Below, in pieces: positions 1-64,000 of a stretch of 64,000 nt of DNA. Source of the stretch: Zygnema cylindricum (lineage: Eukaryota; Streptophyta; Zygnematophyceae; Zygnematales; Zygnemataceae). The translations under genes were made by a program, and so were the position numbers. Below the pieces are notes generated by a model. The model ran no database searches. It saw nothing but the letters and a program-made list of their open reading frames with translations, and was not told the DNA's origin. The number at the start of each line of letters is the position of its first letter. Positions within the stretch are counted from its first letter, which is position 1. Location of the stretch: positions 1 to 64,000 of the forward strand of contig JBBHKE010000056.1 of the NCBI GenBank assembly GCA_037447655.1. The letters are read 5' to 3'.

Positions 1-219
1 ACAATATAATGGAGCAGACGCTTTGCACCGGACTAACTCCGCCGTTCGGCCTCCGTTTCAGGTGAACTAAATTGCGTAGGGCTCCAGAGTGAAAATATAA
101 AGATCTGATCTGGCTAGTTGTCCTCTTCTTTCTCCGTACGCTAGAGTCCGTACAAAGTGGAATGAGGCCCCGGAACTCCTGGGAGTGCAAATGTGTCAAA
201 GAAGCACACGAGCTTGACA
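1..219 (-). repeat. gypsy 3' LTR, partial (cut by window start)
   Basis: This stretch matches 16954-17172 almost base for base and ends, like that copy, at ...GAGCTTGACA, which reads TGTCAAGCTC at the LTR start on the minus strand. The remainder of the LTR lies left of position 1. Sequence beyond 219 (to about 450) is not present beside the other copy. Confidence 0.85.
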
Positions 220-412
220 CCAGTTGAGCATGCCTGGGAACCGGGAGGATCAGGTAAGATGTCCAAGGAGGTGTGCATGAGAAACCTGCAATCCACCCCA
301 AATGCTGATGCTTCCCCGGATCCGTGACAATGCCCATCTTTGTTCATTACCCCCCTTTAGGGTGATGCATAGATAGTAAGGAGTAATGGGGTGGAAAAGA
401 AAAGTACCGTGA

Positions 413-440
413 ACCCCCCCAGATTTCCCCCCCCCTCTTA
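413..440 (-). other. polypurine tract candidate of the gypsy element
   Basis: On the minus strand this reads as two runs of G separated by AAATCT, a purine-rich block just 3' of the last coding domain, where second-strand priming would occur. It lies about 190 bases before the shared LTR edge at 219 rather than directly against it. Either the tract is not the real primer, or the 5' LTR copy at 17172 has lost about 200 bases of U3. Confidence 0.4.
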
Positions 441-469
441 GTCCCACGTGACTAAGAGGATTAGACAGA

Positions 470-897
470 TTAGCCGCCAAACTCGCAGTCCCCACAGAAC
501 CACGGTCTTGCGGGTCGAGAGCGGGGCTCCCAATTCAGAGGTAGGCAGCAGTCATGCCACCCCTGGTGACAGTGTTCACACACCAACAGGAGGTTGGGTA
601 CCGAGGACACATGGCAGGCAGAGGAACAGGCTGGAGGGTCTGCAAAGTAAGTGAGGTGGAAAGTGGGTTCATCCTCTAACCCTCGCAGATGGCAAGGGGC
701 CACATTGATCTGATTTTCTTTAATCTTGCGGCCATCCTTCCCCTCCAAGGTAAGAACCCCTTTGTTTGAGACCTCCACAACTTTCACAATCACCCGTCCG
801 GCCGAAATGTCCAAAGTATCCTTCTTCTGTTGCATGCGATACACAATATCCCCGGGCACAAATCGCCGTTGCCGGGGGACATAATTGTCGCTCCGTT
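470..897 (-). pseudogene. gypsy polyprotein C-terminus: integrase tail plus PHD finger
   Basis: Translation from 859 gives first an SH3-like integrase C-terminal stretch (PGDIVYRMQQKKDTLD..., about residues 1-55) that normally binds DNA. It is followed by a zinc finger of PHD type: a CSSAC pair, then CEHC, then HQGWHDCC supplying the His and Cys, then WFCGDC. The spacing C-x2-C / H-x2-C / W-x-C-x2-C and the Trp before the last pair are diagnostic of PHD fingers, which usually bind histone H3 tails. It is in the same frame as the integrase upstream, separated only by a nonsense codon near 899. Many gypsy elements carry a chromodomain at this position; here a PHD finger takes that place. The first Cys pair has spacing x3 rather than the usual x2, so folding is likely but not certain. 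Confidence 0.75.
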
Positions 898-898
898 G

Positions 899-2227
899 TT
901 AGGAATACCATAGTTGATATCTGTGCTGAGCAGCCTGTAAATTGCCCATGGCCAGAGGTATTTCCCGCTGAAATACCTTGGCCCTGTCGACAATCAGTTT
1001 CTCTACAGTCCCCCGGTTGTCCATCTCCGGAAGCACAACCGCCTGAGGCGACGCAGCCTTTGGAAGAATGGGATGTCTGCCAAAGAGAATGAAGTAAGGG
1101 CTATAGGAGTGGAGAGATGCCTGCCTGCTGAACCGGTACCCCATGGCAATCCAAGGCACTCGTGTGTCCCATTCCCCCAAATCCTCTTCCACCGCATACT
1201 TCCGTAGTGACCTCTTCACTATCTATACGCACCTCTCCGCCAATCCGTCCGCTTGGGGGTGGTCTCGGCTGGTTAACCTGTGGTCAATGAGGCACTTCTC
1301 CAGAAGGTTAGAAAATTCTCCGGCAAACTCTGACCCCTGATCAGTCAAAACTTTGGCCGGTGCTCCAAATTGAGACAACACTCTCTGCATGAATGCGTAC
1401 GCGATGGCTTTAGGCTCCTTTCGGGGAAAAACCACCAATTCAATCCATTTGGAGAAGTGTTCAATCATTGTCAGAACAAAACGGTTCCCCCTCCAGCTAG
1501 TGGGAAGTGGTCCTATTATATCCAGTGACCATCTGTAAAACGTCCCCCGGACGGGGAGGGACTGAAGCTCAGTCCCACCTTTTTTGTTAAAAGCTGCTTT
1601 TACCCGGTCACAGGAAGGGCACATCTGCACCACACGATTGACTTGGGCCCGCAACCAATGCCACCAATACGACCTTGTGACTAGCGAGGTGTTTCGTTTC
1701 TGTCCGAAGTGACCGCATTGTTTGTGAAGCCAAACGATGAGCGTTTCCCGATCTGCTGGAGGAGGGACCACTTTCCTCGTCCCATCGGCCCATTTCCGGA
1801 GAAGGGTGTCTCGGTCCCATTCATAAGCCGCCATTCGGTTCTGAACACAGGACAATTGACTTCCTGCAATGTGGGATAGAGGAGAGCCTTTTTGGATAGA
1901 TTGGAGGGAATCGTTGTCATTCCATATAACCTTCCGGCCGGCTCCAATGGGGGCCTGCCCCTCCACATCAACAGCAAAAGTTGATAGTTCTCCTTTGGCC
2001 CGAGGCAACCAAATAAAAGTAGAGGAAGCCCGGATAAGTCCCAAGCTGAGCTCAGGGTCCTCGTCATGCCGCGCCCTAGTAGAGTCTCTGGTGGAAGGGT
2101 CCGAATTCCTGCTGAGTCCGTCAGCATTCCCATGAATCTCCCCGGCTCTATGGATGATGTTGAAATCATATTCGTGCAAGATGAGAACCCATCTGGCCAG
2201 TTTTCCCGTCAACTTATTGTTCTCCAT
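899..2227 (-). pseudogene. gypsy integrase
   Basis: This codes for the integrase that inserts the cDNA into host DNA. The translation begins with the end of RNase H (HRAGEIHGNADGLSR), then a zinc-binding HHCC module (HKQCGH ... CPSCDRVK), then the DDE catalytic core: Asp in SLDIIGPLP, Asp in LTDQGSEF, Glu in DGLAERCV. All three catalytic residues are present. The frame is interrupted by a stop right after AERCV (about 1223) and again near 899, both in the same frame, so these are nonsense changes rather than frameshifts. The C-terminal part (1219-899) carries the usual GRHPILP-type stretch between catalytic core and DNA-binding tail. It continues in frame with the PHD finger. Confidence 0.85.
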
Positions 2228-2809
2228 GATCCATTTGGGGGGCTGGTGATCCGTAATAAGGGTGAAGTGTACTCCATAGAGGTAAGGCCGGAAGTGCTAG
2301 ATGGCCCACACCGCGGCGAGTAATTCCCCATGGTAACTGCTGTAATTCCCCTCGGCTCTGTTATTACTCCGGCTTACGTAGGCAACTACATACTCAGCCC
2401 TTGCGTCGTCCAATTGAGCCAAAACTGCTCCCAATCCGAACCTGCTCCAATCTGTATAAAGGAGAAAAGGCCGCTGGTGATCGGGCATCCGGAGCACAGG
2501 ATGCTGTTTGAGGGAATCCTTCTGGAATTGGAACGCTATCAGCTGTTCTTCCTTCCACTGCCACTTCTAGTCCTTTTGCAACAATTGGTTCAATGGCTGA
2601 GCGTGGCTACTGAATTCAGGAATAAACCGCCGGTAATAGTTGGCAAGGCCCAGGAAAGTACGAAGAGCAGAAATGTCCTGAGGTGGTGGAAGATCGTCTA
2701 GGGCTGCCACCTTAACCATGTGGGGACCCACTGTCCCGGGAGTCACCTCATGACCTAGATAAATAATTTTCTGCACCCCAAAGATGCCCTTCCCCGGGTG
2801 ACACTTCAA
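2228..2809 (-). pseudogene. gypsy RT thumb and RNase H
   Basis: From 2809 the translation reads KCHPGKGIFGVQKIIYLGHEVTP, the standard end of the gypsy RT palm and thumb, followed by LRTFLGLANYYRRFIPEFS. RNase H then follows: LYTDWSRFGLGAVLAQ carries the first catalytic Asp, and the tail joins the HRAG...NADGLSR motif below 2227. These enzymes copy RNA into DNA and degrade the RNA template in virus-like particles. The segment is in the same frame as the integrase. A stop lies in it near 2565 and another near 2295. Confidence 0.8.
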
Positions 2810-3822
2810 GCCCGCTGCTTGGAGTGCCCGGAGAACGATGTGTATGTGCTCCTAGTGTTCTTCGAATGTCTTGGAGAAAATGATAACATCGTCGATATAA
2901 CAGCGTGCGAAGTCAATACCCCAGAGAGCCTCGTCCATGGCCCGTTGGAATTTGCTGGTGCATTCTTGAGGCGAAATGGCATGTACACCTTTTCATATAG
3001 CCTAGATTCGCCCAAAAAGCAGTCCTCTCTCGGTGTTTCGGATCCATTGCAATCTGGTGGAATCCATTTTTCATATCCAAAGTAGAGTAAATGGTGGCCC
3101 CAACAAGAGAGTCGAATATCTCTTCCGGGGTGGGCATCGGATAACGGTCGGAGACAGTTGCCACGTTGAGCATCTGATAGTCCCCACACATCCAGAAATC
3201 TACAGTTTTTTCCGGAGGAGTCTTTCTTTGGCGGGAGCACGGTTGGTGAGGCAAAACCATGTAGTCCTGTACTCTCTTGAACCAGCCTAGCTTCCACCAA
3301 AGTCTGCACCTTTGAAGTGATAAACTCCTTCTCCTTGAAATTGAGAGGGTATTGTTTCTGCCAAACAGTAGGCGTCTCGTCGATCAGGTCAATCCGAAAA
3401 GGAGTCCCCTTATAGATCCCTACATCTATGTCAGACCAGGCGAATACCTGCCAGTTCTCTTGTAACAGCTTGGAGAGCCGGGCCTTCTGCTGTCGCTCTA
3501 GCTGTTCACCTAGAGTCCAGTCCATCTTCCCGGGTTCCACTGCCGCCAATGCTTCCGGTGGTCTCCCCAAAAGAGAGATGTCGAAGTTCAGCTCTACCAG
3601 TGGGTCTGTCCCTTGTTCGGTTGTTAAAACGCTGGTGCTGACAACTTCCTCTAAGCTGTCCTGTTCTGAGACTCCGTTCCCCCCCACTAAGGAAACTCCT
3701 GGGTCTAGTGTGTCATTGCTCCACCCCACTGAGGAAATTCCTGGGAATTTGGTGAATGTGAATTTTTCCCTCCTTGTCTCTCTCCCCCCCTCAAGCTTTA
3801 GAGTTCTTTGCATGGCCAGCAA
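2810..3822 (-). pseudogene. gypsy reverse transcriptase palm, frameshifted
   Basis: The first frame (from 3822) gives the pre-RT linker and RT fingers (KEKEFITSKVQTLVEARLV, GFASPTVLPPKKD). At about 3200 reading moves to a second frame with CGDYQMLNVATVSDRYPMPT and STLDMKNGFHQIAM, which hold the first catalytic Asp. Near 2960-2890 it moves again to give YMPFRLKNAP and CYIDDVIIFSK, the YxDD active site. At least two frameshifts therefore break this copy. The starting frame at 3822 is the same frame as the methyltransferase just upstream (4485-3862), separated by one stop, which is why I read the two as one ancestral polyprotein. Confidence 0.85.
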
Positions 3823-3861
3823 CTGTGGAGCTTGAAGGTATGTTGTACGTGATTGTGGAGA

Positions 3862-4775
3862 CTAAAGGATTGAGAATGCAAGAGAATGTTTCAGCACCCA
3901 GGTAATTGCATTTAAATCCATGTTTTGTCCGATTAAAGTGCACCTTGTTGGGGCCGATACCCCTTGCGCAGCTCTGGTTCCCGGTTGAAACCCCATTGCT
4001 TGTTCCCGTTTTGTAATATTCGGTGTTGTGCACGTGGCGATTGTACTGTCAAAGATCATTCCTGGTGCGTTCTTTCGGTAAGCGTGGCTGTTAGGAAAAG
4101 ATACTAGAGTTGGTAGGGCCCTACGTGGATACCCAGGCTTATTACAACAGAAGAAGGGTGCTTTGTCGGCTGTGATCACCGGTGTGGCCATTCGCCCCGG
4201 TCCGAGGATCTTTTGGACCGTAATGTTGGGATCCCTAACCTGTGTTTTCAACAGCTGTTAGAGGATTGGAAGGGGAACCAAGTTGGTCCAATATGCCCGA
4301 ACTCTGTGGGCTCTCGATCCGATCTGAGCTGCATCAAACACTATGGGAGTCCCTAGAACCTTGGTCACTTGGATCCAGCTGTTGACCACCTGTTTTCTCT
4401 TATCATCTATGGGGTGAACGTTCTCCAAGACGTACCCCACTGGTGTGTCCTCGCGTTCCTGTAACCCTGTTATTAATCTGGTCATTTGAAAGAAAGTTCT
4501 GCTACGGACGTCCTGGTGTCCTCGGCCTTGTACTGCTAATTAATACCCCTGGCATGGCCATCTAGTGACCACCAGGTCTACCCTTCCGAGCTTTTCCAAA
4601 TGGGAATCTGTGATATTATCCACATTCTGGGGAAGCGTGCGATGAGAGTTACGCATGGCGCACACCAGGAGTTGCTAGGGGTAAAGTTGGTGCAGCTGTT
4701 GCAGGCGGTACTCACTAACAGCACGGGCGTCCGGGTCAATCTCGACTGCTGAGTAAGTTTCTACATGGTATCCAG
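3862..4775 (-). pseudogene. retrotransposon-borne DNA (cytosine-5) methyltransferase, main part
   Basis: This region encodes a C5 cytosine methyltransferase, an enzyme that transfers a methyl group from S-adenosylmethionine to cytosine in DNA. Visible motifs in order: the end of the cofactor site (YSAVEIDPDARAVSEYR, about 4755-4705); the catalytic loop DLVVTRWPCQGY with the nucleophile Cys codon at 4552-4554; QGRGHQDVRSRTFF; motif VI GYVLENVHPIDDKR (about 4445-4405); motif VIII DAAQIGSRAHRVRAYWTNL (about 4335-4280); a target-recognition stretch (4251-4000); then KREQAMGFQPGTR and IGQNMDLNAITWVL, matching motifs IX-X. In-frame stops follow the Tyr of PCQGY, precede the catalytic loop, and fall at 4258. 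It is in frame with the RT region downstream. The residues before PCQ (TRW in place of GGP) look altered. No catalytic activity is expected from this copy. Confidence 0.88.
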
Positions 4776-4780
4776 CTTTC
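4776..4780. repeat. target-site duplication CTTTC, left copy
   Basis: CTTTC lies directly outside the left LTR of the C1 copia and is repeated at 11231-11235 outside the right LTR. The 5-bp length is normal for copia integrase. Confidence 0.93.
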
Positions 4781-5830
4781 TGTAACTCTGAGACCTCCAT
4801 AAGTCCTCAGAGTGGACAGCTTCCAAAAAGCCTCTAGGATAATCCTGACCCCTTTGTGTTTAAGCAAAAATAACTAACACCCTGGCAGACAAAAACTCTG
4901 ACAAACTTCACCCTTGTGAAGGCAAGACTCCCCTGAGTCGATAGCAAAAAGAATCTCTGAATTTGCTCCCCTGAGCAGTAAGTTATGGAGGGTCAAAGTT
5001 GACCTTTTGTACAGAAGCTCTCTGGGAGAGAGGGTCCTATCTTCTAATTTTTCTAAGTCCTATCTCTCTCACAGACTCTATCTACTGATGTACGGAACCA
5101 ATCAAAATTGAGTTCCGTACGCAAAAGTACAGCAGCCGGTGTACTTTATGTACGGACATTGTACGACATGGCCAAAATGTTGACACATGTCAAATCCGGA
5201 TTCGGTGCCATAATCTCTGGAGATTCCAGAATCCAACGGAATTTCGCCACGTGTCATCCGATGTGGCGATGGAGACAAACCGCCAAAATCTTCCTCCGCA
5301 ATCTCGGCGCTAATCTCGGCCGTCCGATTAAAGTCGACTTTAATCGTAGCCGTAATAAATACATGCGCGGTATTTGTTTCATTTACGAAACAAATGCGCG
5401 GTACTGATTTGTGTCCGTACTGTAAGTCGTATATTTATATTTTACTGGATCTATGTATCCCGTAATTCATTTCAGTTAAATGGTTTATCGCACGCATAAT
5501 CATTTAAATAAATATCAAACTGTATAGTACGTAACACTACTGCTAGACTTAACGGCTAAGGCTACCGGCTACTTTCTATCTGCCGGCCGGCAGGTACATG
5601 GATCAAATCCTCCCGCCGGCAAATACCTTTTAATTAAATAAATAAACCCTAACATAAAATTCCCGTAAACCTCAGGATAGCCAAGGTAGCCATGGCTCTA
5701 CCTTCCTCTCCAATTTCTCAGTGACTGCGACAAGTTTGAGAGTTGGAGAGAGAAGTTAGAGATAGACTGCCTCGACTTCTATATTTCTTTTCAGACCTAG
5801 AAAATACTAATAAAACCATTAGTTTCTACA
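4781..5830 (-). repeat. C1 copia 3' LTR
   Basis: On the minus strand it starts TGTAGAAACT and ends GAGTTACA. It is 1050 bp and matches 10182-11230. It holds six GTAC palindromes within 75 bp (5090-5164) and an inverted repeat around TTTCATTTACGAAA near 5380. A pyrimidine-rich CTCTC stretch and CCATGG are also shared with related LTRs elsewhere in the window. Confidence 0.95.
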
Positions 5831-5845
5831 CTCCCCTTATTTTCT
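5831..5845 (-). other. C1 polypurine tract
   Basis: The minus strand reads AAAATAAGGGGAG immediately before the TGTAG start of the 3' LTR. This is the purine primer for plus-strand cDNA synthesis. The same AAAATAAGGGGAGA appears at 20460-20476 beside a related LTR. Confidence 0.85.
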
Positions 5846-5847
5846 AG

Positions 5848-6656
5848 TCAATCTTTAATTTTAGACCACACTTCTCCCTGCAAAAAAATTAGCTTAGGGG
5901 AAGGCACAGGTTTGGTCATCATATCTGCTACCATCTCACTATCTGGTCTGTACTCTAAACTGATTATTTTGTTTTCTACTTTCTCTCTAACAAAGCTGAG
6001 TCTGATGTCCACGTGTTTGGCTTTAAAATGGTGTTTAGGATTGGCAGGAATAGCGATTGCTGCCTGATTATCACAAAATATTTTCTGCACACCACTCTTA
6101 AGGTGACCAAGCTCACCAAGCAAAGGCTTGACCCACATCAATTCTTTTACAGCAGAGCAAGAGGCCATATACTCAGCCTCCATGGTGGACTGAGCAATAA
6201 CCTTTTGCTGTTTCTACTCCAACAGCAAGCCCCATCACCCACATATAATACATATCCAGAAGTGCATCTCCTCATAGGAGCATCACCATAACTAGCATCG
6301 CTCCAAGTAGTGATGTCAGTAATCTCCCCACCCAAATGCACCCATAGATCCCTAGTTCCTATCAAGTATCTAAAAACTCTCTTAGGTGCCTCCCAATCCT
6401 TCTTAGTGGGAGCATTTAGACTTCTACTCAGCACTCCTACAGCTGCAGCTAAATCCGGCCGGGTATAATTCATAAAATAGATTACACTTCCCACTACTTG
6501 CCTGTAAGGAATAGTCTGCATGAACTTCTGTTCTTCTGGAGATAATTTCTCTTCTAAGACTATGACTCCTTCTTCCTCACTCCCCTCACTTCCCTTCTTC
6601 AACTCCATTGGAGTTGTACAACTATTAGCTTTATCCATTTGAAATTTTTCAAGCAT
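5848..6656 (-). pseudogene. C1 copia RNase H
   Basis: From 6656 the translation gives KFMQTIPYRQVVGSVIYF and TRPDLAAAVGVLSR, the usual end of copia RT, then TTWSDASYGDAPMRRCTSGY with the first catalytic Asp of RNase H. A frameshift near 6200 moves reading to MEAEYMASCSAVKELMWVK, FCDNQAAIAI and KAKHVDIRLSFVREKV, which complete RNase H. The last residues run up to the polypurine tract. The enzyme removes the RNA strand during reverse transcription. Confidence 0.88.
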
Positions 6657-6659
6657 GTT

Positions 6660-7280
6660 CTATATTGCTTCCTTTTGAGTCAATCTTATAATTTTTCTTT
6701 TTCGGTCTCTCTCCCCTTGAATTCCCAAAATATATTTTGCTCCACCCATATCCTTCATTTCAAATCTCCTCTTAAGATCAGTTTTCTGTTTATTATTTTT
6801 TTCCATTGATTTACTTAAAACAAGCAAATCATCAACATAAATTGCAATGAATATGATACCTTCCTCATCTTCAAAAACATAGATTGAGTGATCTGAGCTG
6901 ATCCGGATATATCCCAGACCGGTAAGAAACTCATCAAGCTTCTTCTTCCATTGTCGAGGCGCCTGTTTCAAACCATAAAGAGATTTAATCAGCCGGCATA
7001 CCTTACTCTCTTCTCCTTCTTCCACAAACCCTTCGGGTTGTCGCATAAAGATCTCCTCTTCCAATTCTCCATGCAAAGAGGCTGTTTTGATGTCCATCTG
7101 GTGCACTTCCATGTCTTCCGCCGCTGCTAAACTGAGAAGTATGCGGACGGAGGGAAATCTGACCACCGGGGCAAAGGTTTCCTCGTAGTCAATTCCTTCC
7201 TTTTGTGTAAATCCCTTTGCCACTAATCTGGCCTTGTAGCGCTCGATAGTGTTATCTGGGTTCAGTTTTAGTTTGAAAAC
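6660..7280 (-). pseudogene. C1 copia reverse transcriptase
   Basis: The translation gives RYKARLVAKGFTQKEGIDYEETFAPVV, VHQMDIKTASLHGELEEEIF, CRLIKSLYGLKQAPRQW and the active site AIYVDDLLVL. This is a canonical copia RT. An in-frame TAG replaces the Trp of the WVFKLK motif near 7280, and a second stop lies between KEAI and NMLEKF at about 6658. The residue after MDIKTA is Ser where most families have Phe. Confidence 0.9.
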
Positions 7281-8432
7281 CTAGTTACAACCGATTGGTT
7301 TTCGGTTAGGTGGACAATCCACCAGCTCCCAAGTATCGGCTGCCATGATTGAAGCCATCTCCCCATTGATGGCTGTCTTCCACCGGTTTCTTTCTGGACA
7401 AGTCATCGCCTCTCCATAAGTTTGAGGTTCATCTTGATGAGATAGTTTAGTTACCTTGTTATTAACCTGTTTTTCTTGCAGTCTTTTGCTACTTCTCCTC
7501 CCCCCCTCAAAATCTGAGGCCGGAATAGATGGTTCTCGTGGATTCTTTCGAACAAACTCGGCTTCTCCCCTATCCCTTGATTCTGAATCAATTTCCACCA
7601 CGTCTTCCGCTTCGAGTAGAGTTGTCACTAGAGTTTCCACAGCCGAGTCCTTTTCGGTCTGATTTGTTCCTGCAAGAATGTCATCGTCTCTAAAACCTGG
7701 ATAGTTAGGAAGCTCAAAGTCATCGGAATTTTCTGACTCAAATCTGATTTTTACTGACTTTGTATATTTGAAGGGATCCACAGACTTTCCTTCATCCATA
7801 ACTACTAGATGCTTTACTAAGATTATATCTTCCCTTTTTAGATCATAAACTCTATATCCTTTAACATCTTTATCATATCCTAATAAGTATCCTGGTTTTC
7901 CTTTAGGATCTAGCTTCCAATTGGACCGATCAGTATCTAGACTGAACACTTGACTGTCAAAAACCTTTAAGTGAGATATGTCTGGTTTCCGGCCTGTCCA
8001 TCTCTCATAAGGTGTTTGATCTTTTATAGCTGAAGTAAGAACTCTATTCTTGAGGTAATTAGCACAGTTCATTGCTTCTGCCCAAAACCTTTTCCCTATC
8101 TTTTTATCTGACAACATACTTCTAGCACTATCACTTAGTGTTCTATTTAACCTTTCAGCTACCCCATTCTGTTCAGGATTTTCTAGAACTGTTTTTTGGT
8201 GTTGAACCCCATCTTCCCTCAGAAAATCCTCAAACTGGTTAGAAGTATACACTCCACCATTGTCACTCCTTACTCTCTTGATTGGAGTTTCATGGAGTTT
8301 TTCCCTCCATGCTTTATATTGTCTAAAACAATCTTCAGCTTCGGACTTGTTTCTCAAAAAATATACCCGGGAATACCGAGACCAATCATCAGTTATAGTC
8401 ATCATAAATCTCTTCCCCCCCGGTGAGGGCAC
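7281..8432 (-). pseudogene. C1 copia integrase core and linker
   Basis: This is the DDE integrase: ITDDWSRYSRVYF holds the region after the first Asp, RVRSDNGG the second Asp, and NPEQNGVAERLNRT the catalytic Glu. The first Asp (HTDIWGP) lies just upstream across a frame break near 8440. HLKVFDSQVF and KGYRVYDL are the usual C-terminal GKGY-type features. The tail (about 7750-7300) is acidic, Ser/Glu rich and leads to the RT start (EAMTCPERNRWKTAI). The zinc-binding HHCC part sits at 8440-8660 and is broken (MMWHKRLGHVNLDKL is visible). Confidence 0.9.
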
Positions 8433-8683
8433 TTTAGCCGGTCCCCAAATATCTGTGTGTACTAGATCTAGAATTTTTTCTCCCTTATAGGTGGCTGACT
8501 TAGGAAAGGGTAATCTGTGTGCTTTACCTTGAGCACATCCACTACAATCACTTATATCATACTCTCACTGAACTGAATCCCTTCCACCACTCCCATCTTT
8601 TTCATCTCTCTTAACTTATCTAGATTCACATGCCCAAGCCTCTTATGCCACATCATAATATCATGAACACCAGCATAATAAAG

Positions 8684-9274
8684 TTATTTCGTTTCATCAC
8701 TTAAGATGAGCCTAAACATCCCATGGATACCTTTCTCAACAATGAAATAGACATCCTCCTCAAAACTAGCAGTAAAGACTCCTTCCCTAGTGCTAGTGCA
8801 AAAACCCTTATCATCTAATACGGATGTAGAGATAAGGTTTTTGTTCAGCTCCGGAATAAACAATACATCGAAGAATGTTAATATGGATGTCTTTCCTTCT
8901 ACTAACACTTTCAGATCTATCGATCCTACAAGAGTAGTGGTGACTATCCTCCCATCCCCGTACTCTATCTCTACGGTAGGAATCTTTCTTATCTTAGTGA
9001 ACAGGTGCCTATCCTTACACATGTGCATGGAGGCACCTGAATCTATAATCCAGCCTGCTTCACCTTTCAATCCAGTGTAAGCACATTTCTGCCTTCGTGG
9101 AATTTCAACCTCATTTTTTTCCTCCAACTCCTCATCCAAAAAGAGTTGATCGTCTTCTTCCTCTGATTCTGCCTTAAGTACCTGTGTGACAAGGGCCTTT
9201 TTCTTTCCTCTCGGGGTACCACCGGTCTGCCCCTCTTTTAACCAAAGCTCGGTTAGCTTACTGCACTCAGCCAT
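8684..9274 (-). pseudogene. C1 copia protease region
   Basis: From 9274 the translation begins with the last zinc-knuckle residues (MAEC), then an acidic linker, then WIIDSGASMHMC with the DSG catalytic motif of retroviral-type aspartic protease. DVLFIPELNKNLIS is the flap-side motif usual in copia. The frame stops at SDETK just before the HHCC integrase finger. It cleaves the polyprotein in the particle. Confidence 0.88.
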
Positions 9275-10201
9275 ATAGTGCCCGGTTTCTTACAAAAATG
9301 ACATAAACCTTTGGGAGCCCTTGGTTCGAACTCATCAGCCTGTTTTTTTCTGCTCCCTACCCCCATAGTTTTCGACTGGTTTCCGGGAATCTTTGTTCCT
9401 CTAATAGGTCGTTGTTGCCAAGGCTTGGCCACTCTTTCCTCCCCTTCGGATCTCAATCGTATTCTCTCGAACGAGAATCATCCCTACCACTGAGTTCCAT
9501 ATCCACCTTGAGTCCGACAAGTCCTATACACGGTTGACTATGTTCTCGAACACATTAGGTAACTTCATAAGTAAACAATTAACCTTTTCATAATCACTAA
9601 AAACTTTTCCCTAACTCTCTAACTCCATGAAGAGTGTAGCAAGTTCATTGCAAAAATCCAACATATTTCCCCCTTTGTATACATACTCTTTAACTTTCTG
9701 ATCAGCCAAATGTTGTTGCTGAATCGTACCACTTCGGTACATCTCTATGAGAGCCATCCAAAGATCGGATGCCCTTTCTACCTGCAAATGGGGACATGCA
9801 AGGCCTTGAGTGAGATGGCGTAGGATGAAGTGCTTTGCCGCCATATTGTTGAAGTCCCAGGTTTCAGTATCATTGTACTCGTTCCTCGGAATAGGTGACA
9901 TGAATGCTGAACCAGTTGCTATTGGTGTGGTCGCTTCCTTCTCCTTTCCTTTGTCCACCACCTCTCCTTCATTTGTTTCCTCCGTTGAAGGTGAATCCTC
10001 TTTCCTGGTGAATCTGCTTTCTTTAAACCCTGGAGGAATTCCAAGACTTGATGGACGCCCGAATCGTCCACTCACTATCCCCCAAAACCTTTTTTCGCAT
10101 AGAGCTCCTATCATCATACTTTCCCAGTATATGAAGCCAGTTCCATTAAAGATTGGTACCCTAGAGGGTGGGCCCATAACCTGTAACTCTGAGACCTCCA
10201 T
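9253..10201 (-). pseudogene. C1 copia gag
   Basis: Gag forms the virus-like particle. It opens with Met at 10201, inside the LTR (20 nt from the LTR edge), and reads straight through the primer-binding site into VMGPPSRVPIFNGTGFIYWESMM, which matches copia capsid N-termini (FNGTGF..W). The capsid part continues to about 9611, where a stop appears. Further down, in shifted frames, a basic region precedes the CCHC zinc knuckle CHFCKKPG-HYMAEC, which needs one base inserted at about 9285 to be in frame. At least two breaks therefore inactivate it. Confidence 0.85.
10169..10181 (-). other. C1 primer-binding site, half-tRNA type
   Basis: Directly after the 5' LTR the minus strand reads GGTTATGGGCCCA. 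It is complementary to the anticodon arm of eukaryotic initiator tRNA-Met (GGGCCCAUAACC), the site used by Drosophila copia and yeast Ty5, and not to the tRNA 3' end used by most plant copia elements (TGGTATCAGAGC). Confidence 0.8.
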
Positions 10202-11230
10202 AAGTCCTCAGAGTGGACAGCTTCCAAAAAGCCTCTAGGATAATCCTGACCCCTTTATGTTTAAGCAAAAATAACTACCACCCTGGCAGACAAAAACTGT
10301 GACAAACTTCACTCCTGTGAAGGCAAGACTCCCCTGAGTCGATAGCAAAAAGAATCTCTGAATTTGCTCCACTGAGCAGTAAGTTATGGAGGGTCAAAGT
10401 TGACCTTTTGTACAGAAGCTCTCTGGGAGAGAGGGTCCTATCTTCTAATTTTTCTAAGTCCTATCTCTCTCACAGACTCTATCTACTGATGTACGGAAAC
10501 AATCAGATTGAGTTCCGTACGCAAAAGTACAGCTGCCGGTGTACTTTATGTACGGACATTGTACGACATGGCCAAAATGTCGACACATGTCAAATCCGGA
10601 TTCGGTGCCATAATCTCCGGAGATTCCACAATCTAACGGAATTTCGCCACGTGTCATCCGATGTGGCGATGGAGACAAACCACCGAAATCTTCCTCTGCG
10701 ATCTCGGCGCTAATCTCGGCCGTCCGATTAAAGTCGGCTTTAATCGTAGCCGTAATAAATACATGCGCGGTATTTGTTTCATTTACGAAACAAATGCGCG
10801 GTACTGATTTGTGTCCGTACTGTAAGTCGTACATTTATATTTTACTGGATCTATGTATCCCGTAATTCATTTCAGTTAAATGGTTTATCGCACGCATAAT
10901 CATTTAAATAAATATCAAACTATATAGTACGTAACACTACTGCTAGACTTAACGGCTAAGGCTACCGGCTACTTCCTATCTGCCGGCCGGCAGGTACATG
11001 GATCAAATCCTCCCGCCGGCAAATACCTTTTAATTAAATAAATAAACCCTAACATAAAATTCCCGTAAACCTCAGGATAGCCAAGGTAGCCATGGCTCTA
11101 GCTTCCTCTCCAATTTCTCAGTGACTGCGACAAGTTTGAGAGTTGGAGAGAGAAGTTAGAGATAGACTGCCTCGACTTCTATATTTCTTTTCAGACCTAG
11201 AAAATACTAATAAAACCATTAGTTTCTACA
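10182..11230 (-). repeat. C1 copia 5' LTR
   Basis: It pairs with 4781-5830 and has the same TG...CA ends. The right flank CTTTC (11231-11235) repeats the left one. The gag ATG lies inside its last 20 bases. Confidence 0.95.
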
Positions 11231-11235
11231 CTTTC
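11231..11235. repeat. target-site duplication CTTTC, right copy
   Basis: This is the second copy of the 5-bp target duplication of C1. Removing C1 and one copy rejoins the methyltransferase reading frame. Confidence 0.93.
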
Positions 11236-11290
11236 AGGACGGCTTCAAGATCGAAACTAATGCTTGAAAATACGGATAATCCTAAGTCCT
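11236..11290 (-). pseudogene. methyltransferase motif I (N-terminal part, cut by C1)
   Basis: Read on the minus strand and continued at 4775, this gives GLSVFSSISFDLEAVLKAGY followed by the YSAVEIDPD stretch. That is the layout of C5 methyltransferase motif I, where FxGxG binds S-adenosylmethionine. The two glycines are missing here (FSSIS), so cofactor binding would be lost. The C1 insertion lies between DLEAVL and KAGY. Confidence 0.7.
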
Positions 11291-11300
11291 GAAAGCGGGA

Positions 11301-11745
11301 TTTGTAGTGACACCACTTGTCGATTAAAGTCTTTCTCTTTGTTAGGAACCGTTGGAAGTTCCGCCCGGGGGACCTTTGCTGCTCCGGGTGATATTGCAGT
11401 TAAGCTCCTTTCCACTTCCCTCCGAAATGTGGCCATCTGTACCAATCGGTTCTGATACTCCCTTTCCCACCGCTTGGTAATACGGAATTGCTAGATAAAA
11501 TCAGTGATATCATTAGAGTATTTGAACAGCTCCGAGGGAGTTGAGGCAGAGTAGACGGGATAGCATCCAGACACCGGAACAGTCAATTTTCCCCGGTTCC
11601 ACAAATCCAAGGGGATAACCACTTTTGTGCCTTCCTGATCCTCAGGGTTTGAGACTGTAATTTGTTCCTTCCATACACTCAACTACATGTTCAACCTTGT
11701 CCACGTAGCCATGCCCAGCAAAATTTCAAATTGCTTACCTTCCAC
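11301..11745 (-). pseudogene. gypsy linker between protease and methyltransferase
   Basis: Open stretches (11682-11491 and 11445-11257, same frame with a stop between) encode a segment with WKEQITVSNPEDQEG and NRLVQMATFRREVERSL. I recognise no domain. It may be the end of protease and a spacer. The frame differs from that of the methyltransferase by one, so a frameshift lies near 11290. Confidence 0.5.
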
Positions 11746-11747
11746 CA

Positions 11748-12236
11748 CTAGGAAGGGAAGCCGAATCTGCACGTGCTGGCATGCGTCGTCAGAAAATTCG
11801 ATTTCCATGGCTTTAATGATCTATATACTGGTTGGCTGCCACTGCTAACTGTGCTCAAGCATATGTCACTTTGACTGATTTTTGGCTGGAGTTCATCGAG
11901 CATTTGTTGTAGTGCTGATGTAGTTATTAAGTTTGGAAGAGCTCCGGTATCCACCACTGCATCCTGGTACCCGCCGTATCCATTAAGTTTAAAATTTCTC
12001 GTCCTGTTGAGAATAAGAGCCACCGAAAGGGTCTTATAATCCCTATCTGCCATATAGGTTTTTGGTTCTGCCGACATGAAGACTGTCTTGGGCGGTTCTG
12101 CCAACGCGACCCTTTTCCTCCTAGTGTGAATTTCTTCCCCTAATGCCTGAAAGAGGGTTTCTTCGAGCAGATTGTGGGAGGAAGCCAGCTTTTTGACATG
12201 CGTTAAGGCGTAGGGCATCAAGTGTCGTACTAACAT
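11748..12236 (-). pseudogene. gypsy aspartic protease
   Basis: The motif QDAVVDTGALPNLIT contains the DTG catalytic triad of retropepsins, preceded by a typical beta-strand region (TLSVALILNRTRNFKLNGYGGY). The following stretch would be the flap and C-terminal half, but the downstream signature is weak. The protease processes Gag-Pol in the particle. A frame change separates it from the linker below 11745. Confidence 0.75.
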
Positions 12237-12306
12237 AACTGCCGGTTTGGAAAAAAGAGGGAGAGCTTTGGGAGATCAAATGGGTGAGGCCTTGTCTTCC
12301 GATTTC

Positions 12307-12880
12307 TCATGTTCCCCCCCCCCTTGCTTCTTCACTTTCTGCGTCAGAATTCCCCGTAGGAGGTGTAATTGGCGGATCTGTGGACGATCTCTCAGCCATG
12401 TATCTGTCGAACCACTCCTGATCTGTTTCAGTGGTTGAAGTATTTTCTTTCGGCTGTGTCTTTTTGTAATCTTCAAAACCGAGAGGAAGTTTCTTCGGAG
12501 CCAAAGGAGGCGGGTTAGTCGGCTTGAGTCCCAGTCCAATGTTACTGTTCAGAAGGACTGCTCGCGGGGTAAAAGATAAGGGACCGGTGGCTTTGCGACT
12601 GTGGTCTTTTTGTTCCATCGGTTGTTTGTCTTTTCTTTGGGAAGACGTTGTATGGCGCAGTTGCCATCGACTGTCCCCTACACCAACGTTCCATGCTCCG
12701 GACAGAAATGTCCTAGCATGATGAGCCTTTGGAGGCTCCATATCCCAACCCATCAGGTCATCATCATCTCCACCCAACGTGTCTGCTGCTCCAGCTCCGC
12801 TAGCTTTTGTAGCAGTTCTTGTTTTTGTTTCTGCAGTTTCTGAGCCGGCGTAAGAGGTTGAGGAGTGCGGGCAGGGGATC
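12307..12880 (-). pseudogene. gypsy gag-protease spacer
   Basis: The stretch from 12777 downward (MGGDDDDLMGWDMEPP...) is hydrophilic and rich in Lys, Pro and Thr, without a recognised domain. It lies between the zinc knuckle and the protease. Several frame breaks are present. Confidence 0.5.
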
Positions 12881-13291
12881 TCAGTCGAAGAGCGGCCAGT
12901 TCTGTTGCCAAAGCGGCCAACTGAGTGCTCTGTTGCTGAATGATGTGTTCGGTGTCAGTCTCCTGGGGCCCGGGTCATTTGGAGATCGTCCCCAAGGATA
13001 CAAAAGTTGTAGTGGCAGAGGATTAACGGCAGTTTCCCCTTCGCCTGTAAACAATGCATACTGCATCATCTCCTTCGGAACCCCATTTTTCCAAAAGCAT
13101 TGTCCTTCTTTGTGTCCTATGAACCCACAAACTTCACATTTTGACCCCTCAGTAGTATACTTCCCCCTTAGCTCAATAGGGATTGTGGGATTCCAATTGT
13201 GTATAGCCTGGCTGGCACTCCAATTGTCCAGAGATACCTGTCCAGTTGGCCCGAAGGAATTTTGAACAGCGACACAATACTTGGTGGCCAT
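12881..13291 (-). pseudogene. gypsy gag nucleocapsid (CCHC zinc knuckle)
   Basis: The motif CEVCGFIGHKEGQC matches C-x2-C-x4-H-x4-C, the retroviral nucleocapsid knuckle that binds genomic RNA. It follows a stretch that overlaps in another frame with the capsid-like part (13881-13168), so a frameshift near 13290 joins the two. Confidence 0.8.
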
Positions 13292-13881
13292 AGCCGATGT
13301 ATCGATGGTGGACAGTTTGGTCTTCTGGCAGAGGCTGGCGAGGCGGTTGAACAGCGTTTGTGGAGTTTCATTCTACAAATAGCGGAAGTTTGTGAAGTCG
13401 TTGATGGCAGTTTCGTTCCTTTCTGTGTAAAAAAGTCTCCGAGCGTCCAGAGAGTGGTACAGGGATTAGGATTGGCAACCATCCTGGTGGCTGCTTCGGC
13501 TGCCTGTACCGCCTGCAGGTGGTTAACATAGGCCCTGCCATGGGCGTGAAGTTTCATATCCATGGTGAAATTGGGGGTGAGAGGAGCTGCGGCTGCGGCA
13601 GCCTGGTCGACTGCTGCCTGAAGAGCCTCGGCGTCCTGATCCGGATCCAATATTTTGATACTGGGGGCCATCAACAAAGGTTGACGCTCCTTATAGTCGG
13701 CCAAAGCTCCTCCGGCTAGATAATTTACCATCATCGGAAACAGGGTGGTTTCAAAATCTGCTGGAATGGCCCCTCCCCTGTATTTGTTAATTTCGGGCTG
13801 CGTGAAGGATTTCCACAGCAGTTCAAAATCAGAGAAAGCAATTCTCGAGTTGTCTTCGGTGAAAATCCGGACGTCTCCCAT
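13168..13881 (-). pseudogene. gypsy gag capsid-like region
   Basis: From 13881 the translation gives a largely helical protein (FSDFELLWKSFTQPEINKY, an alanine-rich segment near residues 85-100, and HAHGRAYVNHLQAVQAAEAA). Its position before the zinc knuckle and its helical composition fit capsid. I recognise no specific family motif. Reading frame is lost after about residue 170. Confidence 0.6.
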
Positions 13882-14375
13882 TCTCCTTTCTTCTTCGGTA
13901 GGGTTGGTGAACCTTGGGGACGCCTTTCCGGTCGGGCTGACAAACTGAGTCGGTGAGATTGCCCCAGGATTTGCTACCTCGAGATCCGAACCGGTCCCTC
14001 CTCCAATAGGAAGGGCGGTTGTACCAGCAGTGCCCCCCCCCTGCGCTGAGGAAGGTTTTGATCTTGAAAAAGTTGGATAGTCGTCTGCTCCTCTATATCC
14101 AAGAGAAGCGCGTGCTTGACGGAGAACTTCCTCTTCCGATGGTATGTGAAGACGAGGTCTAGTTCCCCGAGAATGGATGACGGCGGAGAAGGTGAAGACT
14201 GGGAGCTTGGAGGAGAAGGTGACTGTTTCCTGAAAGGAGTCTGCTTCCTAGGTCGCCTCTGGGAATCTTCGGGAGGAGGAGTTCCGGAAATAGAGGATGG
14301 TGACCGTCTGTGAGGTGGCGAGTAGACGTCTGGTTTGGGGGATAGGCGAAGTGGACCTGGTGACCCACGGACTGC

Positions 14376-15886
14376 TCACGCGAAGAAGATTGATTGCGAG
14401 GGAGAAGAGGCGTGAGGTGGTGATGGAGGAGGAGTGGTAAGCCCGAGGGAAATGTGTAGTCTCTGGTCGGGTTGTAGCTGCACCACGACCTCCACGCTAG
14501 AAGATCCCTTGACCGAGACAAATGTAGGGAGATCTGTATCCGTGGCTACTGGATTACTCGGCAAATCTGCACCCAACCCCTTTTTGTTAGGCCCTGTTGT
14601 TTCCTCCCCTTCCCGCTGAAGAGGAGATTCTGGTCTCGGTTCTGGTGAAGTCCGGGGATCTCGCGTGACAGGAGGAGTTGCCTGATCCAGAGGTTGTACT
14701 TCCGTCGTGGGACCGGTTCTACGAGGAGGTGCTACCTGTCCACTAAGGATTCCCCCAGATCTCCGTCTAGCCTCCCGTATCAGGATCAGCTCCTGTTCCA
14801 ATGCTCTCTTCCTTTCCTCTTCAAGGGCATCCCAATCTATTGCGACGGGTCCGGCCCCCGCCGTAGCCTTATCCTGCGATCGTAGAATCTCAACCAATTT
14901 CTAGGTGCTGCTCACCACACGCGAGAGATCCGCAAGCCCCAAACCGGGTACCTCGGGGTCCGTAGGCCTTGAACGCCATAGTCCTTCGGATGGTCGGACA
15001 ACTGGTGCGGAAGGAGACATGGAACTTGGGGGAATTGAGGCAGAAGGAAAGAATGGCTCTTCTTTGACCAGGAGAGCAAATAGACCTTTGCTGTCCCGAT
15101 GGTTTAACCGGAAATCTCTCTTAGGCTCAGGTAACTTCCGCTTGCTACTCCCTTCCCTGGTCCGGCCCCGAGAAGTGGCTCTGCCCCTAAAAGGTCTACT
15201 AGTAGTAGTTTCCTGAGATATGGAGGGCTGTTGTGGTGAATAGACGGCATCTCCGGTTGCTCTCGGACTGAGACGGGAGAGCCACTTTCGGACAAGCTAC
15301 TCAGGATCTCCATTACTCCTCCCACCGGGCATATGATCCGAGCTCGGTCGCTTCTGGCAACCCGCTGCACCAGCTCCTTCTTTCCTTTCAATTCATGGAT
15401 ATTGTGAAGGGCTAGAATCTCCTTACGACCGGGTCGGTTAGGATCCGACAAAAGTTCAGGATCCATGTATGTCTCCACTATCGGAGCCTTGGATCGGGTA
15501 TAACGTACCACCTCGGGAGGGTGGCTTGGGACCGCTTCCTTATGAGCCAAACCATTCCTACGGGATTTGGGAGCAAAAGTCTGTCTTTCTACCTTCTCCG
15601 TAGCCCGAGCCCTGGCGGCCTCGGACAATGTCGGAAAGTTTTCAGGGGAAAAGACTGGAGGAGGTGGAGGAGAGGATCTCCCCACTGGGTGCGTAGGAGG
15701 AGTGTCGACCGCAACCCCCCGGGGCATCTCTCCCTTAAGAAACCGCTCTATGTGTACAGGTGAGCCAAAAGGGGGTGCTCCGTCGAGCACATGTGACTCT
15801 TCCTCCTGGGCCGCCGCTTCCTGTCTCTCCTGCTCATCCGATCTGACACCCGGAAGATCCTTATCCTGGACTTTTCCTCCCCCCAT
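14376..15886 (-). pseudogene. gypsy gag N-terminal proline-rich region
   Basis: Two open stretches (15886-15104 and 14897-14376) encode Pro/Ser-rich, charged sequence: VFSPENFPTLSEAARARA in the first and DALEEERKRALEQELI, a probable coiled coil, in the second. The first Met at 15886 follows a leader without long open frames and is the likely polyprotein start. Later parts (14376-13885) hold more Pro/Ser-rich sequence with frame breaks. No known domain. Confidence 0.55.
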
Positions 15887-16953
15887 AGCTGACTGGAGAA
15901 GAAGATCTAAATCCCCTTATAAAAGTACTCCGATCTGAGCACCTATCCTCTTTAACCTAAAGAGACAGGTTGCTTTTCAGTACTGTGCTACTCCGCTGGA
16001 AGCCCACTAAATGCCACACTCCCAGCTACTCTCCAAAGAATAGGAAGGAAATGAGAGTCGTCCGATCCTTTCCGCAAAAACTCCGGACAAACCCAAAGAT
16101 GACCACAAGAGTGTGCAAATAACTCCCACGCAGAAATATAGAAATAACAAATATCGGCTTTTCAGATTAAACAATATCACCTTGCCCCAGAGAATGGAAT
16201 TAGAGATAGAAATGAATGATAATGGTGAAGCGAATTCAAATACCCCGGAGTGCAACGATGACCAAACTCAGCACAAGAAAACCTATCCCAATGGCCCCGA
16301 AGTCAGGCATGAGTCTCCCTCAACCCTCCCGGTTCCACCGCAAGGATCCGACAAGACTCTTCTTAGTTTCAAACAGCGAAAGTCCAAACCGCCCAAAGAG
16401 AAGATAGTGACCACTACCCACGCGTGCTACGATCTCCACAAAAGATAATCCAAAACAAAGATGGCAATAGAGTCAACGACACAATGCAACCGTTCTCCAA
16501 CAGAAAGATTGATTTTAATTCTCTGGGGATTTTCTCAGGAGACAGTACTAAAAAAGCAACCTGTCTCCTTCGGCCCCAAATGCCTTATACAACCAGAGTT
16601 TGTCCTACTGCAAGTTCCAAAGTCAAAGCAATGTGACAAGCCAATCATCGGCCAGCAATTGTTATCGTACTGACATAAGACAAAACAGACTGTACTACAC
16701 TCAGGACTAAAAGTTAGACGACCGGTCTCGGCTAGATTAGCGGCCGAGGGTCCTCCTATAATACACAAAATGGAAACAAAGTGTTGACTTGACGTGAAAC
16801 CGTCGAACTTTGACCCAAAGTCATTAATGCTTGGCCCGGCGGTTGGGCCTAAACTAACATCCTACTGACAGCTAACAGTAGGATCTACAGGATAGTTCCA
16901 AAGGTTACGTGTCGTTCTCTAATGTATCCCTCTACTAGAGCTACATAGAACAG
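15887..16953 (-). other. gypsy leader and internal side of the 5' LTR
   Basis: No coding signal. This region runs from the gag start to the part of the 5' LTR shared with 1-219. The LTR/leader boundary cannot be placed because the matching part of the 3' LTR is outside the window. I found no obvious primer-binding site. Confidence 0.5.
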
Positions 16954-17172
16954 ACAATATAATGGAGCAGACGCTTTGCACCAGACTAACTCCGCCGTTC
17001 GGCCTCCGTTTCAGGTGAACTAAATTGCGTAGGGCTCCAGAGTGAAAATATAAAGATCTGATCCGGCTAGTTGTCCTCTTCCTTCTCCGTGCGCTAGAGT
17101 CCGTACAAAGTGGAATGAGGCCCCGGAACTCCTGGGAGTGCAAATGTGCCGAAGACGCACACGAGCTTGACA
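16954..17172 (-). repeat. gypsy 5' LTR (part shared with 1-219)
   Basis: This is the counterpart of 1-219 and ends at GAGCTTGACA. The next bases (AATCTACC...) belong to a copia LTR fragment, so this is the outer edge of the gypsy insertion. Confidence 0.85.
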
Positions 17173-17370
17173 ATCTACCAAAATCCTCCTCCCTATCTCT
17201 CTAGACAACTTAGGCAGCCATGGCTCTAACTCCCTCTCTAGCGTTTAGTGAGTGTAGCAAGTGTGGGGGCTTGAGAGAAGAGTTAAAGGTAGACTGCCTT
17301 TGCTTCTTTTCAGCCTTTTATTTTACAAGTTAAACCTAAAAAATACTAAAAGAAAACCTGAAATTCTAGA
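17173..17370 (-). repeat. C1-related copia LTR fragment
   Basis: AGGCAGCCATGGCTCTAACTCC, GTGGGGGCTTGAGAGAAGAG and AGGTAGACTGCCTTTG match the U3 part of the C1 LTR (5680-5830) and of the LTR ending at 27080. The gypsy element therefore inserted into an older copia LTR, whose other half should lie left of the window. Confidence 0.7.
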
Positions 17371-18419
17371 GTCTAATCATTACCTGTGTGTTTTTATGAT
17401 AGTCATATGTGATTATTATACAACTAAATAAACCATACAGCTTTACGGTATGAACTGTACAATCATCGTCGATAGGTATCGAAAACTGGTGCGATCGCGA
17501 TAGAGACCGGTAAATATTGGTTTATTATTGTGAAAACACAAGTATCTATATATCATGCTAATATATCGATTATCGGTAGGAAAAAAAAATATGCATATCG
17601 GTTATCGACAAATGATTACTAATATTCTATATTACAGACTACACTATGGGAGAAATGTACCAAAATTAGAGTTATACATATACGCCATGTTAAAACCACA
17701 ATCTTTTATGATAAAATAGAAACCCTGTTGGTGGCCCAATTACTTCTTAGGGGACTCTGATCTCCATCCAAGCCACTAACATCAGATGATGATTGTTGTC
17801 ATCGACAAAGTCTTTACATATTTACGACTCCGAAACCACATCTCCTTACACCATTTTTATAATGAGAGATTTATTAAGATAGCTTTAGTGCGTCGCTAAT
17901 AAAAAAGGTAACAAGCTTGTGATCGGAAAAGTTTTGTTTTTTCCTTTTCTTAAACATTATATTACTATAGCCAACGTAGCGAGTGATATACGCAAATATA
18001 TTTTTACTCTATGTAAAGCGACAATAATGAATACACAAATAAAAGAAGAAAAAATGTGGAGACGTTCAATCGAAGCTCGCATAAGAGAGACATAACTTAA
18101 AAGACAAGTTTGACAAAATAAAAAATCCTTAAACATAGATGTCATAACATTTCACGTGATCCCATAGTGGTGGTCTAATCATTACCTTTGTCTTTCTAAG
18201 ATAGACATACGTGATTATTGTCCGATGTGTTCGTAGTTGGAGGTTCTTATGCTTCTTACCACAAGCTGGCACCTTACCAAGGTAAGACCAAATGGAGATA
18301 AATTTGTTGTTGGATCCATTACTATCCACCGATATACTATGAGACGGTCCAACGTTAACTTTTATTTATTGTATCGAAGTCAAGATGTGGTTTTTTGGAA
18401 AATAAATAACAGAATTTCT
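17371..18419. other. non-coding AT-rich DNA
   Basis: No gene seen. The stretch around 17460-17640 carries TATCGGTTATCG-like and CGCGATA motifs also present at 18880-19090 and 27870-28050, so it is an older piece of the same repeat family. Confidence 0.5.
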
Positions 18420-20160
18420 ATTTTTATCCAATGACGCCATGAGAAAACACCTTTATTTATTATAGTTATTGCAGTTTACTAACCTTTGTTTACTAGTTCG
18501 TTTACTATTCAACAAATGTCATTATCACAAACCAAAATGATGTATTGGGACCAAAAAATCAATTTTGTTTGTGTTGTGTACCGGGAAAAAACTTAGCGTG
18601 ATAAATGTGATTGCGATGGTTATCGGTTATCGAACGGTGAGGGGTCCCGATGTATCGCTCCGAGACCAGTAAATTTACAATTGACGATGAGTGGGAAAAA
18701 ATATAGTACGCTATACAATAGGACTTTATAATTTGTATTTTCATTGCGTATAAAGTGGCATGCCACGTATGACAATGTATTCCTTACTCTGTATAACGGA
18801 AGAACGGAAGCTCAAGACAATGGAATAAACACTACATCTATTGCGGAAGCTGAGGAGAACGGAATAAACCGTACAACTATATGGTATGTACAGTACAATT
18901 GTTGCCGATAGTTATCAAACCGGTGTTATTGCGATAAAAAACCTACATTTTCGGTTTTTTTTTTGCGATACTGGTCTCGATAAAAAACTGATATTATCGG
19001 TTTTTTAATCGCGATAACACCGGTACCGATATATCTTACCAATGTATCGATTATCGGTAGGCCAAAATTGGGGCATATTGGTTATTGGCAAATGGCTACC
19101 GATACACAACACTACACCGCGTTTCGCTATTAGGGTTAATCACGCTAATTCGGCGCCCCTAAATTTTTACCCAAATTCTTAAATAGAATGATTAAAAAAA
19201 CCGTAAAAAACAAATTAGAGCTACTGACTTTCTTGAAAATCCCCAAATTCCCAATTAGCGTTAATCACACTAATTGTTCTTTAACACTAAATATTTGTTA
19301 TCGCTAATAGCGATTCGCGGTGTACAGTACTATACAGTACAGTACTGTAGTTTTTTTTAGTCCCTTCACTATGTAAAAAAAACGACATGATGCCACGTTG
19401 CCAAACTTATTAAAAGTATCTGTACGTCCCACCATTGTCGGCGATGCCACACGCGTTGTCAGAGTGGGTATCTGGGGCCGTCGGTACGGACCCATAGTTT
19501 TTGAGGGGGGTGGAGTACAATTGCAATGCATACATTTTTTTGTGAGGTCTCCAATTATCAGATGGCTTGCCACCTTAGATATTTGCCTTTGAAATGCTGG
19601 CAAAAGTTTTAGGAAGTTTTGTACGAATACGTACTCCATGTCGCAGGAGCTTGCGCGTTACCAAAGCTATGTAGCTAGGCGATTATCAATCCCCAAAAAA
19701 ATATTTTTGTTGTTACTTATAATTATACGATATAGTCAGATATCGATAATACTGTCTCCTCGGATCTTCGGTCGGTTCTTTCGATGTTTTTCTTGATAGA
19801 GTACGCCAGTACGGTATTTTCAGTGGCCGATATTATGACACTTTTTTAAACCCTAACTTTAAACTTTTCGAAAACCGTGCGTCTTTTTACAAAATAGGAA
19901 CGTTCAGTGCGATTTAATGTGCACGTACTGTTTCGCACATGACTTTTATACCTATGGTTTGCTTGAGCTCCTTGTCTCGCAAGTGCGACAGAATGGGACC
20001 TAACCCTAATAATGGAAGATGGTTAGTGCTTATCTCTGGAGCTAGCCATTGCTGTAGGTGTTTAAGTCCGAGACAAAGAATCCAAGCTGCTGATTGAAAA
20101 GCCAATGAAGTCGATTTCTTCGATCTGTCATGCGGTTGGTGTAGGAAATCTTCAGTATTG
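18420..20160. repeat. 1.7-kb dispersed repeat, copy A
   Basis: It matches 27412-29160 over its length, for example CCATGAGAAAACACCTTT, TTGTTGCCGATAGTTATC, ACGACATGATGCCACGTTGC and AATGGAAGATGGTTAGTG. Copy A has a 208-bp MITE (19115-19322) that copy B lacks. Copy B has a 277-bp insertion that A lacks. Copy A ends at about 20160, where copia RNase H sequence begins abruptly. No intact reading frame. Confidence 0.8.
19115..19322. mobile_element. MITE, TIR CACCGCG..., TA target duplication
   Basis: It starts CACCGCGTTTCGCTATTAGG and ends CTAATAGCGATTCGCGGTG, inverted copies of each other, flanked by TA on both sides. It is 208 bp and does not code. It is absent from the equivalent place in copy B of the host repeat (about 28060). 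It shares TIRs with elements at 38159, 48260, 55786 and 56976. Confidence 0.85.
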
Positions 20161-20162
20161 CT

Positions 20163-20476
20163 AATGTGGGTGAAGTCATTGTTGCAAAAACTGGGATATA
20201 TGAAGGAGGGAGTGCATGAATTCTTTTGCGATAGTCAAGCTGCAATCGCAATTGGCGCCAATCCAAAACACCATTTCAAAGCAAAACATATGGACATAAG
20301 ATTAAGCTTCGTAAGAGAAAAAGTTGAAAATTAAATTTTAAATCTTGTGTATAGACCTGATGAAGAAATGGTGGCTGACATGATGACCAAACCTGTGCCC
20401 TCTCCTAAATGTTAATATTGTCGGGAAAAATGCGGGTTGAAAGAAAAGTTAAAATTAGACTAGAAAATAAGGGGAG
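20163..20476 (+). pseudogene. copia RNase H fragment
   Basis: The translation gives MWVKSLLQKLGYMKEGVHEF, FCDSQAAIAIGANPKHHF and KAKHMDIRLSFVREKVEN, then MVADMMTKPVPSP, closely like C1 RNase H. One stop interrupts it. It ends at an AAAATAAGGGGAGA polypurine tract and then an LTR. Only the 3' end of the element is left. Confidence 0.88.
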
Positions 20477-20477
20477 A

Positions 20478-21490
20478 GTTGAAGTTAGTAGATTTCTATA
20501 GTATTTTCCAGGTTTAAATATGTTACTATAAATCAAAAAGAAAAGAACGGGCAGCCTGCTTCCACCTCCTCTCTTTAGCCCCCATACTTGTTGTAGTCCT
20601 GAAGGATAGAGAGGGTGGTTGATCCATGGCTGCCTTGGTTCAACAGGCAGTTATTTTTAGTAGGTTACTAAAAATAGACCGGACGGACCCGAGATTTGAT
20701 CCTGGTACCTTCGGTTCGTCAAGTTGGCCGATAGCGGTCAGCTTTATCCTATAAGACTAGGACCAGTGCTACATGCTAAAGTATGAGATACATATATATT
20801 TATTTAGGGAAGAACAAATCCATTTAACTAAAACTCTATACGGCACACATAGATACAGTTTTATGAAAGTACGAAGTACGATTCTATTTCAAAACGGATA
20901 CCACGCACTTTCGACAACGCGCGCAAATATTTATAACGGTTAAGATTGCGTCTCTATGCAAATCCAACGGCGCAAATCATCGCCCAAATTCCGGAGTGGT
21001 CACTTTGGCGTTTTGTGACGTGGCATGACCTGGAGTCACGTGGAGAGATGACATTCGGTCATGGGAATTCCGAGGAATGTACGGACGAGTGAAAAGTAGA
21101 CACGCGTCCACTTAATAGCCTTGTCGTACATAGGACGTACAAAAGGTACACTGGCAGTAGTACTTTTTGGTACGGTACAGTAATCTGATTGGTCTATACT
21201 TTAGTAGATAGAAGTTATTAGAGGGAATTAGGACTTAGAAAATTTTGGTAGGCAGTCAACTCTCCCTTTGAGAATTTGTACAAATTGGCACTTTTACTGC
21301 CTCATAACTTATGGGCTGGTTGGCGGTTTTCAATGATTATTTTTCCTACGGACTCAGGGGAGTCCAGGCTACACAAGGTTGCAGTCAAACTGTCATTTTG
21401 CCTTTTTGGACAACAATGGTTGTGGCTTAAAGTGGGTTAATTAAATACTATCTAGAGGCTTCTTGTATTTTCTGTGATCCAATGGAAGAC
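20478..21490 (+). repeat. C1-related copia LTR
   Basis: It follows directly after the polypurine tract and starts GTTGAAGTTAGTAGATTTC. It contains the CCATGGCTGCCTTGG block, GTAC-rich sequence at 21130-21180 and AGAGGGAATTAGGACTTAG, in the order seen in C1 on the opposite strand. The 3' edge is estimated from the block GATCCAATGGAAGACACAGAATTGCAC, so it is approximate. Confidence 0.65.
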
Positions 21491-21684
21491 ACAGAATTGC
21501 ACATGGCCGCACATCAAAATTTACACGAATTTTACAAAAAGTATGAAAAAGACGAATACTACGTAATTTTTGAAAAAGTTAAAATCCGTACGAATCGAAA
21601 ATCAACGCGTTGCCGTGCGTCTGCAGTACGTGCATGATAAATTGTACAGGTACATGCCCGTGTAACGGGCGTTGATTTACTAGT

Positions 21685-21779
21685 GGAACAAAGCAGCAGC
21701 GACGCAGAAGGGACAAAGCAGCTGCAACGCAGATGGAACAAAGCAAGGGCGACACAGACGAGACAAAGCAGCTGCGATT
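21685..21779. repeat. 25-bp minisatellite
   Basis: Units beginning GGAACAAAGCAGCAGCGACG, GGGACAAAGCAGCTGCAACG, GGAACAAAGCAAGGGCGACA and GAGACAAAGCAGCTGCG follow each other every 25 bases. Related GACAAAGC motifs continue to about 21870. Confidence 0.75.
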
Positions 21780-21870
21780 ATTTTGGATATGATTTGGTAC
21801 GGGACGACGCAGCTGCGACAAAGCTGTAGTGACGTTGAATATGATTCGAAACGGGACAACGCAGCGGCGA

Positions 21871-22560
21871 TTGATTTGAATCAAGTTGATGGACGAGATT
21901 CATAAAAGGATCACAAGTGATTTGCTGGCAGGTGTTTTCGCAACATCTAGATGGACTTATCCGCACAATAGTAACTAAGCCGGAGGCAAGTAATTGTACA
22001 ATCACTTAGTATTGATCTCTCAGTAATATTCACTGCATAGTGGCAAAATTAGCTTTAGCGTGATTAGGAGTACTTAGATCTTAGTGGTAGTTTTGTTCTT
22101 GGACAAATCTCACAAAAACACTTCTATCGGAGGTACAACAATATGTAACAAGATAACTAGGAGTAGAAACTCACTATGAGTATAAGACTTAGGATGTAGA
22201 ACATTTGATGTATCCAGACTTCCTGACCGTGTAATATGCAAACTGTTTTTGGGAAACTTCTGAGTTACATATCTTAGTGTATGCTGGATTTATTGGGCTA
22301 GAACTTTGGGAGTTGTCAGTCTTTGTGATATTCTAAACTGTGGTACAAATTGAAGCAATTTTGATAGTTATATCAGATTTGGTGAGCTGTAGAAAACAAC
22401 TTTTTGGTAGGATTCTTGGTCAGCTTCTGTGAGTTAGTTATGTCTACTTTTACTACTACTGCTGCTGCTTCCCCTGCTCAAATGGTTGTAGAACAACAGA
22501 TAGTTGCAGTACCAAGTGGATTAGGGGATAACTAGTTTAAATAGTTGAATATACTTGATA
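21871..22560. other. non-coding interval with possible copia leader
   Basis: No gene. The stretch 22430-22540 (GAGTTAGTTATGTCTACTTT, then a short frame beginning MSTFTTTAAASPAQMVV) resembles the LTR-end/gag-start junction of C1, which suggests the 5' part of another copia element. The call is weak. Confidence 0.3.
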
Positions 22561-22779
22561 AATGAGACACTCTTTTGCAAGTAGACTTTGGCTAGCGAGT
22601 AAGCAATTGTGTAAACTCTTTCCCAGCTTAATACAAACCCAAAGCTCTTCATTGTGTATGTTGTATACGCTGTGTAAGGGTGCTCTTGCTACGAGTGAAT
22701 CTCTGGGATTATTTCGCTGTGCATTGCTAGTAATACACATTGAGTTTGCTACGTTCACTCTTTTTACTGCAGCCAAAAG

Positions 22780-23312
22780 GGTGATGAGATATATGATAGG
22801 AACCAGCGATCTTTGGTTGCATCTGTAGGGGAAAACACTGACATCGGTACTTGGAGTGATGCCTGTTATGGGGATGCTCCTATGAGGAGGTGTACTTATG
22901 GATATGTTTTGTATGTTGGGAATGGTGCTTTCTATTAGAGCAGTAAGTAACAAATTTTGGTTGCTAAATACACTATGGAGGCTGAGTACATGGCATCTTG
23001 TTCTACTGTGAAAGAATTAATGTGGGTGAAGTATGCGGTACAAGAACTTGGGTTCATAAAAGTGGGTGTGAAAAAAGTGTTTTGTGATAATCAGCAATTG
23101 CAGCCAACCTAAAAACCACTTTAAGGCCAAACATATGGACATAAGACTAAGCTTTGAAAGGGAAAAGGTTGAAAACAAAATTGTCTATCTGGAGTATAGA
23201 CCAGATGGAGAGATGGTGCAAGATATGATGACAAAGCTAGTCTCATCTCCCAAAACTAAATTTTGCAGGGAACAGTGTGGACTGAGAACAAGAGGTGACT
23301 AGAAAATAATAG
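22780..23312 (+). pseudogene. copia RT end and RNase H, broken
   Basis: Read across frames, it shows RVMRYMIGTSDLWLHL, then TWSDACYGDAPMRRCTYGY, then MEAEYMASC and VKELMWVK, and finally KAKHMDIRLSFEREKVENK and MVQDMMTKLVSSPK. All match C1 RNase H. Frame changes and stops are frequent. A purine tract (AGAAAATAATAGGAG) and an LTR follow. Confidence 0.85.
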
Positions 23313-23316
23313 GAGT

Positions 23317-23443
23317 GTTGAAATATGTGTCTTTCTTATTTGTATTTTGTAGGTCATTTCTAAAGGAACAAAAATAAAAAGACCTTAGTTAGGCTCTAAC
23401 CTCTCTCTCCCTAGTCTCTATACTTGTTGTAGTCACTAATGAT

Positions 23444-23505
<62 letters not shown>

Positions 23506-24371
23506 TAAACCTATGGCTACCTAAGCAGCCAGAGAGGACAGGAGACAGTATGAAAAGACTGTACGAAAAAAATACAGACCAGTTAGGGATTGATCCTGGT
23601 TCCTATGGTTCCCCGCAATAACCAACAGCTTTGTCGTATAGTCTAGGACCTGTGCAATGATATATAGGGCTCGATAGTTATTTAAAAACTAACATGCAGA
23701 TCAAGCCGATTAACTAGATATATGGGAATTCTTATGTAGAAACAGTGTGAATTTCGTACGTACTCCGGTACCGCACTAAACAAATTGATCGGGCATTTAT
23801 TTGGACGGCGGACGGTAATACATGAGTTTGATCGGAAGCTTGTAATTAAAAGCCGACACCAGGAAATGGTTCTTTTGGCATTTTATAGACGATATGTCAC
23901 CGGGTGGCGCGGCATTAGTGGAAACCAGAATCTCCGAGAAGCATCAAGCCTAGTCTGAGTGTGATAGACGTCCTCGCCATGGCTATACCGTACCTTAATT
24001 GTACAGAAGGTACCACAAGACCTGTACCCTCTTGCACGGTACAGTCTTGTGATTGGTGTTGTGCAACAGTAGATAGGGGTTTTAGAGAGGAGATTAGGAC
24101 TTACCAATTTTGTAGGTAGCCGCCTCTCTCCCAGAGTGGTTGTGTACAAATAGGCATTTTTACCACTTCATAATTAATCGCTTGTTTGGGCGTTTTAAGA
24201 GATTTCTTCTTCTGTGGGTTCAGTGGAGTTCAAACTACACAAGGGTGTTGTCACCAACATATTTTGCCTTCCAATCTAGCAGTTGTTTTTGGGCAAAGGA
24301 GTCCATTGAAAATTCAATAGAGGCTTCATAATTGAAGGGGAAGTCTGTGATTCAATAGGGGACACAAAATT
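23317..24371 (+). repeat. C1-related copia LTR with GA microsatellite
   Basis: It starts TGTTGAAATATGTGTC after the polypurine tract and carries the LTR blocks seen at 20478-21490, including TAGATAGGGGTTTTAGAGAGGAG and CTCTCCCAGAGTGG. A (GA)n run occupies about 23446-23510. The right edge is approximate. Confidence 0.7.
23446..23510. repeat. (GA)n microsatellite
   Basis: About 60 bases of GA repeats with one interruption lie inside a copia LTR, at the place where related LTRs have a short CTCTC block. Confidence 0.95.
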
Positions 24372-25930
24372 GCACAAATAAGGTACCGTCAAGTTTAGAT
24401 TCGACAGTCAACCTGTTTAACAGATTTGATTTGCGAAATATTTTAACATCCGATTATATTTTTTCTCGGCTTGTGAACGTCGATCGTCATAATAAAATCG
24501 ATAATTCACACGGCCAACTAAGTTGTATATTTAAAAAACTGCGACAAAATTCATAGTGAATCATTAATAATGATAATTGAATAAATATAAGCTCCCAAAT
24601 TTTGACCCTTGAATCTAAAATATTATTAATAGCTATAATTGTTTCCTTTGTGTTAATATACGCAGTGTTTAATTAACTTAATCAATTTAGTTTGGCCTAT
24701 AGTGTTGCGTACAAAATTTGTCAGTTTGTACTATAATTGTTTGCTCTTTTACACAATCATACAAAAAAGATTGTCACAAACACCAAAAAAACACCAGAAA
24801 ACACCAACACCGACACCAAAAAGCACACTCACATTTGATTCCACGTGATAAAGAGGGGGGGGGATCACGCGAATATGTTCTCACATGTTCAAACGTCATC
24901 TATGTGAATACAGGCTATATCGACTCCTAATGTTCTTTATTAAGTAAACCTTATTGTGATGAAACTTATATCAATAGTAATAGGTTATCGAACGGTGGGT
25001 TTGCAATCAAGTACCTGAATCCGTACCTGATCAATACTCGGCTTGCCGCGCTGGATTCGTAACAGATTTGAGTGTAAGATTTAGGGGGCTAGCCGAATTC
25101 GACCATATTCAAGTGCAAGATTTTGGGGGTCGGCCGAATTCGGCTAGGCGATACACAAAAAAATTTGAAAACAAATTCGAGTACGGCCGAGGAAGCAAAA
25201 AACGAAAAAACAAAGGTTTTGTAAGTTACGTTCCATAAAGGTACTGTAGTGCCAATGCTATCCAAACATTATTGTACTTTAAACGCTTTGTTGAAAAATA
25301 TTTTCTAGTTTCTACTTATATGGTCTAGGTGATACTCTAAGTTTATAGACTTGTCGCAATAACTAAGCTTTAGACAGCCATGGTTGGCCTCTAGCAGCCA
25401 AAGACACAAACTAAGGAGAAACTAGTTTAGCCCCTACCAAAAAGGATAGGCGACTTGTCTATGATTTGATCGTTGTCCTACATAGTCATCGCCATTCGAA
25501 GTTAGTCGTCCGCCTTATCCGCCCAATCGTAGAAGAATCGTTACATACATGGGGGGTGATAATTATTTGAGAATGTATGCGCGCATTGAACCCATTTAAT
25601 TGAGAAAGAAATAGACATACAAAGAATGGACGCGGGCGCACAAATAACATTTCATTGGACGAGTACTGTTAAACGTGAGTTGGAGGATTTGACGGACCAC
25701 ACAAAAGCGAATACACTGGAATGGCTCTTTTCGCCGCCTGCCCCAAAAAAAGAAATAGAGCGACGCATGTCATTATCAGAATGGATGTCAGTAGAGATAC
25801 ACACAAAACCATGGCGTCTAACATGGAAGGTACCATGTCCCGATTGGGGTCGTACAAGGGACGTTACAGCCGTTATACTTTTACTATACAAAGTGTACTC
25901 TACAATTATATTGGTCATTTGACACATTAG
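24372..25930. other. non-coding interval
   Basis: No recognised gene. It has AT-rich sequence, a stretch around 25060-25200 with GGCCGAATTCGG repeats, and GCAGCCATGGTTGG at 25378, which resembles copia LTR U3. An open stretch at 25626-25922 codes for 98 residues without similarity I can recognise and is probably chance. Confidence 0.4.
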
Positions 25931-25933
25931 TAG

Positions 25934-27080
25934 TGTTGTGAGTAGGCTTTAGGGACTTCATGAATTTTGGAGCACCTTTTGTAATTCTATGGGCTCCATT
26001 GCCACACATAATTCGCAAGTCCTAAGAACCTAATCTAGATAGTACCAACTTCAAGTTTATAAGAACCCAAATGATTGACCCCTTGACAATCAGAACCCCA
26101 ATACAACTTCACCTCGTCAAATAAGACTTTATGTGTGCTCAGTTCCCCCACAGAATGCAAAGTTAGAATATGAGTATTTGGACACATTCCCCCACTTTGA
26201 CTTTCCCTTATAAATGCCGCCACCTTGGCAGGCAAAAACTCTAACCAACTACATCCCTGTGTAGCTTGGACTCCCTTGAGTCTGCAGCAAAAAGAATCAT
26301 TGAAAATGGTCAGCTAAATGAGTTGATATGAAATGGCAAAGTCTGAAGATTTATACAGATGCTCTCTGGGAGAGAGGTGGCTACCTACCAAAATATTCTA
26401 AGTCGTAAAACCCCTCTCAAGCCCCCTAGTATTGAGGCACGAACCATGCCGAAGTACTTTTTGTATGGTCCTTGTAGGACATCGTCATAATGTGACATTT
26501 GTCACATCCGGCCTTATCATCTCGCATCTCGGAGATCCCGCAATCCTCTAGCACATTTCCACGTGTCATCCGGAGTGGCGGCGCCAGAAAACGTCAAGGC
26601 GGTCATTCCGGAATCTCGGCTCGCACCACGGCCGTTGATTCAAATCGACTTTTTATCTGGACCGTCGAAACAAATGTCCATACTATGTGTTACTTCCGGT
26701 ACTTAAGGTACAACAAATTTTATGTTCTATATTCCATTAACCTGGTTAAATGGAAATCTCTACGTGAAACTGTTTAAATATACATCACAGCCTATGCATC
26801 TTAGCATTAGTCCTAGACTTAACGGACAAAGCTAACGACTACGGGTGATTTGACAAAGGGTGGGTACCAAGATCATTTCCTAGGTTCGTCAAGTACAATT
26901 TTGGTAAATCTACCTAATTTATCCCTTGTCTTCTCTAGAGGACCTAGGCAGCCATGACTCTATCTCCCTATCCAGCCTTTAGTGACTGCAACAAGCGTGG
27001 GGGCTTTGAGAAGGGAGTTAGAGGTAGACTGCCTTTGTCTCTATCTTAATACAAACCTATAAAATACACAAATCTCAACA
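25934..27080 (-). repeat. solo or truncated copia LTR (C1-related)
   Basis: GGCAGGCAAAAACTCTAACC, AAAAAGAATCATTGAA, GATGCTCTCTGGGAGAGAGG and the U3 blocks at 26940-27030 match the C1 3' LTR in the same orientation and order. The right edge at TCTCAACA (27080) is the TGTTGAGA LTR start on the minus strand. The left edge is uncertain. No coding region is attached. Sequence at 27081 onward (CCTCTCTCTCAGAGTG) resembles the R region of the same family in the opposite orientation. Confidence 0.7.
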
Positions 27081-27411
27081 CCTCTCTCTCAGAGTGTTAT
27101 GCATAAGTAGGCCATCTTTGGCCAACCACAACGAGCTTCTCAAGAGAGCAAACATATCAATTATTTTTGCGTCTGACTATGAGGAATCGAGCTCTTATAG
27201 CGGTGAGGTCTGTTATGATTCATACGTGCTAGGGTGGCACATATTCTTCATTAAACAAATAAGGGCATATTTTATCCTAGAGGCTAATAGTAAGTTGCAA
27301 ACTCTGTGTGCCAGTAGAGGCCATAGTGTTACACGCTTGGTATCATGGAAGGCATAAGGGAGATGTACCACTAATTTTGTATTTTTTTTGGTACGGGCGG
27401 GTATGGGTTTT

Positions 27412-29160
27412 ATCCAATGATACTATGAGAAAACACCTTTCATTACTATAGTTTCCTGCGGTTTACTAACTTTGGTTTACTTGCTGGTTCACTGTACAAC
27501 AAATGTTATTCTCACAAACCAAAATTATGTATTTGGACCAAACAATCGATTTTTTTGTAATGTTGTGTGTCGGGATAACACTTATTGTGATGAATTCGAT
27601 TGCGATAGTTATCGGTTATCGAACGGTGAGTGGTCCCGATGTATCGCTCCAAGACCATTAAATTAACATTTGACGATGAGTGGAAAAGAATATAGTACCC
27701 TATATAATATGACTATGTAATAAATATTTTCATTGTGTATAGAGTGGCATGCCACGTATGACATTGCATTTCGAAAGAATCGAAGCTCAAGACAATGGAA
27801 AAAATAGTACATCTGTTACGGAATCTCAAAACAACGGAATAAACCGTACAACTGTATGGTATGTACGGTACAATTGTTGCCGATAGTTATCGAACCGGTG
27901 TTATCGCGATAAAAACATATATTTCTGGTTTTTTGATCGCGATAACGGTCGCAATAAAAAACCGATCGCGATAACACCGGTACCGATATATCTTACCAAT
28001 GTATCGATTATTAGTAGGCCAAAATTGGGGTATATTGGTTATCGCCAAATGGCTACCTATGTACATTACAGTGGTTTTTTTTTATAAAAAAAAACGACAT
28101 GATGCCACGTTGCCAACCTTTCTAAAAGTATCTGTACTTCCCACCATTGTCGGTGACGCCACACGCGTTGTCAGAGTTGGGTATCTGCATATATGGCGCC
28201 GTTGGTACGGACCCATAATTTTTGACGGGGTTGGTGTACAATTAGAAAGAGGGAAAAGCTTTATTACAGAAAGTGCGATGGAAAAACCATCAAAGTACAA
28301 AGGGGGTAAAAGAAAGAAAAAGCACATTTAAAGACCACAAGAGCGAACAATTACTAAAACAAAACAAAACAAAACAAACAAATGAGGAAACCAAAAACAC
28401 TGGGCCAACTGGCAAGACTAAACAAAATACCAAAGATGAGTAGACAAAAAAGAAAAAAACCCACTCTACATGATGCCCCACAACCCTAACAAGCTAAATT
28501 CCACACCCCCGAAGATCGTGTGTACAACTTTTTGTGAGGTGTCCAGTTATCAACTGGCTTGCCACCTGGCAATTCTCAAATATTTGCCTTTGAAATGCTG
28601 GCAAAGTTGTAGGAAGTTTGTACACATACGTACTCCATGTAGCAGGAGCTTGCGCGCCACCAAATTTATGTAGGTAGGCGATCATTAATCCCCAACAGAA
28701 TATTTATGTTGTTTCTTATAACTTTACGATATACACATGGCAGCTAGATATCGATAATACTGGTCTGTTGGTTCTTTCGATGTTTTTCCAGATAGAGTAC
28801 GGTATTTTCGGTGGCCGATATTATGTCACTTTTTAAAACCCACTAACTTTGAACTTTTCGAAAACCGTGCGTCTTTTTACAAAATAGGAACGTTCAGTGC
28901 GATATAATGTGCACGCACTGTTTCGCACATTACTTTTATACCTATGGTTTGCTTGAGCTCCTTAACTCGCAAGAGTGACAGAATGGGACCTAACCCTAAT
29001 AATGGAAGATGGTTAGTGTTTATCTCTGGAGCCAGCCATTGCTGTAGGTGTTTAAGTCCGAAACAAAGTATCCAAGCTGCTGATTGAAAAGCCAATGAAG
29101 TCGATTTCTTCGATCTGTCATGCGGGTGGTGTAGGAAATCTTCAGTATTGCAAATGTGGT
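27412..29160. repeat. 1.7-kb dispersed repeat, copy B
   Basis: This is the partner of 18420-20160. It ends about 175 bases before the ARFRP1 start codon. It lacks the MITE of copy A but holds a 277-bp insertion at 28244-28520. The last part (28860-29160) is almost identical in both copies. Confidence 0.8.
28244..28520 (-). mobile_element. short retroposon-like insertion with 9-bp target duplication
   Basis: It is flanked by TGTACAATT (28235-28243) and TGTACAACT (28521-28529), while copy A of the host repeat has a single GTACAATT here. On the minus strand it ends with TTTCTGTAATAAAGC and a TC-rich tail, like the 3' end of a 5'-truncated LINE or a SINE. No protein is encoded. Confidence 0.6.
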
Positions 29161-29335
29161 TTTGTGAGTCCTGTTATGAGATCTATACAAGTTATGAGTT
29201 ACAGAAGTTTTTTTTTCAAGGGGGTGAACTTGTAAAACTCTCGCTGATAGCTGATTAGAAACAGAGTTAGAGTAGTTAAGGTTTCGAAGAAGCATATTTA
29301 TCACAATTTGAGATTACTTTTAAGTAGGTCATAGA

Positions 29336-32300
29336 ATGTTTTCTCTTCTGTTCGGTTTGTGGAAGTACTTATTTTCGAAGGCCGAGTTTCACGTGCTTAT
29401 TCTTGGAATCGATAAAGCTGGAAAAACAGTAAGTTACTTGACACTGGCTCTCATGTTTATGGATTTGACATATTTCACTACGTGTTTTCATCTGCCGTTC
29501 CCTTTGTTACTTGTTTTGACTCTAAGATAATCTCAGGATGCATTGTGTATTGATCCTAACTGTTATTTTGGCAGTTACTGCTTCTGTTACAAACACCTTT
29601 CTTCAGTTTCTTACATAATAAGCTCTTGTAGAGAAGCAGGTGTCAGTGTCTATACTGCTACCTATGTTAGCCGTCTATCAGGATTTTCTTAACGAGAGAC
29701 TTTTTGTCAAAGAACTGGAATATACCCCTGTTTTCTAAGTTTGGTTCGCCCTTATTGCAACTCTTTTGAGATGCAGTTGTTCTACTCTTCTTTTTTTTGA
29801 GGTCTCGACACTTAATAAGAACTGCGAAAATGCTATGATGTTGCTGTTAATGAATATGCTTGAAGCTGCTTCTCTAGAGTTGTTCACAAAATGGATTAGC
29901 TATTCTCATAGAAGTTCAAATGCTAAGGAGATTGTTGTTACTACATGTTGTTGCAACGAAATTCAATAAACAGTTTATCCTTTTGCCCGAACTTTGATTA
30001 TGCGCACCTTGCTTCCAGGATTGTATAATTTCCTCCACCTTTTTTCCATTCCCCATGATGAACTTTTGCATGGATGAAATTTCTCAATGACTTTTTCTCA
30101 AATGCCTATCACCAATCCAACATGCTTTTGTATCCTGGAGTATTGTGTGGAAATATCATTATTGCTCATGCATATTCTAATCTCGAGCTGTTTGCGTCCA
30201 CTTAAGAATAGCGGTGGTCTAGTTAGTCAGTTTGCTTTTCATTCAGCTTTTGTGAGTTCTTAAAGTCCAATCAACTGAATCTATTTTTCAGAAAAACCTT
30301 TTAAATTTTAGCATTTCTAATTGAAATTGTAGATGTAAAATGTTCAGATAATTGAAGGCTGGGCACTGGATATCCACAGGCATTTTCTATAATTTTATGA
30401 GTCTTAAACTATCGCTTGTGGGTTGTCTTTTCTGTGCCTTTTTATGAAGGCAATATTTCCCTACTAATAGACAATACAGGAAAGGTACCTCTTCTGAATT
30501 GATGTAGTTATGTTATTCAAATTTCCATAACTTTTAGCGGAAATATCTGAAGGATTGATAGTCAGTTTTTTTGAAAGTATGTTGCACTGTTTGAGTTTAA
30601 CGTTTTGCAAAAATGATTAACCATGGTCATCGTCCAGGCCATTTGGAGTTGTTTTTAAAATTCGGATTTTCTTTTCAAAAGGAATTGGTTTATTCTGAGC
30701 TTACCAAACTGCAAGTTCTACAGTGTCCACAATCCTGCGTCTATCTGTCGTTTTTTTTCTTTTCAGTTTTCCTTTTTCAAGAAAATTGTTTCTCCTAACT
30801 ATGTATATCATTATTTTCGCAAGTCTAATCTTGACTTTTGCATTCCGGGTTTCTTGTGCTGCCAGCTGCATAGGGCTGTGACAGCTGTATATGTCTAGCT
30901 CTTTCATGTCGGGTTTAGAACTTTTGTGTTAAGTCCGTTGGATTGGGTGTTCATTTTACCGTGGTGCAGACTCTTCTGGAAAAGGTGAAAACTATATACA
31001 CTGATTTTGAAGGCCTACCACCTGATCGGATTGTACCTACCGTGGGATTGAATATTGGTCGGGTGGAGGCACACAAGGCAAAGCTCATATTCTGGGATCT
31101 CGGTGGTCAGGTACGTCAATACCCTCGCTTCATTTTTCTCTCTTTTAAAAAAAAAAACGTGTATGGTGGCCACTTTTTTTGTGTTGTCGGCCGAAGGCTT
31201 CGTCCAAAAAGTGCAAAGCACTTCGGCTTCGCCGAAGCTTTTCAGGCAAAGGGTTTACCTTCAAACAAGCTGCCTACTTCCTGCCTCTTGGAGTGCTTTC
31301 CATACAGATTGGACGTTTTCCTGTTCGTGGTACCGAAATGAACTTGGACTGTGTTATGTCAAATCACAAAAATTGTTGCAGCTTTTTCCGGTTGGTCAAA
31401 TACATCATATCTAATCAGTATTGTCTTTCTGCTTTCTAATTGCTTTTTTAGTTCAAATGCAGGATCTACGTTGTCCAAGTGGGTTTTGGTATTTTAGGGG
31501 GTCAATATGAGCTGCAGAGTGGGACATTTGTGTTGAGCAATGTTGTTGTGGCTTTGTACCCTTGCCTTCAGGGCCTGCATTCTGGTGTGGCTAGTAGTGG
31601 CCTTTAGGTTACAGCAATTGCAGTTGGTATTTGGAGGGTTCATAGTTTAGCAACATGTAGCAGCATGTTGGTTTGTATTGATTTTTTTTTTCTTTTCATT
31701 TGCCCGGTTATGTGATGGAGATTGTTGTCGTATAGATGGAGTTTCTGAGTTTTTTTGGTGCAAATCCGACATACGTGGACAGGAAACTGGTTTTGAAACA
31801 CATCTAATGACATAACTGGGTCTATCTTTTGTCAACTTCAGTTTTAAACGTATGTTGTATTGTCACTGTCTATTGTTGATGTGAATCGGCTCTCAATCAG
31901 AAAATGATTCATGTGCTATTTGGACTTTTGCAGTTGGGATTGCGAACGATATGGGAAAAATACTATGAAGAAGCCCATGCAGTATTGTATGTAGTGGATG
32001 CTGCTGGTGAAAATCGCTTTGAGGATGCCAAGAGTGCACTTGGTATGTGAGCCCAAGGGAGCCTGTGTGAGACTGGAACTAAATGCCATTGCTTTATTCC
32101 TAGATCAAGTGAAGTGTTGTCTTGAATCTCACTTAATGCCTGTCAAATATTGAAGCATTGAATGTTTAAAGTCAGTCCGGTAGGAAGCTTGGTTTGGACT
32201 TTTCCCTGGTTCTTGCAGCTTTGTTTGAACAGCTGGCTTGATTTGTGCTGTGCTGCTTGAGTTTCTTTTATAGTACTAGTAGCTGATGATACTTGTGTAT

Positions 32301-33571
32301 TTGGATAAGGAGTAGAGTTGCTGGTTTTTCCGTATCCTTTATCTGTTTGGTATGTTTTTCAGAACTTCTGTTAAAGAGTAATTGTACTATTTCGTTTTTG
32401 GTTGGGCCTGAGTACCTTGCCCAGAAGAAGTGTTTGCAGAGGACATTACAACTGGGTACTATCCATATCAACACAATGAAGATGGCTGGTAAAATGAGTA
32501 ATCAGCAAACTACTGTTGCTAACCTGACATCAGAATTTGATTTTTTCATCTCCTTGGGACTGCAGAGAAGATTCTTAGACATGAGGACCTGTCAGGTGCC
32601 CCTATCCTCATCTTTGCAAACAAGCAGGTATGGGTTTCACTCTTTTTGCTGTCAGGTACTCTTATGTCATCTGTACTTCATTAACATTGCAGGTTAACTG
32701 GAATCTTGTTCCTTATTCAAATCGATTTGAGGCATGTTGTTTGAAGTGGTTATGGGCTATCTCCTTTAACGTTGTATGAATATTGTAAGCCAAATTACAA
32801 AACATGGCCTGCTTCATTTTCCGTTTAACGGCTGCAGTATGTAGGGTCTACTGATACGCAACTGGTAGAAAGTTGTTCATAGGCTTGTCGGGTTGAATGT
32901 TTTTGTTTAACTATCAGTTCCATGCTAAGGAACCGCCTTTATGGAGGATATGGGGGATATTAACTTGAAGGACTAATGTCCTTTTGTTGTTTTTTCGGTC
33001 GAACATTGTGATATTTGTTGCTAATTGTTCACGATTGTTCATTCACTCGATGTCTCTGACTCTTTGAGTCTCTATCTCTCTCTACTCTCTCTCCTTTATC
33101 CCACAGGACTTGCCTGGAGCATTGTCGGCTGATGACCTTTGGAGGCATTTTGAGTTAAAGGAGTTAAATGAACGGCCAAGTATGGTGAAGGCTGTTTGCG
33201 CATATGATGGGTGAGGATGATCAAATCATGGACAATATGATTTAACTGGTTGTTGCACTTCTTTGCAATGGTTTTATTTAGCTGAGTCACCCGTTAACCA
33301 GCCTTTTATGGTCTGTCTGTCTGTGGTGTGCCTGTTTTCGCCCCAATATCTCTATATGTCTCTGTATCTCTATCTCACCCTATCTCTCCCTATCTCTCCC
33401 TATCTTTTATCTTTTCCTCTGTAATATCTCCCTTGTAGCTTTTGACCTCATTGTGGGACAAGTTGCAGGTCGGGTGTGCGGGAAGGAGTTCTGTGGTTGG
33501 TGGAGGCAATGAAAAAGAGTCAACGGTCCGATCTTATAAAGCAACGAGCTGATGCTGCTGCCGTACTGTAG
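29336..33571 (+). CDS. ARFRP1: ARF-related small GTPase (ARFRP1 / yeast Arl3 type), six exons
   Basis: Exons: 29336-29428, 30970-31110, 31934-32042, 32566-32627, 33107-33210, 33469-33571. All five introns are GT..AG and the joined frame is open for 203 codons, close to the usual length of about 200. The protein starts MFSLLFGLWKYLFSK and shows G1 GIDKAGKT, switch I with PTVGLNIG, G3 WDLGGQ, G4 NKQD formed across the exon 4/5 junction, and YDGSGVREGVLWLVEAM near the end. A Met-Phe start instead of Met-Gly fits this subfamily, which is N-acetylated and recruited to the trans-Golgi through Sys1 rather than myristoylated. It is expected to act in Golgi trafficking upstream of ARL1. No breaks are visible. 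The exon 1 context is AGAATGTT. The gene sits directly beside the dispersed repeat, so its promoter must be short or lie within that repeat. Confidence 0.95.
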
Positions 33572-35668
33572 ATCTTTAATCCGAAGGTAGCCTTCATTCT
33601 TCTTCTTTGCCGATCTCGTGAAAACTTCCAGCTTATGATTTAATGATGTCTCAACCAAAATTTTTCTAGATCAGATCTTGTTCCAAAAATGATTGATATT
33701 TTTTCAGGAAGCTTGAGCTCGATAAGCAGGAATGATAAAGCTTGTATATGTGGAAAATCGTTGTTGAGATCGCCAGTGTCCACCATTGAGCTGCATGATA
33801 GTCCCAAAACCTCAATTGCAAAGGAAAAAATGGAGGAGCAATTGGGGAAAAACTAGCATGTTAGCCCTTCCTCCACCACCCAACCTGATCGACTTTAGTG
33901 GGCATGAGGTTACTATTACCAGACTTGTTCTTTTGTTGCCCAAAACAAATGAATAGAGGTAGGAGCACAACTAAATTTCATCGAAACTGAAGTGTCGTTG
34001 CATATTCTTTTGTTTCAATTGGACTGATCCTGTAGAAATTTTCCAATGTATTTTCTCCATGGGATGTTCTTTGTTTTTTTTTGTTTTGTCTGGGTGTTTA
34101 TAAGCCTAGAAAGGAATGTTAACTCTCTGCCAAAGTAGTCATTTATGTGTTGTGAGAAGGAATTCAAAATTCCATTAGCTGAATAAAAGTTGTTAAGTTC
34201 CTAGGATTATCCACAGATTCTGGTAGTATCTAAAATTCAAGCGTTTGCTTGAACGAGTGTTTGGTGGAAAAACAAAGCTGGGTTTTAGTGAATGTGTCAT
34301 CTCCCATTCATGAGCTATCATAGTTTGACTGAGTTTTGTGGTGTGCCATGCCAATTAGAGTGGTTTGCTTAAGTGCATAGTAAGTTTCTTGCAGGGTATC
34401 CTCCTAATGATGATGTTAATTAAGAAATGATTAACCTTGAATTTGATAAAAGTGCGATTGTAAACTTTGATGAAGATGAAAAGAGTGTCACACATGAACG
34501 GACTATGATATACCAAGAACATTACGAGCACGAATGTCAAACAGAAAATGGCTAACTAAAGTCATATTAGCAAGATTTACAGATTAATGGGTGCCTTTCT
34601 CTGGTTCTTGATATATTGAGGGTGGTGATTGATATCAACAACCATGAAGCTACCTTAACATCAATCTTGTGATGTCGAATTAAAGGTGGCAGATCAAATC
34701 ATGACTATCAACATTGTAGTTCAATGACCTAGATGAACGAACTAAACTAAATTGCCGTGTTGGGACTGCAAAGTCGATAATATTCGAGCTTATAATTCAT
34801 TTTGCTGTATACACAAATTAGGATAAAGTTTTTGACATTTTGAATGCCTATGTGAACGCTTTAACACTCAGTTTAACCCATTTCAAAGAGTTCAACTCAT
34901 TTTCTTTTACAAGTTTAGTCTTTACAACTAGTTTTAGAACAGGTACTTGTAAGTGTATCCAACTATTTTATAAGGTTGTCTTTTTTTTTGAGTTTTCGTT
35001 GTTGTTATTTTTTATCTCCCGAAATTAAGTCAAAAATGCTAAAGACTTTATGCTCTAAGTTTTATTCTTACTTTCTTAACGAACACAGTCAGCCTTCGTA
35101 GTTATGCCGGCATTAGAGTTGCATTGGGGATTTACTTTTCAAATATATGATCTTTTTATGTTTTTGACCAAAAATATGGGATTTAAAATTGCTGAAATGT
35201 AAACGTACTTCAAGGTATTCCGTACTTGTATACATTTATGGTTTTCTTGTACTTTAAACCCGCACCTATTCCTGTAGTTTATTGTGCATTCTGCATATCT
35301 ACGAACACGCGGACAGTTTAAACTCTATTCACTCCCGAAATTAATACACCGTTTTCACTGGTGTAAAAACTGGGTTTCAATTATAAACGTTGAAATGGTA
35401 ACAACGTTATTTGTCAACACTGTGTATGCATGACTAATCAGAGTGAAATGGAAGGCAAATAAAATTTGGCAAAAGAAATGCGATTCAGAACAACAAAACC
35501 CTACAGTATCATAAGAAACAATGGTTGAATAGACAAGACAAAACTAGAACTGTTAAAGGCACAGACTGATCATTGTCAATTTAACAAACTTAAATAATGG
35601 TACAACGGCCGTACACTTTACGGAGAGGCTGCTGCGTCGTGCATTAGTGTACACGAATTATTATGGTC
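33572..35668. other. ARFRP1 3' flank and non-coding interval
   Basis: AATAAA at 34182-34187 is a possible polyadenylation signal about 610 bases after the stop. Beyond about 34250 I see AT-rich sequence without genes. Confidence 0.45.
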
Positions 35669-37627
35669 TCACAGCACCCTGCATCGCTATTAGCGTTGAC
35701 AAATTCGTTTGGTTTTTGGTTTTTCTCGACCTACAAACACGGAATGCGTTACTGCTACTAGCTGGCTTTTTTTATCTAGGAGCTAATACTTTTTGCGGTT
35801 CACAATTGTCCATGTCATTCGCACGGGAAGTATAGTTATTTAAACTCGGCAGTTTTTGCTGTATTTTTTTACTTCAGGGGTTTAGGGTTGCAGATTGATC
35901 ACTCACATATTGATCACTCGCATTGGGTGCCCATAGTATAGACTGCCCATACGTGGCATCACTTTACCGCCCATCACTATGGGTGTCAATCACTCTAAAG
36001 GTAACGTTCCATCAGCCGAAAAGTGAGGTAGTTTACAGAAATCCGCGACTATCCGTACCAAACCGTGCCACTTATTTTGTTTTTATACGAAAAAACAACA
36101 TTACAGAGAATCTTGCCAATACTCCGAAGGTCTGGGAGGTAATAATGACCGTCGGATGTTCATCCGCGAGGCGTTCGCTTCATTTTTCTCTGTAACTGTC
36201 AACCTACCTCTAGGAAGTGGGTTGGCAAATACATAAAAAAAAAATGGTGACACGCTGGACAAATAAGCTACCTGTCACGATGGAAAACCAACGAAAATTG
36301 ACAAAATTTGCACATGGTATGTACTTTTCAAAATGCAACTGAAAATTAAAAAAGTAATCTCGAAACAGTCCTTTGTCCCGCTATTTCTGGCAACGCTCTT
36401 TCGTCACACTATTTCGGGCAAAGGATTTTCGTCATGTTCGAAAACAAGAACCCTAAAAAATGAGCTGGCGTAAAAGACTGGCGTTTGCAAAAAGTACAAA
36501 AGTTTTGTCGTATTATGACTTGGTTACGCAGGTACATGGTATGCAAGTGAAGATTTGAAGTGAAATTTGTCGGTGTGAAGATTTTTAAAAGATTTTAAAT
36601 ATCCGGTCAAAACCCACATGGCGCCACTCAATGTATAACACGTGGTTTGCAGACTCTTCGTGATGGAACATCGACTCAATTAACTCGGCCCGTAGAGTTG
36701 GCCGTACGATTACAGAAACGACTCATGGAACTTGACCCTAATTCTAAGAAGTGTAAAATAGTGTTGTTACAATAATACTATTTTAGTGTCGCACAGTAAG
36801 CCACGTTGTGAAACATAATTAGCGGAGTTAGGGTGGCATTCCATCAGTCGTTTCTGTAATCATACGGCCAACTCTACGGGCTGGGTTGATTGAGTCGATG
36901 TTCCATCACGAAGAGTTTGTAAACAACGTGTTCTAAATTGACTGGCACCACGTAAGTTACGATCCGATATTGAACATCTTTACGATTTTTAGCACCGACA
37001 AATTTTACTTCAAATCTTCACTTGCGTACCATGTACTTGCGTACAAAGTCATCATACGACAAAACTTTTATACTTTTTGCAGACGCCAGTCTTCTACGCC
37101 AGCTCATTTTTTAGGGTTCCTATTTTCGAACATAACCAAAGTTTTTTGACAAAAATAGTGTGACGAACAAAACTTACTGAAAATAGAGTGACGAAGAAGA
37201 GTTACGAAATTACATTTTTATTTTCGGTTGTATTTTCGAAAGCGCGTGTCATGTCAAAATTTTGTCAATTTTCGTTGGTTGTTTATCGTGACACGTAGCT
37301 CTATCGTCCAGCATGTCGCGATTAATTTTTTTCTATATCTGCCAACCCACCTCCTTGAGGTACGTTGGCAGCTATATAGAAAAATGAAGCGAACGCCTCG
37401 CGGATGAATATGCGACGGTCAGTGTTACCTCGCAGACCTTCAGAGAGTGTTGGCAAGATTCTCTGTAGTGTTGTTTCGCGTATAAAAACAAAATAAGCGG
37501 TACGGTTTAATACGGATAGTCGCTGATTTATGTAAACTACCCCACTTTTCGACTGATGGAACGTGACCCTTAGTTAGTGCAAACGCTAATAATTCAGCGA
37601 TTTTAATAGCGATGGGCAATGTACACT
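35669..37627. mobile_element. long inverted repeat (fold-back element)
   Basis: Two arms of nearly 800 bp, about 35995-36770 and 36790-37575, are inverted copies. GTTCCATCAGCCGAAAAGTG on the left pairs with CACTTTTCGACTGATGGAAC on the right, and ACAGAGAATCTTGCCAA, CATCCGCGAGGCGTTCGCTT and AAAACTTTTGTAC-like blocks pair likewise, down to a centre near 36780. Short outer inverted stretches (GCATCGCTATTAGCG near 35682, TTTAATAGCGATGGGC near 37600) look like the TIRs of the TA MITE family. No reading frame of note. A transcript through it would fold into a long hairpin. Confidence 0.85.
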
Positions 37628-38040
37628 GCTTATCGTTATACTCGTTAATAACACTAATTCGGTCATGAGTCGAAAATCACAAAATAGTGTTAGCAACGCT
37701 ATTTAAGGCAGGAGGCTGTGTATCGGTGGCCACAACTGATAGTCGATATGTACCTTTTTTGACCTAGCGATTGTCGATTCATAGGTATGATATATCGGTA
37801 AGGAAATAACTGCCTCAGAGGTAGCAAACGGTCAACCGAAACCGTGACTGACCTTTAACCAACCGCCCGCGCCGGATCCGGAACGGATTCGGTTGCCAAA
37901 TTTTGAGGGCCGGGCGGTTGCGGTCGGTTGATTCACCAGAAAAAGAAAAACGGTCGGTTACGGTCGGTCAATCAAAAAACCAAAAAAAAAGAATTTTTTG
38001 TACTGTCCATACAATCCAACATTATTGTACTTTGTACTCT
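37628..38040. other. non-coding repeat-like DNA
   Basis: CGGTCGGTTACGGTCGG-type GC-rich motifs at 37840-37990 recur at 38515-38680 in other arrangements. No gene. Confidence 0.4.
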
Positions 38041-38086
38041 TTGGTAAGGTGGAAGTACGTGACATCATGATTAGCGTTGCAAATCT

Positions 38087-38475
38087 GACACGGTAGTAAC
38101 ACTATTTTTTTCGCAAATCTTAGGGAACGCGACAAAGCGTCGCAAATCTGACACGGTACACCGTGAATCGTTATTAGACTATAGAAATTATTAGAGTAAA
38201 GAAAATAATAGCGACATTCATTCAAATTTAGTGCCAGGAGACATGGCAGATTATAGTCCATGTCCTTAAATAGTGTAATTTGTTCTATTTAAGGTATCAA
38301 TGTCAAAATTTTGGGGGTGCCGATATAGAGTACATAAGGCTAATAATGATTCACGGTGTAGTACACTATTCATTTCACAAATCTTAGGGAACGCGACAAA
38401 GCGTCGCAAATCTGACACGTTAGTAAACACTATTCATTTCGCAAATCTAAGGGAACGCGACAAATCGTAATTATT
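38087..38475. repeat. about 60-bp tandem array, split by a MITE
   Basis: The unit CGCAAATCTTAGGGAACGCG followed by ACAAAGCGTCGCAAATCTGA and CACGGTAGTAACACTATT occurs about three times. The MITE at 38159-38358 lies in one unit at its TA. Removing the MITE and one TA restores a normal unit. Confidence 0.8.
38159..38358. mobile_element. MITE, TIR CACCGTGAATCG..., TA target duplication
   Basis: It is 200 bp, starts CACCGTGAATCGTTATTAG and ends CTAATAATGATTCACGGTG, with TA on both sides. The host array unit has a single TA at the same point (CACGGTAGTAAC), which confirms the 2-bp target duplication. Confidence 0.9.
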
Positions 38476-39957
38476 GGCTTATTCATATGTCGTACATTAG
38501 ATAATTTTGTATTTTTTCGGTTACGGGCGGGCACGGTTAGTCGCGAGAAATCGAGTTTCGGTTAACTTTTATTTTCGTAAACGCCGGTCGGTTAACGGTT
38601 AACAATTTTGGAGCGTGACATAACCCGGTCGGGCGTCGGTTACTCAAATTTTGAAAACAAAAAAACGGTCGATTTCGGGTATGTAAAATTTTGACTTTTG
38701 CGACCTCTGAATTGCCTTACTAATTGATATATTGGCCTGATATGCCTGTAGAAAATATCGCGATGGCTTTACAATTACCGTATACCTGTATAAAGTACCA
38801 TTTTGTACGTAAGTGCTGCTTAGGCTGTACTTTTTTTTTATGAAGTAAAGAGCAAATTGTGACACGTGACATGTCATACAGTCAAAATAAACATTATATA
38901 TTATATAGTAGGATTGTAGGAATGTGAAGTAAAGCCATATATTCACATAGATATCTTCGATAACAAATTTATGTCTCAAAGCGATATATCGGACAACCTT
39001 GCTGTTAGATAATCGATAATATCGACTATTGGAATTATCGAGGTAAGGAAATTTACTGATTCACCAATAACCACGTTCAAACAATCTACCACGTCTCCCC
39101 GCACTAATTTAGTATTATATACTCTAAAATTAATAAATCTTCTATGGTAATAACGAAGGGCGGTGTAGTTCAAACCATAGTTCAAAAGTAGGTGAATGTA
39201 GGCTCATACAATATGCCTTTTGTACGCAAAACATACAATGTGACATTAAGACCCATATTGTATTGGTCGCAAAATGAAAAAAAAAAGTAACAGGGTTGAG
39301 TTGCACATCGTTCGATAGAGAATTAAAAGTCATCGGACGGTCGCTGATCAAAGTAACGATCAAAGTAGCGATCTAAGATTTCACATGAAAAGCCCATAAC
39401 ACAACTTGCGCCTACCAAAGGCCTACCATAAAACGCCTACTTTTGAAAACTATGGTTCAAACCGTGGACCAGTGCACAAAATTCCATAATATGAATCACG
39501 ATTTTCGGAAACGACACTGAATTTTCGCACGGTTTCCATTAACTTTAAATCCCTTGCATGAGCAAACAACATCTACGGTACGCCGTTAGATCAGATGATA
39601 CTTTTTGTGTCTTTTTGCCACGTGGGCAGAATTACTGCCAGCTTGACATCCACGTATAGGTATTGTTGCCACGTGTACTTCCGCGTCTTGAGGAGTCTTG
39701 ACTTTAAAGTTTAGAGCAGTTCCTTTGATCTCTCCAGTAATTATAATTTTTTTGCTCCGGCAATGGAACTGTTCCCTTTCTGGTTTTGAAGAAAATTTGA
39801 TAGAGTTAGTAGGTTTAGGGTTTTGCAATATAGGAATACTACTAGGACGAGGTGTAAATAACCTTGAGTGAAATCTATCGTGAAGGAACCCGTCTGGTTC
39901 ATATCTTGGCAAAGGAAAAAGAGAGGAAGAGGGTGAGGGAGAGGGAGAGCAAGGGAA
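38476..39957. other. non-coding interval
   Basis: No recognised gene. The stretch 39590-39957, just before the possible RG-repeat reading frame, has ACGTG motifs and could be its promoter and leader. Confidence 0.35.
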
Positions 39958-40281
39958 ATGGATACTGAGAACGACAATGAAAGATTTCAATCTCAAATGG
40001 TTCTTGAAGAGATTGATAAAAAGGCGAAGTCTTCCCTTTCTTCAGGAGAAGACAAAGAGAGGAGACTGCCTGCCAAAGAAGAGAACCAATGGGATTCCAG
40101 TGAGATCAAGCGGATGATCGAAACTAGCGGAAAGAGAGGGAGAGGGAGAGGGAGAGGGAGAGGGAGAGGGAGAGGGAGAGGGAGAGGGAGAGGGAGAGGG
40201 AGAGGGAGAGGGAGAGGGAGAGGGAGAGGAGAGGGAGAGGGAGAGGGAGAGCAGAGGGAGAGTGAAGTGCTATTTTGTTAG
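39958..40281 (+). CDS. hypothetical RG-repeat protein (possible first exon)
   Basis: The frame starts ATG at 39958 in a good context (GGGAAATGG) and codes for about 60 residues of ordinary acidic/charged sequence (MDTENDNERFQSQMVLEEID..., EENQWDSSEIKRM). It is followed by about 17 Arg-Gly repeats and then Glu-Gly repeats made by an (AGAGGG)n microsatellite, ending ESEVLFC. The non-repeat half has normal composition, which favours a real exon. The downstream part could have been separated by the C2 copia insertion at 40526. It is also possible that the frame is chance, because AGAGGG repeats contain no stops. I do not recognise a family. Confidence 0.35.
   Translation: MDTENDNERFQSQMVLEEIDKKAKSSLSSGEDKERRLPAKEENQWDSSEIKRMIETSGKRGRGRGRGRGRGRGRGRGRGRGRGRGRGRGRGEGEGEGEQRESEVLFC
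40136..40258. repeat. (AGAGGG)n microsatellite
   Basis: About 18 units of AGAGGG with one shortened unit near 40228. The copy number is likely to vary between individuals. Confidence 0.95.
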
Positions 40282-40525
40282 ATACTTCACTGTCTGTTAA
40301 CTTTCCTATTTTTTTCTCCTGTGTATATTTTGTATGTCTCTGATTCTATTTTCCTTCCTCTTTCCTTGTCAATTTTTTTACAATCCTTCGTTTTTTATTT
40401 CTCTTTTGTATGCAGTGTCTGCATTTCTGTTGGTGTTTTTGTTTTTTTGAGTCTTAAAATGTGGTTCCTTGAGGAGAGTTTAGTTCATACGTCCCAGTTT
40501 TACAACGTAATGTATGTGTTTTTTT

Positions 40526-40969
40526 TATTGGAGGTGGATTGGCGGAAGCCATGAAATTGTACACAAGAGAAAGATCAATGCATTGGAGAGAGGAATTGAT
40601 TTGTATTTGGGATGATTTCATTAAGTGAGAAGAGTCACTTATATACAAAATATACAATGCTAATTATTGTGGAGTCTAAGCGCTCTACAGTGCGCTGTAA
40701 CAAAGGAATCCTAGTCTAGATTCTAACAAATGTATGTAAGACAAAAGACTGGACCGACGGTCAAAAGACTGGACCGACGGTCAAAGGAATTCTACGTAAA
40801 CGACAAGACCAACGTATGTAACGAAAAAGTACAATTGACTGGACCAACATATGGAAGTACGGACAGGACCAAAAGTGAGACGTCCGGAAAAGTCGGTCAA
40901 CAAGACTTGACCAACGTAAGAAATCGTACGGACAAGACAAAAATATCCTACGCTAAATGTCCCGTAACA
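40526..40969 (-). repeat. C2 copia LTR, outer left (3' LTR)
   Basis: On the minus strand it starts TGTTACGGGACATTTAGCG and ends CCTCCAATA. It is 444 bp, because a 20-bp block containing GACTGGACCGACGGTC is duplicated; the other copies are 424 bp. A G-rich polypurine tract (minus GAGGGGGGG) precedes it at 40971-40978. Confidence 0.92.
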
Positions 40970-41022
40970 CCCCCCCTCAAGCGAAAACTAAGAAGTAGAT
41001 TGAGATGAAAATGAAAGGAAAT

Positions 41023-42402
41023 TTAGCCAGGAGGAGAAGGAAGACGAAGGCCAGAGGAGAGGCAATGGTGCTCAAAGTGAGGGCGATGAAGAGCCTTGGT
41101 GAGATAATCGGCCACTTGTTCAGCGGATTTGACATAAAGAAACTGGAGAGTGCCATCTTCGACCCGCTCCTGAGAGTAATGATACTGAATGTCGATGTGC
41201 TTCGTCCGCTTGTGGTGAACAGGATTGCGGATCAAAGCAAGAGCTCCTTGGGAATCGGAAAAGATAGGAGTAGGGGTTGAACGGGGAAACCCAAGATTGG
41301 AAAGTAGAGTCCGAAGCCAGACAGCTTCCTTGGCGGCGTGACACGCGGCCATATATTCCGCCTCAGTGCTGGAGCATGCCGTGGTAGGTTGCTTTCTGCA
41401 TGACCAAGAGATAAGACCATTGCCCAAAAAGAAGCACGAGCCAGTGGTGGAACGGCGGGAAAGCTCATCTTGTGCCCAATCTGAATCAACAAAACCCGTA
41501 AGAGCACTAGAGCTAGAGGAAGAATATGTGAGACAAAGAGTTTTAGTGCCTTGTAGATAACGAAAGACATCTTTGGCTGCGGCAAGATGATGAAGAGAAG
41601 GGCGTTGAAGGAATTGACTGAGTTTAGTGACAGCTGTGGCAATGTCAGGGCGGGTGGCCCGCATGGGGTACATAAGGGCCCCGACCATCGAGCGGTAAGT
41701 GGCATGGAGGGAGGGGGAGAGAAGAGAGTCAATGGAAGGGAGGAGAGGGGCATTGACATCTAAAGGAGTGGAAAGGGAGGAGCACTCTGCCAAGCCAAAG
41801 CGTTCCAAAAGATCAGAGATAAAGGTCTCTTGAGAGAGAGAGAGGGTGCGAGTCGAGCGATTACGAGAAACTTGTATGCCCAAATAATAAGTGAGCTCAC
41901 CTAAATTGGCCATGTCAAAATGGGACTGAAGGAGAGATTTGACACTGGAGATTTCAGAGAGGGAAGGACCAACAAGAAGGAGATCGTCAACAAAGATGGC
42001 AACAATGATTAATGAGGTGCCAGAGCCACGAGAGTAAATGCTAAAATCGGCATCAATTCGGGTAAATCCTTCTTTCCGCATAATGGCATCTATGGTATGG
42101 TTCCAGACACGGGGGGGTTGCTTTAAACCATAGATCGTTTAAATGAGATGGCAAACTAGATGTTCAGATCCAGGGGAAATATATCCTTCAGGCTGATGCA
42201 TATAAATGTCCTCGGACAAGATCCCATTTAAGAAGGCATTCTTAACATCCATCTGATGAACATGGAAATCATGTTCAGCAGCTAAAGCAAGTAAAGTGCG
42301 GATAGATGTCAACCGGGCAACAGGAGCAAAGGTTTCAGTGAAATCTATACCTTCGATTTGGGAAAAGCCCTTCGCCACCAAGCGAGCTTTGTATTTGTCC
42401 AC
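41023..42402 (-). pseudogene. C2 copia RT and RNase H (minus copy)
   Basis: It codes for KYKARLVAKGFSQIEGIDFTETFAPVA, VHQMDVKNAFLNG, the active site AIFVDDLLLVG, TRPDIATAVTKLSQFL and AEYMAACHAAKEAVWLR, the full RT palm and RNase H of a copia element. A TAA at about 42136 interrupts LVCHLI-TIYGLK. At 42443 the RT sequence stops at FEMG and is joined to LTR sequence, so gag, protease, integrase and the RT start have been deleted. Confidence 0.9.
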
Positions 42403-42443
42403 GGATCCATCCGCTTTTTGTTTAACACGGAAGACCCATTTCG

Positions 42444-42713
42444 AAGCTCTACGGTGCGCTGTAACAAAGGAATCCTAGTCTAGATTTTAACAAATGTATG
42501 TAAGACAAAAGACTGGACCGACGGTCAAAGGACTTCTACGTAAAGGACTAGACCAACGTATGTAAAGAAAAAGTACAATTGACTGGACCGACGTATGGAA
42601 GTACGGACAGGACCAAAAGTGAGACGTCCGGATAAGTCGGTCAACAAGACTTGACCGACGTAAGAAAACGTACGGACAAGACAAAAATATCCTACGCTAA
42701 ATGTCCCGTAACA
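42444..42713 (-). repeat. C2 copia LTR, partial (U3/R side)
   Basis: It matches the outer LTRs from CTCTACGGTGCGCTG to the CCCGTAACA terminus at 42713. The U5 side is missing. It is joined on the left to RT sequence (TTCGAAGC junction) and on the right to integrase-finger sequence. Confidence 0.9.
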
Positions 42714-43560
42714 ATACTACGCCAAAGATATTTGCTTTAAGTGCTAGCGTCGAAAGTTTTCCACTTTGGCATTTAAGATATGGGCATTTAAATAGCAAAA
42801 GTTTGAGTATTTTGCCAAATCTTGTAACTGGACTAAATTCATTCTCTAACAAATCTTTGGATTTTTGTCACGGTTGCGTGCTGTACATACGGACTTGTGT
42901 GGACCCATGCGCACGCGTAGCTACAGTGGATCCCTTTATTTTGTCACTTTCATTGACCAAGCCACTCGTTTTTCACACGTGTATCGAATGTGTCATAAAT
43001 CTGACGCTTTTGCCCGATTTTAGGAATTTAAGGCGTTGGCATAAAATTTTCACAACAAACGAATCAAGGTCTTGCACAGTGACAACGGTGGCGAATTTTT
43101 GTCCAACCAATTTTCTGAATTTCTCATGCAACATGGAATCTCACGTCATTTAACGGCGCCTCGGACGCCACAACAAAACGGCATTGCAGAAAGGTATAAT
43201 CGAACATTACATGACATGTCACGCTGTATGCTGTACTTTGCGAATTTGCCTTATGAATTTTGGGCAGAGGCTGTCGTTTGCGCAAATTACTTACGCAATC
43301 TTTGTCCCACTAACGCTTTACCAAAATCTACTCCAATGGAAGCATGGTCCTCTGTAAAACCAGATATACGTCACCTTAAAATCTTTGGTTGTGAAGCGTG
43401 GTACAAAGACCTCCTCCAATCGGACGCCAAATTGGGCGCTCGCGCATTTCGTGGCATTTTCGTTGGGTACGCTCCAAATTCCAAAGCGTACCGCATTTGG
43501 AGTCCTTCTCAGCATCGCGTCATCACCACCAGAGAAGTAGTTTTCAACGAAACGCCACTC
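42714..43560 (+). pseudogene. C2 copia pre-integrase finger and integrase
   Basis: KIFALSASVESFPLWHLRYGHLNSK is the HHCC start (W-H-x3-G-H), and CHGCV gives the Cys pair. After a frame break, HTDLCGPM, the Asp of VLHSDNGGEF and the Glu of QQNGIAERYNR supply the three catalytic residues. KIFGCEAWYKD and FRGIFVGYAPNSKAYRIW are the usual C-terminal blocks. Several stops lie between 42880 and 43070. From 43072 the frame is open. Confidence 0.9.
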
Positions 43561-45699
43561 CTCCAAACCTTGTGTCGTATGCCCTTCCCTTCCCCTCTTC
43601 CCCCATTATCCGACTTTCCTTCCCTCACCCTCTATGACCCTCTTCCCCCAAACCTTCCCCTTCACTCTCTTCAGCCATCTGAATTCACCTACCTTACACC
43701 TTCCCACCCCTCTCCCCTTAATCCTCCCAGTTTTTTCCCCTCATCATCTTCAATTCTCCCTCCTCCTCCATCTTCTCCCACCCCCCTTGTTTTCCCGGCT
43801 GCTCCCATCACTCCTGCCAGCCACTTAGCTGCCCTTCCTCTTCATCCTGTCACAAATTCTGAAGATAATTCCTCCTCTCCCCCTTTTTTCCAAGATGATC
43901 CTCTTTTTGACAATCTTTCTCCCACAATTTTTTCCCACTCACCTCTTCTTAGGTCTATTGCTCCTCTTGAGCCTTCACTTCCCGATCTTGAGCCTTCCCC
44001 TCCTTCTGACCCCTCTCATTTACCTCGTCGAAACCCCGCACGCTCTAGAATTCCCCCCTCTCGTCTTATTACTTCCATAGGCCACGCCTCTCTAGCTTAC
44101 GCTTACTCGGCTGGGGCCTCTGCCTCTCTTATTTCAGCCCCTCTCTCTCTCAAGGCTGCCCTAAAACGACCTGATGCCTCCCTTTGGAAAACTGCCGCTG
44201 ATGATGAATTCAATGCCTTACTTTCCAACAAAACATGGAATCTTGTTCCCCTTCCCCCTGGAAGAAAGGCAATCGGTTCGAAATGGGTCTTCCGTGTTAA
44301 ACAAAAAGCGGATGGATCCGTGGACAAATACAAAGCTCGCTTGGTGGCGAAGGGCTTTTCCCAAATCGAAGGTATAGATTTCACTTAAACCTTTGCTCCT
44401 GTTGCTCGGTTGACATCTATCCGCACTTTACTTGCTTTAGCTGCTGAACATGATTTCCATGTTCATCAGATGGATGTTAAGAATGCCTTCTTAAATGGGA
44501 TCTTGTCCGAGGACATTTATATGTATCAGCCTGAAGGATATATTTCCCCTGGATCTGAACATCTGGTTCGCCATTTTATTAAAACGATCTATGGTTTAAA
44601 GCAATCCCCCCGTGTCTGGAACCATACCATAGATGCCATTATGCGGAAAGAAGGATTTACCCGAATTGATGCCGATTTTAGCATTTACTCTCGTGGCTCT
44701 GGCACCTCATTAATCATTGTTGCCATCTTTGTTGACGATCTCCTTCTTGTTGGTCCTTCCCTCTCTGAAATCTCCAGTGTCAAATCTCTCCTTCAGTCCC
44801 ATTTTGACATGGCCGATTTAGGTGAGCTCACTTATTATTTGGGCATACAAGTTTCTCGTAATCGCTCGACTCGCACCCTCTCTCTCTATCAGGAGACCTT
44901 TATCTCTGATCTTTTGGAACGCTTTGGCTTGGCAGAGTGCTCCTCCCTTTCCACTCCTTTAGATGCCAATGCCCCTCTCCTCCCTTCCACTGACTCTCTT
45001 CTCTCCCCCGCCCTCCATGCCACTTACCGCTCGATGGTCGGGGCCCTTATGTACGCCATTCAGGCCACCCGCCCTGACATTGCCACAGCTCTCACTAAAC
45101 TCAGTCAATTCCTTCAACACCCTTCTCTTGATCATCTTGCAGCAGCCATACGTGTCTTTCGTTATCTACAAGGCACTAAAACTCTTTGTCTCACATATTC
45201 TTCCTCTGGCTCTAATGCTCTTACGGGTTTTGTTGATTCAGATTGGGCACAAGATGAGCTTTCCCGCCGTTCCACCACTGGCTCGTGCTTCTTTTTGGGC
45301 AATGGCCTTATCTCTTGGTCATGCAGAAAGCAACCTACCACAGCATGCTCCAGCACTCAGGCGGAATATATGGCCGCGTGTCACGCCGCCAAGGAAGCTG
45401 TCTGGCTTCGGACTCTACTTTCCAAACTTGGGTTTCCCCCTTCAGCCCCTACTCCTATCTTTTCCGATTCCCAAGGAGTTCTTGCTTTGATCCGCAATCC
45501 TGTTCACCACAAGCAGACGAAGCACATCGACATTCAGTATGATTACTCTCAGGAGCGGGTCGAAGATGGCACTCTCCAGTTTCTTTATGTCAAATCCGCC
45601 GAACAAGTGGCCGATTATCTCACCAAGGCTCTTCATCGCCCTCTCTTTGAGCACCATTGCCTCTCCTCTGGCCTTCGTCTTCCTTCTCCTCCTAGCTAA
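43072..45699 (+). pseudogene. C2 copia integrase end, linker, RT and RNase H (plus copy)
   Basis: One frame runs from the integrase core through a Pro/Ser/Leu-rich linker (43570-44100) into RT (WKTAADDEFNAL, GSKWVFRVKQ, KYKARLVAKGFSQIEGIDF), active site AIFVDDLLLVG, and RNase H (AEYMAACHAAKEAVW, FSDSQGVLALIRNPVHH, KHIDIQYDYSQERV). The only break is a TAA at 44386-44388 replacing the Glu of FTETF, present as GAA in the minus copy. It is followed by a GGGGGGG polypurine tract and the LTR at 45753. It is nearly identical to 41023-42402 on the other strand. Confidence 0.93.
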
Positions 45700-45752
45700 A
45701 TTTCCTTTCATTTTCATCTCAATCTACTTCCTAGTTTTCGCTTGAGGGGGGG

Positions 45753-46176
45753 TGTTACGGGACATTTAGCGTAGGATATTTTTGTCTTGTCCGTATGTTT
45801 ACTTACGTCGATCAAGTCTTGTTGACCGACTTATCCGGACGTCTCACTTTTGGTCCTGTCCGTACTTCCATACGTCGGTCCAGTCAATTGTACTTTTTCG
45901 TTACATACGTTGGTCGAGTTCTTTACGTAGAAGTCCTTTGACCGTCGGTCCGGTCTTTTGTCTTACATACATTTGTTAGAATCTAGACTAGGATTCCTTT
46001 GTTACAGCGCACCGTAGACCGCTTAGACTCCACAGTAATTAGCATTGTATATTTTGTATATAAGTGACTCTTCTCACTTAATGAAATCATCCCAAATACA
46101 AATCAATTCCTCTCTCCAATGCATTGATCTTTCTCTTGTGTACAATTTCATGGCTTCCGCCAATCCACCTCCAATA
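45753..46176 (+). repeat. C2 copia LTR, inner (plus orientation)
   Basis: It is 424 bp, starts TGTTACGGGACATTTAGCG and ends CCACCTCCAATA. Its end directly touches protease sequence of the opposite strand at 46177. Confidence 0.93.
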
Positions 46177-46515
46177 ACTATAAGATTTTAGGACGTACAT
46201 AGAATCTCTTGCTACTCCAAAACCTACAGTATTGTTGTCTTTTCTATCATAAAAAGTTACTCTATCATTATTAAATTCAGCTTTTAAGCCGTCAGAAGTG
46301 GCGACTTTCACAGAAAATAAATTCCTAGCTAGACTAGGAACAAAGAGTACGTTCTGAATGTGAATAGACACATTAGGGACGTTGACGTTGCCAGAATGAG
46401 TAGCCAACAGAATGCGGTCGTCGCCTAAACGAATCTGCATAGGAGATGATAGAGAAGAAAGGTGAGTGAACCAATCAGATCGTGGTGAAAGGTGGTGACT
46501 TGCACCACTATCTAT
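46177..46515 (-). pseudogene. C2 copia protease region
   Basis: WLIDSGASHHLSPRSDWF (46440-46515) carries the DSG catalytic motif. From 46440 the frame continues MQIRLGDDRILL, NVLFVPSLARNLFSV (flap side) and ARDSMYVLKS, then ends at the inversion junction at 46177. A frame break lies near 46515, between gag and protease. Confidence 0.88.
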
Positions 46516-47698
46516 TAGCCAATCGACGAGGTTTGAGATAGAAAAGCATACCCTTGTGGAAATTGAGTATCCGGAGTGACATAATTTGGGATATGATGGG
46601 CAACATTGCCATATCCAAATTCTGGTGAGGGAGGGAGGACAAAAGGGGAAGCTACTGGAGTGGGAAAATTAGAGTGAAAATGTGGGGAGAAAGCGGTCGA
46701 CCAATGGAGGTTAACGGGGTTTGAAGAGGCATAGTGCGCTGCGGCGTTAGAAGATTGTGGAAAGGATGGAGAAGGGGAATAATGGTGAGGATAAGGAAAA
46801 TTTGGAGGGAAAGAAATGTGTGGAGGGAGTGGGGGGGTGGGAAGAACTGGTGGGTTGACATGGGCAGCTTTGGCATTCCCTCCAAGTTTAGGGGGATTGG
46901 AAGCCTCGGCTGCTTTCTGCCTCGCCAATTTTTGACAGTCTTCAACGGAATGTCCTTTTGTTTTGCAGTAGGCGCAAAACAAACGCTGCACCCCCTTAGA
47001 GTTAGTCTTCTGATTTTTGGCAATAAAGGCATTTGCATTAGAGAGATTTGGAGCAGAAAAAGAGAGAAGTTTTGTCTCTTCATGCAAAAGTTTGCTACAA
47101 AGTGAGTGAAAAGGAATGGATTGGTCTAGATTGTCAAACGAGGAAATGAAATGGGAAAAGGTTTCAGGGAGTCCTCCCAAAAGGGTTGAAGAGAGGTCCT
47201 CGTCGGAAAGATGCACGCCTATCATGGTGCATTTTCCGGCCGACAATTCGACGGTGCTAATCCAATCCTGCATAGATTCCGACGGCTTTTTCATGGAGTT
47301 AAAAAACGCTCGTTTTTGAATTCGGCGAGCGGCCCATCTGGTTTGAATGTAAGCTGCTTGAAGACGACTCCAAGCCTCGGCGGAAGAGGAGGCGCCGCGA
47401 ATAAGACGAGTGCGCTCGGTGTAAGTGACATCACTAGACGAGCGTGCGCATCCTCATCCTTTTGTTTCCATGTAGCTATTGCCAACTCTTTGGTAGCTTT
47501 TTCTGCTGGTGTGTCAGTAGAGGAAAGGATAGGAGGTTTTGAAATTCCTATAAAATGGTCCCAAATCTTCTCGTGTTTGAAAAAATGCATGGCTGAAATT
47601 GACCAATCATAAAAGTTTTGGCCATCAAACTTCTGGATACTATTAGAAGTGGCATGGCTAGGCCCATAACCTATTGGAGGTGGATTGGCGGAAGCCAT
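46515..47698 (-). pseudogene. C2 copia gag
   Basis: The start ATG at 47698 (MASANPPPIGYGPSHATSN) lies inside the LTR, 26 bases from its edge, and the frame crosses the LTR edge and the primer site. FDGQNFYDWSISAMHFF is the capsid N-terminal motif. After a frame change near 47292, SMQDWISTVELSAGKCTMIG and LLGGLPETFSHF continue capsid, and CAYCKTKGHSVEDC is the CCHC zinc knuckle. A Pro-rich tail (PPVLPTPPLPPH...) follows. A single frameshift separates the halves. Confidence 0.9.
47661..47671 (-). other. C2 primer-binding site, half-tRNA type
   Basis: The minus strand reads GGTTATGGGCC directly after the LTR end AATA, complementary to the anticodon arm of initiator tRNA-Met. It is the same site as in C1, although the two LTRs are unrelated. 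Confidence 0.75.
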
Positions 47699-48095
47699 GA
47701 AATTGTACACAAGAGAAAGATCAATGCATTGGAGAGAGGAATTGATTTGTATTTGGGATGATTTCATTAAGTGAGAAGAGTCACTTATATACAAAATATA
47801 CAATGCTAAATACTGTGGAGTCTAAGCGCTCTACGGTGCGCTGTAACAAAGGAATCCTAGTCTAGATTCTAACAAATGTATGTAAGACAAAAGACTGGAC
47901 CGACGGTCAAAGGACTTCTACGTAAAGGACTAGACCAACGTATGTAACGAAAAAGTACAATTGACTGGACCGACGTATGGAAGTACGGACAGGACCAAAA
48001 GTGAGACGTCCGGATAAGTCGGTCAACAAGACTTGACCGACGTAAGAAAACGTACGGACAAGACAAAAATATCCTACGCTAAATGTCCTGTAACA
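47672..48095 (-). repeat. C2 copia LTR, outer right (5' LTR)
   Basis: 424 bp, ends TATTGG / TAACA on the plus strand. The flank TTTTT (48096-48100) matches the T run left of 40526. Confidence 0.93.
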
Positions 48096-48259
48096 TTTTT
48101 TTGGCATCGTGTTTTCATTAAAATTTTGCTCCAACCTATCTGTTTGATAATGCTTGAAAATTTTTACTTTCTGACTTTATTGTTTTTTTTTTGGGGTCAA
48201 GGAAGTGCAAGTTTTGAGTTGGAAAATACCATTGCTGTTTTATTTTTTGTTAGCTGGTA

Positions 48260-48911
48260 CACCGCGAATCGTAATTAGAGTAAAGAAAAAATTAGAGTAA
48301 AAAAACTAAAAAAACAATGAGAGTTATGAACGCTAATTTGTGTGATAGAACTTTTTTCACAGAGGAAGTTTACTCTAATTTATTTAAGTACTCTATATTT
48401 GGTTATGTCGGCAATAATTATCCGCGCTGAAATTATGAACACTAAATTACGTATACGTACAAAATTTGTCAGTCCGTATAGTTTTGACGTCATTATGACG
48501 TTAGTACTATTTGTCGCGCGGTTGAATGTCAGTTAATGTTCACACTGACAACGATGACAACGATGATGTCGACGATGACAACGATGATGTTGTCGATAGG
48601 CGAGAGTTATGCGAACGACTTTTTTTCGATGTGATTGATTGTTTGTTTAGTGTGATTTCACGTGCGAGCGCGATTCTATTAAATCATTATTTGTACCTTT
48701 TTACTTATAAAAGTACAATTCTGCACGGTCGGAAGTCGTCCGTACTCTACACCATTTAAGACGAACCTATATTAGAATTTTTCACGCTAATTAAACCTTA
48801 CCTTAAATAGTATAGTGAAAAATTTAGGATCATTTACTCTATTTAAGGTGATAGAGTCGAAATTTAGGGCGACCGAATTAGCGTTATTTACTCTAATTAA
48901 GATTCGCGGTG
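48260..48911. mobile_element. larger TIR element of the TA MITE family
   Basis: 652 bp between TA dinucleotides (48258-48259 and 48912-48913). It starts CACCGCGAATCGTAATTAGAG and ends CTCTAATTAAGATTCGCGGTG. It contains a GACAACGATGATGTCGACGA minisatellite-like stretch (48545-48597) that makes an Asp/Asn-rich open frame of 77 codons, probably chance. No transposase is seen, so it would need one from elsewhere. Confidence 0.85.
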
Positions 48912-48913
48912 TA

Positions 48914-50824
48914 GATGTATTAATAATATACATGTCTAAAACAACAACCTTCTTTCAGTTATGAACATCATGCGACATGATTGTTTCTTTTTTTCTTTGT
49001 TTTCGTCTCCCTTTGCCTGATTACGATTTCTTACATCCTGTTACCTCTTTTAACAAAATAAAGAATATTGAGTTTTTGTCATTCTTGATAATATAATCAA
49101 AGAGCATGTTAAGAATTCTTTTTGCTTTCATGCCAAAACCTCTCTGAGGTGATATTCAAACAAGCTATAGTTAAATGTCGACATATAAGTATTTGCCTCA
49201 TTTTTCAACTCAAATGTGATTACTATATTCGAATCAGGTTTTTATATTTGGAAATGGATGGCTGAAAACTTATATTTGCAGCAATCAAAGTGAAGGACCA
49301 ATAACAGCTCAACCAAAAGTTTGAGAAACAAACAAAACTGTACTTGTGGAAGCTGACAAAATGGCTAGAAAAGGTGACGAGTTCTTGACACCGATTACTC
49401 AATCACTCCAAGTCAATGGTGAAGGGCCTCGACCTGATTAATATTTGAGAGATGAAGAGCGAGGATAAAAAGTCCACAATTGAGGAGGAACTGCGCTTTG
49501 TTGACAGAAATGCTCGAGGCTCCTTGTATAGAATTACACCTGGTGGATGGTTTTTGTGTAAATGATATAATTTTTTTTCAATTTTTTTTTGTTGACTAAC
49601 TTGTACATTGGAACTTATCTGATTTCTATATGTGAAGTCAATCACAGGACAAACGTTCATGATCAGTTCTGTTTCAAATTTCCTTTTGGTATTGGTATTT
49701 AACAAAAGTGAAAATTTTATGTATATCATGAAGTTGCTCCTCTGTCTTCCTGCCATTACTCTGAAACAATTGATAAGAATGTATGCTCAAAACACTCAGC
49801 TTCAACTAAATGCTGAATCAAAGAATAATCAATAGTTGCATCTTGACCACCAAATAAAAAAAATAAAATGTTAGACGACTATGCCCACATGTTAGACACA
49901 TGTTGTATTTTCTTGATTGCATGGTTACATGTAAACTCGTTACCCTGACTATATTCATATGGGCACTTGAATATGAAAACATTCTTGACAGTACGGATTA
50001 CAAGACTAAGATCCTATGACCTGCATAGTAACAAGCTCTATTAAAATAAGCGCGATCTACTGAGACATTTGGTGTTCCAATCCGTGTCCATCGCTAAAAA
50101 TTAACAATCGCCATAGAGGAATACCCATGTCTTGGCTGTTTTAAAATGTGACTGCTATGTTATATCGTTCTATGAACACATGGCAAGTAGATATTAGAAT
50201 GCTCCGCGTCTCGTCTGAGATACAGGCATTCTAAGAGCTACAAAAATGACTATGCAACTACATCCTTTAGGGCTGTTGAGACCTTCCCTAAATTTTAAAC
50301 TGTTTGAAGAAGCTTGGAACCATGCTTAGTTCATTCTGCAAAACGGATTTGTAAAATTGGACTTTCCGAAACAGTTGCAAAAATATTTTATTCTTGTGCA
50401 AGTACTACTCCAAAAGAAGGATCGAACGCAGAAGCTCCCGAATCGTGACCGTTCGATCGTTTTCATTATCTAAGATCCGAAGTTCGTCAAAGATTTTAAA
50501 AACCCAAAAAAAGTACTCCTCAAGTCCAGCGTCACAAGAGCGGCGGGTCAAAACTGAGGATAAACTTTGACGGCAGATTCCTTGGAAGAACTTTTAGGGC
50601 GCCGATCATCGGAACGGACGCCAGATGACCTTAAAAGTTTTATTTAATACTTTGATATTTATGCAACCATCGGCACTACCGTACGGTACAGTACTCCACA
50701 TCGATTCGATCGGGCGAATACGATCCCGTAAAGAAAAACGAATATCGACGCTGCAAGAATATCGTACGATACCGTACCATTCATTGGCCGAACGAAAGTT
50801 CAAACCAAACACGAATGTTCACAT
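48914..50824. other. non-coding interval downstream of the MORN gene
   Basis: No confident gene. At 49270-49440 a GCAG acceptor-like site precedes short open frames ending VNGEGPRPD and TAQPKV. It could be a last exon on the plus strand but has no recognised similarity. Confidence 0.35.
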
Positions 50825-53576
50825 TCAGTTCGTAACGGCCGGGTCGTACCGTGGAGGACCCTGATTGGCGGCGCCTCTCGCCGCTGCACGTGCGATGGTT
50901 GCTGCCTTGCGAGCCTTTGCGATCGCTTGTGCGATAGAATCAGTCGCAGGACGGGCACAGGCAGCTTTGTCCGCAGCTCGCCGTGCTTCCTGCAGACAGT
51001 ACGGAAGTTCGACAGTCAGACGAGTACAGCAAACCGAATTTTGAGTACGAATGGTAGACCGGAACTGTGAGCCAAGACTGTACGGAGGACGAGTATAGAG
51101 CGATTGAACACCGATGGATCCTCAACCCTTCAAAACCCTTAGTCCGAACAAAGAAGTAAAAGTATGCCAAGAACCCTGTTACAATTTACATGCTATGAGA
51201 ACGAAACAGGAAAAGACAACTAAAATTACAAAAAAAAGACAAAATATATGTACTGCAAAAACAATGGTTGCCACTAACGAGGAATAAAGAAGAATACACA
51301 GAACCGTGTTTCACTAACTTTCAAATACACAAATTCCTTCAAAAATAACATAATTAATTGATGTCTTTCTCTTAGCCTCTCACCTGGACCACATTCATGA
51401 CCAAACTCTGGTCAATTCCGGTGGTTATGACATTTGTCGCACTTGGAGAGCTCGTGGTCTCAAAAACTCCTTTATTCCATTTTCCTCCGCGACTTTCTCC
51501 ATTCCTAAATGTGTAAAGCCCTAAACCCTGTTTCATCCCTTCGTGCCATGCTCCCTCGTATCGATGTCCATTCGAAAACTCGTAAACCCCATACCCATGC
51601 ATTTTGTCTCCGAAGTATTCTCCCATATACACATCTCCATTCCTATTGTGAACCACACACACAAACATAGAGTGCCATTAATATTACGTTAACATTTGAC
51701 TAACAACTTTACTCACATTATACATGCATTATTCCTAAAATTTGAATAACGTCAAGAATCGTTCTGGCCTGTTTTAAGATTTTAATGATGTAATACAAAA
51801 TCTTACAAAAAAATGAATATCTTTCTTGTAACATTGAACTGAAAACCAGCTAACATGTTACTGACTTTACTAGATTTCACTGGATTTCATTTGGATTTTC
51901 CTGACATTTTCCCAACATTTTCTGAAACTTAACCGGCATAACATACCAGAAATTTTTGTTTTTTAACTTCTTATTCAATCCGTTAACATGCTTGCCTATG
52001 GATGCTTATAAAAAACAAAAACTTCTCAAGAAGTCCAAAACCTTTCCAGTCAGCACTTCGTGTGATTCTCGTCTAAACACAAGGTAGAGTCACCTTTCTA
52101 AAAGACGTTTCATAATAATAAAATCCCTTCATATGAAAAGTGCTTTTCTTTTAAAGCTTTACTAACTGCATCGCCTTTTAAAGATTTATTGCAAACTCAC
52201 CTAAATGTGTATTTTCCAAATCCATGTTTGGTTCCAAACGCGAATTCTCCGACATATTTGCTTCCATCTGTACAACTTTGTGTTCCGTTTCCGTGACTTT
52301 GCCCTAGAGACCACTGTCCGGAATACAAATCCCCTGAAAAGAACCTATACACGCCAAACCCGTCTCGTAATCCTCCTCGATACTGACCACGGTATCGGTT
52401 TCCTTTCACCCATGATTCCATTCCGTAACCATCATATTTTCCCTCGCCCCAATCACCTTCATAACATCCATGACCTGAAAAAAAATAAACTCCACTTCCG
52501 TGACACTTTCCTTCATGAAATTCTCCCTCGTAATGATCCCCATTAGAATAAACTTGTACCCCAAGATCGAAAACCTTCGGTGAATCTTTCTCGGGCAGGG
52601 GGAAAATCTTCGGCGACGACACTTTTGGAGTTCTCGGCGAATCAGAGCGGTTCAATTTTTGGGGAGAGTCAAAGATGCTTGTTTGCCTATTATCCTTAGA
52701 CCCATTTTTCGTCGAAAAATTGTTGTTCCAGTTCGATTTATAAATTGGTGTTTCACAAATACTAAACTGTTCTTCCACGTGGTCATCATTTCTATCCGTA
52801 GTCGGAGAAAAATCCAAATATCTTACGCCCCATTGGAAAGCCGGAGCTAAATTTTGTCGAATACTTTCGAAACTAAAGAAACAATTAAAATTCATAATCC
52901 ACAAAAAGGGCATTCGAACTCGAAGATTCAAACTTAGAAATCCCAACTTCCGCAAAACGAGAGCGAAAAGACTAAAGAGAAGAATTACACCCCAAAGCTC
53001 GAACCACAATCCTGCCATTGAATTTTCAGGAAAAAGGAAACTTCGGAGAATTGGGGCACCGAACATTTGGAAGGCCCAGAAAAGGACAAGAAGCAGGATG
53101 AGGACGAAGGCGTAGAGGGGCTGCAGGGAGGGAGGGACGGAGGAAGGAAAAGGTGAGGGGAGGGGGGGTGAGGTAGCAAAAAAGGGGAGGAGGGGAGAGG
53201 GAGAGAGGAGAAGGAGAAGGGGGAGAGGAGACGGGAGAGGGAAGGTAGATGTCAGAGGATGGGGAAAGGGTAGCAGTGAAGAAAGGGAGAACCAGAAAGT
53301 GGTCAAAGAACAGAAAAAGGGGAGGAGAGAGAGAGAAAGAGAGAGAGAGAGGGAGAGAGAAGGTGGGGGAGAGAGGGAGCTAGGGAGAGAGGGAAAGAGG
53401 GAGAGAGGGAAAGGGAGGGAGGGAGGGAAGGAGGGAGGGAGGGAGAGAGAGGGGGAGGGAGAGAGAGAGGAGGGAGGGGGAGAAAAAGAGAGAGAGGCAG
53501 AGAGACAGCGGGAGAGAGAGGGGGAGAGGGAGGGAGAAGGGGGGAGAGGAGAAGAGAGATAAAGAGAGGGAGGGAG

Positions 53577-53607
<31 letters not shown>

Positions 53608-53630
53608 TTCCAGCAAAAATTGACAAGCAT
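50825..53630 (-). CDS. MORN-repeat membrane protein, three exons
   Basis: Exons on the minus strand: 53630 (or 53018) to 52201, 51642-51384, 50989-50825. Both introns have GT..AG ends and the frame stays open across them. The protein has hydrophobic N-terminal segments (LYAFVLILLLVLFWAF, LWFELWGVILLFSLFALVL), a Ser/Pro spacer, then about eight MORN repeats (YEGEF, YEGDW, YRGQY, YSGQW, YVGEF, YMGEY, YEGAW, RGGKW), and a last exon coding EARRAADKAACARPATDSIA and further Ala/Arg-rich sequence to a TGA at 50825. Domain order and the VQ-EARRAA tail match the plant MORN proteins often labelled PI4P 5-kinase-like or SET7/9-like, which lack those catalytic domains. The likely site is a membrane. The start is uncertain: Met at 53630 would add about 200 residues read from a CT-rich tract; Met at 53018 (MAGLWFELWG) avoids it but loses the first membrane segment. 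Confidence 0.88.
53094..53612. repeat. homopurine/homopyrimidine tract at the MORN 5' end
   Basis: About 500 bases are almost entirely A/G on the plus strand (GGGAGG, GAGAGA, GGGAGAGA units), hence C/T on the MORN coding strand. It may be 5' UTR or encode the Ser/Leu/Pro-rich N-terminus. Long mirror-like purine tracts of this kind can form triplex DNA. Confidence 0.9.
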
Positions 53631-54399
53631 TCGCGTCCAGACTAACCCCTCTGCCTACAATTCCCTCCGTCCGTACAATTGCCTGCAATTCGTGTCTGAC
53701 ACTGTCCGTACAGTTGCGCCTACCTGCACGGGACGCGGGGGGTCCGGAAGCAGCGGCCGCTCTCCTCCCGCCGCTCCCATGGAGAGAACACGGACTCCCT
53801 TTCCCCTCTCTCTCTCTCTCCCTCTCTATCTCTCTCTATTGCTCACAATTCACATTTTTCCAGGTGTTATCCGCCCATCGCTCTCTCCCCCATTTTGTCC
53901 TTTTGTGTCTTTCTGGCTCTGCTTGCGGTTGGCGAGAAACTCGCCTCCTCGCGACGCGTCGCCTGGCTTCTGGATGCGACAAACTGCAGAGCTTGGCCGG
54001 GGTAGCCGTCACACGTAACCGGCCGCAGTCACTCGTACGGTAATGTTTGTCGCATTCGGGGTAAAGGACGATTTATTTTCACATTTCCTATCGGTACTCG
54101 CTCCAAAGTCCAAACGATGATTATGATCGTATCTTTGTCTCTATCTATCCACGTAATACTTTGCTCCACGTGGATATTAACGGCTTCTAAACTTTGGATT
54201 TCACCGTTCGTCATGAATCTGTACACGTCAGCAGCGTGGTCTCCTTTCGCCGTTCTTTTGACCGTTTTGTCCTTTCTGACGAGGAACGATCCTCGAAGAG
54301 TGTTCGAACATGAAGGTGATTAACCATGGAACCGAAACTTTGCGATGTAGCTGTAATTTAGCGAGGATACTCCGTACTAATTTTTATTGTTGCGTGGTT

Positions 54400-55060
54400 C
54401 ACACATTAAAAAAGGGCATAGTTGTCCCGTGCGCATAATACGCACGAAACAAACGCGCGAATACTACGCACGATACGCATTTAACGATGAAAAAATGTTA
54501 TTAAATGCGTACCTGACTATGTAACCGTACATTTTCGTACATTTGCGTACTATTTTCGTACATTTCAGTACTTTTATGGGGTTTGAGGAGTTTTAGGGTA
54601 CATTCTCGTGCGTTCTCAAATATTTATGTTAAACAGCCAACTATTATTCGTACATTTACGTACAGTGTCCGTATTTTTCGTACTTTTGACGGTTATTATT
54701 TTGAGATTTTTAGGGTACATTTTCGTACTTTCTCGTATATTTCAGTTATACGGACTTACATTTTTCGAACATCTACGTACGGCGTCCGTATATTTCAGTA
54801 CTTTTAGGGTTAGTGATTGGGGGATTTTAGGGTGTTTAGGGTACTTCCCGTGCATTTTGTACATTCCGGTAAATTACAGTACAGCTGCCTTACATTATCC
54901 GTACTCCTAGGTTTTTTAGGGTACACATGTCGTACAATGACGTACATTTTCGTATGTTTTTCGTACGTTTTTAGGTTTTTTATAGGATTTTTTAGGGTTA
55001 AGGGGACGATTTCCGTACGTTTTCGTACATCGTACAGCGAAAACTAACGAACGGTATGAA
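54400..55060. repeat. GTAC-rich, TTTAGGG-rich degenerate repeat
   Basis: Blocks of CGTACATTTTCGTAC alternate with TTTTAGGGTACATT. GTAC occurs at 54509, 54527, 54537, 54547, 54558 and 54568. Loose units of about 100 bp can be made out. It lies upstream of the MORN gene. Confidence 0.7.
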
Positions 55061-55259
55061 AGTAACGAATACTACGTAGTTTTCGGAAAAAAGTCGAAAT
55101 CCGTACGAAAAGGACAACTATGATTTTTTAGGGTTAAGGGGACGGTTTCCGTACGTTTTCGTACATCGTACAGCGAAAACTAACGAACGGTATGAAAGTA
55201 ACGAATACTACGTAGTTTTCGGAAAAAAGTCGAAATCCGTACGAAAAGGACAACTATGA
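54986..55259. repeat. 137-bp tandem duplication
   Basis: Two adjacent copies start GATTTTTTAGGGTTAAGGGG (54986 and 55123) and run to GGACAACTATGA. They differ by very few bases (ACGATTTCC against ACGGTTTCC), so the duplication is recent. Confidence 0.92.
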
Positions 55260-55650
55260 AAAAGGGAAAAACGATGTCATAAATTTTGGGATCCGTACCC
55301 CAAATTTCATAAAATGACAAAATCGCGGCGGTGACGGTTGGGACGGTCGGTTTCGACCGTTTTGGAGCGTAGCGGCGGACAAAAGATGCAGTTCTATGCG
55401 TCAAAACTCGACAGCTGCGAAAACCAAACGGCAACTGCCGTCCGCCATCGGACATCATGTTCGGAATGCACTTTTTCGTTTTTGAAGAATTTCGAAACGA
55501 AGCGCACGGACGTGAACCGTACAAGATATTATTCCCTCGCAAACTTATGAACAAACTAGAGGACCAATCAGAAAAGAGAACATGTAATGTCAATAAAAGA
55601 AAAAAAAACACGTATGGAAAAAAAAAGGGTTACATTTTTCCCACTCATTA

Positions 55651-55765
55651 GTTCCTCCGGGGTTATTTTCGGTCAGTACAAACGCTTGCGTGGCAGTACA
55701 GTTTGTTTTGGAAGGCGTAGTACATATCATGCCCGCAAAGCGTTTCCTTTTCGTACGGGCAAGTG
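55651..55765. repeat. dispersed repeat, copy 1 (partner at 63895)
   Basis: GTTCCTCCGGGGTTATTTTC, GCTTGCGTGGCAGTACAG and GTACATATCATGCCCGCAAA recur, slightly diverged, at 63895-64000 in the same orientation. Confidence 0.85.
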
Positions 55766-55785
55766 GCTCGTATCACGACACGCTA

Positions 55786-55984
55786 CACCGTCGATCGTAT
55801 TTAGCGTGTTGAACACTAATTCGGCGCCCCTAAATTTTGACCCTTGAACCTTAAATAGAAGAAATGACGCTATTTAAGGACGTGGACCATAATTTGCCAC
55901 GTCTCCTGGCACTGAATTAGAATTAATGACGCTAATTTTTTCTTTACTCTAATAATTTCTACACGCTAAATACGATCGACGGAG
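55786..55984. mobile_element. MITE, TIR CACCGTCGATCG..., TA target duplication
   Basis: 199 bp, starts CACCGTCGATCGTATTTAGCG and ends CGCTAAATACGATCGACGGAG, with TA on both sides. The internal CTAATTCGGCGCCCCTAAAT is shared with the MITE at 19115. It interrupts the dispersed repeat shortly after its conserved block. Confidence 0.88.
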
Positions 55985-56975
55985 TACTGCATTGTAGCTA
56001 GTCCTGAAAATTAGAGCCAGTTAAGCTGTCCGTACAATTACATACACACTCTCGATGGAATTACAAACAAAAAAGTAAATGAATTGGCATTACAACCCCT
56101 AACAAACACGAAAAGAAACAAAAAACATGTGAGAAAATCTCTATTTAAAGTTGTTTTTAGTGTTTTACGCATGACAAATTTGTTTTAGGGATCGATTACA
56201 AATTAGTGGAAATCGATGTCCTTTTTTGCGACGACAAAAACGCATCTACAATGTTTTCACGGGCAGCTTTAATGTATCATTTTTTTGTCATTAACTTTCA
56301 AAATTCAAAATTATACGATTCAGAAAACGACGAATGGCTAGATTTCCTGCGGGAGCTGTGTCAGCCGTCGATCTACTCAAGGTCTATTTTTTTGAGTCGT
56401 CTTTTTTTTTGTAAAAGTGCGGTTTATGACCCGGAAATCCGAAACGCTCGTTTTGTACTTTTGTGAGCCAATAGTCTAGGGTTTAGCAATTTGTACTATG
56501 ATCTTACTTTTTTAGTTTTTTTTTGCACCTTTTATTTTTTTGTCCTGTTTTGTGTAGTAAATTTATGAACCGTGTATGTACATTTGACCGTACAATGGCC
56601 CGGTTTGTACCATCAGATAATGTCTGTTAATAAACTTTCCCATACGTGTTTTGTTTTGAGTGGTACCACGTAAGCTAAAGATTATATATCGAGAATCGTC
56701 AAAAAATTATTAACCCTGCGATGTCAATCTAGAAATACCGTACTATGTCATTGTCGTACAGTATTGTATTAATCATGCGTACCATATCATTGTACCACCG
56801 AATACTCGAAATCCTCCTCTTCGCAGACTCTTTCTTTTTAAGCCGCCGCTTTTTTTTTTGCGGTCGCAAAAAGGAGAGTGACGAGATATCTTACATTAAA
56901 GATTTTTTGCGGTGGATTCGCGTCACCTTGTCACAAGGCACAGGGTCGTTGCCACGTGCGAACATTTAAGTGGGA

Positions 56976-57186
56976 CACCATGTAACTCAATTAGGGTTAA
57001 TGATTTTTTCTGCACTTAAAACATTTTTTCCCGTACACACTTGTCCAGAATTTAAGACCGCCAATCGGAAGCTGAAAATCTTACCTTTCAATTGAAACCG
57101 TCAGATCCAGAATCCGACATGTGTGTACGGAGAAAAGACGTTGTGATTGGCAAAAAAAACATTAACCCTAATAGCGATTCACGGTG
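56976..57186. mobile_element. MITE of the same family, left end diverged
   Basis: It ends CCCTAATAGCGATTCACGGTG before TA (57187). The left end CACCATGTAACTCAATTAGG matches only in part, and CATTAACCCTAAT / ATTAGGGTTAATG pair internally. Confidence 0.7.
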
Positions 57187-58690
57187 TATTCCATCGTGGC
57201 ACGAATCGAAGCGAATCGTCAAAGTGTGTCGATTCTATAGGTGTTGTAGATGACAATCCACCTCCCATTTTCGCCAAAAGAATAAATAATTCAATATTCT
57301 AGTGCGGTCCTTTAAAAATACAGTGCGAAAACGATTTTCTATTTTTTTCGTTTACCGTACGGTATCAAATAGGACATGCACGGCCAATGACGGTCAGACA
57401 AGGACAATTGAGGGTCAAGAAAGGTCAACGACTTTTCTACTGGGTCAGAAACGGATACAAAATAAAATTTTGGCTTTTCACGTGTAACACCATAGAGCCG
57501 TACGAAACAATCGATTAGCAAAATCTAAATGAGAGACTGTACAAAATTTGTACTTTGGGGGATTGAAATTACAGTACTGTAGCCGTCTTTTGAACGGTCA
57601 GTAATTTTCGTCCTAAAACCTGTCCACATTTCCGAAAATCCCAGAATCGTGCTACCCTATGATTAGAATCTGTACGGCCATCTTTATGGTACTTGTCACT
57701 ACCTCCAGGTGGTCCGGTACAGTTTGGTCATTTTCCGGATAAGGTCAAAATATGTACGATCATATGTCCGATTGGCGAAGAATCAAACTATGCAGCTGTC
57801 CCTTTTGTCGTTCTTGACAATTATAATATGGTAAAGAATATTGAGTACGTAAAATTTCGCATTCCAGATTCCATAGTTGTCCAACTCGTACGGATTTCGC
57901 GATTCTATGCCAGATTTGGTAGCAACGAGAAGCATTCACTCGACGTACGGATACTGACTGGAACCTAATGTGTCCAAAAACTGGCGCGGTCATATGATGG
58001 TTTTTCTCAGTGGAGCATATGTCGAGCTGTAACTGAATCTTTTCGTACAACTCCAAGTTGTAAGCCGCCACAGTTTCTTTACGCACTTTTCTTTAAGCCG
58101 TTCTTCGTATCTTTACGCTCGGACCATTCCGTACGTTTTCAGAGTCTAAGGGTGTGTCCCCATGTGCATAAGTAAGGGTTTTTTCCTGTCGTTTTGCTGT
58201 AAAACTTAGCGTCGTACTGCCTAAGTTGCAACCGTACTAAGGAATCGCAAATTTGTAGAGTACAATTTGCGTCATCCCTGAACTTAGGATGTACAAAAAG
58301 TTGTCGTCTTGTGCTTTTCGACCCACTTCGACGACAAAAAACGTCATCTTCAACCTTATCTTTAAAACACATGCGCGATGTGATTTAAAATTAGGTTTTT
58401 TCGATTGACAAATAGGAACATAATTATAATAGTAATTTTACTACAACATTCTACATACTTATTTTATACTAAAAACTGATCAAATGCTTGTAATACATTA
58501 CTTGTAATTGTCATAATACCTCTTTTACATTACTAATTACTTTACTTACATTAATTAAACGGACTATTATAGCTGTACTAAAGGTGATTATACAGACTAA
58601 TAATCGTAAAAATGATAATCTTACATGTCAAAAATTGTACAAATACTAAGCATCAATACAAAAACTTTCAAACAAAAATACTACAAAAGG
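57187..58690. other. non-coding interval
   Basis: No recognised gene. GTAC motifs are frequent. Short open frames here lack recognisable domains. Confidence 0.4.
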
Positions 58691-58695
58691 TTTAT

Positions 58696-58820
58696 CTCTT
58701 TCCCTTTTCCTCTCCCGCTCCGTCTCCCTCTTCTTCTCCCTCTCCCTCTCCTTCTCCCTCTCCTTCTCCCTCTCCCTCTCCACACCCACACTCTCACTCA
58801 CCCTCACCCTCTCTCACACA
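58696..58820. repeat. CT-rich microsatellite (TCTCCC)n
   Basis: Imperfect TCTCCC units run from about 58700 to 58790 and pass into CACACTCTCAC-type repeats. Confidence 0.85.
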
Positions 58821-58985
58821 CACTTAGACTATACCACAACCTATTTCACTATTTTCTTAACCCGATTGCTCCTCCTTGAGTCTCCATAGCCCTTTCACCT
58901 TGTACGGTTTGGGTAGGGGCCAATTTCAAAAAATGGATTCATTCGAAAATCCTGTGAAGCGAAAAATGTACGTATTCTGCTTATC

Positions 58986-60172
58986 ATGCTACAACTGGCC
59001 ATGATACATAAACGTTTGAAAGAGTTGAGAGCAAGGCGTAATGTGTCTCAACCTCAGAGCCGAGTATGGTGGGTTTTTATACGCTCCACTAGCATTTGGG
59101 ATGATATTTGCAAGACTGTATGGCTGAATGTTGGTAGCATACATAGGGACAAAAAATGGAAGAGGCATTTTCGTATGACCCTATCCACTTTTGAAAAGTT
59201 TATTTTGGTTGTGGGGCCATACGTTCAAAAACGACATACTTGCTATCGAGATGTTATCCACTTGAATAAGGCTTGTGCTGTTGTGCTACACCGGTTAGCG
59301 CATAACACCCCTCTCACTGCGTTATCCGAAATGTTTTGTATCGGTATATCCACAATAGATAATTATACTGAAGATATTTTCTCGGTATTAGCTAGCCCGT
59401 TTCAAACTACATATATTCAACGACCTCACGGGCGGGTTCAAGAAGAAATAATTGAGGGGTTTAAAGAGATTTCTAGAATTTCCCAAATAGTTGGAGCTGT
59501 CGATGGCACTCATATCTTCTTCTCACGACGACCTGTTGAAAATGCCTTTGAGTACTACGATCAATTTCGAAGGCACAGTGTGAGTCTCCAAGCAATTTGT
59601 GACCACAAGTTTATTTTTTGGGGTGTGTTTTGTGATCGACCTGGATCGACCTATGACTCCACGTTATTCCAAGCCTCGGCGGTGTACACAAGACTAACGA
59701 ATCACCAAATATTAACAGACCCTGTGAAAGAAATATAAGGTACCACAGTTCGACCAGTTATTGTTGGAGATGCAGCCTACCCTTTATCTAATTTTCTAAT
59801 CAAAGGATACCGTACAAAAAATGGGGGGAGTGCTTTGCAAAATTCTTTTGACAAAGCACTGACGATTGCAAAAGTACGGATAGAAATGACTTTTGGCGTT
59901 CTAAAAGGTCGTTGGGAAATATTGCGCAACATTTTTGTAAAGGTGGAGATGGTGCTAACAGTTGCGGTCGCTTGTTGTGTTCTATATAATTTTATGATTT
60001 TAAATGGCAATCCATTGCCATTGCACAGGAGAGATAGTACACTATGTTTGAGGGACAAAACCCGATTGAACGCGCTTCACGAAGCGGGCGAACCACAGTT
60101 AAGGATGCTCTATTTCGCGAATTCTGTCTTGATCCACGTGTTGTGATTGATGACGTGGAGTTAGGAGAGATG
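58986..60172 (+). pseudogene. PIF/Harbinger-type DDE transposase, one nonsense codon
   Basis: The frame from 58986 codes for a HARBI1-like transposase: WKRHFRMTLSTFEKFI, CAVVLHRLAHNTPLTALSEM (helix-turn-helix like), VGAVDGTHIFF with the first catalytic Asp, LQAICDHKFIFWGVFCDRPG and STYDSTLF, VIVGDAAYPLSNFLI with the second Asp, and IEMTFGVLKGRWEIL with the Glu. All catalytic residues are present. A single TAA at 59736-59738 interrupts it, and near 60115 the C-terminus appears shifted: the neighbouring frame reads FREFCLDPRVVIDDVELG and ends TGA at 60177. Length is close to the usual 350-400 residues. The element termini were not found. It may be a recently dead transposon or a host-domesticated gene that has decayed. 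Confidence 0.88.
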
Positions 60173-60179
60173 GAGTGAC

Positions 60180-61740
60180 ATAATGCTCGTTGAAGCTACA
60201 TATAGTGATTGATTTTCATGCATAATTTGTGCATGATTTATACATATGATAGGTAGTTTTATAATTGAGATTTAAGAGTTTTATCAAAAGTGTTTAAAAC
60301 GTGGGCATTGTTGTTGGTTGTATAGAAATTACAAAAAGGGTTTTTTGAGTCTAACAAATGTATTTATGTTATTTTTTTGCAAGTTATTTTAATTACTACA
60401 TGTTTTCTACGTTCTTTGTATAGTTTACATTATGAAATGGTGTGCAATTGAAGTTTATTTGCTTATGTTTTGCTCTTTTGTGGCTGGTTGTAGTTGAGGT
60501 TTGTTTTTAGTGTATTGCACATTATAAATATAAATATCACAATTTCACACAATAAGTGTGAACTTTGTATCCCTAAGTCTTTTCACTAAAATAGTTTCAA
60601 GCTCAAAGGTTTTGAATGGTCTCGTGTATCATTGTGAATAATCTTGGAATCATAGCTTCATGCTTCTTTAACAATATTGAAACCATATAAACATACACAT
60701 TGTGAATTTTTTTTGGTACATTTATAACCAGTGTTATTTATGAGAATGAAGACATTCACGTAAAAGTTTGTAGGTTCGGGTTAGAAAATGTATAGGTGTT
60801 CAGATTATATTTACACTTCAATGAAAATTTCCTAGAAAATCGCCACATTAGTGTGTTTTTGTTTTGCATTGCAAACATCTTTCATACATTGGGCATCATT
60901 GTCTTCCCATAGTTGTAAAAAAAAAAAAAAAACAAAGATTTGAATGACTTTTAAAATCGAAACATACAGACATCAAATATACTAGAAAAACACTTTCATA
61001 AAGTGCCCATTCAAATAGTTGTTCGCTTCCATTGGCGAATGTCCTATAATTTATACAAGAGCAATCCCAAAAACTCTATTTCAACAAATTTGGAACTAAG
61101 GTGGTGGCTCCATGTGGAAAAATTAGGATGCCTTATATTCTATAAACAATAACGTGCACCTTTAAAACTCACACAAAAAACATGACTTAAATGACCGCAA
61201 AAACCGACAAAATACAAAACATATACTACGAAAAAAATTTGGATATAGTTTCTATTTACAATCATCTTTGCATCTATTGACGAATTTCATATAATTTACA
61301 CATGAGCAATCCAACAAACTTTATTTCAACAAATTTGAATCTGAGGTGTTGGCTCTATGTTTGTTTGCCTGTGGCTCCATGTTTGTTTCATTTCCACAGT
61401 TCGAAAGTCTTGTAATCCATAACAAATAACGTGCATTCTTAAGACACAAAAAAACAACGGAAGCATATATTAAATTCACGTCAAAACGGAGCTAATATTG
61501 CTTTGGATGTTTGGTTTAGTGTGCGACTGCTCATTTCTTAATATGAACTATTGATGAGCATTGTTAACATTAATTATTGATGGTTTTTTCAAATATACAG
61601 AAGGAAACATGTGTAAAGCAACCCTCTTAAATTAAACCTTACCCACTGCTTGATTTTAGTAGTTGATACCCCGGTTGGCACACTCCAAATTTAGACGCAT
61701 CTCTTCGTTTCTTACCTTCGTTTGTTCAATTTTAATTTCT
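60180..61740. other. non-coding AT-rich interval
   Basis: No gene. 61010-61090 and 61250-61330 look like diverged copies of one another (CAATCCCAAAAACT / CAATCCAACAAACT, TTTCAACAAATTTG). Confidence 0.4.
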
Positions 61741-61743
61741 CTC

Positions 61744-62249
61744 TCACGAATTGCAACCAAACGTTCTTCTCTCTCGTTTTTTTTTATGTTTTTGTTCCCT
61801 TTTGTCTTTTTCGTCTCTCCGTCCACACTCCATGTGGAAAGCTAGACGACGCTCGATCAATTGTGTTTTGGTTCCGTTAAACCTTTTTAAGGCCTCCATT
61901 TTCTCTTTGTCTGCTTGATCCGCCTTATTGATCATACTAGAGATTCTTCCCACCAAACCATTTAAATCATCATTTCCTTAGAACGAGACATTGTTTTCTT
62001 CCTCCTCACGAACTTCTCTAATTTTTGCTCCCAGAAGGTTTGGGATTTTGGATGCATCGGCACCAAATTGCCAAAATGCTGGTTGTCTCTCCGCTGGGAG
62101 TTGTTTTGGTTGGCGTGAAGATTTTTTGCTCTTTGGCAAAATAAACTCGTTTTTAACCCTCTCTTCTGCGCTGTTAGAAGACCCCCCCCACATTTCGCAC
62201 TCTCTTTCGCCGTCCTCAGCGTTGCTTTCGTGCCTTGTGCACCATTCAT
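61744..62249 (-). pseudogene. possible second protein of the Harbinger element
   Basis: Two open stretches (62249-61962 and 61956-61744) encode Lys/Arg-rich sequence with a likely helical C-terminus (KEKMEALKRFNGTKTQLIER...). PIF/Harbinger elements carry a second, Myb/SANT-like protein of similar size, often on the opposite strand near the transposase. Composition and position fit, but I see no clear SANT tryptophans, so the call is weak. Confidence 0.3.
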
Positions 62250-63894
62250 CCAGAATTATAGTTGTGCATGGCTTTTACTTGGAGAAAACGCGCCATATTT
62301 TTCACCAATGTTCTCATTTCTTCCATCCACTCTATCTTTATTTTTCTCACTTGTTAATTTGTCCACCAAAATTGGACTGCCCCGCACCCCTGTTGCATTT
62401 TGTTTTCCATCTTGGTCGTTAATCTCACCCTTTGTAATTGAATGCTTATGTTTTTTTGGACCAGGTTCAAAATGGTTTAAGTTTTCCCTCCTCGATTTGG
62501 TGTCTAATTTTGAGATATGACTTGTTTTTGTGAACTAGCTTTTGATCTCGCATTATTACCAGCCATATCTCAAATCGCTCCTAATTCTCCCCGCCCACCT
62601 TTCAACTCCAAAGTGTTAAAGCGACAATTCAAAATAGTGTCTAATATGGAAAAAAATGTCCCTTGAGGTTCTTCCTCTATTTCCTTTTCCCTCCTCACTG
62701 CATCTTTATACTTTTTTTTTCGTCGCTTAGTTTTTGTTTACATGAATGGATGGAACGACCTTTGCTGCCTGGTGTTTGACTGACGCCAGTTGCGATTTTT
62801 TGCCATTGCTCTTTCGTGCAATGCTTCCTTGGGCTTTGTTTGAGTCTTACCAACAAACTTTTATTTCATGTTTCGTCCAACAATCTCGTTCCAGTTCACC
62901 TCCCGTGACATGTCTATTTGGAGGCGTATCTTCTTGTGAAATTTGATTTAAAACGAGAAGGTTAACGTTGTCCATTATCATGTATCTCCCACGCTTGTTT
63001 ACAACATATGATGTACAAGTAGTAATTGGCAAAAAATGGGAGTGGGTGTGTTAGTGAGGGATAGGGTCTGTGTGAATTATAATCATAATCTTCTTTCAAT
63101 TGAATGGTTTAACTTGTAGTCTAAAAGACGACTTAATTCTTGGGAAAAGGAACTAGTTTTTGGGCAGATCATTTTTGACTTCATAAAATTGTTTGGAGTT
63201 AAAATGGAAAAATAACAATTATTGATCAAAATACATATTTCAGCTATCACAAAAAAATACGTTAAATGAATGAAGAGTTTTAACTTGAAATATAGTTGTT
63301 AATATTTTAGGGGCAACAAACTATGTTTTAGTAAAGTCTTAAACAGAAAGCATAGGATTCTGTTGTAGTTTAAAAGCTGCACTAATAAAAAATTATAGCG
63401 TAATTTACAAAAACTAACGGTTATTTTCATAACGAAACTAAATAGCATGAATTGGAAATTATAAAAAGTTAAATCTTTGTAAATACGAATCTTTTTTAGC
63501 CTGTCAATACAATATTTGTGGGTTAGAACATTAAAATCTAAACATTCATCATAAGTTACAGATTTACAATTAAGTTGTCAAGAAACAAAGACAACCAAGA
63601 CAAGGGTGAGGGTAAAAAAACCTTGGGAGTGAGCGGCGACAAGCAACGGAAAGAGGTTGTTCGTAAGGATGTTGTCAAAAACACAAGGAAAAAGAAAAAC
63701 CTTCGCTTCGGAAAGTTTTGTTATGCTTATCAAAATTTCGGACGCCAAAATGTCCGCTTGGTCTTGCTCATCAAAATTATGAAACGCCGAAAGTGAAAGG
63801 AAGAGATATTCGTGTGAGGTGTCCGCTTGGTCTTGCTTGGTCCTTTGCTTTTTTTTTCCGGGCGACCCGAGGTTTTTTTTTTGGGCATGTTTTA
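62250..63894. other. non-coding AT-rich interval
   Basis: No gene recognised. A short basic open frame at 63575-63796 (SRNKDNQDKGEGKKT...) has no known similarity. Confidence 0.4.
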
Positions 63895-64000
63895 AGTTCC
63901 TCCGTGGTTATTTCCGATTTGTACTTAGGCTTGCGTGGCAGTACAATTTGTTTTGGAAAGCGTTGTACATATCATGTCCGCAAAGCGTTTCATTTTTCTT
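63895..64000. repeat. dispersed repeat, copy 2
   Basis: It is the same-direction partner of 55651-55765 and runs to the window end, so its full length is unknown. The two copies flank the Harbinger region, 8.2 kb apart. Confidence 0.85.

What the first reader, a model, noticed from the sequence alone, without database searches (positions are those of the whole stretch)
3862..11290. Ty3/gypsy retrotransposon encodes its own cytosine-5 DNA methyltransferase between protease and RT
The sequence shows PCQ, ENV, the SRAHRVRAYWTNL motif VIII and a motif IX/X tail in the right order, on the same strand and in the same frame as the RT start (4485, 4251 and 3822 differ by multiples of three). The domain is therefore part of the polyprotein, not a captured neighbour. 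Retrotransposons with methyltransferases have been reported in dinoflagellates and charophytes (de Mendoza and colleagues, 2018). The arrangement here, placed between protease and RT and combined with a PHD finger, may be a distinct lineage. An element that methylates DNA could mark its own cDNA, hide from or exploit host silencing, or damp its competitors.
Basis: partly seen in the sequence, partly recalled or inferred. Interest (0 to 1): 0.92.

Follow-up and report, generated by a model that had tools for sequence, protein, structure and literature searches.

The report
Gypsy retrotransposon carrying its own methyltransferase
A jumping gene of a plant-like genome carries, as a fixed part of its own protein, an enzyme that looks able to put methyl marks on DNA (the marks hosts use to silence jumping genes), together with a chromatin-reading finger, and related elements occur in several green algae.

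Summary
On the minus strand lies a decayed Ty3/gypsy element with a DNMT3-type methyltransferase between protease and RT; a nested Copia element (4781-11230, GAAAG duplication) splits it in motif I. The host assembly (353 Mb, unnamed) gives 150 scored matches (the cap); in two copies DNMT-RT-RNase H-integrase-PHD is one open frame of 1,520-1,525 aa. Of the 100 best RT matches, 58 have a DNMT 1.1-1.6 kb upstream; four of the other 42 were read and all carry DNMT sequence. Additions: (1) an in-frame UAG (49 of 50 copies with the site; 6 of 56 gave none), context UAG-CAA-UUC, separates Gag-Pro from DNMT-Pol, so Pol is probably made by readthrough; (2) a C-terminal PHD finger; (3) split repeats (A-genes-B-A-B) with TGTCAAGC...GCTYGACA ends; (4) relatives, including Closterium, Chromochloris, Haematococcus and Marchantia records, with two domain orders. 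De Mendoza et al. 2018 described KnitGypsy-Dnmt3 (Gypsy, DNMT3, split repeats), so the kind is known; PHD, stop and breadth were in none of the paper listings or passages I saw. Most likely role: methylating its own new cDNA (inferred, untested).

The parts
15984..17172 (-). Repeat A1 (5' end of the gypsy element), begins TGTCAAGC; no B repeat upstream of it
   Evidence: about 1.19 kb, its pieces 88-94% identical to A repeats of C1374, C544 and C2216
12881..15916 (-). Gag-type coding region, decayed (frames 15104-15916, 14376-14900, 13974-14375, 13168-14247, 12881-13372); no Pfam match, assigned by position and likeness to the open frames of other copies
   Evidence: 0 families for 13168-14247; 0 families for the two gag-side frames of C1374
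11748..12275 (-). Aspartic protease region (DAVVDTGALPNLIT)
   Evidence: Asp_protease_2, E 0.2 in the window; E 2.1e-4 in C1374
11491..11493 (-). Conserved in-frame TAG between Gag-Pro and DNMT-Pol, context ATC TAG CAA TTC
   Evidence: (49 TAG and 1 TAA among 50 distinct copies with the site; 6 of 56 copies examined gave no site)
11231..11290 (-). First part of the DNMT (motif I), 5' of the Copia insertion
   Evidence: by comparison with open copies
4781..11230 (-). Nested Ty1/Copia element (LTRs about 10181-11230 and 4781-5832, 97.8% alike; GAAAG at 11231-11235 and 4776-4780); later insertion, not part of the gypsy element
   Evidence: copia pol frames
3862..4775 (-). Rest of the DNMT (motif II, IV PCQ, VI ENV, VIII RAHRVRAYW, IX/X), with stop codons
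2297..3861 (-). Reverse transcriptase and start of RNase H, with frame breaks
   Evidence: RVT_1 and RT_RNaseH in C1374
899..2296 (-). End of RNase H, integrase H2C2 and DDE core (rve)
   Evidence: rve E 7.2e-12, H2C2 E 7.6e-12, RT_RNaseH E 2.7e-11, all within 1223-2296; for 899-1222
485..619 (-). PHD finger at the C-terminus of integrase
   Evidence: PF00628, E 5.9e-4, below the curated cut-off; Cys/His pattern kept in copies of both subfamilies with exceptions in decayed ones; stronger PF00628 hits in relatives P0005 and P0012
222..426 (-). Repeat B1, directly after a purine run (427-439); its end is followed by 2 nt (220-221) and A2
1..219 (-). Repeat A2, cut off by the end of the contig; 96.8% identical to A1

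Best explanation
SHOWN BY SEQUENCE: a decayed copy of a multicopy Ty3/gypsy family with split repeats (A-genes-B-A-B). ORF1 is Gag-protease; after a conserved in-frame UAG comes ORF2: DNMT3-type methyltransferase, RT, RNase H, DDE integrase, PHD finger. The DNMT keeps its catalytic residues and evolves under purifying selection. INFERRED: a small share of ribosomes reads through UAG-CAA-UUC, so DNMT-Pol is made in small amount as a Gag-Pro-DNMT-Pol fusion and packaged with the RNA. The DNMT then methylates the new element DNA during or after reverse transcription. Marked cDNA would look like host DNA and enter the host's maintenance system, while the PHD finger tethers integrase to a histone tail at the insertion site. 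The fixed B-GC-A junction suggests that integration starts from a circular cDNA opened at GACA^GC^TGTC.
Against: No activity was tested. In the 2018 paper the KnitGypsy-Dnmt3 domain gave no methylation in yeast, which its authors called inconclusive (PMC5890265, section 10). Of 118 further relatives found by RT-integrase, 76 have no DNMT in the pol ORF, so it may be dispensable or carried elsewhere; ordinary gypsy elements need none (recalled). The readthrough hexamer is CAAUUC, not the full CARYYA consensus, and no strong downstream RNA structure was found. The Gag-Pro frame runs straight to the UAG in 6 of the 10 copies; in 4 it is broken earlier. The DNMT is less constrained than RT. The one copy read at both ends shows no target-site duplication, which a DDE integrase should leave. 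Subfamily 1 versus 2 dN/dS could be computed for only 6 of 64 pairs because dS is saturated.
Confidence: 0.6

Rival explanations
1. The DNMT works on the host genome or on other copies (self-limitation, or damping competitors) rather than on the element's own cDNA.
For: The PHD finger implies contact with chromatin; the host holds at least 150 related places, so a brake on copy number would be plausible. The 2018 authors mention slowed retrotransposition as a possibility (PMC5890265, section 11).
Against: The DNMT lies inside the Pol polyprotein and behind a stop that is probably leaky, which favours action inside the particle; no methylation data here.
Confidence: 0.2
2. The domain is kept as a DNA-binding, base-flipping or polyprotein-spacing module and its methylation is not what selection sees.
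For: Motif IV is WPCQ in this family but WECQ in the third family and others (15 of the 29 retroelement rows that show the motif), a change beside the catalytic Cys; the K. nitens domain gave no methylation in yeast (PMC5890265, section 10).
Against: Motif IV Cys, ENV Glu and a motif VIII Arg are invariant in the 12 aligned sequences and the model of one relative has the whole DNMT3 fold.
Confidence: 0.13
3. The UAG is not read through: ORF2 is translated separately, by reinitiation or from a spliced or second RNA.
For: An ATG is codon 19 of ORF2 in C1374; no strong stimulatory RNA structure; the predicted proteins P0001 and P0111 begin shortly before the DNMT.
Against: In 6 of 10 copies the Gag-Pro frame runs straight to the UAG in the frame of ORF2, and the codons after it are unusually fixed; the third family in the same genome has no stop between protease and DNMT, as expected if a fusion is the normal product.
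Confidence: 0.25
4. Chance neighbour: a host or bacterial DNMT beside a gypsy element, or an assembly artefact.
For: None beyond the decayed state of the window copy.
Against: Same arrangement in dozens of separate places and in proteins of other sources.
Confidence: 0.01

Closest known systems
KnitGypsy-Dnmt3 of Klebsormidium nitens (de Mendoza et al. 2018, PMC5890265; sections 9-11 read)
   Same: Gypsy domain set, unrearranged DNMT3-type enzyme in Pol, multicopy, conserved key residues, purifying selection, repeats in the order A-coding-B-A-B
   Different: Other host, as far as can be told (the five K. nitens proteins among the 120 listed are 38-46% identical to the query). The paper's main text does not mention PHD or readthrough. 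Its domain order is in a figure that is not held.
SymbioDIRS-Dnmt3 of Symbiodinium (same paper, passages of section 6)
   Same: DNMT3 in Pol and split repeats
   Different: DIRS element with tyrosine recombinase; here a DDE integrase (rve) and gypsy-type RT
RNase H-DNMT-integrase-PHD gypsy elements of Chromochloris (P0008) and metagenomes (P0004-P0006, P0012, and 33 of the 118 proteins added)
   Same: DNMT of the same group, gypsy pol, C-terminal PHD in most
   Different: DNMT sits before integrase, not between protease and RT
Chromoviruses (chromodomain gypsy elements; definition recalled)
   Same: Gypsy pol with a chromatin-reader domain after integrase
Leaky UAG of tobacco mosaic virus type (UAG CARYYA; PMC2754532, passages)
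   Same: UAG followed by CAA UU
   Different: Sixth base is C, not A; readthrough not measured here

Membership tests
KnitGypsy-Dnmt3 kind | Gypsy-type RT, RNase H and DDE integrase | tested here: met
KnitGypsy-Dnmt3 kind | DNMT3-type, unrearranged catalytic domain in the Pol ORF | tested here: met
KnitGypsy-Dnmt3 kind | Repeats A-coding-B-A-B | tested here: met
   (all four repeats seen in C1374; B-A-B in C2216; A, B and the start of A in the window)
KnitGypsy-Dnmt3 kind | Key residues conserved, purifying selection on the DNMT | tested here: met
KnitGypsy-Dnmt3 kind | DNMT clusters with the K. nitens retrotransposon DNMTs in a tree | not tested
   No protein named K. nitens with a DNMT was among the listed hits; the five K. 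nitens proteins listed (P0091, P0101, P0109, P0129, P0140) show no DNMT
DNMT3 | Best sequence and fold match to DNMT3 over other C5 methyltransferases | tested here: met
   one search has only two outgroups
DRM | Circularly permuted motif order | tested here: not met
   Motifs I, IV, VI, VIII, IX/X run in the unpermuted order
DIRS | Split repeats | tested here: met
DIRS | Tyrosine recombinase instead of DDE integrase | tested here: not met
   rve and H2C2 found, no phage-integrase family among the Pfam hits
Chromovirus | Chromodomain after integrase | tested here: not met
   No PF00385 hit; PHD instead
Programmed UAG readthrough (TMV type) | UAG followed by CARYYA | tested here: not met
   CAAUUC in 51 of 53 rows, UAAUUC in 2 rows of one copy: five of six positions fit
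Programmed UAG readthrough (TMV type) | Measured extension protein | not testable with these tools
   needs a reporter assay or proteomics

The most novel reading that the evidence does not exclude
One ancient capture of a DNMT3 gene founded a large lineage of PHD-bearing gypsy elements spread over both branches of green plants (chlorophyte and streptophyte algae, a liverwort relic). The methyltransferase later changed place inside pol (before RT in one branch, before integrase in the other), and the lineage shares a life cycle of leaky-stop expression, self-methylation of circular cDNA opened at a fixed B-GC-A junction, and PHD-guided insertion. Methyltransferases would then be tied to split-repeat (circular-intermediate) retroelements in general, as in DIRS.
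Probability: 0.25. Interest if true: 0.8.

Novelty: new variant of a known kind. Interest (0 to 1): 0.6.

Why it matters
Cytosine methylation is the mark by which plants silence transposons. An element that brings its own de novo methyltransferase with a chromatin reader, keeps the enzyme under purifying selection, and has relatives in several green groups probably gains from marking DNA. The 2018 report treated the charophyte capture as an event of the K. nitens lineage; the wider spread, the two domain orders, the conserved UAG and the fixed junction give testable handles on when the DNMT is made, which DNA it marks and how split-repeat elements with a DDE integrase insert.

Tried and rejected
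Chance neighbour or artefact: rejected. DNMT swapped in by recombination between subfamilies: RT protein is about 96% and DNMT about 75% identical between subfamilies, but DNA identity shows no sharp break along the element, so ordinary difference in constraint suffices. A 5,743-aa open frame at C961 is largely a stretch of N. Variable dinucleotide at the B|A junction as captured flank: set aside in favour of ancestral GC plus transitions (59 GC, 13 GT, 11 AC, 2 AT of 95). Strong RNA structure behind the UAG: not seen (z between -1.84 and 0.58 in 8 copies). Relatives in viral contigs: the 49 loci are 27-44% matches; I take them for phage or bacterial cytosine methylases (inference, not checked) and did not use them. 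Naming the host: no RuBisCO large subunit in the assembly; the K. nitens, Closterium, Calypogeia and Marchantia records listed are at most 50% identical. Zygnema cf. cylindricum (359.8 Mb, 3,587 scaffolds; PMC11096116, passages) has a similar size, but the scaffold number differs and nothing links them. Single origin of the DNMT: the 28 retroelement DNMTs join apart from DNMT3A and one bacterial enzyme (97/96), but with two long-branch outgroups and no plant DNMT3 this is not shown. Searches that found no paper with all terms or nothing on point.
Full report
1. What is in the window. All features are on the minus strand. Frames 4258-4539, 3862-4257 and 2806-3861 abut in one frame and carry ENV, RAHRVRAYWTNL, the IX/X tail and the start of RT; PCQ lies just upstream in the same frame. 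The 225-aa piece has no Pfam hit, but its first 29 of 35 PDB rows are DNMT3A, 3B or 3C (best E 2.4e-4). It interrupts the DNMT within motif I. Upstream come a protease region (11748-12275) and gag-type frames; downstream RNase H, integrase (rve E 7.2e-12) and a weak PHD hit (E 5.9e-4). The copy is decayed and cannot make the enzyme.

2. The family. The host assembly is held (353 Mb, 2,689 contigs, unnamed). The 93-aa ENV-VIII piece scored 150 places, the cap, of 1,080 candidates; PF00145 scored 123 places of 782 candidates. In C1374 and C544 one open frame of 1,520 and 1,525 aa runs from the stop described below through DNMT, RT, RNase H and integrase to the end of the PHD finger; for C1374 Pfam finds DNA_methylase, RVT_1, RNase H, H2C2 and rve in this order, with PHD in the C-terminal piece. 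I gave the first 100 of 150 RT rows: 58 of 100 have a same-strand DNMT match 1.08-1.63 kb upstream. Of the 42 without one, four were fetched: all four carry DNMT sequence, one only its C-terminal part and one beside an assembly gap. The other 38 were not read. There are at least two subfamilies (DNMT about 75% identical, RT about 96%) and a third, distant family (C1344; DNMT 42% identical) with one uninterrupted gag-protease-DNMT-RT-RNase H frame, 1,799 aa in the 5.4 kb read and 2,395 aa by the genome search.

4. A conserved stop. In 6 of the 10 copies (C1374, C1662, C161, C2216, C928, C886) the Gag-Pro frame runs straight to a TAG just before QFPISKRWE, in the frame of ORF2; in the other four it is broken earlier. 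Of 56 distinct copies examined, 50 gave the site: 49 TAG, 1 TAA; six gave none (L011, L020, L060, L063, L068, L073) (three of its 53 rows are second readings of the same copies). The following codons are CAA TTC in all but one copy. Between subfamilies, identical codons make up 0.88 of the first nine positions against 0.42 further on (median of 56 non-independent pairs; a single pair gives P 0.016). TMV-type readthrough uses UAG CARYYA (PMC2754532, passages); the site fits five of six positions. No strong RNA structure was found. I infer readthrough; reinitiation is the rival.

5. Ends. In C1374 A1, genes, B1, A2 and B2 are all present (with other DNA between B1 and a second B stretch before A2); C2216 shows B1-A2-B2 and its A1 was not found in the stretches read; the window shows A1, B1 and the start of A2; no B lies upstream of A1 in the window, C1374 or C544. 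A begins TGTCAAGC and B ends GCTCGACA or GCTTGACA, an inverted pair. The pattern GCTYGACA-N(0-8)-TGTCAAGC gives 224 strand matches in the genome (palindromic forms counted on both strands) against 1 for the reversed control. Of 95 distinct places in the 100 listed rows, 93 have exactly two spacer bases: GC 59, GT 13, AC 11, AT 2, others 8. Of 55 RT rows (of the same 100) on the contigs covered by that list, 27 have such a junction 2.5-3.2 kb downstream on the same strand. C1374, the only copy read at both ends, shows no target-site duplication. A two-LTR circle cut at GACA^GC^TGTC would give the arrangement A-genes-B-GC-A-B; this is inference.

6. Relatives. With the DNMT part of one copy, 15 proteins were found, and 14 with the DNMT alone: Closterium NIES-54, Chromochloris, Haematococcus lacustris, a degenerate Marchantia copy, the rest from metagenomes or unnamed. 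With the RT-integrase part, 1,056 proteins scored and 120 were listed. Of the 118 new ones, 9 have DNMT before RT, 33 have it after RT (before integrase), 76 have none in the ORF; some ORFs begin inside or just after the DNMT (P0035, P0036), so absence is not shown. In the RT-RNase H tree of 108 rows (those with complete stretches; the rest were dropped) the second order falls in one branch (38 rows, 34 with DNMT, SH-aLRT 99), while the first order is scattered among rows without DNMT (8 changes). The 28 DNMTs of both orders and of unknown order join apart from DNMT3A and one bacterial enzyme (97/96), with too few outgroups to prove one capture.

7. Known and new. De Mendoza et al. 2018 (PMC5890265; sections 9, 10 and 11 read, plus passages) describe KnitGypsy-Dnmt3: DNMT3 in Pol of a Gypsy element, DIRS-like A-coding-B-A-B repeats, purifying selection, no activity detected in yeast (inconclusive). 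A 2025 survey (PMC12344493, passages) repeats streptophytes and dinoflagellates. The main text of the 2018 paper has no occurrence of PHD, readthrough or Chlamydomonas. Searches returned no paper whose listing reports a PHD finger, a readthrough stop or chlorophyte members for such elements; the library lacks most subscription journals. The finding is a new variant of a known kind.

8. Mechanism. Shown: gene order, conserved stop, selection on the DNMT, split repeats, PHD. Inferred: readthrough, packaging, cDNA methylation, histone tethering, circle-based insertion. The likeliest purpose is marking the element's own new DNA; action on the host genome or a non-catalytic role remain open.

Noticed in passing
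window 40525-48095: Copia-type sequences in inverted and direct copies: 40525-42445 against 46177-44277 (96%, inverted) with LTR-like pieces at 45753-46176, 47672-48095 and 42446-42713; a nested or rearranged pair of Copia elements (RVT_2, E 1.6e-54).
   Followed up: partly
window 18422-29159: Further repeats: 18422-19100 and 19531-20169 recur at 27408-28057 and 28523-29159 (82-87%), and pieces at 20206-20513 and 22787-23355 resemble the nested Copia element, inverted.
   Followed up: no
window 52197-53654: Host-like frame with MORN repeats (Pfam E 8.7e-19), overlapping a simple-repeat region.
   Followed up: partly
window 58917-59738: DDE_Tnp_4 / plant transposon transposase fragment (E 2.5e-7), Harbinger-like by recall.
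   Followed up: partly
window 40129-40267, 53125-53608, 58695-58813: Related low-complexity repeats shared between three distant places.
   Followed up: no
L077 (C1344:88000-93400) and relatives P0004, P0006, P0007: Motif IV reads WECQ instead of WPCQ in 15 of the 29 retroelement DNMT rows that show it; P0010 and P0026 read WPCE.
   Followed up: no
P0092, P0110: Two metagenome relatives carry a chromodomain (PF00385) and a PHD finger with the DNMT.
   Followed up: no
window 427-439: Purine run (AAGAGGGGGGGGG) directly before repeat B1, in the place of a polypurine tract; no primer-binding site recognised after A1.
   Followed up: no
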